Source: Pyrus communis (Eukaryota; Streptophyta; Magnoliopsida; Rosales; Rosaceae). From it: a stretch of 64,000 bases of DNA. How positions within the stretch are numbered: position 1 is the stretch's first letter; every line of letters begins with the position of its first letter. This document shows, piece after piece, positions 1 through 64,000 of the stretch. The stretch spans positions 7,781,751 through 7,845,750 of the forward strand of contig NC_084810.1 of the NCBI RefSeq assembly GCF_963583255.1, read 5' to 3'. The notes under the pieces are model-generated. The model saw only the letters and a program-made list of their open reading frames with translations, did not search any database and was not told where the DNA came from. A program made the translations under genes and the position numbers.

Positions 1-1107
1 TGAAGTAGGGTTAGAATATTTTAACTCTTCTTTTCTCATAGATGCGGTCGATGTGGGATATTTCAACACACAATCTCATGTGGAACCTAATTAGTGAGCC
101 ACAGGTGGAAAATTCACATATCAACAATTACGTGAAACCAAGAGGACTCACAATACACGCAGAGCTTAGAGACCCACCATCATCGTATGGGATCAAGAAG
201 AGATGCCCTTCTCATATACACAGTCGATGTAGAATTTTTTAACAAAATATCCTGTAAAAGTTGTATAGACAGAATAAATTACATAGCATTCGATTAGGCT
301 AACAAAACACCAAATATGAGACAGAAAAAGCAACTGTTTTCCCAACACGGGAGCCTTATCCTGGTAAACAAAATGATAACTTACACCCGTATCATTTAAA
401 AGTCAAAAGACTAGCAGAGCCATCAATCTTGATTTCCCAAAACAAAATGATAACTTACACCCATATCCTTTAAAGGTCTAAAGACTAGCAGAGCCATCAA
501 TGTTGATTCCAGTGATCGCAATAAAACATTACAAAATATTTGTAGGAAAGGAAAAAAAACAGGTTGGAGAGCTCTTAGATAACATTCTAGTTGAAGGCGA
601 ATTAAACAATATTATTTTTAATCTATTATGAAGTTTAACCGGTTTTCCCAGTACTTAACGTAGATAAAATTGTATACCATCTCTAAGAAGGATTCGTTTC
701 AGCAGGGCAACCTATCTTCGGCCACAGTGCTTTCACAACACACCATTCTTCCACGAAATTCAAACCATTAGCAGCAACAAATTGAAAGAAAGCCCTAATT
801 AATGCTAGCCCTACCAATTTACCTCCAAACTTTTACCCTGAAATCAAATTGAATTGATATGTTAAAAGGCCATGATCGAAATCCTAACCTTGGAATCGCT
901 TTACCCACGACACAACAAGTAAGGAGAAGAAAGCAAATGGAATGGATTTACCTGCCGCAACCCGAGAGAGTGCCGCATCGGTGATTAGAGTCGTCACAAA
1001 ATCTTGCCTCGTTGTTTTACTTGTCTTTCTGGGGAACCAAGCAGGGGAAGCCGGAGAAGATGATTTTGAGCGAGAGAGTGATAAGATCCGATTTTCAATT
1101 CCCTATG
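1..1107. other. No confident gene; possible 5' exon remnant
   Basis: No protein family is recognisable here. On the minus strand, 952-1100 resembles a 5' leader exon: it is less AT-rich than its surroundings and ends in a plausible splice donor (CAG then GTAAAT at 951-946). No downstream coding exon could be found towards position 1, so this is only a possibility. A short direct repeat around 370-490 (two copies of a motif containing aaaatgataacttacaccc) is visible. Confidence 0.3.
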
Positions 1108-1735
1108 TCAATCAGGAAGCAGCAATGAACTGGGAATGAGAATGGCTATGGCTTGGCCTAATAAAACCAGCTTGCAACAAATCTTGAACTGCTTTCTCAA
1201 TCTCAGTCTTCTGCAATTGACCATGTTGGTAGGGTTTGATATAGGTGGCTTAGCTCCAGGCATCAGTGAAATCTTGTGGTCATGTTCTCTAGGAGGTGGA
1301 AGTTCAGATGGAATCACAAATATTTCTTCAAATTCCCCCAAGACTTCCTGCAATTCTCCAAGCTGTTGAGTAGTGAGATCAGAAGCTTCAAGTTTCCCTG
1401 AGTGCATAGAATACAAAAGCATGCCTGAGTTTGAATCATACAACTCCTTGTCAAGCTGTTGGAGTGTCATCTCTTGTACCAATGGTGGTGTTTTGATGGC
1501 ACTATGAATGAGTTTGTATGTTTGAGAACCCTTAGTGAACTCCATGGTCCGTAATTGAAAATCCCATAAGATAGGACTGACAGTGGATAGCCATTGAACT
1601 CCCAAGACTATATATCATAACCCCAGAGACAAAACACAAGTTCTTCACTAGTCTAGAATCCACAAAATTATGGGTGCTACCGAAATCGAGCAAAATTCTC
1701 ACATGTTGATTCTTAACAAACCCATAAACCTTCAT
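1108..1735 (-). pseudogene. Ty3/gypsy protease to RT lead-in (broken)
   Basis: The first part (1735-1532) contains ILLDFGSTHNFVDSRL, the plant retropepsin active-site region. The usual catalytic triad is D-S-G; here Ser is replaced by Phe (D-F-G). The second part (1605-1108) overlaps in another frame and reads GVQWLSTVSPILWDFQ, LGEFEEIFVIPSELPPPREHDHKI and LMPGAKP, the well-known connector just upstream of gypsy reverse transcriptase. The frame change between the parts, the altered active site and the missing RT core make this a pseudogene. Confidence 0.82.
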
Positions 1736-2015
1736 AGTTTGCAGAGTCTATTTAGCAAGAGTACCATAGAAGGCACATTCACTCCATTCCGGTGGCATTT
1801 CATCCCCTTCAATCACCTCTTCTGCACTGTCCATGTCTATCACGTCTAACATTAGCAATTATGTGGGGACGTTTGTGACCTCTGGCCCATTTCTCCCCTA
1901 TCTTTCTTGCGTTGCACCTCTTCAGGGTTCAGTTTCTTGTAAGGTAAGCAACATGTTTAGGCTTTGAAACACGCAAATAGAGCAATATAAGTGGTTTTGA
2001 CTTAGGTACTGACAC

Positions 2016-2246
2016 TTAACCAGAGGCAATGGGTTTAAGATCATTAAACTTAGCATCGATTTGTACATCAATAGCAAAAACATCATTAACAGAAAAAGGT
2101 CTCAACAATTTTACATCATATTTTAATTCACGTTTCAATCTTTTCAAGAAGCAACTCTTCAACAAACTTGGACCAACATCAGTAGATCTATTAGAAAGTC
2201 TACGAAATTTCAATATATACTTCTTAAGAGCATCACCACCAGTCAC
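2016..2246 (-). pseudogene. Ty3/gypsy gag, C-terminal part of core
   Basis: A 76-codon open stretch reads KKYILKFRRLSNRSTDVGP, LLKSCFLKRLKRELKYDV and then LLRPFSVNDVFAIDVQIDAK. This matches the part of Retrotrans_gag where plant gypsy proteins have a Y-I-x-E-F-R-R-L motif and the G-L-x-x-E-L region. It continues the gag core found at 2760-3080, showing that the two were once joined. Confidence 0.75.
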
Positions 2247-2249
2247 CTG

Positions 2250-2755
2250 ATTACAAGGGCAATTGAATTGAGTTGCCCTTTACCCCAAAAAAAGTATGCC
2301 AACAGTCCGCAAAATGGAAGGCAATTGGGTTGAAGGTAGCTGCCCCTTCAACAATTGCAAGGGCTTGCGCCCTACGTGAAGCCCAATAGACAGGGGGGCT
2401 CACGTGAAGCACATATTTGTCGCAACCCGTGAGCTATTCACCAGCTCTCCCACTTCCCCCCACTTGCAAATTTTACACTTTTAAAATCTTATAAAGTTCA
2501 ACACACTTGCAAATTAAACGTTCAAAACTACTCAAAAATCTATGGCAACAATGATATGTGGGGATAAGACGAAGAAAACATTAAAATATTTAAAAAAATA
2601 TGTTTGTGAATAGGAATTGCCCTTGTCATTACCTTTCTTCCCTTCACATTGGTGGACTTGCCAAAAGGAATTACTGTTTAGAGTAAAAAATAAGAATAAT
2701 TTTATTGCCCTCGCCTTCCAATTGACATTGCCCTTAACCATCTGGTGAAGATGCT
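2250..2755. mobile_element. AT-rich insertion splitting gag (MITE-like)
   Basis: The gag reading on the minus strand stops at about 2760 (after KLWQIGT) and resumes at about 2246 (KKYILKFRRLSNRSTDVGP), which is the normal continuation of the same domain. The roughly 500 bp between has no coding match. It carries loosely inverted gggcaatt / ttgccc-type motifs near both ends. I infer a small non-autonomous DNA element but could not fix its TIRs or TSD. Confidence 0.45.
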
Positions 2756-2759
2756 CTAT

Positions 2760-3401
2760 GTGTACCTATTTGCCACAGCTTAAACAAGGCTTCATTGCTA
2801 TCCTTAAATTATGAAGGTCCAAATTCTTGGCAGAAGGCCCGTGTAAACTCGCCTCAAGTAGGAGTGGCACGAAGGCAATCCAGCCAACGAAGCCATCACA
2901 GAGCTTTGTTGTCAAGGTGAAAAGAGACGGTGACAACCTTTTGGTGCTTGGTGGTATTGTAATAGGAGAAATATTGCTCAGCCTTGTAAATCCATGCCAA
3001 AAGATCATCGCCATCAGAAAAGCATGAAAAATCTAGAAGATGTTGCCATTAGGGACAAGGAGTAAGTCCACCACCATCATAATTCTCAAGCGAGGGTATT
3101 CGGGGGTTGTTTCAGTGCTGTATAAATCAGTATCATCAGTGAGGATCGGTGGAGGAGCAACCAGATCTGAGGTCGAAGTAGCCGGGTCAGACGAAGAAAG
3201 TCCCCCACCACCAAACAAAAGCTCCCGACATAACTGCTCAAGGCACACTGCCAATTTGGTGGCCATGGAGGTGGAAAGAGAGGACATCATCAAAACAATC
3301 GACAACTGAATAAATTGGGGTAGAGCCTCTATTGAGGATTCAAGTGTAAAGATGCGACCATCCAAGGCGGAAACATGAGAATTGGTTGTGTGGCAGAGCA
3401 T
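2760..3401 (-). pseudogene. Ty3/gypsy gag, N-terminal and core part (broken)
   Basis: The minus strand encodes a Retrotrans_gag-like core: a stretch reading DGDDLLAWIYKAEQYF, then SFHLD, then RWLDCLRATPT and EFTRAFCQEFGPS. In plant gypsy gag proteins these follow the low-complexity N-terminal region. In-frame stops occur after NKAL (TGA, where the family usually has a Gln codon before WF/WY) and after RATPT. The 122-codon open stretch at 3401-3033 upstream fits the variable gag N-terminus. Gag would form the virus-like particle; this copy cannot. Confidence 0.75.
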
Positions 3402-3429
3402 ACAAGAGGGAAACTAGAAACGAGAAGGA

Positions 3430-4164
3430 TGATACCAATGATGATAAGATCCACTTCCGAATTCCTTTTCCGAACCTGCAAGCAGTAATGAATTGGTTAT
3501 GTACTAAGAACGAGAGAAGAAAAAGCTCGGCTCCAATGTTTTTGTATTAAATTATTTTTTACCGAATGACCGCCATAACCTCCGACAAAAAAAACCTAGA
3601 AAACTCAAAATCCCAATCCATATCATAAACCCAAAATCGGCAAATCTGTGTTGGCTAGGCTTATCTTCAAACTAGTAGCTTTTGGAAATTCGGTGATGAT
3701 GAAGGATGAACGACAGATAGAGCTGGGTTTGAGAGAGAGGAGAGGACAAGTCAGGGAGAGTGAGAGTAGCCTACTCCATACAAAACTTAAGACGCCGACA
3801 AACTTGTTGTCGGCCATGGGAGTCCATTTCAGTATTGGATCGTGGCGATGAGGTCGTCGATTGAGTCAAGAACGCCATGGAAGCGGCCGAGTCAAACCAG
3901 ATTGGGTGGTCAGCAACCGAGGATTGACAGTCCACCAACTTCAGCGAGAGCTTGAGGGTGGCTCAGTCGTGGTGGTCATGATGGCAGTGATGGTCTCGGT
4001 GACTTCTGTGCGAGTGGTTTCGTCAAGGAGGAGAAGAGTGGGTGGCAGGGAGTCTCGAGGGGACAGTGGGAGTCTTTTAGAGTCCAACAACTACCATACC
4101 ATTTAATGCTGAGGCTGGGTCTCGAGGTAAGTTAGAAATAGGCTGGTTCGGAGCTCTGTTGTTC
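3430..4164. other. No gene recognised
   Basis: This sequence has mixed composition. Short open frames exist in several frames (for example 3861-4106 plus), but none shows a recognisable domain and they overlap one another. It may be the upstream or LTR part of the adjacent gypsy remnant; no paired terminal repeat was found to prove it. Confidence 0.4.
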
Positions 4165-4424
4165 TAAGAGCAACTCCACCCTTAAAGACTTTGCGCCAGC
4201 ATCCAGCCCATTTATCTACTTAATTGAACAGTAATAGACCCAATGAACAGTAATAGGCCAAAGCATCTCCACCCCAAAAAAAATGTGCTGGCACCCAGTC
4301 TAAAAATGCGCTGGCACAAACGATCTCCACCCCTACAAAATGCGCTGGCATCCAGTCCATTTAAAATATTAAATAATTTTTTTATAAAATAATAAATAAA
4401 AAAAATAGTTTTAATTTCGGATAG

Positions 4425-4745
4425 GATTTTTAACCAATCTCGTCACGCCACGTGTCATTATCCGAACGTACTATTTTTTGAATAGATTTCCGCTAAGATT
4501 TTCAACCAATCCCGACAACCCACGTGTCACTTCCTCTTTACAATAATTTAGGCAAGATTTCGATAAGATTTTTAACCAATCTCGTCACGCCACGTGTCAT
4601 TATCCGAATGTACTATTTTTTTAATAGATTTCTGCTAAGATTTTCGACCAATTCCGACACGCCACGTGTCACTTCCTATTTACAATAATTTAGCCAAGAT
4701 TTCGATAAGATTTTCAACCAATCACGTAGTGCCACGTGGCATTGT
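4425..4745 (+). repeat. About 71-bp tandem repeat with CACGTG cores
   Basis: Four to five units of about 71 bp lie directly upstream of the transposase gene. Each has an aaccaat stretch followed by a G-box core CACGTG, at 4449, 4521, 4591, 4663 and 4733. The spacing alternates 72 and 70 bp, so adjacent units form a roughly 142-bp higher-order repeat. G-boxes of this form bind bZIP and bHLH factors in plants, so a promoter role is plausible but is inference. Confidence 0.8.
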
Positions 4746-4776
4746 CCAGAACCTCATCTTTTTTTTTTTTTGTCCA

Positions 4777-4782
4777 TATAAA
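4777..4782 (+). promoter_or_regulatory. Candidate TATA box of the transposase
   Basis: A tataaa hexamer within catataaaccc lies about 100 bp before the transposase ATG (4883) and just after the CACGTG repeat block. Spacing is normal for a plant core promoter. Confidence 0.5.
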
Positions 4783-4882
4783 CCCTACATCCCTACATCC
4801 CTACATCCATCCTCACACTAAACTCAATCTTTTTTTTAGCTTAGAATTCTTCTTTATCGTTTTCAAATCTTGAGTTCTTACA

Positions 4883-6182
4883 ATGTCTTCTTCAAGGAGA
4901 GCGTATAAACAATTGCAAGAGCAGCAGAAAAGGTTGTTGGCACAACAGGAAGAATTGGTCAATCTTGACCAACGTGGAGGTGGAGATGAGGCCTTCGCAA
5001 TGGAGGAGGATGAGGATGATCACCATAGAAGGTGGAGGGCCTCACATTCCCGCCGTATCATGGAAGCTATGGGTCAGATAGCCAAACCCAGACGTGCGGC
5101 AAACATCGATAGAAGAAGGGAAAGACGAGGTAAAGATCTCTTGGAAGATTATTTTATTCCCAACAGTGTTTTCCTTGATCATGTTTTTAGACGTCGTTTT
5201 AGAATGCAACGAAGTTTGTTCGATAAAATCATGAGTGATGTTTGCAACCATGATCCATATTTTGTGCAAAAAGAGGATGCTTTTCATATTCTAGGTCTTC
5301 TTCCTGAGCAAAAAATTATGGCTATATTGCGAATGCTTGCATATGGAGCATCTGCAAATCAAGTGGATGAGATCGCAAGGATGGGAAAAACAACAGTTCT
5401 GGAGTCCCTGATGCGGTTTTGCTCTGCAATTGAAGCCCTCTACACCAATGAGTACCTTCGGCAACCCACGACAAGGGACATGCAAAGGCTTCTGAGGAAG
5501 GGTGAGATGCGAGGCTTCCTTGGCATGATTGGAAGCATCGACTGCATGCACTGGACATGGAAAAACTGTCCAAGTGCGTGGCAAGAAGCTTATGGTGACA
5601 GAAAATGAGCCAAAAGCATCATTCTGGAAGCGGTGGCTTCTTTTGATACAAGGATTTGGCATGCTTTTTTTGGTGTTCCAGGAGCTCAGAATGACCTAAA
5701 TGTCCTTGCCCAATCTCCAGTGTTTGACGAACTGCTACAAGGAAATGGGCCGAGATGCACGTATTGGGTTAATGGTAATAAATACGAGGGACCATACTAC
5801 CTTGCAGATGATATTTACCCCAAGGTGGTCAACATTTGTCAAAACAGTGTCACACCTGCAGAGTGAAAAAGAGAAACACTTCGCAAAGTGTCAAGAAGGG
5901 TGTAGGAAGGATGTCGAGCGTTGTTTTGGTATCCTGCAAGCTCGTCGGGCCATTGTCAGGGTTGCAGCTAGAATGTTTGATGTCGAGGCTCTTCGATCCA
6001 TCATGATAACGTGTATTATTCTACACAACATGATTGTTGAAGACGAGTATGATTATGATGCTGTAGATGAATACGAGCCGGATCCGATGAACAACTCAAG
6101 AACACAAATCTACTATGCTCATGACCGGACCGAAGATCCCGTGCAACACGAGCCGTTGGAACGGGATGGACATTACAATTAA
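4883..6182 (+). pseudogene. PIF/Harbinger transposase (ALP1-like), broken
   Basis: This would be the DDE nuclease that excises and reinserts the element. The first open stretch (4883-5608, 241 codons) begins at an ATG and has a charged, Gln-rich N-terminus, then the conserved region with IARMGKTTVLESL and GSIDCMHW, whose D220 is the first catalytic acid. A TGA at 5606-5608 stops it right after AYGDRK, where relatives have a Gly codon. The same frame continues with ILEAVASFDTRIWHAFFG and QNDLNVL (second acid). At about 5855-5866 a frameshift moves the reading to KDVERCFGILQARRAIV, which holds the third acid (Glu), and CIILHNMIVEDEYD. The full length of about 430 codons is normal, so the gene is complete but has one stop and one frameshift. 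Confidence 0.9.
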
Positions 6183-6634
6183 TTGATCGTTCAACGGTAC
6201 ACTTCATTGCAAGAGCCATACTGGCACATAACCCGCCAGAATGACTTGATTGACCATCAGTGGAGATTGCACGAAGGCGAAGATAATTAAAATAAGGCTT
6301 GTGGTTGAAGAATAAAGTGTATTGTTTTTTAAGTAATCTTATTTAGTGTGTTTGTTTTTTTTTTAAGTTTAAATGGTGAGGTTATGTAATTTTATTTGGT
6401 GTTTTTTTTTTTAAATGTTTATTTGGTGAGTTTATGTAATCTTATTCAAATATTTAAATAAAGTACAAAAATTACATAAGAAATTAAATAAAGTTCTAAA
6501 AATAAATAAGAAATTACATAAGAAATTAAGTTCTAAAAGTAAATAAGAAATTACATAAGAAATTAAATAAAGTTCTAAAAATAAATAAGAAATTACATAA
6601 GAAATTAAATAAAGTAGTACAAATAAATGCGAAA

Positions 6635-7027
6635 TTATACAAAGTCTGTGGAGTTAGGATATGTGGTGCTAGGATCTTGGTTGCTAGGATTTCTGTAGCT
6701 GGAACCCCCTTGACTTGTTTCGGCATCTCTTGCACGCCTCCTTCGCACGACATCTCTTTTTTCTGATGTCCAAAAATATTTTGAATTCGGAGACAGTCCT
6801 ACTAGAGACTTGTTCATAGTGTCACGATCTATTTGAGCCATCCTTTCTTCTCTAAGCATCTCATTCTCTCGATGAAGTGCTTCTCTAATCATCTCGTTCT
6901 CTCGATTATCTATTTCTCTTTGTCTCTCAGCTGCCGCATCACGAGCCTCAGTAGCTGCTATTATTGCTGCCATAGCAGTAGCTTTTTCCTCATCTCTAGC
7001 CTTTTCCCATGCCGCCAAGCAAACCAA
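6635..7027 (-). pseudogene. PIF/Harbinger ORF1-type protein, C-terminal part
   Basis: 130 codons encode a highly charged helical segment: WEKARDEEKATAMAAI, then repeated REN-E-M motifs and a tail with NSKYFWTSEKRDVVRRR. Such coiled-coil C-termini follow a Myb/SANT-like domain in the second protein of plant PIF elements; databases often mislabel them. Here the Myb/SANT part is missing upstream, so the gene is truncated or the first exon was not found. It is convergent with the transposase, the usual arrangement. Confidence 0.6.
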
Positions 7028-7030
7028 TCA

Positions 7031-9014
7031 AACCATATTTCAATATATACATGTCAAATCTCATTTCATAAACTTAAATCAATGTCTCAGTATTGGAAAT
7101 AACAATTCAATAGAAACATATTCATAAACCAAATCATATCCACATAGGATAATAATTACGAAAATAGAATAATCACCAATATCACTTATATTAAAGTCAC
7201 TCGTAGAAATGATAAACCTATATCAAATCAAACCATCTACTATGTAACATTGCAAAACTAGAAATAACCAAATGTTGTGCACAGAGTTTGTCTTCATAAA
7301 TGGTAAAATGCCACCTATTGGTAATCACACATCTTGTTCCTTTGTGGAACAATATTTATCATGATATAAGTAATGATCCATCGGAGCTATCACTGAGATG
7401 TGAAACCATGCCAACTACACAACATTTTTCTTAAACATACATGTTTGGACTTCATTAATAGCAACTAGATCATAAAAAAAAAAATCCATATTATTTGTAG
7501 CACATTCTTGCATAGCAATTACAGGAAAGCAAGACAACCTTGGAAGGAGCATGAGAATAAAACTTGATCCCACTTTTAATCCCACATGACTTGTAGAATA
7601 GCTAGCTAACGTACCACATTTGAAGGCATCCGGAAAACATAATCAAGACCAATATACATCTTTGAGGGTTGGAAATGTAGAAGTATAGTTAAACTAAAGT
7701 TGTAAGGGACTTTCCAGCATGCACTAATGTACTATTAGATTACTACATAACACAAGTATTTACAGCTCGGTGCAAAGAAAGTAGAGAAGTTATTTGACGA
7801 GGTCTTACTCCAAGGAGATAATATCAATAACCACTTCCCAATAGTGTAAAAGAGTTAATTCAATACTACCATATGTGCATCATCATGGTGATGTAGCTCA
7901 TGTCTCACAAATTCTATAATCTACAAAGACATTGTGATCTGATGACAACTAAACAGAGAGCACCTCCCTTGTTGCTTCACTAATCTCCCCATGACAGCAC
8001 GATAATCAACCAACGCATTTCAACCAAATGTATGTTCTCACAGTAAATTAATAATCCTAATTCTGCAGATATATAGTATCTCAAGAAATACGCTTTCCAA
8101 TCTTTAATTATGGGAATTCTAGTTCTTTAATTCAAAAACTACCTCTCATCCATACTGAAGCATGCCAATTTGAAATAACAAAACTCATTGAAAAAAAAAT
8201 CAAAATAACAGAACCAAAGCAATCCAAATCCAATGACAAGAAACCAAAGTGGAAAACCTTATCCCAATAATCTGAACTCGGAAAGCTAGAAACTATAGAT
8301 ACCATGCTGCTGAAACTGGATCAAGAACTCGTTTGGTTTCTTTTTGAAACCAAAAACCCAAGGCTGAGACTTGATAAATGATGGGGGTATCACTATCACC
8401 TTATCAGTGAACAAAACAAAGCAGATCGAAAATGATAGTGGTTAGAGAAGTTGAGTTTAGGTAGGAAAATAGGAGAAGAGTAGAAGACCGCAGGCCCCCC
8501 CTGCACTCGTCCACACCCTTCTCCGATTCATCCCCCTTCTTTTCCCTCCTTACCTCATTCTGATTGGCAGCTCCTCTCCTTTCTCCCCTTTCTCATTGGT
8601 CCCCTTTTCCACTTAAGATGGCCGGTCCTTTAATCCCAAAAGTGTTTGGGCCTTTTTATCCTTAAGTGGAAATTAAAATAATTCCCACAATCTATAGTTT
8701 CACAACTTCAAACGTCCATAACTATATTGTTATAATCCAGACTCGCAAACGGCTTTCGCCTATGCGTTCGTGGCTTCGAGACCTATTTGAAAACGTTACT
8801 TGTGACCTCAAAAGGTCAACGAGTAAATAATAATTTTTCAAACTTCACTCTTCGTAACTAGTTTAATTGAAATCTAATTTCAAATAAACTAATATAAATT
8901 CTCAAAAAAATAATATAAAATCTCAATAATACAAATACGTAGATTATAACAATGAAATCCGAAAACGGAATTTCACAGTCAGCATTATTTGATGCGTGGG
9001 ACAGGCAAGGCTGA
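7031..9014. other. AT-rich sequence without recognisable genes
   Basis: No open frame with family similarity was seen. From about 8690 to 8960 there is a motif (cgcaaacggctttcgcctatgcg and its flank) that recurs in altered form at 29890-30060 and 47290-47470 (gccaacggttttcacc). I take this as an old LTR piece. A pyrimidine-rich tract at 8500-8610 is also visible. Confidence 0.4.
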
Positions 9015-11292
9015 TTAAAAGGGGTGGCTGTATATAAGGAGGCGCCCATAGTCCATCACTTATTGTTTGCGGATGATAGTTTCATTTTTGTGAGAAGTTC
9101 GTTGCAAGAAAATTTAGAGGTTAAGCACTTACTAAAAGTTTACGAGGATGCTTCTGGTCAAGCTGTTAATTATCAGAAGAGTTGTGTGGCTTTTAGTGAC
9201 AATCTTAATGAGTATGATGGTCAATTACTGGCGGATTGCTTGGGTGTAATAAGGGTTCCGTATCATGACCGCTATCTTGGTTTACCAGTATTTGTGGGTA
9301 AGGCAAAAAAGGCAACATTCTCTTATTTGAAAGATATATTGTGGAAGAAGCTTAATGGGTGGAGAGGAAGCTTGTTGAGTAGTGCGGGGAAAGAAATCTT
9401 GATAAAAACTGTGGCACAAGTTGTGCCATTGTTTACTATGCAAACGTTTTTACTTCCTAAGACACTTTGCGAAGAGCTAGGTCAAATGGTTGCTCAGTTT
9501 TGGTGGCAACGTGAATTGGGTAAACGTCGAATCCGTTGGATGAAGTGGAGTAAAATGTGTAAACCTAAAAGTGAGGGGGTTTAGAGTTTAAAGATTTATA
9601 CGCTTTCAACCTTGCTTTACTTGCTAAACAAAGATGGCGTTTAATCTAACACCCTGATTCTCTTGTTGCCCGTATTTTCAAGGCTAAGTACTACCTGAAG
9701 TCAGATTTTCTACAAGCTGCGGTGAGAACAAATGTGTCATATTGCTGGAGAAGTTTGGCGGAAGCGCGCGTAGTCATTTAGAGAGGTGCTCAATGGATAG
9801 TTGGCGATGGTTCGAAAATTAAAATCTTGGGGGATAGCTGGCTGCCTAGACAGAATTTCCTTAAAGTGTTAAGTGCTATTCCTCCGGGAGTGGCTCACGA
9901 TAGTACAGTGGATAGTTTGCTAGTGGATGAAGGTTGTGTCCGTTGGAATGGGGATTTAATTACAAGCATATTTTACGAAGAGGAGGCTCAGCTGATTCAG
10001 AGCATTCCATTAAGTTATTTCAAGCCACCGGATCGATTGATATGGGTCGCGGAGAAGGATGGCCTATTTTCGACAAAGAGCGCCTACTTGGTAGCTCGGA
10101 CAGGAGGAAATGTTGGAGGGGAGGAGACCACGACTTCCGAAATGGATGGGGAGTTGAAACATATGTGGAAGGCTTTGTGGAGAGCTTGTGTCCCTGAAAA
10201 GGTGAAGATTTGTGTATGGAGGTGCTGTTTAGATGCCTTACCAACACGGGCAAATTTGATGAGACGTAAAGTGATCACAAATGATGCTTGCCAGTTCTGT
10301 CAGGGAGAATCAGAAACTGTCGAACATGTGTTTTTAAGCTTCCCTAGATCAGCGTCCATATGGTTTGCTAGCCCTCTATGCTTGAGAACGGACCGACAAT
10401 TACATGGTGGATTCCGTATATGGTTGGTGGAGGTGGCAGGGTTACTGGCACGTCAAAGTTTTGATCTAGCTTTGATTCTAATATGGGGTATCTGGAAAGA
10501 ACGCAACTCTTTTTTATGGAATGGAAGGGCATTGAATCAGGTGGAGATTGTTTGCAAATCACAAGCATGGTTGCAGGAATTTAGGAAATGGCACGACTCG
10601 AAGAAGGGCAGCAGTCGGACAACCACTCATAAATGGGAGAAACCCACCGTGGGATGGGTTAAATGTAACTTTGATGGGGCGTGGGATGACCTAGGTCAAA
10701 GAGGGGGTGTTGGTGTCGTGGTGCGAGACGAGAAGGGGGACTTCGTTGCAGCCACTGCGCTGCAGTTCAGAGGGATTAGCTCGGCAATTTTGGCTGAAAT
10801 TATGGCTGCTCGGGCAGCAGTCCTATTTGCACGTAATATGGGAGTGTCGCAAATGGTAGTGCAGGAAGATGCAATGATGGTTATTAATGCGTTGCAGAAT
10901 GACAAGGTAGCACTATGCAATGGTATGTTTGGTAATGTTCTGCTTGACGCCAGGCAAATGTTGCAGTCTTTTCAGAATTGGAAGGCTACGTTTGGTCGAC
11001 GTGAGACGAACAAGGTTGCTCATCGGCTTGCGAGATTGGGATTGACTTTGGGTACTCGAATCTCATGGTTTGAGGAACCTTCTGATGTAATTTTTTATTT
11101 TCTTGTTGAGGATAGTATTCCTAGTTAATTTTTGAGGTGCAGGATGCTCTTTTTCCCTTGAATCGGGTTGAAAGCTTCGGCAAAATTTTTATCGAGGCCC
11201 ACTATTAGCACCCTATCCCTGGGACTGTATGATTTCTTGCTCATTAATGGAATATCGTACTTCTTTAAAAAAAAATTAAAAAAAAAAAAAAA
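9015..11292 (+). mobile_element. 5'-truncated L1-type LINE with poly(A) tail
   Basis: This is the 3' portion of a plant L1-like non-LTR retrotransposon: the end of reverse transcriptase, zf-RVT, RNase H, a short 3' UTR, and a poly(A)-rich tail at 11267-11292. The left edge falls just before the RT FADD motif, so endonuclease and most of RT are absent. Truncation at the 5' side with an intact 3' tail is the signature of incomplete target-primed reverse transcription. No convincing target-site duplication was found. Confidence 0.85.
9024..11128 (+). pseudogene. LINE reverse transcriptase end, zf-RVT and RNase H
   Basis: The frame from 9024 reads VHHLLFADDSFIFV (RT catalytic F-A-D-D), RYLGLPVFVGK and SSAGKEILIKTVAQ, typical of plant LINE RT. 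It breaks at about 9580, needing a 1-base shift. Further stops lie at about 9643 (TAA after RWRLI) and 9781 (TAG). From 9827 to 11128 it is open for 433 codons: zf-RVT around WRACVPEKVKICVWRCCLDALPTR with C-x2-C and H, and an RNase H (RVT_3) domain with acids at KCNFDGAW, LAEIMAARAA and VQEDAMMVI. The fourth position is in NKVAHRLARLG, where plant members often have His. The 3' half is well preserved and the 5' half broken. Confidence 0.88.
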
Positions 11293-12448
11293 CCTAGAAA
11301 AGTTGAAGTGTTTGGTTGATGTATTGGTATTACAGTGCACCTATTTTCCAAAGAGATTTATATTCAAAACCTATGTTATCCTAGACAACCAAAATGATAT
11401 TTGAATTGATTGGTGTTCAATTAGTAATGCCAAGTTATAGGGGAAATACGACAGACTTTTACGGAGATTGATTATATTAAATTTTGTGGAATTCTATATT
11501 ATTGTTGATCTTATTGGTTGATTACTCTTGTTAAGTGTTATTTGGATATGTATACGTCATTGTTTCGTTGGATGTCTGTTTGTTATTGACTATGGAATTA
11601 CTCTTGGTTGACAATATATTGTGGTATATGGGAATGATGAAATGAAAGTATTTGTGATCTGTGGTTGGAACTTCTAGTGTTGAGAAATGAATTACGAAAG
11701 GGGGGTAATGGAAATGATCTTTTGTTTAATTGAGCTAAACTCTTAGTAGGTACTAGGTCTCAGGCAAGCCCACAATGCACAGTTTCTTTTCTGGTAATTC
11801 GGGGTTGGCGATGAAGAGTTTTGGCAAGACGACTAACAAAAGGGGAAATTGGGATGGTTGAGTTACAGGGGGTGTATAATAGAACATTTGAACCACCACT
11901 GTAGAGGTAAAATGCACTGTATGCGACGTGCAAGTCCATGTGTTTTATTATATGAATTAACAAGAATAGTCGAAGAGTTTGCATTGCACTCATGCATTGT
12001 TATTGCTAATAATGTGATATTTGGTTATATGATTTGAAGACACTTAATTTAGTATTGTCAATTTAGTGTGATAAGGTTATGTCCCTACTAAGCTGTTAAA
12101 GCTCACCCCCTATTGTTATGTAGGTTTATGAACTAAACAATTAAAAAGAGTAGACGGGATGAGATGTGATTAAGTGTGAGGATAGAATTTTGTACTTATT
12201 TATTTTAGCCTTGTAAATAATTCTCGATTCTTTTTATAAGAGAAATTTTATATATTTTCACCCCTTTCATCTTTTCTTTCTATTTATTTTTATTTTTATT
12301 CTTATTCAAGCAGTGGGCGCATGGTTCATTTTTCTGTCAACCCGAGTCCAGGGCGTGATACAAATTTTTGAGCTTCCATTGGAGAAAGATTGCACTGTGC
12401 TTTATTTTTTTGTGAAAAATAAAATAAAATAAAATAAAAGCTTCCATG
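11293..12448. other. No gene; possible gypsy LTR remnant at 12060-12360
   Basis: AT-rich and without a supported ORF. The part around 12060-12360 (gttaaagctcacccc ... ccagggcgtgata) resembles the 3' part of a Ty3/gypsy LTR, but no partner LTR was found. A pentanucleotide run of aaaat lies at about 12416-12440. Confidence 0.35.
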
Positions 12449-12453
12449 GCCGA

Positions 12454-12737
12454 TGTCACATCCCGACCCGGGGCGGATCACTTTCCGGGCCCGACTCCAC
12501 CGTAGCATGATATTGTCCGCTTTGGGCCCCAACCACGCCCTCACGGTTTTGTTTTTGAGAACTCACACAAGAACTTCCCGATGGGTCACCCATCTTGAGA
12601 ATGCTCTCGCGTGCTACTCACTTAACTTCGGAGTTCCTATGGAACCCAAAGCCAGTGAGCTCCCAAAAGGCTTCATGCTAGGTAGGGATGGAAATATACA
12701 TTTAAGGATCACTCCCCTGAGCAATGTGGATGTCACA
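12454..12737 (-). mobile_element. Cassandra-type TRIM solo LTR with 5S rRNA-like core
   Basis: A 284-bp segment starts tgtcacatcc and ends ggatgtcaca, flanked by a perfect 5-bp duplication GCCGA (12449-12453 and 12738-12742). It is therefore a complete single LTR. Read on the minus strand, about 12645 down to 12562 resembles 5S rRNA: gaactccgaagttaag, then a gcgagag-type stretch and gatgggtgaccc, which are the internal A-box, intermediate element and C-box landmarks of a 5S gene. Cassandra is a terminal-repeat retrotransposon in miniature known to carry 5S-derived sequence in its LTR. The solo state implies LTR-LTR recombination. It sits in or beside the LINE remnant on the same strand. Confidence 0.88.
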
Positions 12738-12995
12738 GCCGAGGCCAGTAAACAATAATTCCAAAAATAAGGATTGGCCACTAAAAGGCCTACATGAGCT
12801 AACTTGTCCGCAACCAAGTTTTGCCTCCCTAAAAATATGATGCCAACAAATCATCTAAAAGGCCGACGTTTGTTGTTTAATAATCTTTAATAATCGGTGA
12901 GAGATGCCATAGGGGCTTTCCACAGGCCCTTGCACCAACTAAATGATCAATACAGAATCCGCTTCCACCTCTAGCTTCTCCACATCTTTGCGCCT

Positions 12996-13293
12996 AGAGA
13001 TGACAATTCTAAACGTTAAATCCGAAAACTATGGATAACCGCCAGGATGGATTGGATTTGGGTATGAAAATTCGAATATATTATGGATATGGAAAAAAAC
13101 CGTGAATATTATGCGGTTATGGTTTTAGATATGATTATAAGGGTTCCCAATCCGAACCGAATAATGTATAATATAATTATATATATTATAATATAAGCAA
13201 GTGGCCTACCATAGTGATGGGAATGTGTTTCCCTTGCACCACGATGTAGGTGCGAACTCCGTCAACTTCTTAATCTAACAAATATATCGTTTG

Positions 13294-13334
<41 letters not shown>

Positions 13335-13353
13335 CATACCACACACACACACA

Positions 13354-13389
<36 letters not shown>

Positions 13390-13813
13390 TTTTCCACCGA
13401 TTCTATTACCTTGAAAATACAAAAGTTGCATTTTGTGGGGTTCAAAAGTTTTGAGATAATCAAAATCAATCAGAATTCTATGGTACTTATGAAAGATATC
13501 AAGGATCAGCCAACATCATCAATATTTAGCTTTAATTTTTATACTCCACAAGACCCATCCATTCAATCATTTTATACATCAAATATTTAATGACAAAATT
13601 AATACTAAGTTATAATGTGTCAATTGAATGAATATATTTTTTGTATTGACGAAGATGGATATAACTATTAACCGATGAGAAATCCGTTACACGGTGAGTA
13701 TGATTATGGATAATAAATGATGGTTCATTTATGGTTATGGATATCATTAATTTTCGGTGTAATGAGAATGAAAATAACATTTCCATCCTCAAATCGAACC
13801 ATTGTCATTCCTA
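12996..13813. mobile_element. Mutator-like non-autonomous element, 9-bp TSD
   Basis: Bounded by a perfect 9-bp direct repeat TTTGCGCCT (12987-12995 and 13814-13822) that lies inside the LINE RNase H reading. Element ends are agagatgacaat and attgtcattcctat, a short imperfect terminal inverted repeat. A 9-bp target duplication is typical of Mutator-like elements. The interior has tatggatat-type repeats, a SINE-like 3' end and TA/CA microsatellites, and no gene. Confidence 0.75.
13190..13386 (+). repeat. SINE-like tail followed by (TA)n/(AC)n microsatellite
   Basis: The segment gtgcgaactccgtcaac ... atcgtttgacaaa runs into a TA-repeat (about 13299-13330), a CA-repeat and a second TA-repeat (about 13358-13386). 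Nearly the same arrangement (gggttcaaactccg ... atcgtttgacaaac then TA-repeat) occurs at 60380-60470. The ggttc-aa-ctcc motif looks like a pol III B-box. I infer a dispersed SINE-like family whose 3' end is a TA tail. Confidence 0.5.
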
Positions 13814-14221
13814 TTTGCGCCTGGTAAACAAACGACCATATTTTAACACAGAAACCTCTACAACCGAAATAATGACACCATCAAGATCCAAAGCACCGGC
13901 CCAATAGGTTGACCATCCTCATCCCTAAGAACAAACGTGGTTGCAACTTTCTCCTGACAAACCGATCTGTCAATTTTTAATTTTAAAAAGTCATGAGAGG
14001 GAGGACGCCAACAAATAATTTATCAGTGACACTGGCTGCTCTTAGAGTATTTTATTTTTTATTTTATTATTATTTTATTTTATTAAATTAGCCTCAAAAT
14101 AGGATAAACCAACTCTAGCTGGAATTGCAATGCTCCTGGAAGAATGAGGAATATACTTCGAAACACTTTGTTATTTCTATCATTCCCAATTTGCCAACAA
14201 TTTCAAAAAAGCTTTATTAAG

Positions 14222-15052
14222 CTAACTCAAACTATTGCACTCGACACTATTAATAGATTCCAACCAATCCAAGATATCGTTCAACTGAACGGTATTATTC
14301 AACCAAGGATTCAGCAGCGAACGGTTCCACATTTCTTTTGAAAACTCACAATTAAGAAAGAGATGATTTTGAGTCTCATCATCCTTTCCACACAAAGGAC
14401 ACGATTTATCCATATTTTGAATATATTTACTTAACCTCACCCTAGTGTTCAATTTACAATGAATAAGAAGGCAAGCAAAAATTGATACCGTATGCGGGAT
14501 AATTAACTCCACATCCTCTTAAGGAGCTTTTGCCGATTCATTTCTTGGTTTTTATTGCTCTAAATCCAAGTGGCTGACTTAATTGAAAGCTCATCAGAAG
14601 AGGAGTGGTCCTAAATAAAGTAATCCTCCTTATCTTGCAAGGGAATAGACACCAAACAAAATTTTCTCACATTATCCACATCCAGAACTCGCAAGAGTTT
14701 ATCCTTGTCCCAACTCTTATTATCAATAAAATCACTAACTTTAATTTTTGGATTACTATTTTGCCCTTGACTTACCGGAATAAGATGGAATAATGGGTAA
14801 GGAAAAAACCCATCTATGGGTCCAAAAAATGATATCCTTACCATTACCCACCACCCACCTCATTCTCATGTGAATACTGTGTCTATTAATTAAAATGTCT
14901 TTCCAAGCCACAGAGTGATTTTGCTTAATCTTGCAACCTAGGAAATCCCACTTTTTTAAGTATTTCCTTTTCACAACTTGGACCCACAAATTATTCTCAT
15001 CCTTTAAAACTTTCCAACTATTAGCAAGACAAGCATTATTGAAATGATCCAC
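14222..15052 (-). pseudogene. LINE RT tail and zf-RVT (broken)
   Basis: The frames 15052-14756 and 14844-14611 read NNACLANSWKVLKDENNLW, RMRWVVGNGKDIIFW and so on, the connector domain after plant LINE reverse transcriptase. The frame 14512-14222 holds the zf-RVT zinc-binding pattern CPLCGKDDETQNHLFLNC (C-x2-C, H-x4-C). The frames are not contiguous, so no functional protein is possible. The first part is repeated at 44361-44640. Confidence 0.82.
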
Positions 15053-15404
15053 CTTGGTCCTCCGAATTACACAGTTCGCTCCAAGCTATAGGCGAAGATT
15101 TCCTATCTCTCCCCCAAATCAACCTTCTGTAAAACAACCAAAATTCTATTTTAAAGAGTTAAATTTTAAAAAAAAATTTAAGAAAACTCATCTCCATGAG
15201 TAAATGAGTCTTTACTATAGCAAAATGAGCAGTCTCTCTTTAAATTTAGAGTGTAACAACTCACTTGCAAATTATTAAAAAATAATAATAAAACTCAAGT
15301 GTAGAGCAAGGAGAAAAGGAAGAGAGAGAATGTTGTTTTACAAAATGAGTGGGTTTAGTTTAAATTGTTAACAATAAAATATTCAAAGCTTGTTAAAATG
15401 GAGC

Positions 15405-15975
15405 TTTTTTTTTTTTTTTTTTTTTTTGGGAGAAGAGGGATAATTCATTCAACATTAACATCAACATCAATACATCATAACAATTACATCAACCACATGT
15501 AAATCAGAAGGGTCTTGGAAGAAACCTTGACCGAGCAAACCAGTGGGAAAAACCTTGGCCAAGGAAAAAGAGACCATACATGCACAGTACAAATGAACCC
15601 CAACCCTGGACTCAACCATGACACTACGCAATAGCCATGGAGTTCCGGTTTCAACCCAAAACGATAACTCACAACATTGTGCACCATAACGAGCCAATCC
15701 ATGTGTCACAAAATTAGCTTCAGTTCGTACATAGACAATCATAATCTAGTGCGCGCTTGATCAAAGCCCGAATCCCATCCACAAAAACCTTGTCCGCAGC
15801 TAAACAAATTCCATTACTGTATAAGTTGAACTGGGTAGCTAAAATAAAGCGTTGTTAGAAATGAAAAATTAAACTTAGTAGCTAGAATGGTTTTTTGGCA
15901 TTGTTCCCTTGCTAGTTTAACAATAATTTTTCTTGAAGATGCTCTAGGACACATTTAGGAAGGTTTTAAGAAGGT
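15405..15975 (-). pseudogene. LINE RNase H 3' end with poly(A)
   Basis: On the minus strand, the frame ending near 15467 reads VRTEANFVTHGLARYGAQC, the last motif of a plant LINE RNase H. Upstream pieces (ICLAADKVFVDGIRALIKRALDYD) belong to the same domain. The poly-T at 15405-15427 is the minus-strand poly(A) tail, so this is the 3' end of a different LINE copy from the one at 12738-15130. Only the last part of the element is present. Copy B has it at 44870-45435. Confidence 0.7.
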
Positions 15976-16219
15976 GTTTATTCTTGGGGTGCTTGGTAGT
16001 CGGTACAATTCTGTTGAGCTCATAAAATATTTTTAATATCAGGATAAGCTCAATCAATCATTTATGTTGTGAGAAGAGGTCAATAAATATAAAGTTTATC
16101 AAGCAGTATTTTCTTTCCCAAGCAAGTGGTATTAATCCGAGGATTTAAAAAGAGTTATAAATTCATAAAGTTTAACAGAGTTCAATAAAAAAATTGGAAG
16201 AATGTCAAGGTCCTAAATA

Positions 16220-17340
16220 AATTATCGGTCTCTATAGAATTTACATTAAAAATAGAAAAAATAATATTTAATAAACAATTAATTGAATCATATTATTGCT
16301 AGCCCATTGTGAGGTTAAACCCACCCCCTCCCCCTTAGTGTAGATAATATTGTTTATTAAAAAAAAAAAAAAAACAATCATTTGACAATTAATTTAATCA
16401 TACTATTATCCGCGTGCAAAAAACATTTTTTATAACTGGCATTACAAGCCTCTTAAGATGTTTTGAACGTAAAAATAGAGAAAATAATATTTAATAAACA
16501 ACTGATTGAATCACATTATTGCTAACCCATTATGAGGCTAAGCCCACCTCATCCCCCTTAGTGTAGATAATATCGTTTGTTAAAAAAAAACAATCACTTG
16601 ACAACTTATTTAATCACATTATTATCCACGTGCGAAATACTTTTTTTTATAACCGGCATTACACGCCTCTTAAGATATTTTAAACGTGTTTAAAAATAGA
16701 GAAATTGAATCACATTAAACAAAAGGAAAATCAAATATTTGAAGTAAATGAATAATTTTAGATCATGCTAGAAGAAACCCCTCATAAACCAATTAAAACA
16801 ACTGAATTCACATAATAAAATCGATCTCCATAGAATTTACATTAAAAATAGAGAAAATAATATTTAATAAATAATTGATTGAATCACATTATTGCTAGCC
16901 CATTGTGAGGTTAAGCCCACCCTTCTCCCTCTTAGTGTAGATAATATCGTTTGTTTAAAAAAAAAAATAATCATTTGACAATTAATTTAATCACATTATT
17001 ATCTGCGTGCGAAAAACCTTTTTTTATAACCAGCATTACATGCCCCTTAAGATGTTTTGAACGTGTTTAAAAATAAAGAAAATGATATTTAATAAACAAC
17101 TGATTGAATCAAATTATCGCTAGCCTATTGTGAGGCTAAGTCCACCCGCTCCCCTTTAGTGTAGATAATAATTTGTTAAAAAAATATATATATTTGACAA
17201 CTTATTTAATCACATTATTATCCGCGTGCGAAAGATCTTTTTTATAACCGACAATACACGCCTCTTAAGATGTTTTAAACGTGTTTAAAAATAAAGAAAT
17301 TGAATCACATAATTGCTAGCCTATTGTGAGGTACTAATTA
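16220..17340. repeat. Array of five SINE-tail-containing repeats
   Basis: Five diverged copies of a unit containing ttgctagcccattgtgagg begin near 16296, 16526, 16888, 17115 and 17306. The first four also carry ttagtgtagataatat. A second shared block reads gcgtgcgaaaaac ... cctcttaagatgttttgaacgtg. The first half matches the 3' half of the SINE at 61647-61821. The array looks like local amplification of a SINE tail plus flank and is repeated at 45720-46830 in copy B. Confidence 0.7.
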
Positions 17341-17375
17341 TTAAAAAAAAAAAAAAAAAAAAAAAAACTGTACCA

Positions 17376-18000
17376 AAAAATTAATTTAAAAAAAAACACT
17401 GTTAAAATGACGAAAATGCCCCTACCTTATTTGATACATTATTTTGGGACGCCTTTGAAGTTTTTTGTATTTTTATCCAAATATTTTGTTGAAGCTTGGT
17501 GACACCAAAAGCACTATTGACCTTTTGTGTTCTCTTTATATATAAGATTTGGGTTTCTTCTGTTGACTGCTACCAAAAATCGCCCGCACAGTTGGAATGG
17601 TGCTTCAACCATTTTCAGTATGCTTCTTATGTTATTGTCAAATTTTCTTAAAATCATAGTCTATAACTATGAAATATAAGAGCACAAGAAGTCAATACTA
17701 ACTTTTTCAGAGAGTGATTATCCACTTTTGCATTTAACATCTATTGTACTTCAAGTGCAAATTTTGATTCTGCCATAATCTTCTTAATTTCATTATTCTT
17801 ATCGGTAACAATTCCATTATACATTAGACCCATATAAAATGAGTACTCAAAAAGTCAAAATTTTATTGCGTCACTTGTACATGTTTTTTTTGTTTTTGGA
17901 GTGTTGTAATTATGAGGTCAAAAGTTCTTTATCTGAAATTGTTTCTCATTTTGGCAAATGAACGCATCCAATACGCTATTACACCCCATGAAATTATTAC
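17376..18000. other. Anonymous flank of the young retrotransposon
   Basis: No gene. The stretch at 17540-17620 (ttcttctgttgactgc ... ttggaatggtg ... ttttcagtat) resembles 29495-29580. The last 120 bp before the element (caaaagttctt ... ctattacaccccatgaaattattac) recurs at 28735-28920 and 29165-29385, showing a local repeat that predates the insertion. Confidence 0.55.
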
Positions 18001-18981
18001 TGTAAACACGAAAAAGTTCCTGAAAACAAGAAACAAGAATACGCGTACAAAATATATTTTTGTGTTTAATGATTTTGGGGTTACAATCTCTTTGTAATTT
18101 GATCCTCTGATTCTATCTTCGTAGGGTGTAGGTTTGTGGATGAGCTGTTGATCCAAAGGGCCGTCGGGGCTTGATCTAGGGATGAACAGTTGATGAACGG
18201 ATCTTTGAGGGCTTTTGAGCTTGATCTTGAAGACTGGGTGTATGGATTTCTTCAAGGGGCCGTCGGGGCTTGATCTTGAGGGTTGATGGATGAGCGGATC
18301 TTCAAGGGCTTTTGGGCCTAATCTTGAAGACTGAGTGTATGGATTTCTTCAAGAGGCCGTCGGGGCTTGATCTTGAGGGTTGATGGATGAGCGGATCTTC
18401 AAGGGCTTTTGGGCCTAATCTTGAAGACTGATTGGATGTGTGGATTTGTTGAGGTTGTTGATCCAAAGGGCCGTTGGGGCTTGATCTTAGGATGAATGGA
18501 TGATGAACGATGAACACTTTCCTCAAGGGCCGTCGGGGCTTGATCTTGAGTTGGTGGAAGTTCTTCAAGGGCCGTTGGGGCTTGATCTTGAAGGCGGATT
18601 TGACGAAGAACGAAGAGAGCTTTCTTGATCCTTCGGGATTTGCTTGAGAGCTTTAGAGTTTCAAGGCTTCTTCCTTTCTTCCTTTCTTTTTTCCTTCCTC
18701 CTCCTTTTTTTTTTTTTTTTTCTTCCTTTCCTTCCTCCCCTCTTAAATGAATGCCTTGGCCTCCTATTTATAGAATTCCAAAACTTGATTTTTGGATTTA
18801 AATAATCAGATGAAATAAATCATTTCTGCCAGATATTGACACGTGTCCTATTTGATGACCTTTCCAATTTATTTCGATTTTTCGTTGAGTCACACGCTAC
18901 ATGTAAAATTTATGTGACACGTAAGCGTTGAAATTTTAATTATTGGTTAACATTCATTTCACCGAAATTTCGATGTCTACA
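18001..18981 (-). repeat. 3' LTR of the gag-only retrotransposon
   Basis: Begins tgtaaacacg and ends gatgtctaca on the plus strand, so TG...CA in either orientation. It contains six degenerate copies of a ggccgtcggggcttgatc motif within longer internal repeats (about 105 bp, twice). It also has a polypyrimidine tract (18665-18740), a TATA box on the minus strand and a CACGTG at about 18840. Small minus-strand open frames (17929-18255, 18302-18568) are by-products of the repeats. Confidence 0.95.
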
Positions 18982-18995
18982 AATGCCCCCACTTC
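18982..18995 (-). other. Polypurine tract
   Basis: Immediately before the 3' LTR, the minus strand reads AAGTGGGGGCATT, a purine-rich stretch suited to prime plus-strand DNA synthesis. Confidence 0.65.
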
Positions 18996-20820
18996 AAGGC
19001 GCGTCGTAGACATGTGCTTGTCACGTGTAGAAGATGCGTTTTGAAGTCCCTTAATGTAGATGTCAACCCAAGGGCCGTCGAGGCTTGATCTTGAATTGAG
19101 CTGGAAATTTCTTCAAGGGCCATTGAGGCTTGATCTTGAGTTCGACTGGAAGATTTTCTGGTTTCCTCCTATCGTTGATTTTCCACAAGCTTAATCTTGA
19201 ACTGGGCTGGAAGATTCTTTTGGTCTCCTCCGAAGGTTTGAACTTACTCCTTTTATCAGGAGTTGAATTTGATTCAAGGGTGGTGAACACTTGATTTTGA
19301 ATCGGACTTGTGATTTCTTCAAGGGCCATTGAGGCTTGATCTTGAGTTCGACTGGAAGATTTTCTGGTTTCCTCCCATCGTTGATTTTCCTTTGTGCTAC
19401 TCTTGAACTGGGCAGCAGGATTCTTTTGGTCTCCCCCCGAAGGTCTACGAGCGGTTTCAGGATATGGCAGGCAAGTACGAAGTGGAGGTGCTGACCTGTT
19501 TCTTTGTTCAATCTTTCCAAATCGTATTGAATACGAATCGGAAAGATTGAAGTTTCCTTGTCCCTTCTCTGGCAGTGTATCAACCGTTGAAGATGACTAC
19601 TCGAGAGCAATACTAGGTAAGCAATCAGGAATAGGTTCCAGGTAGTCGGTTCCAGATCGGAAGACTGACTCCAAGTGCCGGCTGATTGCTTCTTTCACTT
19701 TGCCATGCGAGTAAGAACAAGGACAAAGGAAAAGACAGGGAAAAAGCATGATATGAGATACCTTTACTTTCGAAGAAGCAGCGAATGAATCAACACATAT
19801 ATTTGTTGTGCTTGTCTCCACATGCTTCGATGTATCATTTTCACTTGCCTTACTTGCTCCCCTTTGCAGAAGTGGTATTTCCTTATGCAGGTTTAGCATC
19901 TTCTCTTGTAGTATTTGTCCTCCGATGCAGGAGTTGAATGCAACCTTTGCATTTAAATGGTGCTTCACTCCTTGGTGGCAACTGGTTTGAGTGGAGGTTC
20001 CGACATATTGCTTCCTCTGTCCTTGTCTTGGCAGGTGAGAACAAGGGCAAAGGAAAAGATAGGGAAAAAGCATGATATGAGATACCTTTGCTTTCGCCCT
20101 TGATGATATGAGATACCTTTGCTTTTGAAGAAGCGGTGAATGAATCAGCACATGCTTCAATCTATCGTTTCCTCCTGGGTCATCTGTACTCCAGGCATCT
20201 GGTATCTTCAAAGGTTGAATAGGTTTTCTCAAAGGAAGAAGAAGAATTGTGTATTTCGAGAGGCTTTGCTGGGAGTGCGCCCTCAGAGGTGAGGAAGAGA
20301 TGGGCATTTTCTTCAGGTCTGCCTTGCCATAAGAGACGAAGGTCGACACATATAGGGATTTCTTAATAGCAAGTGGTGGTACCGTTCTTTTACCCTTGTC
20401 GACAAACGTCTCTTCGATATCTGAACGATGCCTCTTCGATTTCTGAACGACGCCTCTTCGATTTCTGAACGAGCGCCACTTTTGACAAAGTTGCACGCGT
20501 TTTCTGAAAAGCAGAGAAAGCGTCGCCGAACTTTGCGCTTGTCGGCTAAAGACGTGTAGTTGTGATGATGGCCTCCACGTGTTCTCGACTTTGTCAGATA
20601 TCTTTTGACAAAGTTGAACGCATTTTCTGAAAAGCCACGAACGCGTCGCCGAACTTCACGCAGGAAAATCCGGATTTTTGAATCGGTGGTCGTGTCGCTT
20701 GGCTTTTTACAGAGGTATCGATCACTCCAACATACACACTCTGAAAATTGCCCATTCTTGAAAATTGTCTCCGGCCTTTTGAGAATTATCTTTATCCACC
20801 CATTCTCTCTGAACACCTTT
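18996..20820. other. Internal 3' region of the retrotransposon
   Basis: No recognised protein domain. Minus-strand open frames of 299 codons (20496-19597) and 167 codons (20816-20313) overlap and look incidental. Visible structure: ggccattgaggcttgatc repeats related to the LTR motif (19060-19400); two copies of a segment with aagcatgatatgagatacctttg (19745-20120); and repeated cctcttcgatttctgaacga (20415-20475), preceding aaagttg ... cgcgttttctgaaaag in two copies (about 20490 and 20610). Confidence 0.5.
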
Positions 20821-20827
20821 GAAAAAA

Positions 20828-21460
20828 ATGACTAACTCATCGAACCTTTGCTTAGATTTGAGTCTCAGCAGCGATCCGGTTGCACCCGGTCAAGGTAATG
20901 TATGGCGCCCTTCTTTTTTATCTTCTAACGGTCCTCTTACAGGTGAAGACTCTGTGATGCAGGACGCCACAACAGCTACAATAGTAGCTAGGAACCTCCT
21001 CACTCCAAAAGATAGTAGGCTGCTGTCAGGACGGTCCGATGAGTTGGCCGTTCAAGAGTCCCTCGCTCTTAGCGTTCAGTGTGCAGGCTCTGTGTCCAAC
21101 ATGGGCCAACGCCTACTTGCTCGCTCCCGTCAGGTTGAATCGTTGATGGCAGAGGTGGAAAGTCTCAAGCAAGAGATCAAGCAGCTGAAGTATGAGAATA
21201 GAAGTTTGCACGTGCTTGCAAACAACTATTCGACGGGCATGAAGAGGAAGCTTGATGAGCTGCAAGAATCTGAAGGTCGGATTCAAAGTGATCGTCAAAG
21301 GTTTTCGTCTTTCCTCCAGAGGCACCTTTTTCCTGGGTCTTCCAGCGTTTGGCCAAGTATTGAGGCCTGGAATGCTCTAGCTTCAATGCCTCCCGCTTCG
21401 ATGCCTTCCGCTTCTAGAGTTTTGCCAAGTAATGGGGCTTCACGTGAGCACCCTTTGTGA
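20828..21460 (+). CDS. Antisense coiled-coil ORF of the retrotransposon
   Basis: 210 codons from ATG 20828, running opposite to gag. The N-terminus reads MTNSSNLCLDLSLSSDPVAP, followed by ESLALSVQCAGSVSNMGQRL and a clear coiled coil (RQVESLMAEVESLKQEIKQL ... KRKLDELQESEGRI). A Pro/Met/Ser-rich tail follows (SMPPASMPSASR). I have seen similar ORFs in plant Ty3/gypsy elements. Additional antisense ORFs between the coding region and the 3' LTR are described for the Tat branch. No enzymatic domain is visible; function unknown. It is intact. Confidence 0.7.
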   Translation: MTNSSNLCLDLSLSSDPVAPGQGNVWRPSFLSSNGPLTGEDSVMQDATTATIVARNLLTPKDSRLLSGRSDELAVQESLALSVQCAGSVSNMGQRLLARSRQVESLMAEVESLKQEIKQLKYENRSLHVLANNYSTGMKRKLDELQESEGRIQSDRQRFSSFLQRHLFPGSSSVWPSIEAWNALASMPPASMPSASRVLPSNGASREHPL

Positions 21461-21462
21461 AA

Positions 21463-21468
21463 GCTCCA

Positions 21469-21505
<37 letters not shown>

Positions 21506-21645
21506 TACACACTTGTAATTTCTTGGAGATTAATGGACATGTTTTATTTTATTCAGTGTATTGTGCTAAATACAGATAAAACATATACATCACCATCCAT
21601 CATCATTACTTTTTATTTTATTTTATTATTTACTATTATTTATTT

Positions 21646-21683
<38 letters not shown>

Positions 21684-21841
21684 CTTTGCTTTCGGTGGCA
21701 CTGATCCACCATTCGTTTATATATATATATATTTCAGATGGTGCCAGAAGCACCATCATTGTTTTTTTCTTTCTTTTTATTATATATATATATATATATT
21801 TTTCTTTTTGCACATGGTTCCGGAAGCATCATCATTGTTTT

Positions 21842-21894
<53 letters not shown>

Positions 21895-21960
21895 GGGATG
21901 GTGCTTTCCATCCAGATTCCATTATTATTTTTTTCTTTATATGGTGATCTGCAAGGCTGA
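21463..21960. repeat. Poly-T and (TA)n low-complexity block
   Basis: Runs of T up to about 30 bases (21471-21504, 21648-21677) and several TA stretches with T tails. Two copies of a ggtgccagaagcacc / ggttccggaagcatc-type motif are embedded. Open frames here are artefacts of composition. Confidence 0.8.
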
Positions 21961-22005
21961 GTTTGTGGGTGAAAACCCAGGCCGAGTCCGAGAGAAGACG
22001 GAGGA

Positions 22006-22225
22006 AATCTTTGGGTGTGAGTTGACAAACTTTGATTTTGTCAATCACATTCAAAGGCAGCAGCAGAGGCAAGCAGACGGATGAGATCTTTGGGTGTGAG
22101 TTGACAAACTTTGATTTTGTCAATCACATTCAAAGGCAGCAGCAGAGGCAAGCAGACGGATGAGATCTTTGGGTGTGAGTTGACAAACTTTGATTTTGTT
22201 GATCACATTCAAAGGCAGCAGCCAT
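22006..22225 (+). repeat. 79-bp tandem repeat, nearly three units
   Basis: The unit tttgggtgtgagttgacaaa ... ggcagcagcagaggcaagca recurs with starts at about 22010, 22089 and 22168 (period 79). The third copy changes near its end (cagccatggcgg). It borders the captured host block on its 3' side in element orientation. Confidence 0.85.
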
Positions 22226-22442
22226 GGCGGAGGTGCAGAAGCAGCCAGAGCTTGAAGTAGTGCAAAGCGTCGAGCTTCATGATCGGCTAGTCGTTTGACA
22301 GCGGTCACTGAAGTTCTTCGCCGATTTTGACCACGGTGGCCAAAGTGAAGCTGAGGGACTTGCAGGCGAGGAGCTGCATGGATGGAGAGGAAGAAGTGCC
22401 TTGTCGTGTTCCGTCACTTTCTCTTAACCTCTCTTACTGACT

Positions 22443-23681
22443 TCATGTTCTTTTGTTGCAGAAAAAAAGGGGAGCGGAGCTCTTGGATTTGATTGGAAAT
22501 TCATAGGGTGGTTTAGACCATTGATCAGGACAGTACCACTGAAGTGAAGGTGCTCGCTCATCGGAGAAGAAGCTACAAGCCTCCTCACTGCTAAAGAAGT
22601 TGTGCTCCTCCACCTTCACGGAAGGCTGATAGCTCTTTTGGAACGGAAAGCAGTTCATTGACGATGATGACGGCAAGGACGACGAACAACAGTTGAATTT
22701 GAGTGAAGTGGAAGCCGGTAAGGGGAATCTTGGGGTGGAACCGGAAACGGCGCCGAAGTAGTTATTTGACGACGAGGAGCCGCTGGAGGACGAAGTTGTG
22801 GAGGTGGCAGAGGCCGAGGCGTTCAATAGAGAGTTCATTTCTTGCATTTCTCTGCTACAAGGCTCAGAGGACATGTCAGCAACAAGGGGAGCAACAGCAG
22901 CTGTACCGCCCAACCTGCTCATGCTCAGAACCTTGACTTGGAGCTGGAGGAATTTAACATAATTGATTATCTCATCCAGCATTGAAGCTTTGTCCGTCTT
23001 GTTGGCGTTGGGAACCAGCTCCTGCAGAGCCTTCATTTTCTCTGCAACTCTCTCTCTCCGTAATCTTTCGGCTATGCTGTGCGGGTCATATCCGTTGTAG
23101 TCGGAGAAATTGAGCTCCCTGGGGAAGAAACTCTGCGTCCGCTGTTGTTGTACTTGCTGCTGTAATTGTGGTACTTGAACCGAGCTTGGGTTCTCGGGTA
23201 AGCTACTGGAGCTCGGGTGGTTGTCGAACTGAATCGGCTTTGAAATGGGCTGGTTGCTGGTGCTGGTGGGTGCCGAAGCATTCACCGGGTCCTTCACTTC
23301 CACAGTGGTGGTTGACGGGTCGTTAAGCCAGAGCGAAGGGTCGTTCTCTCCCTGATCGGCGGCGGCGGCCATGGACACCAGGAAGAACCACTCAGTATCG
23401 GTCACTTCCTGATCAACGACGGCGTTGTCTGCTGACGTGTCGGCGCCAGAAATCAACGAATTCAGGTCTCGGAGGACTTTCTTGCGGTACTCTTGTTCGG
23501 CGGCGGACGTCGTCGTTTTCGCCCTGGCCTTAACCTTGTCCTGCTTGTCTTTATAAAATCCTTCGCCCCATCCAAGAACGGCGCCGGCGCTGGCGCCGGA
23601 GTAGTCGTAGGAAGACTGCCAGAAGATGGCGTAGGTCCAGCTCTCGCGCGCGTCTTCGATCAGGGCCTGGAGGCGCTGCAT
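22443..23681 (-). CDS. Captured chimeric transcription-factor ORF (MYC2/bHLH/HD-Zip)
   Basis: 412 codons from an ATG within the motif [18 protein letters not shown]; the frame is open for about 35 codons further upstream. Residues 1-105 are the start of a bHLH-MYC_N domain as in MYC2 ([45 protein letters not shown]). Most of the following activation region is deleted. Residues about 112-200 match the MYC2 middle part ([33 protein letters not shown]). About 201-270 is a bHLH domain of the LRL/UNE12 type ([48 protein letters not shown]) lacking its normal flank. The tail (about 280-412) is Ser-rich and ends with [23 protein letters not shown], like the C-terminus of HD-Zip I proteins, with no homeodomain. 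Exons are joined without introns, suggesting capture from mRNA. Expression is unknown. Confidence 0.8.
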
Positions 23682-23799
23682 GAGGGTCTCCTGGTTGAAG
23701 GTGGTGGAGGCTACCTTGCTCCGGGTGTGCGCACCATGTGCAGCAGGTGGGGTTTGGCGGAGGAAAGCGAGTCAGGCTCGATGGGAGTGGTGTGGTTGA

Positions 23800-24193
23800 G
23801 TTAGACGCCGATTTCTTGTGAGTCGACCAGAACCAGAGGCCGAGTCGGATCGGATACAGTGCCGGAGACTGCAATCCCGCCAGAATCATACCCAATTGAG
23901 GTCTTTAATCACTTTCTCGTACTCTCGGTCTCTGACAACGAATGTGCTGACAGGGACGCCGCCTTGCCAGGGATAGCCCTGAGATCGTATTCAGAATCAT
24001 CGCTGAAAACTCGACTCCGCTGGGAATTGGAGAAGCTCATCGAGGTTATCGACGAGGACTGAGCCGGAACGAGAAGAGGGTCATCGATTGAGGGCATATC
24101 GTCGCCTGTGTTGAGCTCAGAGAGCATGCTCTGGACCCACCCGGAGAGATCCGACGGATTGTAGTGGAAAATTGGGCCTGCAGCGGATCCCAT
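23800..24193 (-). pseudogene. Captured DELLA protein fragment (GRAS, GAI/RGA-like)
   Basis: DELLA proteins repress gibberellin responses in the nucleus. From an ATG at 24193 the minus strand reads [20 protein letters not shown], the VHYNP motif region (first residue F, not V), then [27 protein letters not shown], and after an in-frame TGA LKTSIGYDSGG and RPLVLVDSQEIGV. These are consecutive segments of a DELLA N-terminal half. The TGA (RK-stop-LKTS) sits where relatives have an Arg codon, fitting CGA to TGA. The DELLA and LEQLE motifs upstream and the whole GRAS domain downstream are missing, so it could not act as a DELLA repressor. The reading ends in TAA at about 23800, where it meets the MYC2-derived part in another frame. 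Confidence 0.85.
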
Positions 24194-24239
24194 TATCTGC
24201 TTCCATGATCATATGGAGGGGACGATCGATCACTCACTA

Positions 24240-24455
24240 TTTTTTTTTATTATTATTTTTTGTTTTTTATTTTTTTATTTTTTTATTTATCTATTTTTTT
24301 ATTTATCTATTTTTTTATTTATTTTTTTGTTGAGAGAGAGAGAGAGAGAGCTGGGCTTGGATTTGGGCTAGTGGAATCCGGCTGCTCGAGCGAGCTGGGG
24401 ATGATGATGGCACTGGGCAGAGAATATATATATTTTTTCTAATACATAGTAACAT

Positions 24456-24494
<39 letters not shown>

Positions 24495-24625
24495 AGTAGA
24501 GAATATATATATATTTTTCTAATACATAGTAACATATGTATTTTTTTTTTTTTTTTTTTTGAGTAGAGAATATATATATTTTTTTCTAATACATAGTAAC
24601 ATATGTATTTTTTTTTTCTTTTCTT
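24240..24625. repeat. Low-complexity and about 60-80-bp tandem repeats
   Basis: T-rich and ATTT-rich stretch, a (GA)n run at about 24332-24350, then three copies of a unit with agagaatatatatatttttctaata and catagtaacatatgta separated by poly-T runs. The (GA)n plus tgggcttgg segment (24330-24420) could be captured 5' UTR (CT-rich on the minus strand); this is inference. Confidence 0.6.
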
Positions 24626-24794
24626 TTGTAATAAAATTGACTTTCTTTAATGAAACATTTATTTATTTATTTTGATGTGACTGTACTTGAAGTTTTGAAG
24701 TTTCAAGTTGCCTACGTACTCTTCCAAAGAAGAGATCAAGTCATAACGTAGTTCAAATGAGTGATGGTTTTTTTATGATGATTTTGCCGTACAC

Positions 24795-24950
24795 AGTTTA
24801 TGCTCTTGCGGGCCAGGAGCGTTTGGTGCCGTTTGCAGTTTCAGCTCATGCAGGCAAGGAGCTTCTTGGTGCCGTTTGCATTTTCAGCTCATGCAGGCAA
24901 GGAGCGTTTGTTGTCGCCTTTTAGGCTCGTGCGAACGAGGAGCTTTTTTT
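24795..24950. repeat. Short tandem repeat between gag and captured block
   Basis: Three imperfect copies of a roughly 50-bp unit with gcaaggagc ... ggtgccgtttgca ... ttcagctcatgcag. They lie on the 3' side of gag and code for nothing recognisable. Confidence 0.65.
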
Positions 24951-24964
24951 TTTTTTTGAATTTG

Positions 24965-27682
24965 TCAAACGATCTTAGAGAGGCATTCCTTGCGATCTTC
25001 ATAGCAAGGAGTCTTGACTGAGTGATTGAAGAAGTCTTTTGGGAAGAAATCGCGCATCGTAATGGCAACAGACGATCTTTGTGTCATAATTTCGTCATCC
25101 TCAACATTTTCATGTAGCTTTGAAGGTTGACGGTAGCTGCTTTGCCCCCTTTCCGTTTGGTGAACTTGTGGAGGAAACCTATGTTTCTTGTGCATTTTCT
25201 TTGGAGTGACATAAGTCCATCCTTCAACTTCACTTGACTTGACTGACATGGTTTTGGAGCATGCCCCCAGCGGTTGAGGTGAAGATTTTGAGTTCAAAGA
25301 GCCAGAAGTGACGGAGGTGTAGTTTGATTTCACCACATCATTAAGATCTAGCTCGATGATCCCTTTCTGAGCCAACTTCATGATGAGATCTTTTAGCACA
25401 AAGCACTTTTCCGTCGGATGACCAATGAAGCGGTGGAATTTACAATACCTTGGACTGTCAGTACGGTTCATCTCTTCCGGCCGTTTGCACTCAGGTAGGT
25501 CGATCACCTTTTTGTCAAGCAAGTCATCTAACATGGCAACCACGTCAGAGTCGGGGAATGGATAAGTCTTCTCCTCAAGCTCCTTCAAAGTGCGTCTACG
25601 TATCTCTTGATCACGAAAAGCTTCGGTTTGAATCGCCTTGCCTCGTGTATGGGTTTTGACTGGAGTTGTGTTGACCGTCATTGCTTCCTTGGTGGGTTTC
25701 CACGCAGCCTTATCCACCTTGGGCCCCAAAACTTTGTCATTTTTGTAGTCGGTGATCTGTTCTTTCTTCCCATGACGGGTGATGCTTAACTCCATATCAT
25801 GGGCGCGGGTGGCTAACTCCTCAAATGTTCGTGGTTTGATGCCTTGAAGGATGTAGTGTAGTCCCCACTGCATGCCTTGAACGCACATCTCGATGGCGGA
25901 GGTTTCAGAAAGCCGATCTTTGCAATCCAGGCTTAATGAACGCCATCTATTTATGTAGTCGATGACAGGTTCATCTCTCCACTGTTTCGTACTGGTCAGC
26001 TCTAGCATGCTTACAGTACGACGAGTGCTGTAGAAACGGTTGAGGAATTCCCTTTCTAGCTGGTCCCAACTGTTGATAGACTCGGGTTCGAGGTCGGTGT
26101 ACCAGTCAAAAGCGTTACTCTTCAGCGAACGCACGAACTGTTTGACGAGGTAGTCTCCCTCTGTCCCAGCATTGTTGCAAGTTTCAATGAAATGGGCGAC
26201 AAGTTGCTTCGGGTTGCCTTTTCCATCGAACTGCATGAATTTTGGGGGTTGATAACCCCTTGGCATCTTCAAAGCATCAATCTTCTTGGAGTAAGGCTTT
26301 GAGTACAGTACGGAGTCGTGCGAGCTTCCTTCGTACTGTGTCTTGATAGTGCTTGCAATCATCTCCTGTAGCTGCTGGATAGAGAGAGATCCCATGGATG
26401 TCATTGTTTGGTCTAGCTTCGGCTTCTCTTCAACTTTCTCCACTGGTGGCTCCTCTTCTTCGTCGTCTTCTTTCTTTAATAGGCCAATATTTGGGTCGAC
26501 TTTCACGTCGGGCAGCGCATCTAGTTGGTTGACAAGTGCGGCAATCTGCAAGTCCTTCTCTTCCACAGTCCGTGTGAGCTTTGCGATTACTTCATTCATC
26601 TGAGCTAGCTGCTCCTCGATTGAAGTTGCTCCAGTGGTCATGACTTGCATGGTTGTACTGCCGCTTGGATCAGGGTCGAAGAGTAGGGACTCTGAGTATT
26701 TCTTCGGGCTTTCGTCTTCTTTACCTTCTTGAACCGTGATGTAGAAAACATCTTGGATCTCCTCTTCAGTGCCGTTCTCTTGAGTTTGTTGGCATGAAGA
26801 TTTGCCAGTGTGGACGATGATGCGCCTCCTTACCTTCAGTGGTCCTTTTGTGTCAACCTCTAGGATTGCTTGGCGCTCCATCCTTGAAGGAATCAAGCTT
26901 CGAGCGTCGTCTTTTTCTCCTAACCCATCGAGCTTTTCTCCCTTTGGGGTTGTCTTCCTCTTTCCAAAAGGCTTACCATTATCTTCAAATATTTCTGAAG
27001 CTGATCGTTGCAGAGGAGAGATAGCTGTGTTGCTTTGTTTCTTAGGCTTTAACAACCTTTCAAAAACAGAGCTTTGGGATGTCGGCGCGTTAAGCCTCTT
27101 GAAGACAGAGGTTCGGTCTTGACCACCAATGCGATTAAGCACTGAAGTTCTGGAGCTTGAATGGCTCATCCTATTGAAGACCGACATCCGAGGGGAGGGT
27201 TTAGGCTCTTCTTGGTCTTGTTCAATGCTCACGCTGATGTGTTGAGCGCTAGCTTTCTTCACTTTGCTTGAAATCTTCACGGGTGCATTTGGTGTGAAGC
27301 CAAGTTCAGCCTTGTTGTTGTCAACTCCATAATCATGCTCTTTCAACTTCTTTTGAGTCTCGGTGAGGTCGCGATCTTTGTCGTTGACGGTGTTTGAAAC
27401 CTTCTTTCCAAGATTTGAAGAGGAAGCAAAGTCATGCCTAGCCTTTGACATGAGTTCGTAGGCATTTGGGTTGAAGCCTTCTTCGGTCCTCTTAGTTGGA
27501 AGAGAGCTTGGTTTCACTTTGACGCCATGCTGTGCCTCCAGACGGTTGATGAGTCCGGCGGTTTGCAAGTTTTTCTCCTCTGCAGTCTTTATCAGCCTTG
27601 CAATTGTTTCCTTCATCTGAACCAGCTGTCTTTCAATGGAGGTAGTGCCGATAGTCATGACTTGTTCTTTGTTTGAAGCCAT
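24965..27682 (-). CDS. Gag-type protein of the young retrotransposon
   Basis: 905 codons from the ATG at 27682 (MASNKEQV). The open frame extends upstream into the LTR, but that part is not expected to be translated as protein start. Residues about 8-60 form a coiled coil ([19 protein letters not shown] ...), and nearly the same segment recurs near residue 340 ([19 protein letters not shown] ...), an internal duplication. The gag core follows ([51 protein letters not shown]). Near the end is a CCHC-like motif [14 protein letters not shown]. The region between the two coiled coils ([26 protein letters not shown]) is like parts that lie further downstream in autonomous relatives, so gag is rearranged. 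It stops where protease would begin. It would build the particle; polymerase must come from another element. Confidence 0.88.
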
Positions 27683-27732
27683 GGACTGTGCTTGAATATC
27701 TTGAACGGAGACAGAGATGAGAGGTAGAGATT

Positions 27733-27750
27733 GTCCCACTGGGCGTGCCA
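27733..27750 (-). other. Primer-binding site
   Basis: Four bases inside the 5' LTR the minus strand reads TGGCACGCCCAGTGGGAC. It starts with TGG, the complement of a tRNA CCA end, at the correct place for priming minus-strand DNA synthesis. I could not assign the tRNA from memory. Confidence 0.7.
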
Positions 27751-27754
27751 AATT

Positions 27755-28734
27755 TGTAAACACGAAAAAGTTCCTGAAAACAAGAAACAAGAATACGCGT
27801 ACAAAATATATTTTTGTGTTTAATGATTTTGGGGTTACAATCTCTTTGTAATTTGATCCTCTGATTCTATCTTCGTAGGGTGTAGGTTTGTGGATGAGCT
27901 GTTGATCCAAAGGGCCGTCGGGGCTTGATCTAGGGATGAACAGTTGATGAACGGATCTTTGAGGGCTTTTGAGCTTGATCTTGAAGACTGGGTGTATGGA
28001 TTTCTTCAAGGGGCCGTCGGGGCTTGATCTTGAGGGTTGATGGATGAGCGGATCTTCAAGGGCTTTTGGGCCTAATCTTGAAGACTGAGTGTATGGATTT
28101 CTTCAAGAGGCCGTCGGGGCTTGATCTTGAGGGTTGATGGATGAGCGGATCTTCAAGGGCTTTTGGGCCTAATCTTGAAGACTGATTGGATGTGTGGATT
28201 TGTTGAGGTTGTTGATCCAAAGGGCCGTTGGGGCTTGATCTTAGGATGAATGGATGATGAACGATGAACACTTTCCTCAAGGGCCGTCGGGGCTTGATCT
28301 TGAGTTGGTGGAAGTTCTTCAAGGGCCGTTGGGGCTTGATCTTGAAGGCGGATTTGACGAAGAACGAAGAGAGCTTTCTTGATCCTTCGGGATTTGCTTG
28401 AGAGCTTTAGAGTTTCAAGGCTTCTTCCTTTCTTCCTTTCTTTTTTCCTTCCTCCTCCTTTTTTTTTTTTTTTTCTTCCTTTCCTTCCTCCCCTCTTAAA
28501 TGAATGCCTTGGCCTCCTATTTATAGAATTCCAAAACTTGATTTTTGGATTTAAATAATCAGATGAAATAAATCATTTCTGCCAGATATTGACACGTGTC
28601 CTATTTGATGACCTTTCCAATTTATTTCGATTTTTCGTTGAGTCACACGCTACATGTAAAATTTATGTGACACGTAAGCGTTGAAATTTTAATTATTGGT
28701 TAACATTCATTTCACCGAAATTTCGATGTCTACA
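27755..28734 (-). repeat. 5' LTR of the gag-only retrotransposon
   Basis: Matches the LTR at 18001-18981 along its whole length by eye. The only difference noticed is 16 rather than 17 T in the poly-T run. Because the element is on the minus strand, this is the promoter-bearing LTR. The near-zero divergence points to insertion very recently on an evolutionary scale. Confidence 0.95.
28517..28526 (-). promoter_or_regulatory. TATA box in the 5' LTR
   Basis: On the minus strand this reads CTATAAATAG, a strong plant TATA element. The same sequence is at 18764-18773 in the other LTR. It would start transcription towards gag. Confidence 0.6.
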
Positions 28735-29426
28735 ATTACTTCAAAAACCAAAACCTTATTTGGTGTCATTTGTACACGCCTTTTATTTTTTTAAGTGTTG
28801 TTGTTTTCATGGGGTCAAAAGTTCTTGATCTGAAATATTTGTTTTTCAATACTTATATAATGGCTATATTAACCAAACAAATATCTTATTTTGGAATGGT
28901 AATTGAGAACTAAAAAAATTAAAAAGTCATATATTTTTTTTAGTACAAAAAGTGCTGTATTTAATTCTCAACAACTTTACTATTTTTTATATTTAAATAA
29001 AAATAATTAAAGAGCTAAAATTTGGACCGAGCAGAGCGACTTGCTCATTGGCCTGAATTTTTTTGGCCCGTGGGTTGAGTAAGGGCTTTTTACATATTCA
29101 GCATGTAGTCATTGAAAAAATATAAGGCCGCTCTGCGACCATTTCATCGAAAGAAAATAAAATATCACATGAAATACGCTATTACACCCCATGAAATTAT
29201 TACTTCAAAGACCAAAAATTTATTTGGTGTCATTTGTACACGCCTTTTATTTTTTAAGTGTTGTTGTTTTGATGGGGTCAAAAGTTCTTGATCTGAAATA
29301 TTTGTTTTTCAATACTTATATATTGGCTATATTAACCAAACAAATATCTTATTTTGGAATGGTAATTGAGAACTAATAAAATATCTTATTTTGCATGCCC
29401 TGACGCTTTGTTATTTGTTGGTTGAG
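28735..29426. other. Flanking local repeat (about 200 bp, two copies)
   Basis: The stretch from attacttcaaa through aatatcttattttggaatggtaat occurs at 28735-28910 and again at 29200-29380. A third, partial copy lies at 17880-18000, to the left of the retrotransposon. These must have been neighbours before the insertion. No gene. Confidence 0.6.
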
Positions 29427-30209
29427 AAAATACAAAGAAATTGGTAGAAAAGTCAAGGTGCCGCTGTAAGGTTAGTTGACTAAATAGACAATTTAGATTT
29501 CTTCTGTTGATCGCTCTCACTTTGTAGTGGCTGTTGGAATGGTGAGTTAATAATTTTCAGTATACATTTAAAACTCCAACAACCACAAAAACACGTAGTA
29601 TGTGAATTTTGAAATCATTCATGACCGGTCATTGTCTGGAACACGAATGCCAATATGCCATATCAAATTTGTGGACCATGAGATTTATGAGAGTTTCAAC
29701 TAATAGAATAACGTAACAACATTATTTACTTTACATAAACTTTTTTCAAGGAATAAGAAAATTACTTTGCAAAAATAGTAATCCATGTGATTTTTCTACA
29801 TGTGAATGGTAATGAACTATTCATGTGAGCCATCAACATATTATATTATAACAAAGTTTCTATATTATTTATATCGAACTTTTAACATCCGTAACTTCTT
29901 CGTTATCGCTCCGATTCGCCAACGGTTTTCACCTACATCCTTGTGGGATTGAGCTCTATTTGAGAACACTAAAGGTTTACAGTTTTTAAATGATTGCTTA
30001 CGAAAATTCAAACTTTGTAACTAAGTAAATAAAATTCTAAAATTACCGAAATTTGATTTAAAATAAAAATCGCATAATTACGATTTTTTTGAGATGTTCT
30101 ATGTGGCATGACATCTCCTTTAGAGATGTTCTAAATCATAAGAATTAAATGGGTTTTTGAACTTTAATCCTTGAAGAAGATTAAAATTTAATAAAATCTG
30201 GTGTTTGAT

Positions 30210-30357
30210 TGCATAAGGGGGTAGGGGAATGGGCTAAATCTCACAATGGGTTAGCGATAATGTGGGATCAAATTCACGTTTGACGAGAATTGAACCTAAG
30301 ACCTCTCACTTATCAGTGAAGAGGAATACCACTAGACCGTAGTACTGAGTGGCGATT
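30210..30357 (-). mobile_element. tRNA-related SINE, minus strand
   Basis: On the minus strand it reads cagtactacggtctagtgg (A-box-like), then ggttcaattct (B-box-like), then cacattatcgctaacccattgtgag. The same order and spacing occurs in the SINE at 61647-61821. Copy B has the equivalent at 47635-47775. Confidence 0.6.
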
Positions 30358-30489
30358 ACAAATCAATTTAAGACCTTTAATGCATACTTAATTCAAATTT
30401 ATATTATATTTTTGTTTTAATATTTAACTATTTAATGCCTCCACATTAAACTTTAAATTTATTATTATAGACATTCTAATTCATTAATT

Positions 30490-31010
30490 TTGTGTAACTT
30501 CCATATTGAAGCTCATATCATGGATGGACAAAAACAACAAACCTGGAGATTATTTGCAGCGTCTGCGAGTAGATGAGAAGAAAGGGCGTGACCAATGGAG
30601 AATTCTTGGCAGCAGGATTCAGGGAGCAAATGACCCACGTCTTGTTATTGGAGAGTTCAAGGATATCTTGGACAAAAGATTTTTCAATGTGCTAGGAACA
30701 TGGGATGGAACACCACATATCTCTATACAAGTGATGAGATTCTTCTATTTAAAAAATAAAATTTCCCACCATTTAAATAATAAAGCGTGGTGTACCACTT
30801 GTGTTACGGTTACAAAGAAATTTCTATCTTGGACGAGCATGAGAAAGAGGGAGGGAACCTGAAGACCACGGCAAGCATGACAGACTTTAGGGATTTTGTA
30901 ACCTTGATGGTTTAATTGATCTAGGCTTCACGGGTTATCCCTTTACGTAGAAAATCAGGAGAGGAGGGATTTATACAACAAAGATTGGACCGGGGATTAG
31001 CATCGCTTTA
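30490..31010 (+). pseudogene. LINE endonuclease-domain fragment
   Basis: The frame reads DEKKGRDQWRILGSRI, DPRLVIGEFKDIL and, after the nested MITE, EHEKEGGN, ASMTDFRDFV and LGFTGYPFT. This is the middle of an L1-type exonuclease-endonuclease-phosphatase domain, where family members have a G-D-F-N motif; here it is G-E-F-K, so a catalytic residue is lost. Stops and a frame shift follow. It is repeated at 47930-48430. Confidence 0.75.
30674..30824. mobile_element. 151-bp MITE nested in LINE fragment
   Basis: Flanked by the 10-bp repeat TATCTTGGAC (30664-30673, 30825-30834), which also restores the LINE reading when one copy is removed. The ends form an imperfect inverted repeat of about 40 bp (agatttttcaatgtgctagg against agaaatttctttgtaaccg, converging on accac/gtggt). 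The 9-10-bp duplication suggests a Mutator-like origin. The identical insertion at 48096-48246 shows it predates the segmental duplication. A truncated relative lies at 35236-35336. Confidence 0.8.
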
Positions 31011-32240
31011 ATGGTTCAATTTGGTATGATTTGTATGTTTTATGTTTTAGTTCACTAGGTTTGCTAGATTCGGTATGATCAATTTGGTACGGTTTGTATT
31101 TTTTATGTTTTAGTTCATTAGGTCCGATAGATTCGGTGTGGTCAATTTGGTATAGTTCATATTTTTTATGTTTTAGTCCATTAGGTCTGGTCAATTTGGT
31201 ACAGTTTGTATTTTTTATGTTTTAGTTCATTAGGTCCGTTAATTTTTGCATTATTGATTTGTTAGGCCTTATACATTAATTATGGTTTACAAAATAGAAA
31301 ACTTCATTTTAATCCCTAAATAAGATTGTTTTTTCAATAACATTGTACCTAAGATTAAAAATTAAAAATAGTCCTCCATATCAGATTATAGAATTCAATG
31401 TCACATTCAACTTGTATATATATATTTTTTTTTTTAATAAATTTTGTTGCATTTTTAGTTTCCCTATTTACCCTTATTACTCTCTTAAAACCAATTAGAC
31501 AAACAAATATATAATTAATTTTCCAAGAATGCTTACTTAACTAGATCCATAATTAACATGTTCGTTATAACAATAACATTATGATCATTACCATAAACCT
31601 CCATGTGTTATTCCAATCAAAGAACCCAGATAACTCAGCCATGATCAAACAAAAAAAGCTAGGAAATTCAGAAACCAAAAATCTTGTTGTATTCGGAAGA
31701 AAAAAAAGAAAAAAAAGGCTTTTAGATGCCAAATTGATGGTGAATCCAGAAATGAATGAAAAACAACACAAATAGAGAAAATGGAATGTGAAATCACAAC
31801 TTAATTGACCGTACCGAATTGATCAGACCTACACTATATAGTACCTAACCGACTTTACTGAATGGATGAGACCTAATTGACAGTACCTAAATGAACAATT
31901 TTGTATGTAGAACAATATAGTGTACCTATAATCTCAATGCATTTTTTTTTATTTTATAGTTTTGGATTCAATAAATTAAAAATGAATCCAAAGATAAATG
32001 AAAAGAAAAATTTTGTATGTAGAGAAAATGGATCGTGAAATCACAACCTAATTAACCGTGCCGAATTGATAGGACCTAAACTTTATAACATACCTAATTT
32101 ATTGAACCTAATCTATCATACCTAGTGAACTAAAACATAAAAAATACAAATTGTACCAAATTGACTGTACCAAATCTATCGAACCTAAACTATATAACGT
32201 ACTTAATTGACCGTACCGAAACTATCAGACATAAATTAAT
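31010..32240. repeat. Large inverted-repeat element with tandem units
   Basis: The left arm (31010-31250) has about four tandem units of about 55-60 bp with caatttggtacggtttgta ... tatgttttagttcattagg. The right arm (about 31795-32240) carries the reverse complement (ctagtgaactaaaacataaa, tgaccgtaccgaattgat) in similar multiples. The interior has a short open frame on each strand (around 31565-31775) with no recognisable domain. It may be a foldback-type element. In copy B the right arm is cut off by the CACTA end at 49544. Confidence 0.6.
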
Positions 32241-33177
32241 GCATTCTTCACAGAATATAAAATTTGAATAAATATAAAAAACAAAAACAAAACAATAAAC
32301 AAAAAGTAGGTAGTTATAGACAATAAAGATGGTATTTTTCAGACAATGAAGATGGAGGTTACTTTTATAAGTGATAATGATGTAACCGTTACATTTTTCA
32401 AATTTTGATAGTGGAGGTTACATTGTAGACAGTAAGGATGACATTGTTGTGAATAGTATTAAAACTTGTGGTTTTATTATAAGTGACTTGTCATGGTGCA
32501 TTAAAATGAAGGATCTTTTTTAGACGTTGAAAACCTTTCATGTTATATTCTAAAAGTCATCTTTGACAAGCCCTTATCTCTAAGTGTTCCTTTACAAAAT
32601 ACTTTTCAATTTTTTGTGTTTGAATCCCTTAAAAGGGGTAATATAGGCAAACCAAAAATGCTGTAAATTCATAAAAAGTAATTAAATCTGACATGCAGTA
32701 TATAAGCTGACGTGGACACGAGTCAAATGACTATTTTTAGTTTTTCATCTTACATGCGGTACTATTAAAAGCATAATCTTTTTTTCCATAAAGCGAATTA
32801 GAATAGTAATGGCACATCTTTGGTATTTTTGTAAGGAGCCATTTTTCTCTTCTATTCACTCCTATTTAATCATGTTCGTTGTTTTTGTTTGATTTATTCA
32901 ATTGGATGATCGAAAAATAGAGAGGTGTTGAAAATGTTAAAGGTGTGTGAAAAACCAACTTCCGTTCGTAAGATCTGGAGTAGCGTCTTGATAAGGTTGT
33001 TACATACTCGACTTTTCATTATTGAAAATTTGACACCAATTTATTTAATTTTCACCATTATTTGTTCTCGTCATCAAGTGAAGAAAACAAATGCAAGACA
33101 GTAGGAAAAAAACACACACACAAAAAGAAAAAAAAAAAAAAAAAACAGAAAAGATAGCTAGTCCACAACATCCATGA
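32241..33177. other. P450 downstream region, no other gene
   Basis: AT-rich. The part next to the P450 stop codon is its probable 3' UTR on the minus strand, including an A-run at 33121-33145 (T-rich in the transcript). No additional coding sequence seen. Confidence 0.5.
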
Positions 33178-34938
33178 TCAATTCTGAAGGCGATATAAAG
33201 GAATAGCGAGCAGATTCTTGGCCCTTGAAACTGCAAGACCAAACTCCTCAGTCATATCCAACTCATTTGGCAACATGTTATCTGGAAGTTCCCAATCAAA
33301 ACAATGCACAAGCTGAGCCAACACAAAGTGTACCACAGTAATCCCTAACTGCATTCCAACGCAACGTCTTCTGCCAGAGCCAAACGGTAGAATCTGAAAG
33401 TGGTGTCCTCTAACATCAACGTTGCTATCCTCAAACCTCTCTGGTACGAACTTCTCTGCATCTTCCCAAGCACTTGGGTCTCTCCCGATTGCCCACACGT
33501 TTACGATAACGCGTGACTTTTTCGGTATGTGGTAGCCATCGACAGTGCAATCTTCGATGGCTGCATGAGGAAGCAACAATGGTAACACGGGATGTAGCCT
33601 CATGGTTTCCTTCACTACCATATCCAAATACTCCAATTTCTCCGTGTCTGATTCCTCCACCATTCTATTCAGACCTACAACATTTTTTATCTCCTTTTGG
33701 ACTTTCTTCATAACCTGTGGATGCCTCATGAGTTCCGAGAGCGCCCACAGGACAGTTGTTGATGATGTGTCCGCTGAGGCCACTAACATGTCCTGCCAAT
33801 AAATTTTCCATTGCTAGATGAAGTATATATAGTCGGGTGACATATGTACATAGATGACAATTTAATGTACATGATAAATCATAAATTTGTATCGTCAATA
33901 ATCAATCTTGTATATTCAAACAAATGTTGACCTTATGGTTCAAAAGCACACAATCTGAGACCACGTCATGCTAAATTGTCTAACAAGAAACAATTTCGTT
34001 TTAATTTGAAGTAAAGCAAGATTAAAAAGACAAATATGTAAAATGATGATACGTAAACTTACCGACATCATGGCTTTGATATTCAAGCGTTCGATTCGGT
34101 AGTCCGATTCTTCAGACCCCATGTAGGCCAGCATGGCATCAGTAAAGTCCTTCGTTCTTTCTGCATCCTTGGATTGAAGATGCTCGTCAATAATCTTCTC
34201 GTAAAAATCATCAAACACCTTGTTAACAGCCTTCATTTTTTTAGTGAGCCCTTGCAGGTCAAGCGGTGCAATACAAGGAAAGAAATCTCCCAAGTTAGGT
34301 ACTCCTGCTAGTTTCAAACCCTCTTTCATCACAGACACGATACTCCTCCCGCCAAACTCCTCGTCCTTGTACTTCTTCCCAAACACCATCCGGCAGGTCA
34401 TGTCAATCCCGAGCGACATGACCTTGTCAGTGAGATTGGCAATGCGTCGATTATTGGCGTCCTCTTGAACAGATTTTATCAAGAGAGCAACCTCTTCTCT
34501 CCTCATGGACTTGAAAGAGTTGATCTTTTGGTTGCTAAGTAATTCGAGCATGCAAAGCTTTCGCATGTTCGTCCAATACGAGCCATACTCAGCAAAGCTC
34601 AAGCTTTTTTGCCCAAAGATGAGGTGCTTTGCACCTTCATTAGGTGGTCTATTTGCGAAATTAAGGTCGTGTGTTTTGAGGAACAGCTCGGCCGCTCGTG
34701 CGGAAGAGACAACGACAGTATGCTGGAGGCCTAACCTCAAGTACATGATGTCACCGTATTTCTGGGCTAGTTGACGAAGATCCATGGTAGGGAACTTCCC
34801 TAACAAATGGAGGCTGCCAAAAATAGGAAACCCTCTCGGACCAGGAGGTAACATTTTGTTCTTGGTTTTTGATATGCATGCTTGCACGATGCGAACAAGG
34901 GCAAGCACCCCAATTGTTGCCCAAATCCAAAGTGCCAT
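33178..34938 (-). CDS. Cytochrome P450, CYP71 clan, CYP736A-like (2 exons)
   Basis: Membrane-anchored haem mono-oxygenase of the endoplasmic reticulum. Exon 1 is 34938-34063 and exon 2 is 33792-33178; a 270-bp intron with GTAAGT donor and GGCAG acceptor sits in phase 0, and together they give 496 aa, the normal size. Visible features: hydrophobic anchor (residues 2-22), hinge PPGPRG (31-36), I-helix A299-D300-T301, ExxR E354-R357, PERF 409-412, and haem loop [10 protein letters not shown] with Cys436. No stops or frameshifts. I chose ATG 34938 (MALWIW) because an upstream in-frame TTG is not a plant start. The sequence is closest in my memory to CYP736A enzymes, some of which hydroxylate biphenyl phytoalexins in apple relatives. 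That substrate is inference; other CYP71-clan reactions are possible. Confidence 0.92.
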
Positions 34939-35058
34939 ATTGATATTGCGCTCTTTGGGAGTTCTCAAATGGTTGAGCTAAGCTAGCTAGCAAAGTTTTT
35001 TTAAGAGAGGTTTCCAGCTATTTCACTTTGAGTATTATGAATGCTAGCTGATGCTTCG

Positions 35059-35065
35059 TTTTATA
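35059..35065 (-). promoter_or_regulatory. Candidate TATA box of the P450
   Basis: On the minus strand TATAAAA lies about 120 bp upstream of the P450 ATG. It is half of a perfect 18-bp palindrome, ttttatagatctataaaa (35059-35076). Confidence 0.55.
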
Positions 35066-35235
35066 GATCTATAAAACTTGAAAGGTCAAAGCTAGTTTCA
35101 AACATAATAATTGTAGATTAGAAAGTCAATTTTTCTTGCAGTGGATAATGTTAAGGAGATCAATTTTTTAAATCAAATTTTGTAAACCAAATTTTTAAGC
35201 CAAATTTTTAAGCTAAATCTTCACAACTCTATGCC

Positions 35236-35336
35236 ACTTTGGAAAGATTTTTTAATGTGTTCAGAACATAAGATAATACACAATGTATCTCTATACAAAT
35301 GATGAGATTCTTGTGTTAAAAAAATTAAATTTCTTA
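35236..35336. mobile_element. Truncated relative of the 151-bp MITE
   Basis: The stretch aaagattttttaatgtgtt ... tctctatacaaatgatgag ... aaatttcttac parallels the MITE at 30674-30824. It ends exactly where the partial P450 copy begins, so the two probably share a rearrangement junction. Confidence 0.55.
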
Positions 35337-35464
35337 CTAAAAATAGGAAACCCTCTCGGACCAGGAGGTAACATCTTGTTCTTGTTCTTGCCTTTTGATA
35401 TGCATGCTTGCACGATGCGAACAAGGGCAAGCACCCCAATTGTTAACCAAATCCAAAGTGCCAT
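35337..35464 (-). pseudogene. Partial P450 copy (first ~42 codons)
   Basis: Starting at ATG 35464 the minus strand reads [20 protein letters not shown] and then the hinge [11 protein letters not shown], almost identical to the start of the intact P450. After FPIF the homology stops and MITE-like sequence follows. Two extra residues (KN) and an A-to-L change are seen. The 5' flank matches too (to about 35495), so promoter-proximal DNA was duplicated along with it. It lacks every catalytic motif. Confidence 0.88.
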
Positions 35465-35542
35465 ATTGATATTGCGCTCTTTGGGAGTTCTCAATTTGTT
35501 TCTTTGAGTATTATGAGCTATAATAGTGGAAAGATCAACCAC

Positions 35543-35800
35543 CTAGTTTCAAACATATTAATTGTGGATGAGACAATCCCGTAAATTTTCATTTGGAAAG
35601 GTCAGCCAGCTAGTTTCAAACATATTAATTGTGGATGAGACAATCCCCTAAATTTTCATTTGGAAAGGTCAGCCAGCTAGTTTCAAACATATTAATTGTG
35701 GATGAGACAATCCCCTAAATTTTCATTTGGAAAGGTCAGCCAGCTAGTTTCAAACATATTAATTGTGGATGGGACAATCCTGTATATTTTTTTAAGGGTT
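35543..35800. repeat. 67-bp tandem repeat from the P450 upstream flank
   Basis: The unit ctagtttcaaacatattaat ... tttggaaaggtcagccag begins at about 35543, 35610, 35677 and 35743. A related single copy lies in the intact P450 promoter (35080-35125) and another at 38355-38420. The repeats lie upstream of the partial P450 copy. Confidence 0.85.
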
Positions 35801-36964
35801 CTTTAGATATAGACCCTTGAAACTCCTATTTTCCAAATAAAAACCCATCTAAATTTAAACATTCAAATAAAACCCAAATTTCAAATAGCCTACCATGTAG
35901 ACAAATATATGACCAACTATTACAATACAATTACAACTTATGCCATAGAATCCTAATTTGGTCAATAAATGTTATTACTCATCCTAATTATGATGAGCAA
36001 TTAAATCCATATGGATATTTTACCTTTCTTGTATCATAAATATTAGCAACATATATAAATTAATTTACCAAATTTAAAAGAGAAAGACAATCTTGTACGG
36101 AAAAAATAATATTGTTTGAATTATGTAATTACCTACATACAAATTAATTTACCTACTTATAAAATATTATACTAATAAACCTGCATTTTGAATCATGTAA
36201 TTACCTACATACAAATATTATACTAATTTACCAACATTTAAATTAATTTACCTACTTATAAAATATTATACTAATTTACCTACATTTAAATTAATTTACC
36301 TACTTATTAATATTATACTAATTTACCTACTTATTAATATTATACTAATTTACCTACATTTAAATTAATTTACCTATTCCAAAAAAAAAAAAAAAAATTA
36401 GTGATATTAGATAATGTTCGAATGTTGTGGGTTTGTGCTTGTAGGCAATTAAATAAACTTTTAATCTAATGCACATAAATCATGTAGGTAAATTAGACCA
36501 TTTTGAAAGTAAACTAGACCCTTTAAATTTTGGTTTGATGTAATAGGTAAATTAGACTATTTTGTAGGTAAAAATTGTGCGGAACTACAGCTTTTGTTTT
36601 GTGTATTAGGGATTGGAATATTAGCCGAAGCTGTTTTAGGTTTATTGTTGTGTTGGTAGGTAAATTAATTTATATTAATACATTGAATATACAATGAATG
36701 GCATGAATTATTTTGTAAAAAATATATAATTAATTAAATGGATATAACAAGTAACTGATCCAAAAACCCCATCCAAGTATTAATAGGGGTAGTTTAGGCA
36801 TTCGAAAAATACACAATTTGAAAAGTCAAAATTAATTAAAGAATTTGTTTAATTGGAGGGTAGTCAATGGACTTTATTCAAGAAAACAAAAGGAGATGGG
36901 TTTTAGTAGAGGAAAATATAGTTTCAAGGGGTAATATCAAATTTTCAGTTTTTTTAATAAATAA
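35801..36964. repeat. AT-rich region with a ttacctac minisatellite
   Basis: From about 36125 to 36375, units built from aaattaatttacctactta and taatattatactaatttacc repeat irregularly. Isolated relatives (gtaggtaaatt) occur in both orientations at 36480-36670. No gene recognised in the rest. Confidence 0.6.
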
Positions 36965-39725
36965 AATTAGGGAAATTAAAATTTTACATTAATTTTGTAA
37001 ACAAAACAATGTGGTTATTGATGATTAGATTATTAATTGAGTGTCAATTAACATGTTTATTTCTTATTAGTGACACGTAATTTGGTTTGCAAATTTGGCA
37101 AGGTTATAAAGATACTAGACGCTAGTTGGGCGACAAGCTGGGCCTAGCTGCTAGGTGGGACTTAGGCAGGGGCCAAGACGGATTTAAGTAAATTTATTAT
37201 ATGTTAAATAAATGCTTATTTATACTTAAAAAACACACATAATTATATTGAGATGCATTAATTACAAAATAAAATGACATATAAATTATAAAGTATTAGA
37301 ATATATTGAAAACATGGAGAACAAATATATAATGATTGTTCATCCAAGTATTCTATAAGTCTCTTACATTTTATTGAAAAAATAAAAAGAAAAATAAATG
37401 TTATTGATTTTATGTCTAAGTTAGAGTCGTTACCTAAGCGGATGCTTGGGCAGGTTTAGGCGGGCTAGGTGGGCGCTTAGGTGGGCTAGGCGTACACTTA
37501 AGCAGGTCTAGACGCACTTTCTTAATTTTTCAAATGCCTAGGAACTAATCAGGACAGTGGCTAGCAACCTAGCACCTAGACAAGGCCTAGAGGCTCTAGG
37601 CATGGATTTTTAGATCAATGAAATTTGATTTAAAATTTTGATCATTCTAGCATTATCCTTTTACAATTATCGTATTTTCATGCACAAATTGCATAACTTA
37701 AACCGCTAATTTACTAATCGTCAATTTAAAATCATGCTCACGAAAAATCTATTAAATCAAATATCAATTACTCACTTATATGTAGCTAATAATCACCCGA
37801 TTTATTATAAGATAGATCTTGATATCAAGACAAAAAAAATTCACTGCATATGATTGACTAATGATCATGAATTTATATGTAAAAGTAATTTTAATATGGA
37901 TCTCCGTAGTGGTTACAATCAGTGGGTCAAGAAAACCTCAAGGAAGAGCATGAACGTTTTTTTTTTTAATAAGGTTAATCTCAGTTTACTATCATGAAGT
38001 TTATTGATTTTTAGCATTTCATACATTAAGTTTTTTCCGTCTCAGTCTGGTACCAAAAATCATAATTTTGGGACACTTTCATACATCTGTTAAATTTTCT
38101 GTTATAACTTCTATTAACTGATGACGTGTCGCTCACATGAATAATGACTGGACGGCACTTGTCAATATAGACTCACTTGAATATTAAAAATTTTAAAAAT
38201 GTTTTCCTTCCTCTCCCTTCGTCCTCTATCTTTCTCCCCTCTTCCCGTCTCTTCTGAGAGAAAATCCAGCAATCATTAATCTTTCCCGTCTCATCGCGTA
38301 TTATGGATGCTGGCTGTTGCTTGATTTTATGAATGCTGGCTGTTGCTTGATTTTATGGAGCTATAATAGTGGAAAGGTCAACCAGCTAGTTTCAAACATG
38401 TTAATTGTGGATGAGCTGTATATTTTTTAATGAATGATGTTCGGGAGATTAAATCTTTACACTAATTTTGTAAACCAAACAATATGGTTATTGATTATTA
38501 GATTATTAATTAAATGTCGATTAACGTGCTTATTTCTTATTAGTAACACATGATTTGGTTTGCAAATTTTGCAAGGTTCTAAAATATTATAGACGCTAGT
38601 TGGGCAACAAGTTGGGGCCTAACGGCTAGGCGGGACTTAGGCAGGGGCCTAGACGGATTTAAGTAAATTTATTATATGTTAAATAAGTGCTTATTTATAC
38701 TTAAAAAACACACATAATTATATTGAGATACATTAATTGCAAAATAAAATGACATATAAATTATAAAGTATTAGAATATATTGAAAACATGGAGAACAAG
38801 CATCTGATGAGTGTTCATCCAAGTATTTTACAAGTCTCTTACATTTTATTGAAAAAATAAAAAGCAAAATAAATGTTATTGATTTTATGTCTAAGTCAGA
38901 ATTGTGACCTAAGCGGATGCTTGAGTGGGTTTAGGCGAGCTAGGTGGGTGCTTAGGCTGGCTAGGTGTACACTTAAGCAGGTGTAGGTGCACTTTTTTAA
39001 ATTTTCAAATGTCTAGTGACTAATCAGGATGGTGACTAGTCGCATAGCACCTAGACAAGGCCTAAAGACTCTAGACAGGGATTTTTAGAACAGTGAAATT
39101 TGATTTAAAATTTTGATCATTCTAGCATTGTCCTTTTGCAATTATCGTATTTTCATGCACGAATTTCATAACTAAAACCGTTAATTTACTATTCGTCAAT
39201 TTAAAATCATGCTCACGAAAAATCAGTTAAATCAATTATCAATTACTCACTTATATGTAGCTAATAAATAGATGATTTATTTTAAGATAGTTCTTGATAT
39301 CAAGAAATAAAAATTTCACTGCATATGATTGACTAACGTTCATGAATTTATATGTAAAAGTAATTTTAATATGGATCTCTGTAGTGGTTATAATCAGTGG
39401 GTCAAGAAGAACCTCAAGGAAGTGCATCAACGTCTTCTTATAAGGTATAATTTCAGTTTACTACTATGAAGTTTATTGGTTTTCAACATTTTATACATCA
39501 AGTTTTTTCCGTTCCAGTTTGGTACCTAAAGTCATAGTTTTGGGACACTTTCATACATCTGTTAAATTTTCTGTCAGAACCTCTATTAAATGATGATGTG
39601 GCACACACATAGACAATGATGGAATCCACGTGTCAATATGGGCTCACTTGAAAATGTTTTCCTTCCTCTCCCTACCGTCCTCTTATCTCTCTCCCCTCTT
39701 CCCTTCTCTTCTGAGAGAAATCCCA
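36965..39725 (+). repeat. Tandem direct duplication of about 1.4 kb
   Basis: The segment about 36965-38280 and the segment about 38445-39725 match in order: ttattgatgattagattatt, ctagacgctagttgggc, the taggcgggctaggtggg block, gctcacgaaaaatc, cctcaaggaag, and ttctgagagaaa near the end. Substitutions are frequent, so this is an old duplication. The last 250 bp of each copy is the left terminal region of the Mutator-like element described next. Confidence 0.8.
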
Positions 39726-42250
39726 GCAATCATTAACCTTTCCCCACCGACCTAATCCCGTGAGCCACCGGAAATGGGTTCCCGATCGAAGACCGAGAGA
39801 GAAAACTTGTGGGAAGGGAAAGCTTGCTTGTCTTGTTTTCTTTTTTCAAATCGCCAAAACCCAGGAGGGAGAGAAAGCAAAAGAGGAGAGCAGACACACA
39901 AAGCTCAATCACCGAAAGGTAAAATCATTTCCAATTTTTTGGTAAACAACCAGTTTTCTAGATCTGGGTCATCATGGTTAATGCTCATTTCTTAAATTTT
40001 ATCATTTTTTTCTTCTGGAATTTTCAATTCCATGGTTTTCTTCCCATTTTCTCTTTCTCCATTAATGCACAGCTAGCCCAATTGTTTATTTCTTCTATTG
40101 TTGGTGAATTTCAGGTGGGTTTTTGTTTTAGATTCAGAAATAATTTTTGTAATTTGAATTTGAATTCTCTTGAATCTTTGGCATGGTTAATTTCTCCATG
40201 GGCTTAGAATTTGCATCCCTTCACTGTTGACCTTTAATCCAGTTCCAAAATTCTCTGTTAACATCCGAAAAAAAACTTGATGTATTAAACGTTGAAAACC
40301 AACAAATTTCAAGGTAGTTAACTGAGATTAACCCTTTTTATAATCGTATGGGTTCAGGTAGATGGGTAATAGCTTTTGTGAAAGATTTGCAATGTTTTTG
40401 CTGGTCTGGAGGAAACTGTGGGGAGAGAGGGAGACGAAGGATGTTTGGTTTGCAGAACTAGGGGTGTTTGTTTGTGTGATTTGAGACTTGAAAATGAACA
40501 GGTGTCTTTGATTTATTGGAGTCAGTAAATTTTAGGTACTGAACAGTTCGTACCTAAGTATTATATTTACTTGGAGTAAAGCTCTTTGCGACTCTCAGCA
40601 ACTTTGAAGATGATTTTTTTAAAATTCCCGGAACCCAAGCTGACCTGGAGAACCGAGCCAATAATAGACTGACACGTTGCCCTTTCTTTTTCATTAAAAA
40701 TTTCTTCGCTTTCGCAACGGTCGGCCTCGGTATCTGTCATCTTCTCAGTACCCTACAACTTTTTGTTCGAAATTTTTATTATTTTATGTGCCCTTCTAGA
40801 TTTTCTCTTTTCTGGATTTTTTTTTTTTCACAATTTCCACCGTCCATTGGATTCAAGCATAATATGAATGTTTTTGGCTTTTGAAGAAATAAAGATCACC
40901 ACAACCTACATCCAAACGGTGGCCGGCAACCCAGCAATCTCCAACCAAACGTCGCCCCACCTGCATCCAAACGTACGCCACCGCCACCACCAAGGTCATT
41001 GACTTTATGCCCTCCACCCAACAACAACATCACACCCACCCCAAAACTCCCGCTTGAAATATAAATTTTGTGGTCTTCTTCTTCTTTAATCATGTCCAAC
41101 TGAAATATAATTTTCAAAGAGATGGTATATTTTTAAAATTAAAGAGTCAAAAAAATCTCCTTAACATTTGTCAGTAGTTTAATATTTGAAAGGGGTGGAT
41201 AGCGTACCCACCTGTTTTTACTTCTTGCAGTTCTTTGTTATTTTCTCTCTTTCGATCTTGTTTAATTCAATCGATTTGAAGATTGCAAATTAAAGTGTCT
41301 AAAAAATAAAAATAAAAAGGTGTGAATATTCCATACCTATTTGAAATCATTATCTACAAGGAAAATATTTGCATCCATCGTCTGTGGTGACTGCCAGAAT
41401 GATTTACTCCTAGTTATTTGTAAGTCCCAAGTCTTAATTATTTGAAATCATAAGCAAGGTAAAACTAGCAGTGAAAATTGAACGGGAAGGAGTCGCAAGT
41501 TTCAATCCTGGACCACCACAACCCAGCGACGGAGCGAAGTTTCAATCCTTGTCGTCAGGCTCGAACACAAGATTCTCGAGTTGCACAGGTACAAGCTCGC
41601 GGGGAATCCGAAACAAGAGACACCCAATTGGGCGGCTGCGAAACCAATGGAGAAATGAAACAGATTGGTAATGGCTGAAACGGGGGGAGGTTGGATTGGT
41701 GATGGCTGAAATGGGGAGAGGCTGCAAAATCAAGAGACACCCAAGATCTAATGTATACATGTTCCTCCAAACTGAACTTGCAGATCATTGTGAATTTGGG
41801 AACGTTGCTACAAAATCAAGGAGAAAGTCAAGGAGAGTTTTTTTTCTTTCAATTATTTAATTTTGTCAGACCAAAAAAAAAAAAAAAATCTTCAATTTTG
41901 GTTTTTTCAGACCAAAACCAATGGAGTAGACGAGGGAGAGATGAGGGAGAGAAGAGGGAGAGTGACGTGAGGAGAGATGAGGTTTTTTTAATAAATTTTA
42001 ATTTTTTTGAGATTAAAAAATCTTAATTTATTAATATTTAATTAATTTTTAAATTCAGTTACATAAGGAGTGAACCCTACACCTGCCACATCATCACTTA
42101 ACAACAAAGTTGATAGAAAATTTAACGAATATCTGACATTGCAACTAATTCATAAGTTGAGGTATGACATTGTAATGTTTAAAACATATGGTATGAGATT
42201 GTGGTTCGACCTGGAGTTAAAATAGTTTTATGTAATTTATCCAAAAAAAA
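39440..42250. mobile_element. Long-TIR Mutator-like element (possible Pack-MULE)
   Basis: Left end (about 39440-39630) and right end (about 42060-42250) form a diverged inverted repeat. Shared landmarks are a string like gttaaattttctgtcaga and gatgatgtggca at the inner edges, and catac / atcaag motifs further out. The interior includes less AT-rich stretches (39720-39950, 40860-41050, 41470-41960) with short overlapping frames and no recognised domain or transposase. A splice-donor-like caccgaaaggtaaaatc is at about 39908. Gene capture is possible but unproven. No exact TSD found. Confidence 0.4.
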
Positions 42251-42266
42251 AACTATAGGGTATTTG

Positions 42267-42463
42267 GAAACGGATCCTCTCCGGATCCCTTTCCACCTAA
42301 TCCACCAAGTTCGGGATTCAGACTGTTAAAATTTGATCCAACGGCTACAGTTATTATAACTTTTAAAAAGGTCCCCTGTTTGTAGCCATTGAATCAAATT
42401 TCAACGGCTTGGATCACAGACTTGATGGATTAAGTGGAAAGGGATCCGGAGATGATCCCTTTC
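42267..42463. mobile_element. 197-bp MITE with 11-bp flanking repeat
   Basis: Flanked by TAGGGTATTTG (42256-42266 and 42464-42474). Ends are inverted repeats of about 40 bp built around tctccggatccctttccac. Non-coding. The duplication size suits a Mutator-like parent if only 9 bp is the true target repeat. Confidence 0.85.
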
Positions 42464-42567
42464 TAGGGTATTTGTCCGGGTAGACTGTAACTTCGTAGTT
42501 GTCACTCTACACAAGCAACTTCAAGAACACATGGAAAGGCTGGTCTTTGTTTGGGTCTATTTATTTG

Positions 42568-42809
42568 GGATTTGGATCCTCGCTGGATCCCTTCCCTGGG
42601 GATCCTAGGGATCAACGCACGTGGACCGTTGATCAAAAATCATGCGGCCACAATTAAATGCTTTTTATATTTTTAAAAGTAAATTAGTCTCGTTTTGCAT
42701 GAAAAATATAAGAAAGAAAAAAATTATGGCCACACAATTTTTGATCAACTGTCTACATGTGTTGGTCCCTAGGATCCCCAAGGAGGGGATCCGACAAGGA
42801 TCCAAATCC
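42568..42809. mobile_element. 242-bp MITE with 10-bp TSD
   Basis: Flanked by TATTTATTTG (42558-42567) and TACTTATTTG (42810-42819), one mismatch. Inverted ends share ggatttggatcct and ggatccctaggg-like blocks (ggggatcctaggga on the left, tccctaggatcccc on the right). Non-coding. Confidence 0.82.
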
Positions 42810-42968
42810 TACTTATTTGTGAATGTGAGTGAAAAAGTCGAAAACGAACTAAATTATTATAATTAATTTATTATAAAATTTATTTTATTTTATATTCATT
42901 AGTGTAGATAATATCATATGTATTTTGAAAAAAACTTCATTAGGTGTTTTGTGTTAAAATTTTGTTTG

Positions 42969-43238
42969 TGTTGTAGTCATTTTTAGAATAGAAATGTGAT
43001 TGTGTAAATCCTAAGGAATCTGGGAATGTATCTTATATTCCTATTAGGAGTAGATTACCTATTCAATGTTGTAATCCTAAAAGGAAATGTTTTTACCTGT
43101 CCTACTACTATAAATAAAGATACAATGAGGTGAATCAAAGACACCTCACAATTAAATCAATCTCTCTTCTTTCTTAATATTGCCGAACCCCTCTCTCTCT
43201 CTAAACCCTAGATCATTCAAACAAATAGGCATACAACA
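42969..43238 (+). repeat. 5' LTR of the copia element
   Basis: 270 bp, begins tgttgtagtc and ends catacaaca. Contains a tataaataaag TATA-type element at about 43110 and a pyrimidine-rich end. The next bases, cgttatcaacacg, are the likely primer-binding region of this copia type. Confidence 0.9.
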
Positions 43239-43437
43239 CGTTATCAACACGCTCTTACCAGAAGCTGAGGAATTGACGCATCATATATACGAGGAGGCCA
43301 TCATCCAGCACATTCAAAGGCTTATTTGTTTTTTGCTAATCAGGTACGCTTAAAATAAAGGAAGATATTTGAAACGTTCACGAAGCATGAAAACATTCCC
43401 CATGATGCATGAACCCTTCTATATTTATATTTTCCTT

Positions 43438-43479
<42 letters not shown>

Positions 43480-44080
43480 TCATGCATCGCACAATTAAAT
43501 TGTTATGTGGAATTTGTGAGTCAAAATATATAAAATAAATTAGAAGCATATTTAGGGTTTCCTAAACCTTAAGGGATTTTGAAAACTATATGGGAATGGG
43601 ATATGGTGCGGCATACCATTGCACCATCACTATGGACACAGCACTAGGCCACGGCCTGGATTTCAACTCGGCAGGCCCTGAAGCCCTATGCCCAAAATGT
43701 TGCCAGCCCAGATTGGCTGGGTCCACTCTTGCATGCCGCAGCCTTTATGGTTGCTGGGCTCACTACCTGCCCCCGCCTGCATCCAATCCAGCTAGTTAAC
43801 TGGGATTTTCCCACGGCCCGTGTCCCATACAGCCATTTCCCATGCCAAACCCGCAAGCTTTTGAGCTTGCTTCCGTGCCCCCCTCCCTCTGTCTAACTTC
43901 GAAACCTAGCTGCGACTGGGGTTTCCCTTCCTCACCCGTGGCCTGTAGCCATCACTCGAGGTCCTTTGGGCCTTGCCTTATGCTTAAGGCACCCAAACCC
44001 GTGCCATATTACCCACGGCACTAAGCCCAAATTATTTTGGGACCATATTTTTCGACCAATAATATTATTTTATTATTTTT
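43239..44080 (+). other. Copia leader region
   Basis: No gag coding. Holds a (TA)n microsatellite (43441-43474) and, from about 43590, a GC-rich Pro/Cys-type low-complexity stretch (cacggcc, gcagcc repeats). Short frames here have no family similarity. Confidence 0.5.
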
Positions 44081-44360
44081 AATAAATTTTAATTTTTTTG
44101 AGATTAAAAAATCTTAATTTATTAATATTTAGGGTAAATTACACTTTTATAGCTCAGGTTTGGGGTCTATTTCAATTCTTTACATCTTCAAAATATTTCA
44201 CTTTCATACCTTAAGTAATATTTTATTTCAAAATAATACATCTGTTACATTTTCCATCCATTGATCTGTTAAATGCTGACGTGGCTGCCATATATATGTC
44301 ATATGGTTGCCAAATATCTGCCACATGGCAAAAAAAATAATTTTTTAATTTAAAAAATAT
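44079..44360 (+). repeat. Mutator-like terminal fragment with shared 55-bp block
   Basis: 44079-44132 is identical to about 41988-42041 (aataaattttaatttttttg ... ttattaatattta). From 44131 the sequence (gggtaaattacacttttata ... gttaaatgctgacgtggc) has the layout of a Mutator-like long TIR. It stops at 44360 where duplication copy B begins, so only one end is present. Confidence 0.55.
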
Positions 44361-44640
44361 TGAGTGATTTTGCTTAATCTTGCAACCGAGGAAATCCCAC
44401 TTTTTTAAGTATTTCCTTTTCACAACTTGGACCCACAAATTATTCTCATCCTTTAAAACTTTCCAACTATTAGCAAGACAAGCATTATTGAAATGATCCA
44501 CTGTTCTAATACATAACCCCCCTTGGTCTTCCGAATTACACATTTCGCTCCAAGCTATAGGCGAAGATTTCCTATCTCTCCCCCAGATCAACCTTCTGTA
44601 AAACAACCAAAATTCTATTTTAAAGAGTTAAATTTAAAAA
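44361..44640 (-). pseudogene. LINE RT-tail fragment, copy B
   Basis: The minus strand reads LIWGRDRKSSPIAWSEMC, GGLCIRTVDHFNNACLANSW and KYLKKWDFLGCKI, the region between plant LINE RT and zf-RVT. It is the counterpart of 14911-15130 but keeps a block (GGLCIRT) missing there. Truncated at both sides. Confidence 0.78.
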
Positions 44641-44869
44641 TTTTTAAAAAAACTCATCTCCATGAGTAAATGAGTCTTTACTATAGCAAAATGAGCAGTC
44701 TCTCTTTAAATTTAGAGTGTAACAACTCACTTGCAAATTATTAAAAATTAATAATAAAACTCAAGTTTAAAGCAAGGAGAAACGGAAGAGAGAGAATGTT
44801 GTTTTACAAAACAAGTGGGTTTATTTTAAATTGTTAACGATAAAATATTCAAAGCTTGTTAAAATGGAG

Positions 44870-45435
44870 CTTTTTTTTTTTAATTTTTTAATTTTTAATT
44901 TTTTTATTGAGAAGAGGGATAATAATTCATTCAACATCAACATCAATACATCATAACAATTACATCAACCACATGTAAATCAGAAGGGTCTTGGAAGAAA
45001 CCTTGACCGAGCAAACCAGTGGGAAAAACCTTGGCCAAGGGAAAAGAGACCATACATGCACAGTACAAATCAACCCCAACTCCGGACTCAACCATGACAC
45101 TACGCAATAGCCGTGGAGGTCCGGTTTCAACCCAAAACGATGACTCACGACATTGTGCACTATAACGAGCCAATACATGTGTCATAAAATTAGCTTCAGT
45201 TCGTACATAGACGGTCGTAATCTAGTGCGCGCTTGATCAAAGCCCGAATCCCATCCACAAAAACCTTGTCTACAGCCAAACAAATTCCATTACTGTTAAT
45301 AAGTTGAACTGGGTAGCTAAAATAAAGCGTTGTTAGAAATGAAAAATTAAACTTAGTAGCTAGAATGGTTTTTTGGCATTGTTCCCTTGATAGTTTAACA
45401 ATAATTTTTCTTGAAGATGCTCTAGGACACATTTA
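44870..45435 (-). pseudogene. LINE RNase H 3' end, copy B
   Basis: Minus-strand frames read CPRASSRKIIVKLSREQCQK, ICLAVDKVFVDGIRALIKRA and THVLARYSAQC. They are the same RNase H end as 15405-15975, with the T-rich tract at 44870-44905 as the poly(A) equivalent. Frames are broken. Confidence 0.68.
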
Positions 45436-47634
45436 GGAAGGTTTTAAGAAGGTGTTTGTTCTTGGGGTGCTTGGTAGTTGGTACAATTCTGTTGAGCTCA
45501 TAAAATATTTTTAATATCAGGATAAGCTCAATAAATCATTTATGTTGTGAGAAGAGGTCAATAATATAAAGTTTATCAAGCAGTATTTTCTTTCCCAAGC
45601 AAGTGGTATTGATCCGAGGATTTAAAAAGAGTTATAAATTCATAAAGTTTAACGGAGTTCAATAAAAAAATTGGAAGAATGTCAAGGTCTTAAATAAATT
45701 ATCGGTCTCTAAAGAATTTATATTAAAAATAGAAAAAAATAATATTTAATAAACAATTGATTGAATCATATTATTGCTAGCCTATTGTGAGGTTAAACCC
45801 ACATCCTCCCCCTTAGTGTAGATAATATTGTTTATTAAAAAAAAAACAATCATTTGACAATTAATTTAATCATACTATTATCAGCGTGCGAAAAACATCT
45901 TTTATAACTGGCATTACACACCTCTTAAGATGTTTTGAAGGTGTTTAAAAATAGAAAAAATAATATTTAATAAACAACTGATTGAATCACATTATTGCTA
46001 GCTCATTGTGAGGCTAAGCCAGCCCCATCCCCCTTAGTGTAGATAATATCGTTTGTTAAAAAAAAAACAATCACTTGACAACTTATTTAATCACATTATT
46101 ATCCACGTGCGAAATACTTTTTTTATAACTAGCATTACACGCCTCTTAAGATATTTTAAACGTGCTTAAAAATAGAGAAATTGAATCACATTAAACAAAA
46201 GGAAAATCAAATATTTGAAGTAAATGAATAATTTTAGATCATGCTAAAAGAAAACCCTCACAAACCAATTAAAGCAACTGAATTCACATAATAAAATCGG
46301 TCTCCATAGAATTTACATTAAGAATAGAGAAAATAATATTTAATAAATAATTGATTGAATCACATTATTGCTAGCCCATTGTGAGGCTAAAGTCCACCCT
46401 TCTCCCTCTTAGTGTAGATAATATCTTTTGTTTAAAAAAAAAAAAAACAATCATTTGACAATTAATTTAATCACATTATTATTTGCGTGCGAAATACCTT
46501 TTTTTATAACCGGCATTACATGCCCCTTAAGATGTTTTGAATGTGTTAAAAAATAGAGAAAATGATATTGAATAAACAACTGATTGAATCAAATTATCGC
46601 TAGCCTATTGTGAGGTTAAGCCCACCCCTTCCCCTTTAGTGTAGATAATATTATTTGTTAAAAAAAAATCATTTGACAACTTATTTAATCACATTATTAT
46701 TCGCGTGCGAAAGACCTTTTTTATAACCGACATTACACGCCTCTTAAGATGTTTTGAGTTTAAAAATAAAGAAATTGAATCACGTAATTGCTAGTCTGTT
46801 ATGAGGTACTAATTAAAAAAAAAAAAAAACTGTACCAAAATGCCGCTGTAAGGTTAGTTGACTAATTAAAAGAAATTGGTAGAAAAGTCAAGGTGCCGCT
46901 GTAAGTTAGTTGACTAAATAGACAATTTAGATTTCTTCTGTTAATCGTCCTCACTTTGTAGTGGCTGTTGGAATGGTGAGTAAATCATTTTCAGTATACA
47001 TTTAAAACTCCAACGACCACAAAAACACGTAGTATGTGAATTTTGAAATCACACATGACCGGTCATTGTCTGGAACACGAATGCCAATATGCCATTCCAA
47101 ATTTGTGAACTATGAGATTTATGAGATTTTCAACTAATAGAATAACGCAACATTTACACAAACTTTTTTCAAGGAATAGGAAAATTACTTTGCAAAAATA
47201 GTAATCCATGTGATTTTATTACATGTGAATGGTAATGAAGTATTCATGTGGGCCATCTACATATTATATTATTACAGAGTTTTTATATTATTTATATCGA
47301 ACTTTTAATATCCGTAACTTCTTCGTTATCACTCCAATTCGCCAACGGCTTTCACCTGCATCCTTGTGGGATTGAGCTCTATTTGAGAACACTAAAGGTT
47401 TACAGTTTTTAAATGATTGCTTATGAAAATTCAAACTTTGTAACTAAGTAAATAAAATTCTAAAATTAGCGAAATTTGATTTAAAATAAAAATCGCATAA
47501 TTACGATTTTTTTGAGATGTTCTGTGGCATGACATCTTCTTTAAAGATGTTCTAAATCATAAGAATTAAATGGGTTTTTGAACTTTAATCCTTGAAGAAG
47601 ATTAAAATTTAATAAAATCTGGTGTTTGATTACA

Positions 47635-47775
47635 TAAGGGGGTAGGGGAGTGGGCTAAGCCTCACAATAGGCTAGGGATAATGTGGTTCAAATCCGCCTT
47701 TGACGAGAATTGAACCTAAGACCTCTCACTTATTAGTGAAGAAGAATACCACTAGACCGTAGTACTAAGTGTCGA
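47635..47775 (-). mobile_element. SINE, copy B
   Basis: Same SINE as 30210-30357, with the B-box-like ggttcaattct on the minus strand and the gcttagcccactcccc tail. A few substitutions separate the two. Confidence 0.58.
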
Positions 47776-47929
47776 TTACAAATCTATTTAAGACCTTTAA
47801 TGTATACTTAATTCAAATTTATATTATATTTTTGTTTTAATATTTAACGATTTAATGCCTCCACATTAAACTTTAAATTTATTATTATATACATTCTAAT
47901 TCATTAATTTTGTGTAACTTCCATATTGA

Positions 47930-48430
47930 AGCTCATATCATGGATGGACAAAAACAACAAACCTGGAGATTATTTGCAGCATCTGCGAGTACAGATGAGA
48001 AGAAAGGGCGTGACCAATGGAGAATTCTTGGCAGCAGCATTCAGGGAGCAAATGGCCCACGTCTTGTAATTGGAGAGTTCAAGGATATCTTGGACAAAAG
48101 ATTTTTCAATGTGCTAGGAAGATGGGATGGAACACCACATGTCTCCATACAAGTGGTGAGATTCTTCTATTTAAAAAATAAAATTTCCCACTATTTAAAT
48201 AATAACGCGTGGTGTACCACTTGTGTTACGGTTACAAAGAAATTTCTATCTTGGACGAGCATGAGAAAGAGGGAGGGAACCTGAAGACCACTGCAAGCAT
48301 GACAGGCTTTAGGGATTTTGTAACCTTGATGGTCTAATTGATCTAGGCTTCACAGGTTATCCCTTTACGTAGAAAATCAGGAGAGGAGGGATTTATACAA
48401 CAAAGATTGGACCGGGGATTAGCATCGCTT
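47930..48430 (+). pseudogene. LINE endonuclease fragment, copy B, with MITE
   Basis: Reads TWRLFAASASTDEKKGRDQW, GPRLVIGEFKDIL; the 151-bp MITE follows at 48096-48246 (TSD TATCTTGGAC at 48086-48095 and 48247-48256). This copy keeps the reading frame across SASTDEKK, where copy A has lost a base, so it is nearer to the ancestral state at that point. Confidence 0.75.
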
Positions 48431-49543
48431 TAATGGTTCAATTTGGTACGATTTGTATTTTTTATGTTTTAGTTCACTAGGTTTGCTAGATTTGGTATGA
48501 TCAGTTTGGTACGGTTTGTATTTTTATGTTTTAGTTCATTAGGTCCGATAGATTCGGTGTGGTCAATTTGGTATAGTTCGTATGTTTTATGTTTTAGTCC
48601 ATTAGGTCTGGTCAATTTGGTACGGTTTGTATTGTTTATGTTTTAGTTCATTAGGTCCGTTAATTTTTTCATAATTGATTTGTTAGGCCTTATACATTAA
48701 TTATGGTTTACAAAATAGAAAACTTCATTTTAATCCCTAAATAAGATTGTTTTTTCAATAATATTGTACCTAAGATTAAAAATTAAAAATAGTCCTCTAT
48801 GTCAGATTATAGAATTCCATGTCACATTCAATATGTATATATATATTTTTTTTTATAAATTTTGTTGCATTTTTAGTTTCCCTATTTACCCTTATTACTC
48901 TCTTAAAACCAATTAGAGAAACAAATATATAATTAATTTTCCAAGAATGCTTACTTAACTAGATAATTAACATGTTCGTTATAACATTAACATTATGGTC
49001 ATTTACCATAAACCTCCATGTGTTATTCCAATCAAAGAACCCAGATAACTCAGAAACCATGATCAAACAAAAAAAGCCAGGAAATTCAGAAACCAAAAAT
49101 CTTGTTGTATTCGGAAGAAAAAAAGAAAGAAAAGGCTTTTAGATGCCAAATTGATTGTGAATCCAGAAATAAATGAAAAAAAAAAAACAACACAAATGGA
49201 GAAAATGGAATGTGAAATCACAACCTAATTGACCGTACCGAATTGTTCAGACCTACACTATATAGTACCTAACCGACTTTACTAAATGGATGGGACCTAA
49301 TTGACAGTACCTAAATGAACAATTTTGTATGTAGAACAATATAGTGTACCTATAATCTCAATGCATTTTTTTTTTGTTTTTATAGTTTTGGATTCAATAA
49401 ATTAAAAATGAATCCAAAGATAAATGAAAAGAAAAATTTTGTATGTAGAGAAAATGGATCGTGAAATCACAACCTAATTAACCGTACCGAATTGATAGGA
49501 CCTAAACTTTATAACATACCTAATTTACTGAACCTAATCTATC

Positions 49544-49895
49544 CACTAGTAGAAAAAACACTTTGCGCGATGTAGGTACCTTTGTCGCGCAAAGTAAAAA
49601 ATCGTTGCCTAAGGGTTTGCGCGACGCAACTTCGTCGTGCGCTAACCGTCACGCCAAGGCAGTGACAGTGGGGTTTGCGCGACGAAGAAGTAACGTGCGT
49701 CGCGCAAAGTCACTTTGTGCGATGCAGTACTTCGTTGCGCAAAGTGGCATAGGTGGCTTTGCACGACGTAGGCATGTGTCGCGCAAAGTGGCTTAGTGGC
49801 TTTGCATGACGTAGGACATGCGTCGCGCAAAGTGGCTTAGTGTCTTTGTGCGACGTGGGCATGCATCGCACAAACCCTTTTTCTTTGTTTTCGTC
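49544..49895 (+). mobile_element. CACTA (En/Spm) transposon terminus
   Basis: Begins exactly CACTAGTAGAAAAAACAC, a CACTA terminal inverted repeat. The next 330 bp hold many subterminal repeats in both orientations, core tttgcgcgacg and cgtcgcgcaaag (about a dozen). Such motifs are transposase-binding sites in this superfamily. No second end or transposase was found, so this is a truncated or deleted copy. It cut the inverted-repeat element of duplication copy B. Confidence 0.85.
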
Positions 49896-50250
49896 AAAAA
49901 TATTTTTTTTAATTTTTAATAAATATTGTAATTAAATTCTAAATAATAATGAATTAACCAAGCAAAAGTATTTAATTATAAAATATATAAAATGTACATA
50001 TAAGATGTTCAAACAAAAAAGAAAAAACTACAAGTAGCCTTCTAGGTTTAATACATCAAGGTAATGGGTATCGGCAAGACGAGGTGGCTCTGAGGTCGAT
50101 AGTGGAACAAGATTAAGTGCTAGTAGCGAGATTTGGAGGCTTATGGTTTAATTTTGAACAATTTTTCTATGTATTTGGAATAATTTGTTTGGTTTTGGTT
50201 TGCTTTGAATTATGGTTTGTTATTTGAATGGATATTATTTTCTCGAATTG
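49896..50250 (+). other. Spacer between CACTA end and copia coding region
   Basis: AT-rich, no gene. Sequence from about 50180 onwards (ggatattattttctcgaattg) begins to look like the copia intergenic lead-in to protease. Confidence 0.4.
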
Positions 50251-50309
50251 CTTAATTGAATGAATGGACTTATATCTATGCATGTGACCAATTCAATCAA
50301 TTTATTTCT

Positions 50310-53300
50310 AGGTATGTCTAGTAGGGAAGTTAGTTGTCTGGCATATAGTGCAACCACGCACACCATCTTGCGTGAACGACACTATTTTACTAACTTAATA
50401 CCCAAGAAAGCTCATTTGACAACTCTCTCAAGCCTATCCAACCTAATTGAAGGATACGAAAAAGCACGTATCATGTTGTCTAATGGTACAATATTGACCA
50501 TTAAGATCATGGTTCAGAATTCTTTGTATCACTTCATATGAATATGGCCAGAAGCATATTCACGAGAAGTTGGAATGACTGCTGAGTGGATTGTACATTA
50601 CAACCATTCGTAGCATAGAAGCCCACAGTGTAGCCGGCCCTATGACTAAGTTCCAGGACACTTTGTTGCTTTGGCATGATCATTTGGGACATCCTGAATG
50701 TGACATGATGCACCGTATCCTCAAATTTTCTCATGGGCAGAAGTTATATCCCTATGTTGGAGTTCTGCCATGCAAAGCGTGTTCTTTAGGAAAGTTGAAT
50801 ACTCAACCCTCCCATACAAAGATTATTCACGACCCCCCTAAATTTCTTCAGAGGATTTAAGGGGACATTTGTGGACCAATCCAACCAACATGCGGACCAT
50901 TTAAATATTTTATGGTGTTGGTTGATGCATCAACAAGATGATCACATGTTTGCTTGTTGTCCACATACAACGCCATGTTTGCTAAACTTCTAGCTCAAAT
51001 CATTAAGCTAAGGGCTCACCACCTTGATTGTCCAATTAAGTCAATTCGACTAGATAACGCTGGAGAGTTTACGTCACAGACTTTTGATGATTATTTCATG
51101 TCAATAGGGATTGATGTGGAACATCCTGTTCAAACCCAAAACGGCCTAGCAGAAGCTTTCATAAAGCGTCTTCAAATGATAGCTCAGACTTTGGTTATGC
51201 GAACCAAACTACCGGTATCTGCTGGGGCTATGCAATATTGCACACAGCTATGTTGGTCGCCTGAGGCCCACCACTACTCAACCACATTCACCGTTACAGT
51301 TGGTCATTGGATATGAGCCTGACATCTCACATTTACGGGTGTTTGGGTGCACCATTTATGTGCCAATAGCGCCGCCGCTACGTACCACAATGGGTCCTCA
51401 AAGAAAAATGGGAATCTATGTCGGTTATGATTCGCCATCAATTGTTCGCTACTTAGAACCCTTGACAGAAGATCTTTTTACAGCATGTCTTGCGGATTGT
51501 CACTTTGATGAGACAGTCTTCCCGTCGTTAGAGGGAGATAAACATGTGAACGTTCCCCTAGAAAGCCGCGAATTGTCGTGGTATGCTCCCACTATGTTCC
51601 CACTATGTCTCATTTAAATCCCCACACTACCCAGTCTGAAAATGAGGTGCGTCGAATTATAGATCTTCAGAGCATTGCTCAAAGCATGTCGGATGCTTTT
51701 AATGATCTAGCTAAGGTGACAAGATCACATATACCCGCTACAAACACACTTGCAAGGATAAATGTACCCCGCGTACGTCAACAACCCACCTGGGAAGGCT
51801 GGACCGTCCCAGAAGGTGGGGAGGCCACACCTTCCACGCAGCAAGGTATGTTGACAGCTAGCCAATCATTTGCTCCGACCCTGAAGCGTGGCAGACCCCT
51901 TGGTTCAAAGGATTCACAAACCTGGAAGAGGAAAATGGCACCAACTAGTGACCTTAGTTTGAATCCGACCATTGTTCAGTCATCCGTTCCAACGTATGAA
52001 GTTATTGTAGATTACGGTAATGCTTCAGATAAAACATGTCAGCCTCTCGAGAATCGTGAGATTTCGGTTCACTACACAGTATTGGATGAGGTTTGGACTA
52101 GGAATAAGATGATCGTCAACAATGCATTCTCGTACTCAGTAACTACTGACATCATGCTTAGCGATGACATTGAACCACGTTCCGTCGATGAATGCCGACG
52201 TAGAACCGATTGGTCAAATTGGAAACAAGCAATCCAGGTCGAACTCGATTCGATCGTGAAACGTAAAGTGTTTGGACTTATTGTTCCTACACCACCACGT
52301 GTGAAGCCTATTGGCTACAAGTGGGTTTTCGTGAGGAAGTGTAATGAGAAGAATAAAATAATGCGATACAAAGCATGCCTCGTAGTGAAAGGCTTCTCTT
52401 AGCACCCAGGGATTAATTATGGGGAGACGTATTCCCCCGTAATGGACGTTATAACGTTCCACTACCTAATCAGCTTGGTAGTTTCCGAAAAACTGAATAT
52501 GTAGCTTATGGACGTGGTAACCACATATCTCTATGCGAATCTAGATACGGAAATCTACATGAAAATTCTAGAAGGACTTCCATTGACTGGTTCAAATAGT
52601 TCTAGACCACGGAACACTCTCTCAATTAGGTTAAGGAGGTCATTCTACAGATTAAAACAATTCGGGCGGATGTGGTATAACTGTTTGAGTGAATATTTGA
52701 CAAGTCAGGGTTATGTGAACAATGAACTATGCCCATGCGTGTTCATAAAGAAGTCATATTCCGGATTTGCAATCATTGCAGTTTATGTTGATGACATGAA
52801 TATCATTGAGACTCTCGCAGAGCTTGAAGAAATTGCTGCACATTTGAAATTGAAATTTGAGATAAAAGATCTTGGGAAAACTCGATATTGTCTCGGCCTG
52901 GAGATCGAGCATTGTTCGGATAGAATCCTAGTACATCAATCGAACTACACCCAAAAGATGTTGCGTCGTTTTAATGAAGATAAAGCGAAGCCTTCGAGTA
53001 CACCCATGGTTGTTCGAACTCTATATGCTAAATGAGATCCCTTCCATCTAAAGGAGGATGAGGAAGAGATTTTGGAACCCGAAGTTCCTTACCTAAGTGC
53101 AATTGGGGCTTTATTGTACTTGGCTCAGTGCACTAAACCCGACATCTCCTTCGTTGTGAATCTTTTGGCAAGATACAACAATACGCCCATACGCAGGCAC
53201 TGGAATAGTGTTAAACACATTTTCCACTACCTCAAAGGTACTACGAATTTGGGTTTGTTCTATACCTACGAATCTCCAAGTGTTACCATCCCCTATGGCC

Positions 53301-53884
53301 CTTGGATTGATTCTCGCCGTGTTGGTTATGTAGATGCTGGATATCTGTCTGACCCACATAGATCACGTTCTCAAATGAGTTATGTCTTTACCGTTGGAGA
53401 CATTGCTATATCTTGGAGGTCTACCAAGCAAACGTTAGTTGCGACTTCGTCTAACCATGCTGAGATTCTCGCCCTGCATGAAGCATCGCGTAAGTGCTTT
53501 TGGCTGAGAGAAGTTATGGAACATATTTGAAGCACTAGTGGTCTTACATCAGTCGTTGACCTTCCTATGATGATCTTTAAAGACAATGCAGCATGTATCG
53601 AGCAATTGAAGAAGGGATACATCAAGGGAGACAACACCAAGCACATTGCACCGAAGTTCTTTTACTCACACCAGCAACAGCAACATCAGAACATCGAAGT
53701 CAAACAAATCCGTTCCCAGGATAACCTGGCCGATCTCTTCACCAAGTCATTGCCCAAGTCTACATTTCATAAGCTTGTCCAAGGAATCGGTATGCGTAAA
53801 TTATCTGAGTTGAATCTCTTGTACTTCTCTTATTTAGAAGTTATGTTTAACTCAGGGGGAGTATCTAGAAGCATACTCACATGA
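50310..53884 (+). pseudogene. Copia pol: protease, integrase, RT, RNase H (broken)
   Basis: Order is typical of Ty1/copia. Protease region: SCLAYSATTHTIL (relatives have D-S-G/A; Asp is Tyr here). Gag-pre-integrase: LLLWHDHLGHPECDMMHRIL. Integrase core: GPFKYFMVLVDAST, SIRLDNAGEFTSQ, NGLAEAFIKRLQ. RT: WKQAIQVELDSI, IGYKWVFVRKC, RSFYRLKQFGRMWY, catalytic YVDDMN at 52784-52801. RNase H: RSRSQMSYVFTVGDIAISWR, IFKDNAACIEQLKKGYIKGD. Stops interrupt it, including TAG at 52400-52402 and 52502-52504, both where relatives have Gln (CAG), a TGA after LYAK (about 53033) and after MEHI (53528). Frameshifts occur near 51300 and 51600. Non-functional. Confidence 0.9.
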
Positions 53885-54252
53885 TCTTAATGTACTCTTT
53901 TTCCTACGATTAAGAGCATTTTTCCCACTGGGTTTTTGCTACCTAACGGGGTTTTAATGAGGCACCCATCCTGGGATGATCATACTCCATTGAGTTTACT
54001 ACCTTCTTTCAGTTTGACGTTCGTTTTTAGACATTATGCATACTTCTCACTTTTCTCCTTAGTCTATGGGTTTTCCCCATGCCTTGGGTTTTACCATAGC
54101 AAGGTTTTGTGAGTTTTACTACAAATGCATACTTCACTTAAATTTGAGACTCGTGATCACCCGTTGTGCTGATGACTTCATCAACTATTCTACCTTATCT
54201 GCTGAATATCTGATGCGATGGTTTGTTGAGTATTTACACAATCAAGGAGGAG

Positions 54253-54520
54253 TGTTGCAGTCATATTTAGAATAGGAATGTAATTGTGTAAATACTAGGG
54301 AATCTGGGAATGTATCTTATATTCATATTAGGAGTAGATTACCTATTCAATGTTGTAATCCTAAAGGGAAAGGTTTTTACATATCCTACTACTATAAATA
54401 AAAGCACAATGGGGTGAATCAAAGACACCTCACAATTAAGTCAATCTCTCTTCTCTCTCAATATTGCCGAACCCCTCTCTCTCTAAACCCTGGATCATTC
54501 AATCAAATAGGCCTACAACA
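54253..54520 (+). repeat. 3' LTR of the copia element
   Basis: 268 bp, begins tgttgcagtc and ends cctacaaca. It aligns to the 5' LTR throughout with many single-base differences (for example t/c at position 6 and repeated a/g changes). The polypurine tract aatcaaggaggag precedes it at 54240-54252. Confidence 0.9.
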
Positions 54521-54525
54521 GTTTG

Positions 54526-55351
54526 TAAAGTTCTTTTCATTAAATCTTTTTTTATAAAAAAAAAAGGGCTTTGCATGTAAACTATTGATAATTAACCATC
54601 AGAGGAAAACACTATTTCAAACTCAATACTTTAGGAAAAAGAAAATTACTTTACAAACGAGACCAAAAAAAATTATACAACTAAAAATCAATTAAAGAAT
54701 GGTAACACATATGATGATATTTTTTTAGCCAACCTGAGATCTTAAATGGTTTTGTACAAAAGTATATATAGAGCTGTTCTTTTCAGTTTACTTACTCTTT
54801 TACCAATATGGGGGGTTAAAAAAAATTAAATATTTGAAAAGGAAAGAAAAAAAAAAAAAAAAAAGCACGAACAACTTTGAGCATGGGAAGTTCAATGGTT
54901 GAGTATAAGAAACTTTAAACCACATGATAACTCTAGCTCAAGAGAAATATAATAAGTGCGTGCTAATAACATGTTGATAGAAATATAAGAAATATAGAGA
55001 ACAAGAGAGACACAAGAGAGAAAGTGAAGGAAAATCAACATATGTTTTCTTCTTATTAGAGTGTCTATTTATAAGTGTGGGATTTACATAGAAAGGTGTT
55101 CAACTATTCAGATATTACATATTGACCCGAAATGTGAACAATCACATAATAAATCTTATTTATAACAAATATCAATTTCTCGTGTATATGTAGCTAATAA
55201 ATAGACGATTTATGATGAGATGTTGCTTGATATTAAGACAGTCTATATGTTCAATGCATGTGAATGACGAACAATCTTGAATTTAATCGATTGTTTTGTA
55301 AAAATAATCTTAAAATAATAATTAAGAAAATTAACAAATTCTGACTGTACT
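54526..55351. other. No gene recognised
   Basis: AT-rich. About 54880-55090 contains aacatgttgatagaaatata ... gagaacaagagagac and tctatttataagtg, which looks like part of an LTR, but no partner was seen. Confidence 0.35.
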
Positions 55352-55678
55352 ATAAAGGATAGTGGCGGAGCCAATGCGGGGGCATTGGGCTCCCTTGACC
55401 CCAATAGATTTATAAGTTATCCCTTTAAAAAAATATTTGACCCCTTTAATAAACTTTCAATTTTCTAGTCCTGCCCTCTTCTACCAGAAAAGTGACTTTT
55501 CCCAGAACCCATTTCTCACGCTATCAGAAAAGTAACTTTTCCCAAAACCCAGTCCACACCAGAACCCAACGCACACCAGAACCTAGCGATCTCTCTTGTT
55601 CTCTAGGTGCGTTCTTCCGACCCAGCGATCTCTCTTGTTCTCTAGGTTGCATTCTTCCGGCTCGGCGTCCTTCTTCTA

Positions 55679-56345
55679 GTAAGTTTCTCTAATCTGAAAT
55701 TTCATTATTTATTTGTTTGAGTTTTTAAATTTGGAGTGGGGAGAATCTGAGTGAAAGAAGGGTGGGAAATTTGAAACCATCATAAGAAAAATTGAATCAA
55801 TTCACTCATGTTAATTAATTCCTGTATTGTAATTCTAAACCAAAATGAATGATAACAATATAAGATTTTAACATATGATGATGAAGTTATAGCTGGAAAA
55901 AGATAAGGCAATCAAATGGAAAATAAAGGAATAAGACAAATTCAATCAGATGTAAAATGAAATCTGAATTGCATAATAGAACGGAATGAGGAAGGAGGAG
56001 GTCTGGGTATTAGACTTAATATATTTCATAAACAACTAAAAACACTAACCTGAAAGAATCCATAAATTATACTCAATTGATGTAGTACTTGAAGTCAACA
56101 TGGCATGTAGGAAACTGATTCTGTAGAGTGATGCTGCAAACTGATTTTGCAGAGTGATGCTACAGAGTGATGCTGCAAGCTGATGCTGCAGATTAATACT
56201 GCAAACTGATTCTGCAGATTAATTGTGGGGTTTATTTTAAGGTTTGTGGGGTTTGTATTGGTCTGTGATTATGTGAACTTTGCTTCTGTTAATTTGATCA
56301 AATTTATATTATGTTGTTGACTCTTTTTGGTATTATTTAAAACAG
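55679..56345 (+). other. Predicted 5' UTR intron of hAT transposase
   Basis: A GTAAGT donor at 55679 ends a pyrimidine-rich leader, and taaaacag at 56338-56345 forms an acceptor just two bases before the transposase ATG. Inferred from signals only. Confidence 0.4.
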
Positions 56346-56347
56346 TT

Positions 56348-58710
56348 ATGGAGAGGTATTTTAAGAGAAAATCAACCGAAGATAACCTCTTACCCTCTAC
56401 AACGAATATTCCTGAAAGTTCAAATGAACATAACATAGAAAATATACTAGCAAATCTTCCAGGAGAACCTAGGCTTCGACTCCGGATATTAGAATATGAT
56501 CCAATTATTAGAGATCAAGTTCGAAGAGCTTATTTACAAAGGGAATTGGTTCAACCTCGAACCCATCAATTTCCATATACGTCATTTGCAGGAGTACAAC
56601 ACCGTTTCAATTTGAAATGGTTCGATGACTTTCCTACTTGGTTGGAGTATAGCATATCCAAAAATGTTGTTTTTTGTCGAAGCTGTTATCTCTTCAAGCT
56701 AGAGATTCCGGAACAAGCAGGTAATGACAATTTTACTAGCAAAGGGTTTATAATTGGAAGAAAAAATGTCGACTTCGAGTTCATGTTGGAGGTCCTAATA
56801 GTGCTCACAACCAAGCTTTACTTCATTTTGAAGCTTTAATGAATCAGAATCAACATATTAAAACAATTATCCACAAGCAGTCGGATCAAGCACATATTGA
56901 TTAGCGCACTCGTTTGAATGCATCACTTGATTGCATTTGCTTTTTATTGCAACAAGGTCTTGCTTTTCGCGGTCATGATAAAAGTGAAGATTCAAGCAAT
57001 AAGGGTAATTTTCTTGAGCTTTTGAAGTTTCTTGCAAATCATAATGAGGGTATTAAAAATGTGGTGTTTAAAAATGCTCCTGAAAATCTCAAGTTAACAT
57101 CACTTGAAATTCAAAAAGATCTTGTGTATGCAGCAACATGTGAAACCACCAATGCTATCATGTTTGATATTGGTGATGATGCTTTCTTTTCTGTTTTGGT
57201 TAATGAATCGCGTGATATATCAATCAAGGAGCAAATGGCAGTTGTACTTCGCTATGTGAATACCAACGGACAAGTAGTTGAAAGATTTGTGGGCATAAAG
57301 CATGTTCCTAAAACCACTGCTTTTTCACTTAAAGAGGCAATTGATCAGTTCTTCTCTATAAATGGATTAAGCATATATAGATTGCATGGACAAGGTTATG
57401 ATGGGGCTAGCAATATGCAAGGTGAGTTTAATGGCCTTAAGACACTTATTTTGAAAGAAAATGAAAGTGCATTTTATATTCATTGCTTTGCACATCAAAT
57501 TCAACTTGCTCTTGTAGCCGTGGAAAATAATCATATTCAAATTGGCTCTTTTTTCTCCTTGGTTAATAATGTTGTTACTATTGTCGGAGCATCATGTAAA
57601 CGTCAAGACATGGTTGGAGAAAGACAACAAGCCAAAGTTATGGAAGCTATTGAAAATTATGAGCTTCCAAGTGGGTAAGCCTTGAACCAAGAAACTAGTC
57701 TTACACGTGCAAGTGATACACATTGGGGCTCACACTACGATACCTTGGTAAGCTTGATTAATATGTTCTCTTCTGTAATTGAGGTGCTTGAGATGATTGT
57801 AGATGATGGTGTAAATCTTGATCAAAGAGGTGAAGTGGATATTTTGTTGAATCTTTTGCAATCTTTTGATTTTGTCTCTAGTCTTTTTCTGATGAAAGAA
57901 ATATTGGGAATCACAAATGTGTTGTTACATGCATTGCAAAAGAAAGATCTCGATATAGTGAGTGCTATAGCTTTAGTCAAAGCATGTAAGCAACAACTAC
58001 AAGCAATGAGGGATAATGGATGGGATGCTTGGCTTGATAAAGTTTCGTCTTTTTGTGGCAAGCATGATATTGCTATTCTTGATATGAATGATATCTTTGT
58101 AGCTCGAGGGAGGTCACGGCGTAGAGTTGAAAATTTGACAAACCTTCATCACTACCATGTTGATCTTTTTATTGATGTTATTGATAAGCAACTTCAACAG
58201 TTGAATAGTCGTTTTAATGAGACAAGTACAGAGTTGCTTCTTTGTGTAGCATGCTTAAGCCCAGATGACTCATTCTCAGCTTTTGACATTGAAAAGTTAG
58301 TTCGACTTGCTCAATTTTATCCAAAAGATTTTTCTGATACGGAGCTCACACTTCTTGAAGATGAACTGAAGAATTATATTTTTTATATGCGTTTGCATAA
58401 TGAATTTTCTGCGTTGAAAGGAATTAATAGCCTTGCACAAAAGTTGGTGGAGACAAAGAGGGATAGACAGTATCCCTTGGTGTACTTGCTAGTGAAATTA
58501 GCATTGATTTTACCTATTGTGATTGCTTCAGTTGAAAGAGCTTTTTCGGTGATGAAAATTGTGAAGAATCCATATCGTAATAGGATGGGTGATCAATGGT
58601 TGAATGATAGTTTGGTTGTGTACATTGAGAAAGAGGTATATGATTCTATTAATAATGATGTTGTAATACGACGTTTCCAAAATATAAGAACACGTCGTGG
58701 ACAATTATAA
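56348..58710 (+). pseudogene. hAT transposase, zf-MYM/TTF type (broken)
   Basis: Starts MERYFKRKSTEDN, a start shared by plant zinc-finger MYM-type-1-like transposases. The TTF-type zinc finger follows (FDDFPTWLEYSISKNVVFCRSCYLFK). After FTSKG at about 56745 the frame shifts; in the new frame GGPNSAHNQALLHFEALMNQ continues to a stop at about 56902. From 56914 the frame reads FLLQQGLAFRGHD, DESRD-like NESRDISIKEQMAVVLRY, GQGYDGASNMQGEFNGLK and HCFAHQIQLALVAV, the RNase H-like core, then a TAA at 57676. The rest (57682-58710) includes ASDTHWGSHYDTL and a hAT dimerisation domain ASVERAFSVMKIVKN. About 785 codons, one frameshift and two stops. Confidence 0.92.
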
Positions 58711-58787
58711 ATGAAAGTATATCGATTTTTGAAAGCTATTTTTTGACCCCATTGTCTTAAATTCCTGACTCCGCCACTGATAAAGGA

Positions 58788-59056
58788 CCTCATACGGTTG
58801 ATGCAAATATTTTCCTTCTAATATGATTTCAAATATTTAGCGACCCGTGTAAACAAAGTAAAACTAGCGTTGAGAATTCAATAGGAAGGAGTCGTAAGCC
58901 TGCCATTTCTCACGCATAAACAAAGTAAAACTAGCATTAAAAATTGCCCAAGCAACTTCAAGATTAAAAAAATTGAATTCGAACTAAATTATTATAATTA
59001 GTCAATTACGAAGTTTAGTTCACTTCCTCATTTCTTAATGTAAGTAATATCGTATA
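58788..59056. repeat. Sequence also present near 41340-42910
   Basis: Pieces such as aaactagc-tga-aattgaa, aggaaggagtcg, gcccaagcaacttcaag and cgaactaaattattataatta recur at 41461-41500, 42515-42530 and 42845-42870. This indicates an older duplicated neighbourhood on the left of the two copia-type LTRs. No gene. Confidence 0.45.
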
Positions 59057-59309
59057 TGTTGTAGGCATAATTTATTAAACAATTATGGAGACCAAAAAAA
59101 TAGAGGGGATGCGACATAGAGAGAGATGTGTAATTGTGAGGTGTGTGTTATTCCACCCCATTGTACCTTTATTTACAGTAGTTAGGGAAGGTAAATTCCT
59201 TACCCCAATAGGATTACAACTCTAATAGGATAATATCTAGTCTAAGAGATATAGTAGAATCCCATAAGAATCTACACAATCACATTCCTAATCTAATAGG
59301 ATTGCAACA
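59057..59309 (-). repeat. 3' LTR of the truncated copia element
   Basis: On the minus strand it starts TGTTGCAATCC and ends CCTACAACA. The adjoining ctcaaggggag (59310-59320, minus) is the polypurine tract. Length about 253 bp, similar to the other copia LTRs in the window. Confidence 0.8.
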
Positions 59310-59460
59310 CTCCCCTTGAGTGTGTAAATACTCAAACAAATGACGCATCATGTCTTCAGTGATGAAGTAAGTACAGTTGATGAAGTCGTCGGCGCAATGA
59401 GCGAATGCGAGTCTCAAAACAACAGAAGAATTTATAAAAGGTAAAACTCACAAAACCTTG

Positions 59461-60310
59461 CTATGGTAAAACCCAAGGTGGGATAAAAACCCATAGACTA
59501 AGGAGAAAAGTGAGAAGTTGCATTAAGTCAAAACTATACATCTTTTGGACGCAAGTAGAAGAGCTCATGAGGGTATGGTCAGCCCAGGATAGGTATCTCG
59601 TCAAAACATAGTTAGGTAGCAAAAATCCAGTAGGAAAAATGCTCCTAATCGTAAGAAAAAAGAGTACATTAAGATCAAGTGAGTATACTTCTGGATACTC
59701 TCCCTGAGTTTGACAGAACTTCCAAATGAGAACTACAAGCATTACATATGAATAGTTAGGTATACCAATTCCTCGGAAAATCTTCTGGAAGGTTGACTTC
59801 AGCAATGACGTCGTGTGGAGGTTGTTTGGGATCGGCTTGCATGACTTCAATCTCCTGATGCTTTGTTGATGTAGACGCAATATGTCTTGGCATTGACTTT
59901 GTTAATGTATCATGTCTTGGTTGGATTGATACGTGTGGCATAGTCTTCATGGATTGTCGTTTGGACTAAACAATGGATGAAAACAGCAAGTACTTCGAAT
60001 ATGCTCAACAAGAACTCCTAACCATGTTTCACGTGTGGCGTAGTGAAGTAAGGTGAGTCTTGGAACGATTCAAAGATTTCGCAACCAAGGTCATACCATG
60101 GAAGTCCAAAATATTGTGATTTCCCTAACGGTAAAGACATAACCATTCAGGGATGTGCCTTGTGCGGGTTTGATAAGTAACCATCGTCAGCATAACATAC
60201 AAAGCAAGCATCATTGTGAGGATCGAGGGGGTTGGCTCCCCTCGGGATGCTTTGGGATTTGCCCAAATCCGTAGTACCTTCAGGCTGGCAAAAAACATCT
60301 TTAATACCAA
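59461..60310 (-). pseudogene. Copia RNase H tail and 3' spacer (broken)
   Basis: Minus-strand reading contains NDACFVCYADDGYLSNPHKA (RNase H) at about 60240-60160, then a decayed section, then STKHQEIEVMQADPKQPPHD and LLKSTFQKIFRGIGI, ending in a spacer with GEYPEVYSLDLNVLFF. The frames change several times and include stops. Confidence 0.7.
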
Positions 60311-60400
60311 TTCAGTGGTTGCGTGTCGGCACGATGCTACATCTTTACCAATAGATCAACAACGACTTATTGAGCTCTTACATAATGACGTGGGTTCAAA

Positions 60401-60443
60401 CTCCGTTGTTAGTTAATCTAACAAAATCTATCGTTTGACAAAC

Positions 60444-60474
<31 letters not shown>

Positions 60475-61635
60475 ATCAATAATCCCATAAAAAAAATCAA
60501 TAATACCAATTAATAATACCACGTTAATTAAAATGATAACAATTGGGTGGCGAATTCAAAGCTTTCCCTTTCATGGCTTGGGGAATCAAAAATAATAACT
60601 TCACTTTGTTGCGTTGGTGAATCAAGAATACGATCGTGTATTTCAAAAAATCTTTGTTGGTTGACTTGAAATTTTTCCATAGCGTCTTTGTCTACCATCT
60701 TTGTGGGGATGGATCTAGAAAAATGAAGCTCTTTTCATAAAATTTCAAGTTTGAGCAAAAACTTCTCCTCAAAATTATATTTTTCAATGGAAAAAACGAC
60801 TGCTATAAGGTATATAATTGTATATGCAAGTGGTGAATTACCTTAAGATTGGATTTACGCACACTAATAGAGTGACAAGTGTACATATAAATATCTCTAA
60901 GGGCCAGTTTGAGATTGCCCTTTTTTATTTATTTTTTTATTTTTTATTTTTTATATTTTTCAAATATGCTTATGATGCAGTGGTAGATCTAGGATTTTAA
61001 TGTCAGGTTGTCCCAATACAAAAATTTCAAAAAATTTAGACAAAACGACATTATAAATTACAAAGACTAAATTTGTCTACGATGTGGTTTCATAATTTTA
61101 AAATGTTTTATGATAGTTTCCTTTTGCATATGAAAAATCATAAATGGTATTGCTTGCTATGACTTTATTCTGTTCATTACTTATGCATATGAGCTAACCC
61201 ATCACATGAACAAAGAAGGGAAAACTCTATATAGTTTTCTGTAAGTCATATCAATAACTATAGTCTATTGCGAATCCAAAATTTTCATCCAATACGCATT
61301 ATTTTCAATGTTTAACATCCTATAAATAAGAACTTCGATTAGAAAACTTAAATATGATAACCGGGAATTATGTTGTGGTGGAGAGAGGTGGACCAAATGG
61401 TGGTGGAAAGGAGAGAGGTTGACCCGGTGATGGTGGCCTGATGGGACACATTGCAAGTTGAGCTTTCAACCCCTCAAAACTACTAAAATGCCATAAAAAA
61501 GTAGTTGTTCCTTTGTAAAAATTGATTGGGTTAATTGTACAGTTCGAAAGGGTGTTTACCGCCCACAACACCACCTGTAAAGTACTTGCAAAGCCTAGGG
61601 CTCGGTTAGTGTTCAAATGTGATGAAATTAAACAT
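60401..61635. other. (TA)n and AT-rich region, no gene
   Basis: A SINE-like tail with gggttcaaactccg (60388-60401) runs to a (TA)n tract at 60446-60468. Beyond this there is no recognised coding sequence. Confidence 0.45.
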
Positions 61636-61646
61636 TCATTATTACT

Positions 61647-61821
61647 GTCACTTAGTACTACAGTCTAGTGATATTCCTATTCATTTGTAAGTGAAAGGTT
61701 TTAGGTTCGAATCTTGCCAAATGGAAATTTGAACCACATTATTTTTAGCTCATTTTGAGGTTGAGCTCACCGCCTCCTCTTAATATAGATAATATTGTTT
61801 ACTCAAGAAAAAAGAAACTAC
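61647..61821 (+). mobile_element. tRNA-related SINE with TSD
   Basis: Starts gtcacttagtactacagtct (A-box-like tagtctagtg region) with a pol III B-box ggttcgaatct at 61704-61714, then a body ending taatatagataatattgttt and an A-rich end. Flanked by TCATTATTACT (61636-61646) and TCATTACTACT (61822-61832), an 11-bp repeat with one mismatch. Its 3' half is the unit amplified at 16220-17340 and 45720-46830. Confidence 0.75.
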
Positions 61822-61832
61822 TCATTACTACT

Positions 61833-64000
61833 TGAGTGAAAAAGGCATTTGCACAAGATGGAGAAGTCTTCAGTCTTCACAAGACAGCAACTCCTTTCGC
61901 TAAACTCTTCACTTTGTGGCACCGAGACCAACACAAAAAAAAGAAAATGACAAGATGATGAAAATGATATGAAATTTGGATTCAACGAGTAGTCAGTTTT
62001 TTAGTCAAACAGTTGAAGGTAGAAACCAAAGTAAATCCGACCTACGTCCGTTTAAAGATTTGAAACTTACAAAAAACTAGACCATGGAAAATGCAAGCCT
62101 TGACTCATAAAGCATGTGTAGTGATTACACAGATTTCATGCATAAGAAGAGGTTATGCAACTAGGTTTTAAGTGACGAACACAAGAGAAAGCACAAAGTT
62201 TTTAATGCACTCTTGAAAAATTTAAGCTTTCTAACCCAAAACAAATGAGTTTCTAAGAAGATTTAAGCAAGAATTTTCATGATAGAATTATAAATATTCA
62301 ATGAAGAACATTACCTAGAAAAATGCTTGATGCTTCTGGATAGATCTGAGATGGAAAGGGAAAACAATGACCCTCTAAAAATTATGTTCTTTCTCAAAAA
62401 AACAAAGTGAAACCTCCACAGCCCTAATAACCCCAAACGATTTTCCGCAGCCAACAACCCACAATGACACTTCTCAAATGCAAATGCAATTTGAACAGAT
62501 CAAGGGCCATAGATTCAGCCTCGGATTAAAGTTGTCAGTCAGCTCATATGGACTGTCTTAAATTTTGTGCCCATTTAGCTGGAAAACAATGAGCAATTTT
62601 GACCAGACAACAACACTAGCCAAAATGCATAAGAAATTTAAATGTGAAATGCATATGCATGTAGAAACCTTACTTGTGATGAAGCAACACCATTTGCACT
62701 TTGATGTTCCATAACCCAGACTTTAGAACCAAGTATACTAAAGTCTCATTTAAGGAAAATTGATCCAAAAAACATGTGTCGTAGATAATTACAAGATTGA
62801 CGAGGAACGCCAAACACGTAAGTCTAGACTTCACAATCTCCATCTTTGGCTTTCCTTGACAAATTACCCGAAGCCTAAAACTAATTTGACTCACACAACA
62901 CTCAAGAGAAGAACCAAGGAACGAATCCTTCACAAAAGTAACTTTTGACAAGAACAAGTGAAATTTATCATGGGTATAGTATTTGCAATTAATGTACACA
63001 CTTTCAAACTTTCTCCCCCATTTTGTCATGGTAAGACAAAGTGTCAAGGCGAAATAACGCACACAAGAACATCAAGCATATATATGATAAGCAATTAAGA
63101 CAATGCATGAGCAGCAAAAGCACAATGGATAAACATTAGTAACAGATCTTATAAGCACTCCCAAACAATGGGTAGTAACAAGGAGACGAACGACAAATAA
63201 GCACTTGTCATAAAAAATAATCCCAAGTAAAGCACAAATTATACAACACAGAGTCCTAAAAGGAGATCTACTCCCCTAAAATTAGTGCTTTCCTAAAACC
63301 AACTCCCCTATTAGCAATATCCAAACGAATTTCAAGCTAAAACGCAGGAGAGGAACATAGCTTCATAACTCCTCAAAATGGAACTTGTCACCATAAGCAA
63401 CAGAGTCAAAGACATAGTCACTCCAATGCACACGGACCCGAGACATCTTCTTTGGATTATTGGACAGAAGCCGCGCAGAATCTAAAGCATACAACCAATA
63501 GGGTTCTGAGGAAGGGACCAGAGCCATAGATAACTCAGATATTAACTTGTCAAGTCCAATTCTTGTGAGATTTATGGAAAAATAGCAGATAATAAGAAGA
63601 CTTAATTACCCTTCTCTTATTGATAAATGAATATAGCAATTAAAAATGGAAACGTTTGTTACAGACCTATATTACTTTTCCCAGATTTTTCTTTGTTGTA
63701 TTGTTTTTCCCAGATTAAAGAGTAGAATTCTAGCATGAATTGTTTTCATTGATTTATCTTTGAAAAAAAAATAGTTTTAAAAGGAATTTCATTATTTGAA
63801 AAGTAAAACTTTAGTTAGCTCACCCATTAAAAAATTTATATGTCCCCACCCTTGAACAATATCACGGTAATTAAAAAGGTAACAATCCTGTTGCCAATTC
63901 AAGGCCTTCACTGTCATGGGTTGATTAGGGGCATTTTGATATAGATGTCTTAAATTTGAATTTTTTTAATTAAACATCTATAACTTTTAAACTTTTGATC
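61833..64000. other. No gene recognised; possible old copia 3' end
   Basis: AT-rich. On the minus strand near 63030 it reads gacaaaatgggggagaaag, which resembles a copia purine tract, and the sequence around it may be an old copia 3' region. No LTR pair or coding domain could be shown. The small frames are not supported. Confidence 0.35.

Follow-up and report, generated by a model that had tools for sequence, protein, structure and literature searches.

The window, i.e. the whole 64,000-nucleotide stretch of Pyrus communis DNA analysed here, carries a young LTR retrotransposon on its minus strand at 18001-28734. The element is bounded by a 5' LTR of 980 bp (27755..28734, minus strand) and a 3' LTR of 981 bp (18001..18981, minus strand), both of which start with TG and end with CA, and the sole difference between the two is one T in a homopolymer. 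The LTRs are flanked by the target site duplication ATTAC (17996..18000 on the left, 28735..28739 on the right), and a paralogous empty site within the window, at 29160-29303, has a single ATTAC. A presumed primer binding site, read from the sequence, adjoins the 5' LTR (27733..27750, minus strand) and is followed by a gag gene of 905 codons (24968..27682, minus strand; PF03732 Retrotrans_gag, E=9e-14). Pfam searches of 15 ORFs (the 442-codon frame described below, the DELLA frame, gag, and 12 more) matched gag but no pol family, i.e. no protease, RT, RNase H or integrase, and the window copy therefore does not classify as an autonomous Ty3/gypsy element. This corroborates the earlier note on this DNA, which had described a gag-only LTR element.

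Further towards the 3' LTR, an antisense ORF of 215 codons (20813..21460, plus strand) appeared coiled-coil-like by weak matches, none of which was above a family cut-off. The stretch between gag and this ORF is called the slot hereafter, and 2.9 copies of a 79-bp tandem repeat (21996..22222) lie beside it. Rfam gave zero matches across the window, and NCBIfam no match above cut-off. No substitution was found in ~980 aligned LTR bases, and the insertion of the window copy has an upper age bound of 0.24 to 1.18 My under assumed rates of 6.5e-9 to 1.3e-9. Elsewhere in the window, cytochrome P450 coding pieces were seen at 33181-34977 (minus strand), ~5 kb past the element, as were other transposon remains at 4874-6182 (Plant_tran), 9782-11128 (RVT_3/zf-RVT), 51542-53035 (RVT_2), and 56905-58710 (DUF4371/hAT dimerisation).

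The slot of the window copy combines at least seven host segments drawn from five host genes, all in sense orientation on gag's strand. Read 5' to 3' on that strand, the order is DELLA/GAI, a 63-bp stretch, MYC2a, MYC2b, RHL1 bHLH, an RHL1 N-terminal piece, PB1, and an ATHB-6-like tail (all coordinates that follow in this paragraph are on the minus strand). The DELLA/GAI fragment (23785..24168) matched PF12041 (E=2.8e-9) and Pyrus and Malus GAI-like proteins (tblastn E~1e-56), contained two in-frame stops, and was in a different reading frame from the 442-codon open frame, which extends from MYC2a to beyond the HD-Zip tail (22443..23771). The 63-bp stretch between DELLA and MYC2a (23700..23762) was also present in L029, L030, L032, L038, and L039, which are other members of the family described below, and searching one reading frame of the stretch next to DELLA against the PDB found nothing. 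MYC2 segments a (23370..23710) and b (23085..23374) were 97.1% and 96.9% identical to the native gene L021, and are joined to each other across a deletion. Compared with a Pyrus MYC2 protein, 106/114 and 92/95 of their residues were identical, and the bHLH-MYC_N domain (E=2.2e-24) is truncated, covering positions 1-110 of the 181-position profile. Next comes an RHL1-type bHLH made of four spliced exon pieces (22863..23084; donor L024), in which the match to the HLH profile extends to the last position (5-53 of 53), followed in permuted order by a piece from the N-terminus of that RHL1 gene (22806..22864). A ~110-bp piece of a PB1-domain gene (22708..22819; 93.8% to native L036, where PF00564 (PB1) was matched with E=3.6e-10) and the C-terminal tail of an ATHB-6-like HD-Zip I gene (22509..22718; 98.6% to native L023) complete the mosaic.

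The earlier note had placed at least four host genes where pol should be, namely a DELLA fragment on gag's strand, two MYC2 segments across a deletion, an LRL/UNE12-type bHLH, and an HD-Zip I-like tail. All four named donors turned out to be right, and the PB1-domain gene adds a fifth. The bHLH assignment was partly sustained: a bHLH is present, but RHL1/LRL appears to be a better fit than UNE12. The best-matching Malus proteins were named RHL1-like and many matches were RHL1 or bHLH66-like, while the top row was UNE12-like; compared with the Malus protein P0123, there were 4 differences at 75 compared sites.

Searching the genome (487 Mb, 29 contigs) with the cargo yielded 69 first-look candidates, of which 40 were scored, and 46 matches were listed. 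Among these 46, the full mosaic was present at two places, the window and C15:2615191-2616960, showing that the mosaic has been amplified. The copy on C15 was 99.94% identical to the window mosaic over 1771 bases, had its own target site duplication (AGATG), and its LTR pair was identical at 1120/1121 aligned positions. Mapping of donors and joins recovered native relatives for MYC2 (L021, 97%), the ATHB-6-like gene (L023, 98.6%), RHL1 (L024, 95-97% per piece), and the PB1 gene (L036, 94%), with no parts of the retrotransposon family around any of these four in the fetched stretches. The DELLA piece was 97% identical to other family members (e.g. L022) and only ~88% to the native DELLA genes L043 and L044, which suggests that this piece is old and was probably passed between elements, and that the window copy did not capture all of its pieces anew. 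A 284-residue Malus protein (P0250) with a DELLA domain only was listed on 22 contigs and could represent a pseudogene or a further captured copy.

The MYC2 pieces carried three states (a two-residue SA insertion, V, and P) that were common to the four Pyrus MYC2 proteins in the comparison but absent from the Malus orthologue, two paralogues, Prunus, Argentina, Rosa, and Fragaria, from which I infer a host that is Pyrus or very close to it, and an uptake of MYC2 after Pyrus had split from Malus. Overall, the cargo differed from the native genes at 28 coding sites, 24 of them on the cargo lineage and 24/28 being transitions; differences already in the donor allele at capture are indistinguishable here from later changes in the cargo. 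These 28 coding differences, set against no LTR substitution, indicate that the cargo is older than the window insertion and was copied along with the element, with which the C15 copy agrees.

How the pieces were acquired can be read in part from the donor genes. In the native RHL1 gene, three introns split the stretch that matches the cargo, and in the cargo each of them has been removed precisely at its GT-AG borders. The bases common to both sides of the joins were CCATG (MYC2a-MYC2b), TGAC (MYC2b-RHL1), AG (RHL1 bHLH-N-terminal piece), CCTC (RHL1 N-terminal piece-PB1), and CCG (PB1-ATHB-6), where joins 1 and 3 (CCATG and AG) were counted by script and the other three were read from printed contexts. 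These 2-5 shared bases per join are raw counts, and joins of 2-4 bases carry little weight by themselves. Taken together, intron loss, sense pieces, and shared bases at joins point to template switching onto spliced mRNA, and it is well supported by these features that such switching onto host mRNAs made the cargo. The earlier note had suggested repeated template switching onto mRNAs, and in this respect the DELLA piece departs from it, since it probably came from other elements.

I consider it highly probable that the best overall explanation is a gag-only family with a tolerant slot, in which switching onto mRNAs and between elements creates mosaics that are then multiplied by transposition. 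The slot, occupying the place of pol, would tolerate insertions, the enzyme would be supplied in trans, and reverse transcription would take place inside the particle. Here, the enzyme would jump at short shared sequences from the RNA of the element to spliced host mRNAs packaged with it and back, and also between the RNAs of family members, before transposition would multiply the resulting mosaics. That host mRNA is packaged, that template switching took place, and that pol acts in trans are the steps that I infer, and inter-element exchange is also needed because the DELLA piece is old and common to members. A pol-bearing relative is a plausible helper, and L045 may represent one: at L045:3238-4398 (minus strand), an integrase core (PF00665, E=9e-13) and a zinc-binding domain lie directly before host cargo, in an element that has the antisense ORF and repeats in common with the window element, and whose fetched stretch covers the integrase end.

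The permutation of RHL1 (window:22863-22864) falls on an exon end, with two shared bases, and a back-spliced (circular) RNA is thus a possible candidate for its template. At L032:5699-5850, the ATHB-6 piece is inverted in the slot, as opposed to the sense pieces of the window copy, which counts against simple sense-mRNA template switching, as this does not yield inversion. Four separate pieces of the L048 slot (query positions 1140-1574, 1573-1745, 1738-1805, and 1803-1884) matched one place on C15, and four corresponding pieces matched a place on C1, an arrangement that looks exon-like in a stretch that includes the cyclin domain. The same slot was listed at 100% at two sites on C4 (99.7% in another listing), and its OSCP piece and an unnamed piece beside it were 99% identical to other places on C3. 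Some captures therefore look recent, given the 99% match of the L048 OSCP piece to C3 and the 98.6% match of the ATHB-6 piece to its native gene.

Loci matching parts of the window cargo proved to be the same retrotransposon with different cargo. Besides the window, 19 members were compared (L022, L029-L035, L038, L039, L040, L042, L045, L047-L051, and L054), and a host piece was counted as identified if it matched a Pfam family or, at the nucleotide level, one of the donors given above. Identifiable host pieces were present in 17/19 members, 13 of the 19 having been found via similarity to the window cargo, in what is a small sample. The remaining six were picked without regard to host pieces, L047-L051 by the slot edge and L054 by gag, and host families were found in 5/6 of them (4/5 when L048 and L049, which are nearly identical, are treated as one). 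The slot edge was treated as part of the backbone, since several members have it inside their repeat region.

The cargo varied widely. KNOX1 and DELLA pieces were found in L022 and L042; MYB, glutaredoxin, and MYC2 in L029; MYC2 in L030 and L040; cyclin and MYC2 in L031; LRRNT_2 and ATHB-6 in L032; V-ATPase c (ATP-synt_C) and ATHB-6 in L033; DELLA, dioxygenase N, and ACR10 in L034; DELLA, F-box, and MRS2-like in L035; MIP and AUX/IAA in L039; MatE and ATHB-6 in L045, after the integrase; CCCH finger and ankyrin, in one 490-codon frame, in L047; PB1, OSCP, and cyclin in L048 and in L049, which is 99.7% identical to it; acid phosphatase and tubby in L051; and PB1 and peptidase M20 in L054. L038 and L050 had zero named host families, and no family parts were present at L052 and L053, which had 59-bp matches. 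At L034:4469-5203 (plus strand), the DELLA N-terminus and the dioxygenase N-terminal domain share one open frame. The DELLA and KNOX1 pieces of L022 and L042 sit on strongly diverged backbones, with gag stretches that are 97% versus 81% identical to the window copy.

Both flanks of the slot were inside the fetched stretch for 16/19 members, with one side missing for L040, L045, and L054. The gag of L054 was listed at 100%, while the sequence in its slot region is unrelated, its 2501 fetched bases matching no part of the window element; for gag in the genome at large, 40 of 925 first-look candidates were scored. The distance from gag to the antisense ORF was 3145-3964 bp in ten members, including the window copy and the C15 copy, and departed from this in L038 (2715 bp), L039 (6620 bp), and L042 (2124 bp); L047-L051, in which the antisense ORF is beyond the fetched stretch, were left out of these distances. 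Slot contents were mostly distinct: when 18 slots were compared pairwise, 131 of the 153 comparisons had at most 2% of 20-mers in common, and the highest values were 0.94 for L048/L049, 0.39 for L030/L032, 0.26 for L022/L042, and 0.23 for L034/L035. MYC2 pieces across members cover different parts of MYC2, and those of L029, L031, and L040 had zero derived changes in common with the window copy, compared with two for L030. More than one uptake of MYC2 is the simpler reading here, the alternative being the trimming of one old uptake. Extending this to the whole family, which would number hundreds of copies, I lean towards regarding it as a continuous exon-shuffling machine, in which nearly every copy would have its own mosaic of host mRNA pieces from several genes, the slot would keep a roughly constant length, exchange of mosaics between near-identical backbones would outpace gag mutation, and mosaics would be multiplied as units.

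Other origins of the cargo were weighed against this. Chance similarity was ruled out by the E-values and the native relatives. A single ordinary host gene with this domain order outside LTR elements was not found either: for the best 120 of 2591 matches, the top local alignment never spanned over half of the query, and the full mosaic was found only at the two element copies among the 46 genome matches listed. It is very unlikely that a nested DNA transposon loaded with gene fragments by DNA-level capture had entered the element, even though Pack-MULE, CACTA, and Helitron elements are known carriers of gene fragments, as far as the available part of PMC13317346 describes them, and the cargo is roughly flanked by a single weak inverted pair of 24 nt (75%; 22445-22468 with 24579-24602). 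Most of 25 inverted pairs out of 69 were AT simple repeats, the position of the slot was constant in the 16 other members with both sides fetched, and introns had been lost exactly. It is this intron loss that speaks strongly against a nested DNA transposon, the inverted-repeat scan alone not being decisive.

A different emphasis, which overlaps with the explanation preferred here, is that cargo spread mainly by recombination between members while capture of host mRNA was rare and old. The DELLA piece, being closer to L022 than to native genes, fits this, as do the 886 bp that L030 and L032 have in common at 98.8%, the 732 bp common to L034 and L035 at 99.5%, and the two derived MYC2 changes that the window copy and L030 have in common. 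Nevertheless, I regard it as possible but rather unlikely, as the ATHB-6 piece is so close to its native gene, the OSCP and adjoining unnamed pieces of L048 look like recent captures from places on C3, and the MYC2 pieces of L029, L031, and L040 have no derived change in common with the window copy. The preferred reading remains that of switching onto mRNAs as well as between elements.

The earlier note had called the cargo a chimeric regulator, a role that is putative at best given the stops in DELLA, the truncated MYC2 N-domain, and no clear selection. For the 442-codon frame to be a selected product, i.e. a dominant regulator in the form of a truncated MYC2/RHL1 fusion, appears very unlikely. 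The frame remains open, its HLH profile reaches the end, and 4/5 of the joins within it are in frame (p=0.045, counted before the PB1 piece was recognised, and suggestive at best). Of all differences from the native genes, 14/28 were nonsynonymous compared with a neutral expectation of 0.67 under the observed mutation spectrum (one-sided p=0.046), but for the cargo lineage alone this was 13/24 (p=0.13); ignoring transition bias, the test gave p=0.0009 for all differences and 0.010 for the cargo lineage. Moreover, the RHL1 replacements fell on otherwise conserved sites in 4/4 cases, near the 3.57 expected without constraint, the bHLH-MYC_N domain ends at profile position 110 of 181, and the DELLA part carries stops. 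A structure model of the frame had a mean pLDDT of 51.1 and a pTM of 0.25, with an alignment of 20 sequences that were MYC2 relatives only.

The avoidance of conserved sites by changes was also tried as evidence for constraint, and was seen in MYC2a (0/5, p=0.017). The test was dropped because the stop-bearing DELLA piece showed the same pattern (1/22, p=0.006), and it showed nothing elsewhere (MYC2b 1/3, RHL1 4/4, HD-Zip tail 1/5). The substitutions thus appear to show no clear selection, and the cargo is by default taken to be mostly passenger sequence. If anything acts, it would most likely be RNA and not a chimeric protein, with putative small RNAs against the donor genes arising from sense cargo and possible antisense read-through out of the antisense ORF.

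The closest known case is maize Bs1, an LTR retroelement reported to carry segments of three host genes and a chimeric gene (PMC13317346, available part). The window element fits the Bs1-like kind in having spliced host gene segments inside its LTRs. As described there, Bs1 is a single element with three segments, whereas members of the pear family differ in the mosaic that fills a common slot, and one copy alone combines five donors and includes permuted pieces. In rice and sorghum, host genes have been captured inside LTR elements in large numbers (PMC3726574), and this is told genome-wide in the part of that paper considered here, whereas the pear case concerns a single family whose cargo slot is fixed and holds mosaics of several genes. 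Retand-type gypsy elements have a long stretch before the 3' LTR, an antisense ORF, tandem repeats, and some non-autonomous members (PMC11963269, in part). The window element resembles them in its long stretch before the 3' LTR, its antisense ORF (20813-21460, plus strand), and its tandem repeats; it differs in being without pol, and host-mRNA cargo is not reported for Retand in the available part of that paper. TRP28 (PF04195) was absent from the antisense ORF among Pfam matches to E=1, at filters that drop most weak matches. Pack-MULEs, Pack-CACTA, and Helitrons are similarly mobile collections of gene fragments, but the pear element is class I and its cargo is from spliced mRNA. Related background, as far as the available parts of these sources go, concerns additional ORFs (PMC7264820), template switching in Triticeae (PMC1950507), and Rosaceae elements and HODOR (PMC11197308, PMC6445120).

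The larger finding is a cargo slot that, judged from sequence comparison, holds different host-gene mosaics across one family. No described family with a variable host-mosaic slot was found by title and abstract start among the open-licence papers listed, which makes this a provisional statement, and the accessible parts of the literature have so far presented gene capture by LTR elements as single elements (Bs1) or as genome-wide lists. For annotation, the finding is a warning that such elements may give plausible but false chimeric gene models. A family of differing mosaics would make capture measurable, including which mRNAs are packaged, how often switching takes place, and how long the joins are, and each step would be datable because a single genome contains the donors as well as the junctions and the young duplicates. 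It would also become measurable whether the shuffled coding pieces give rise to new genes or to small RNAs targeting the donors.
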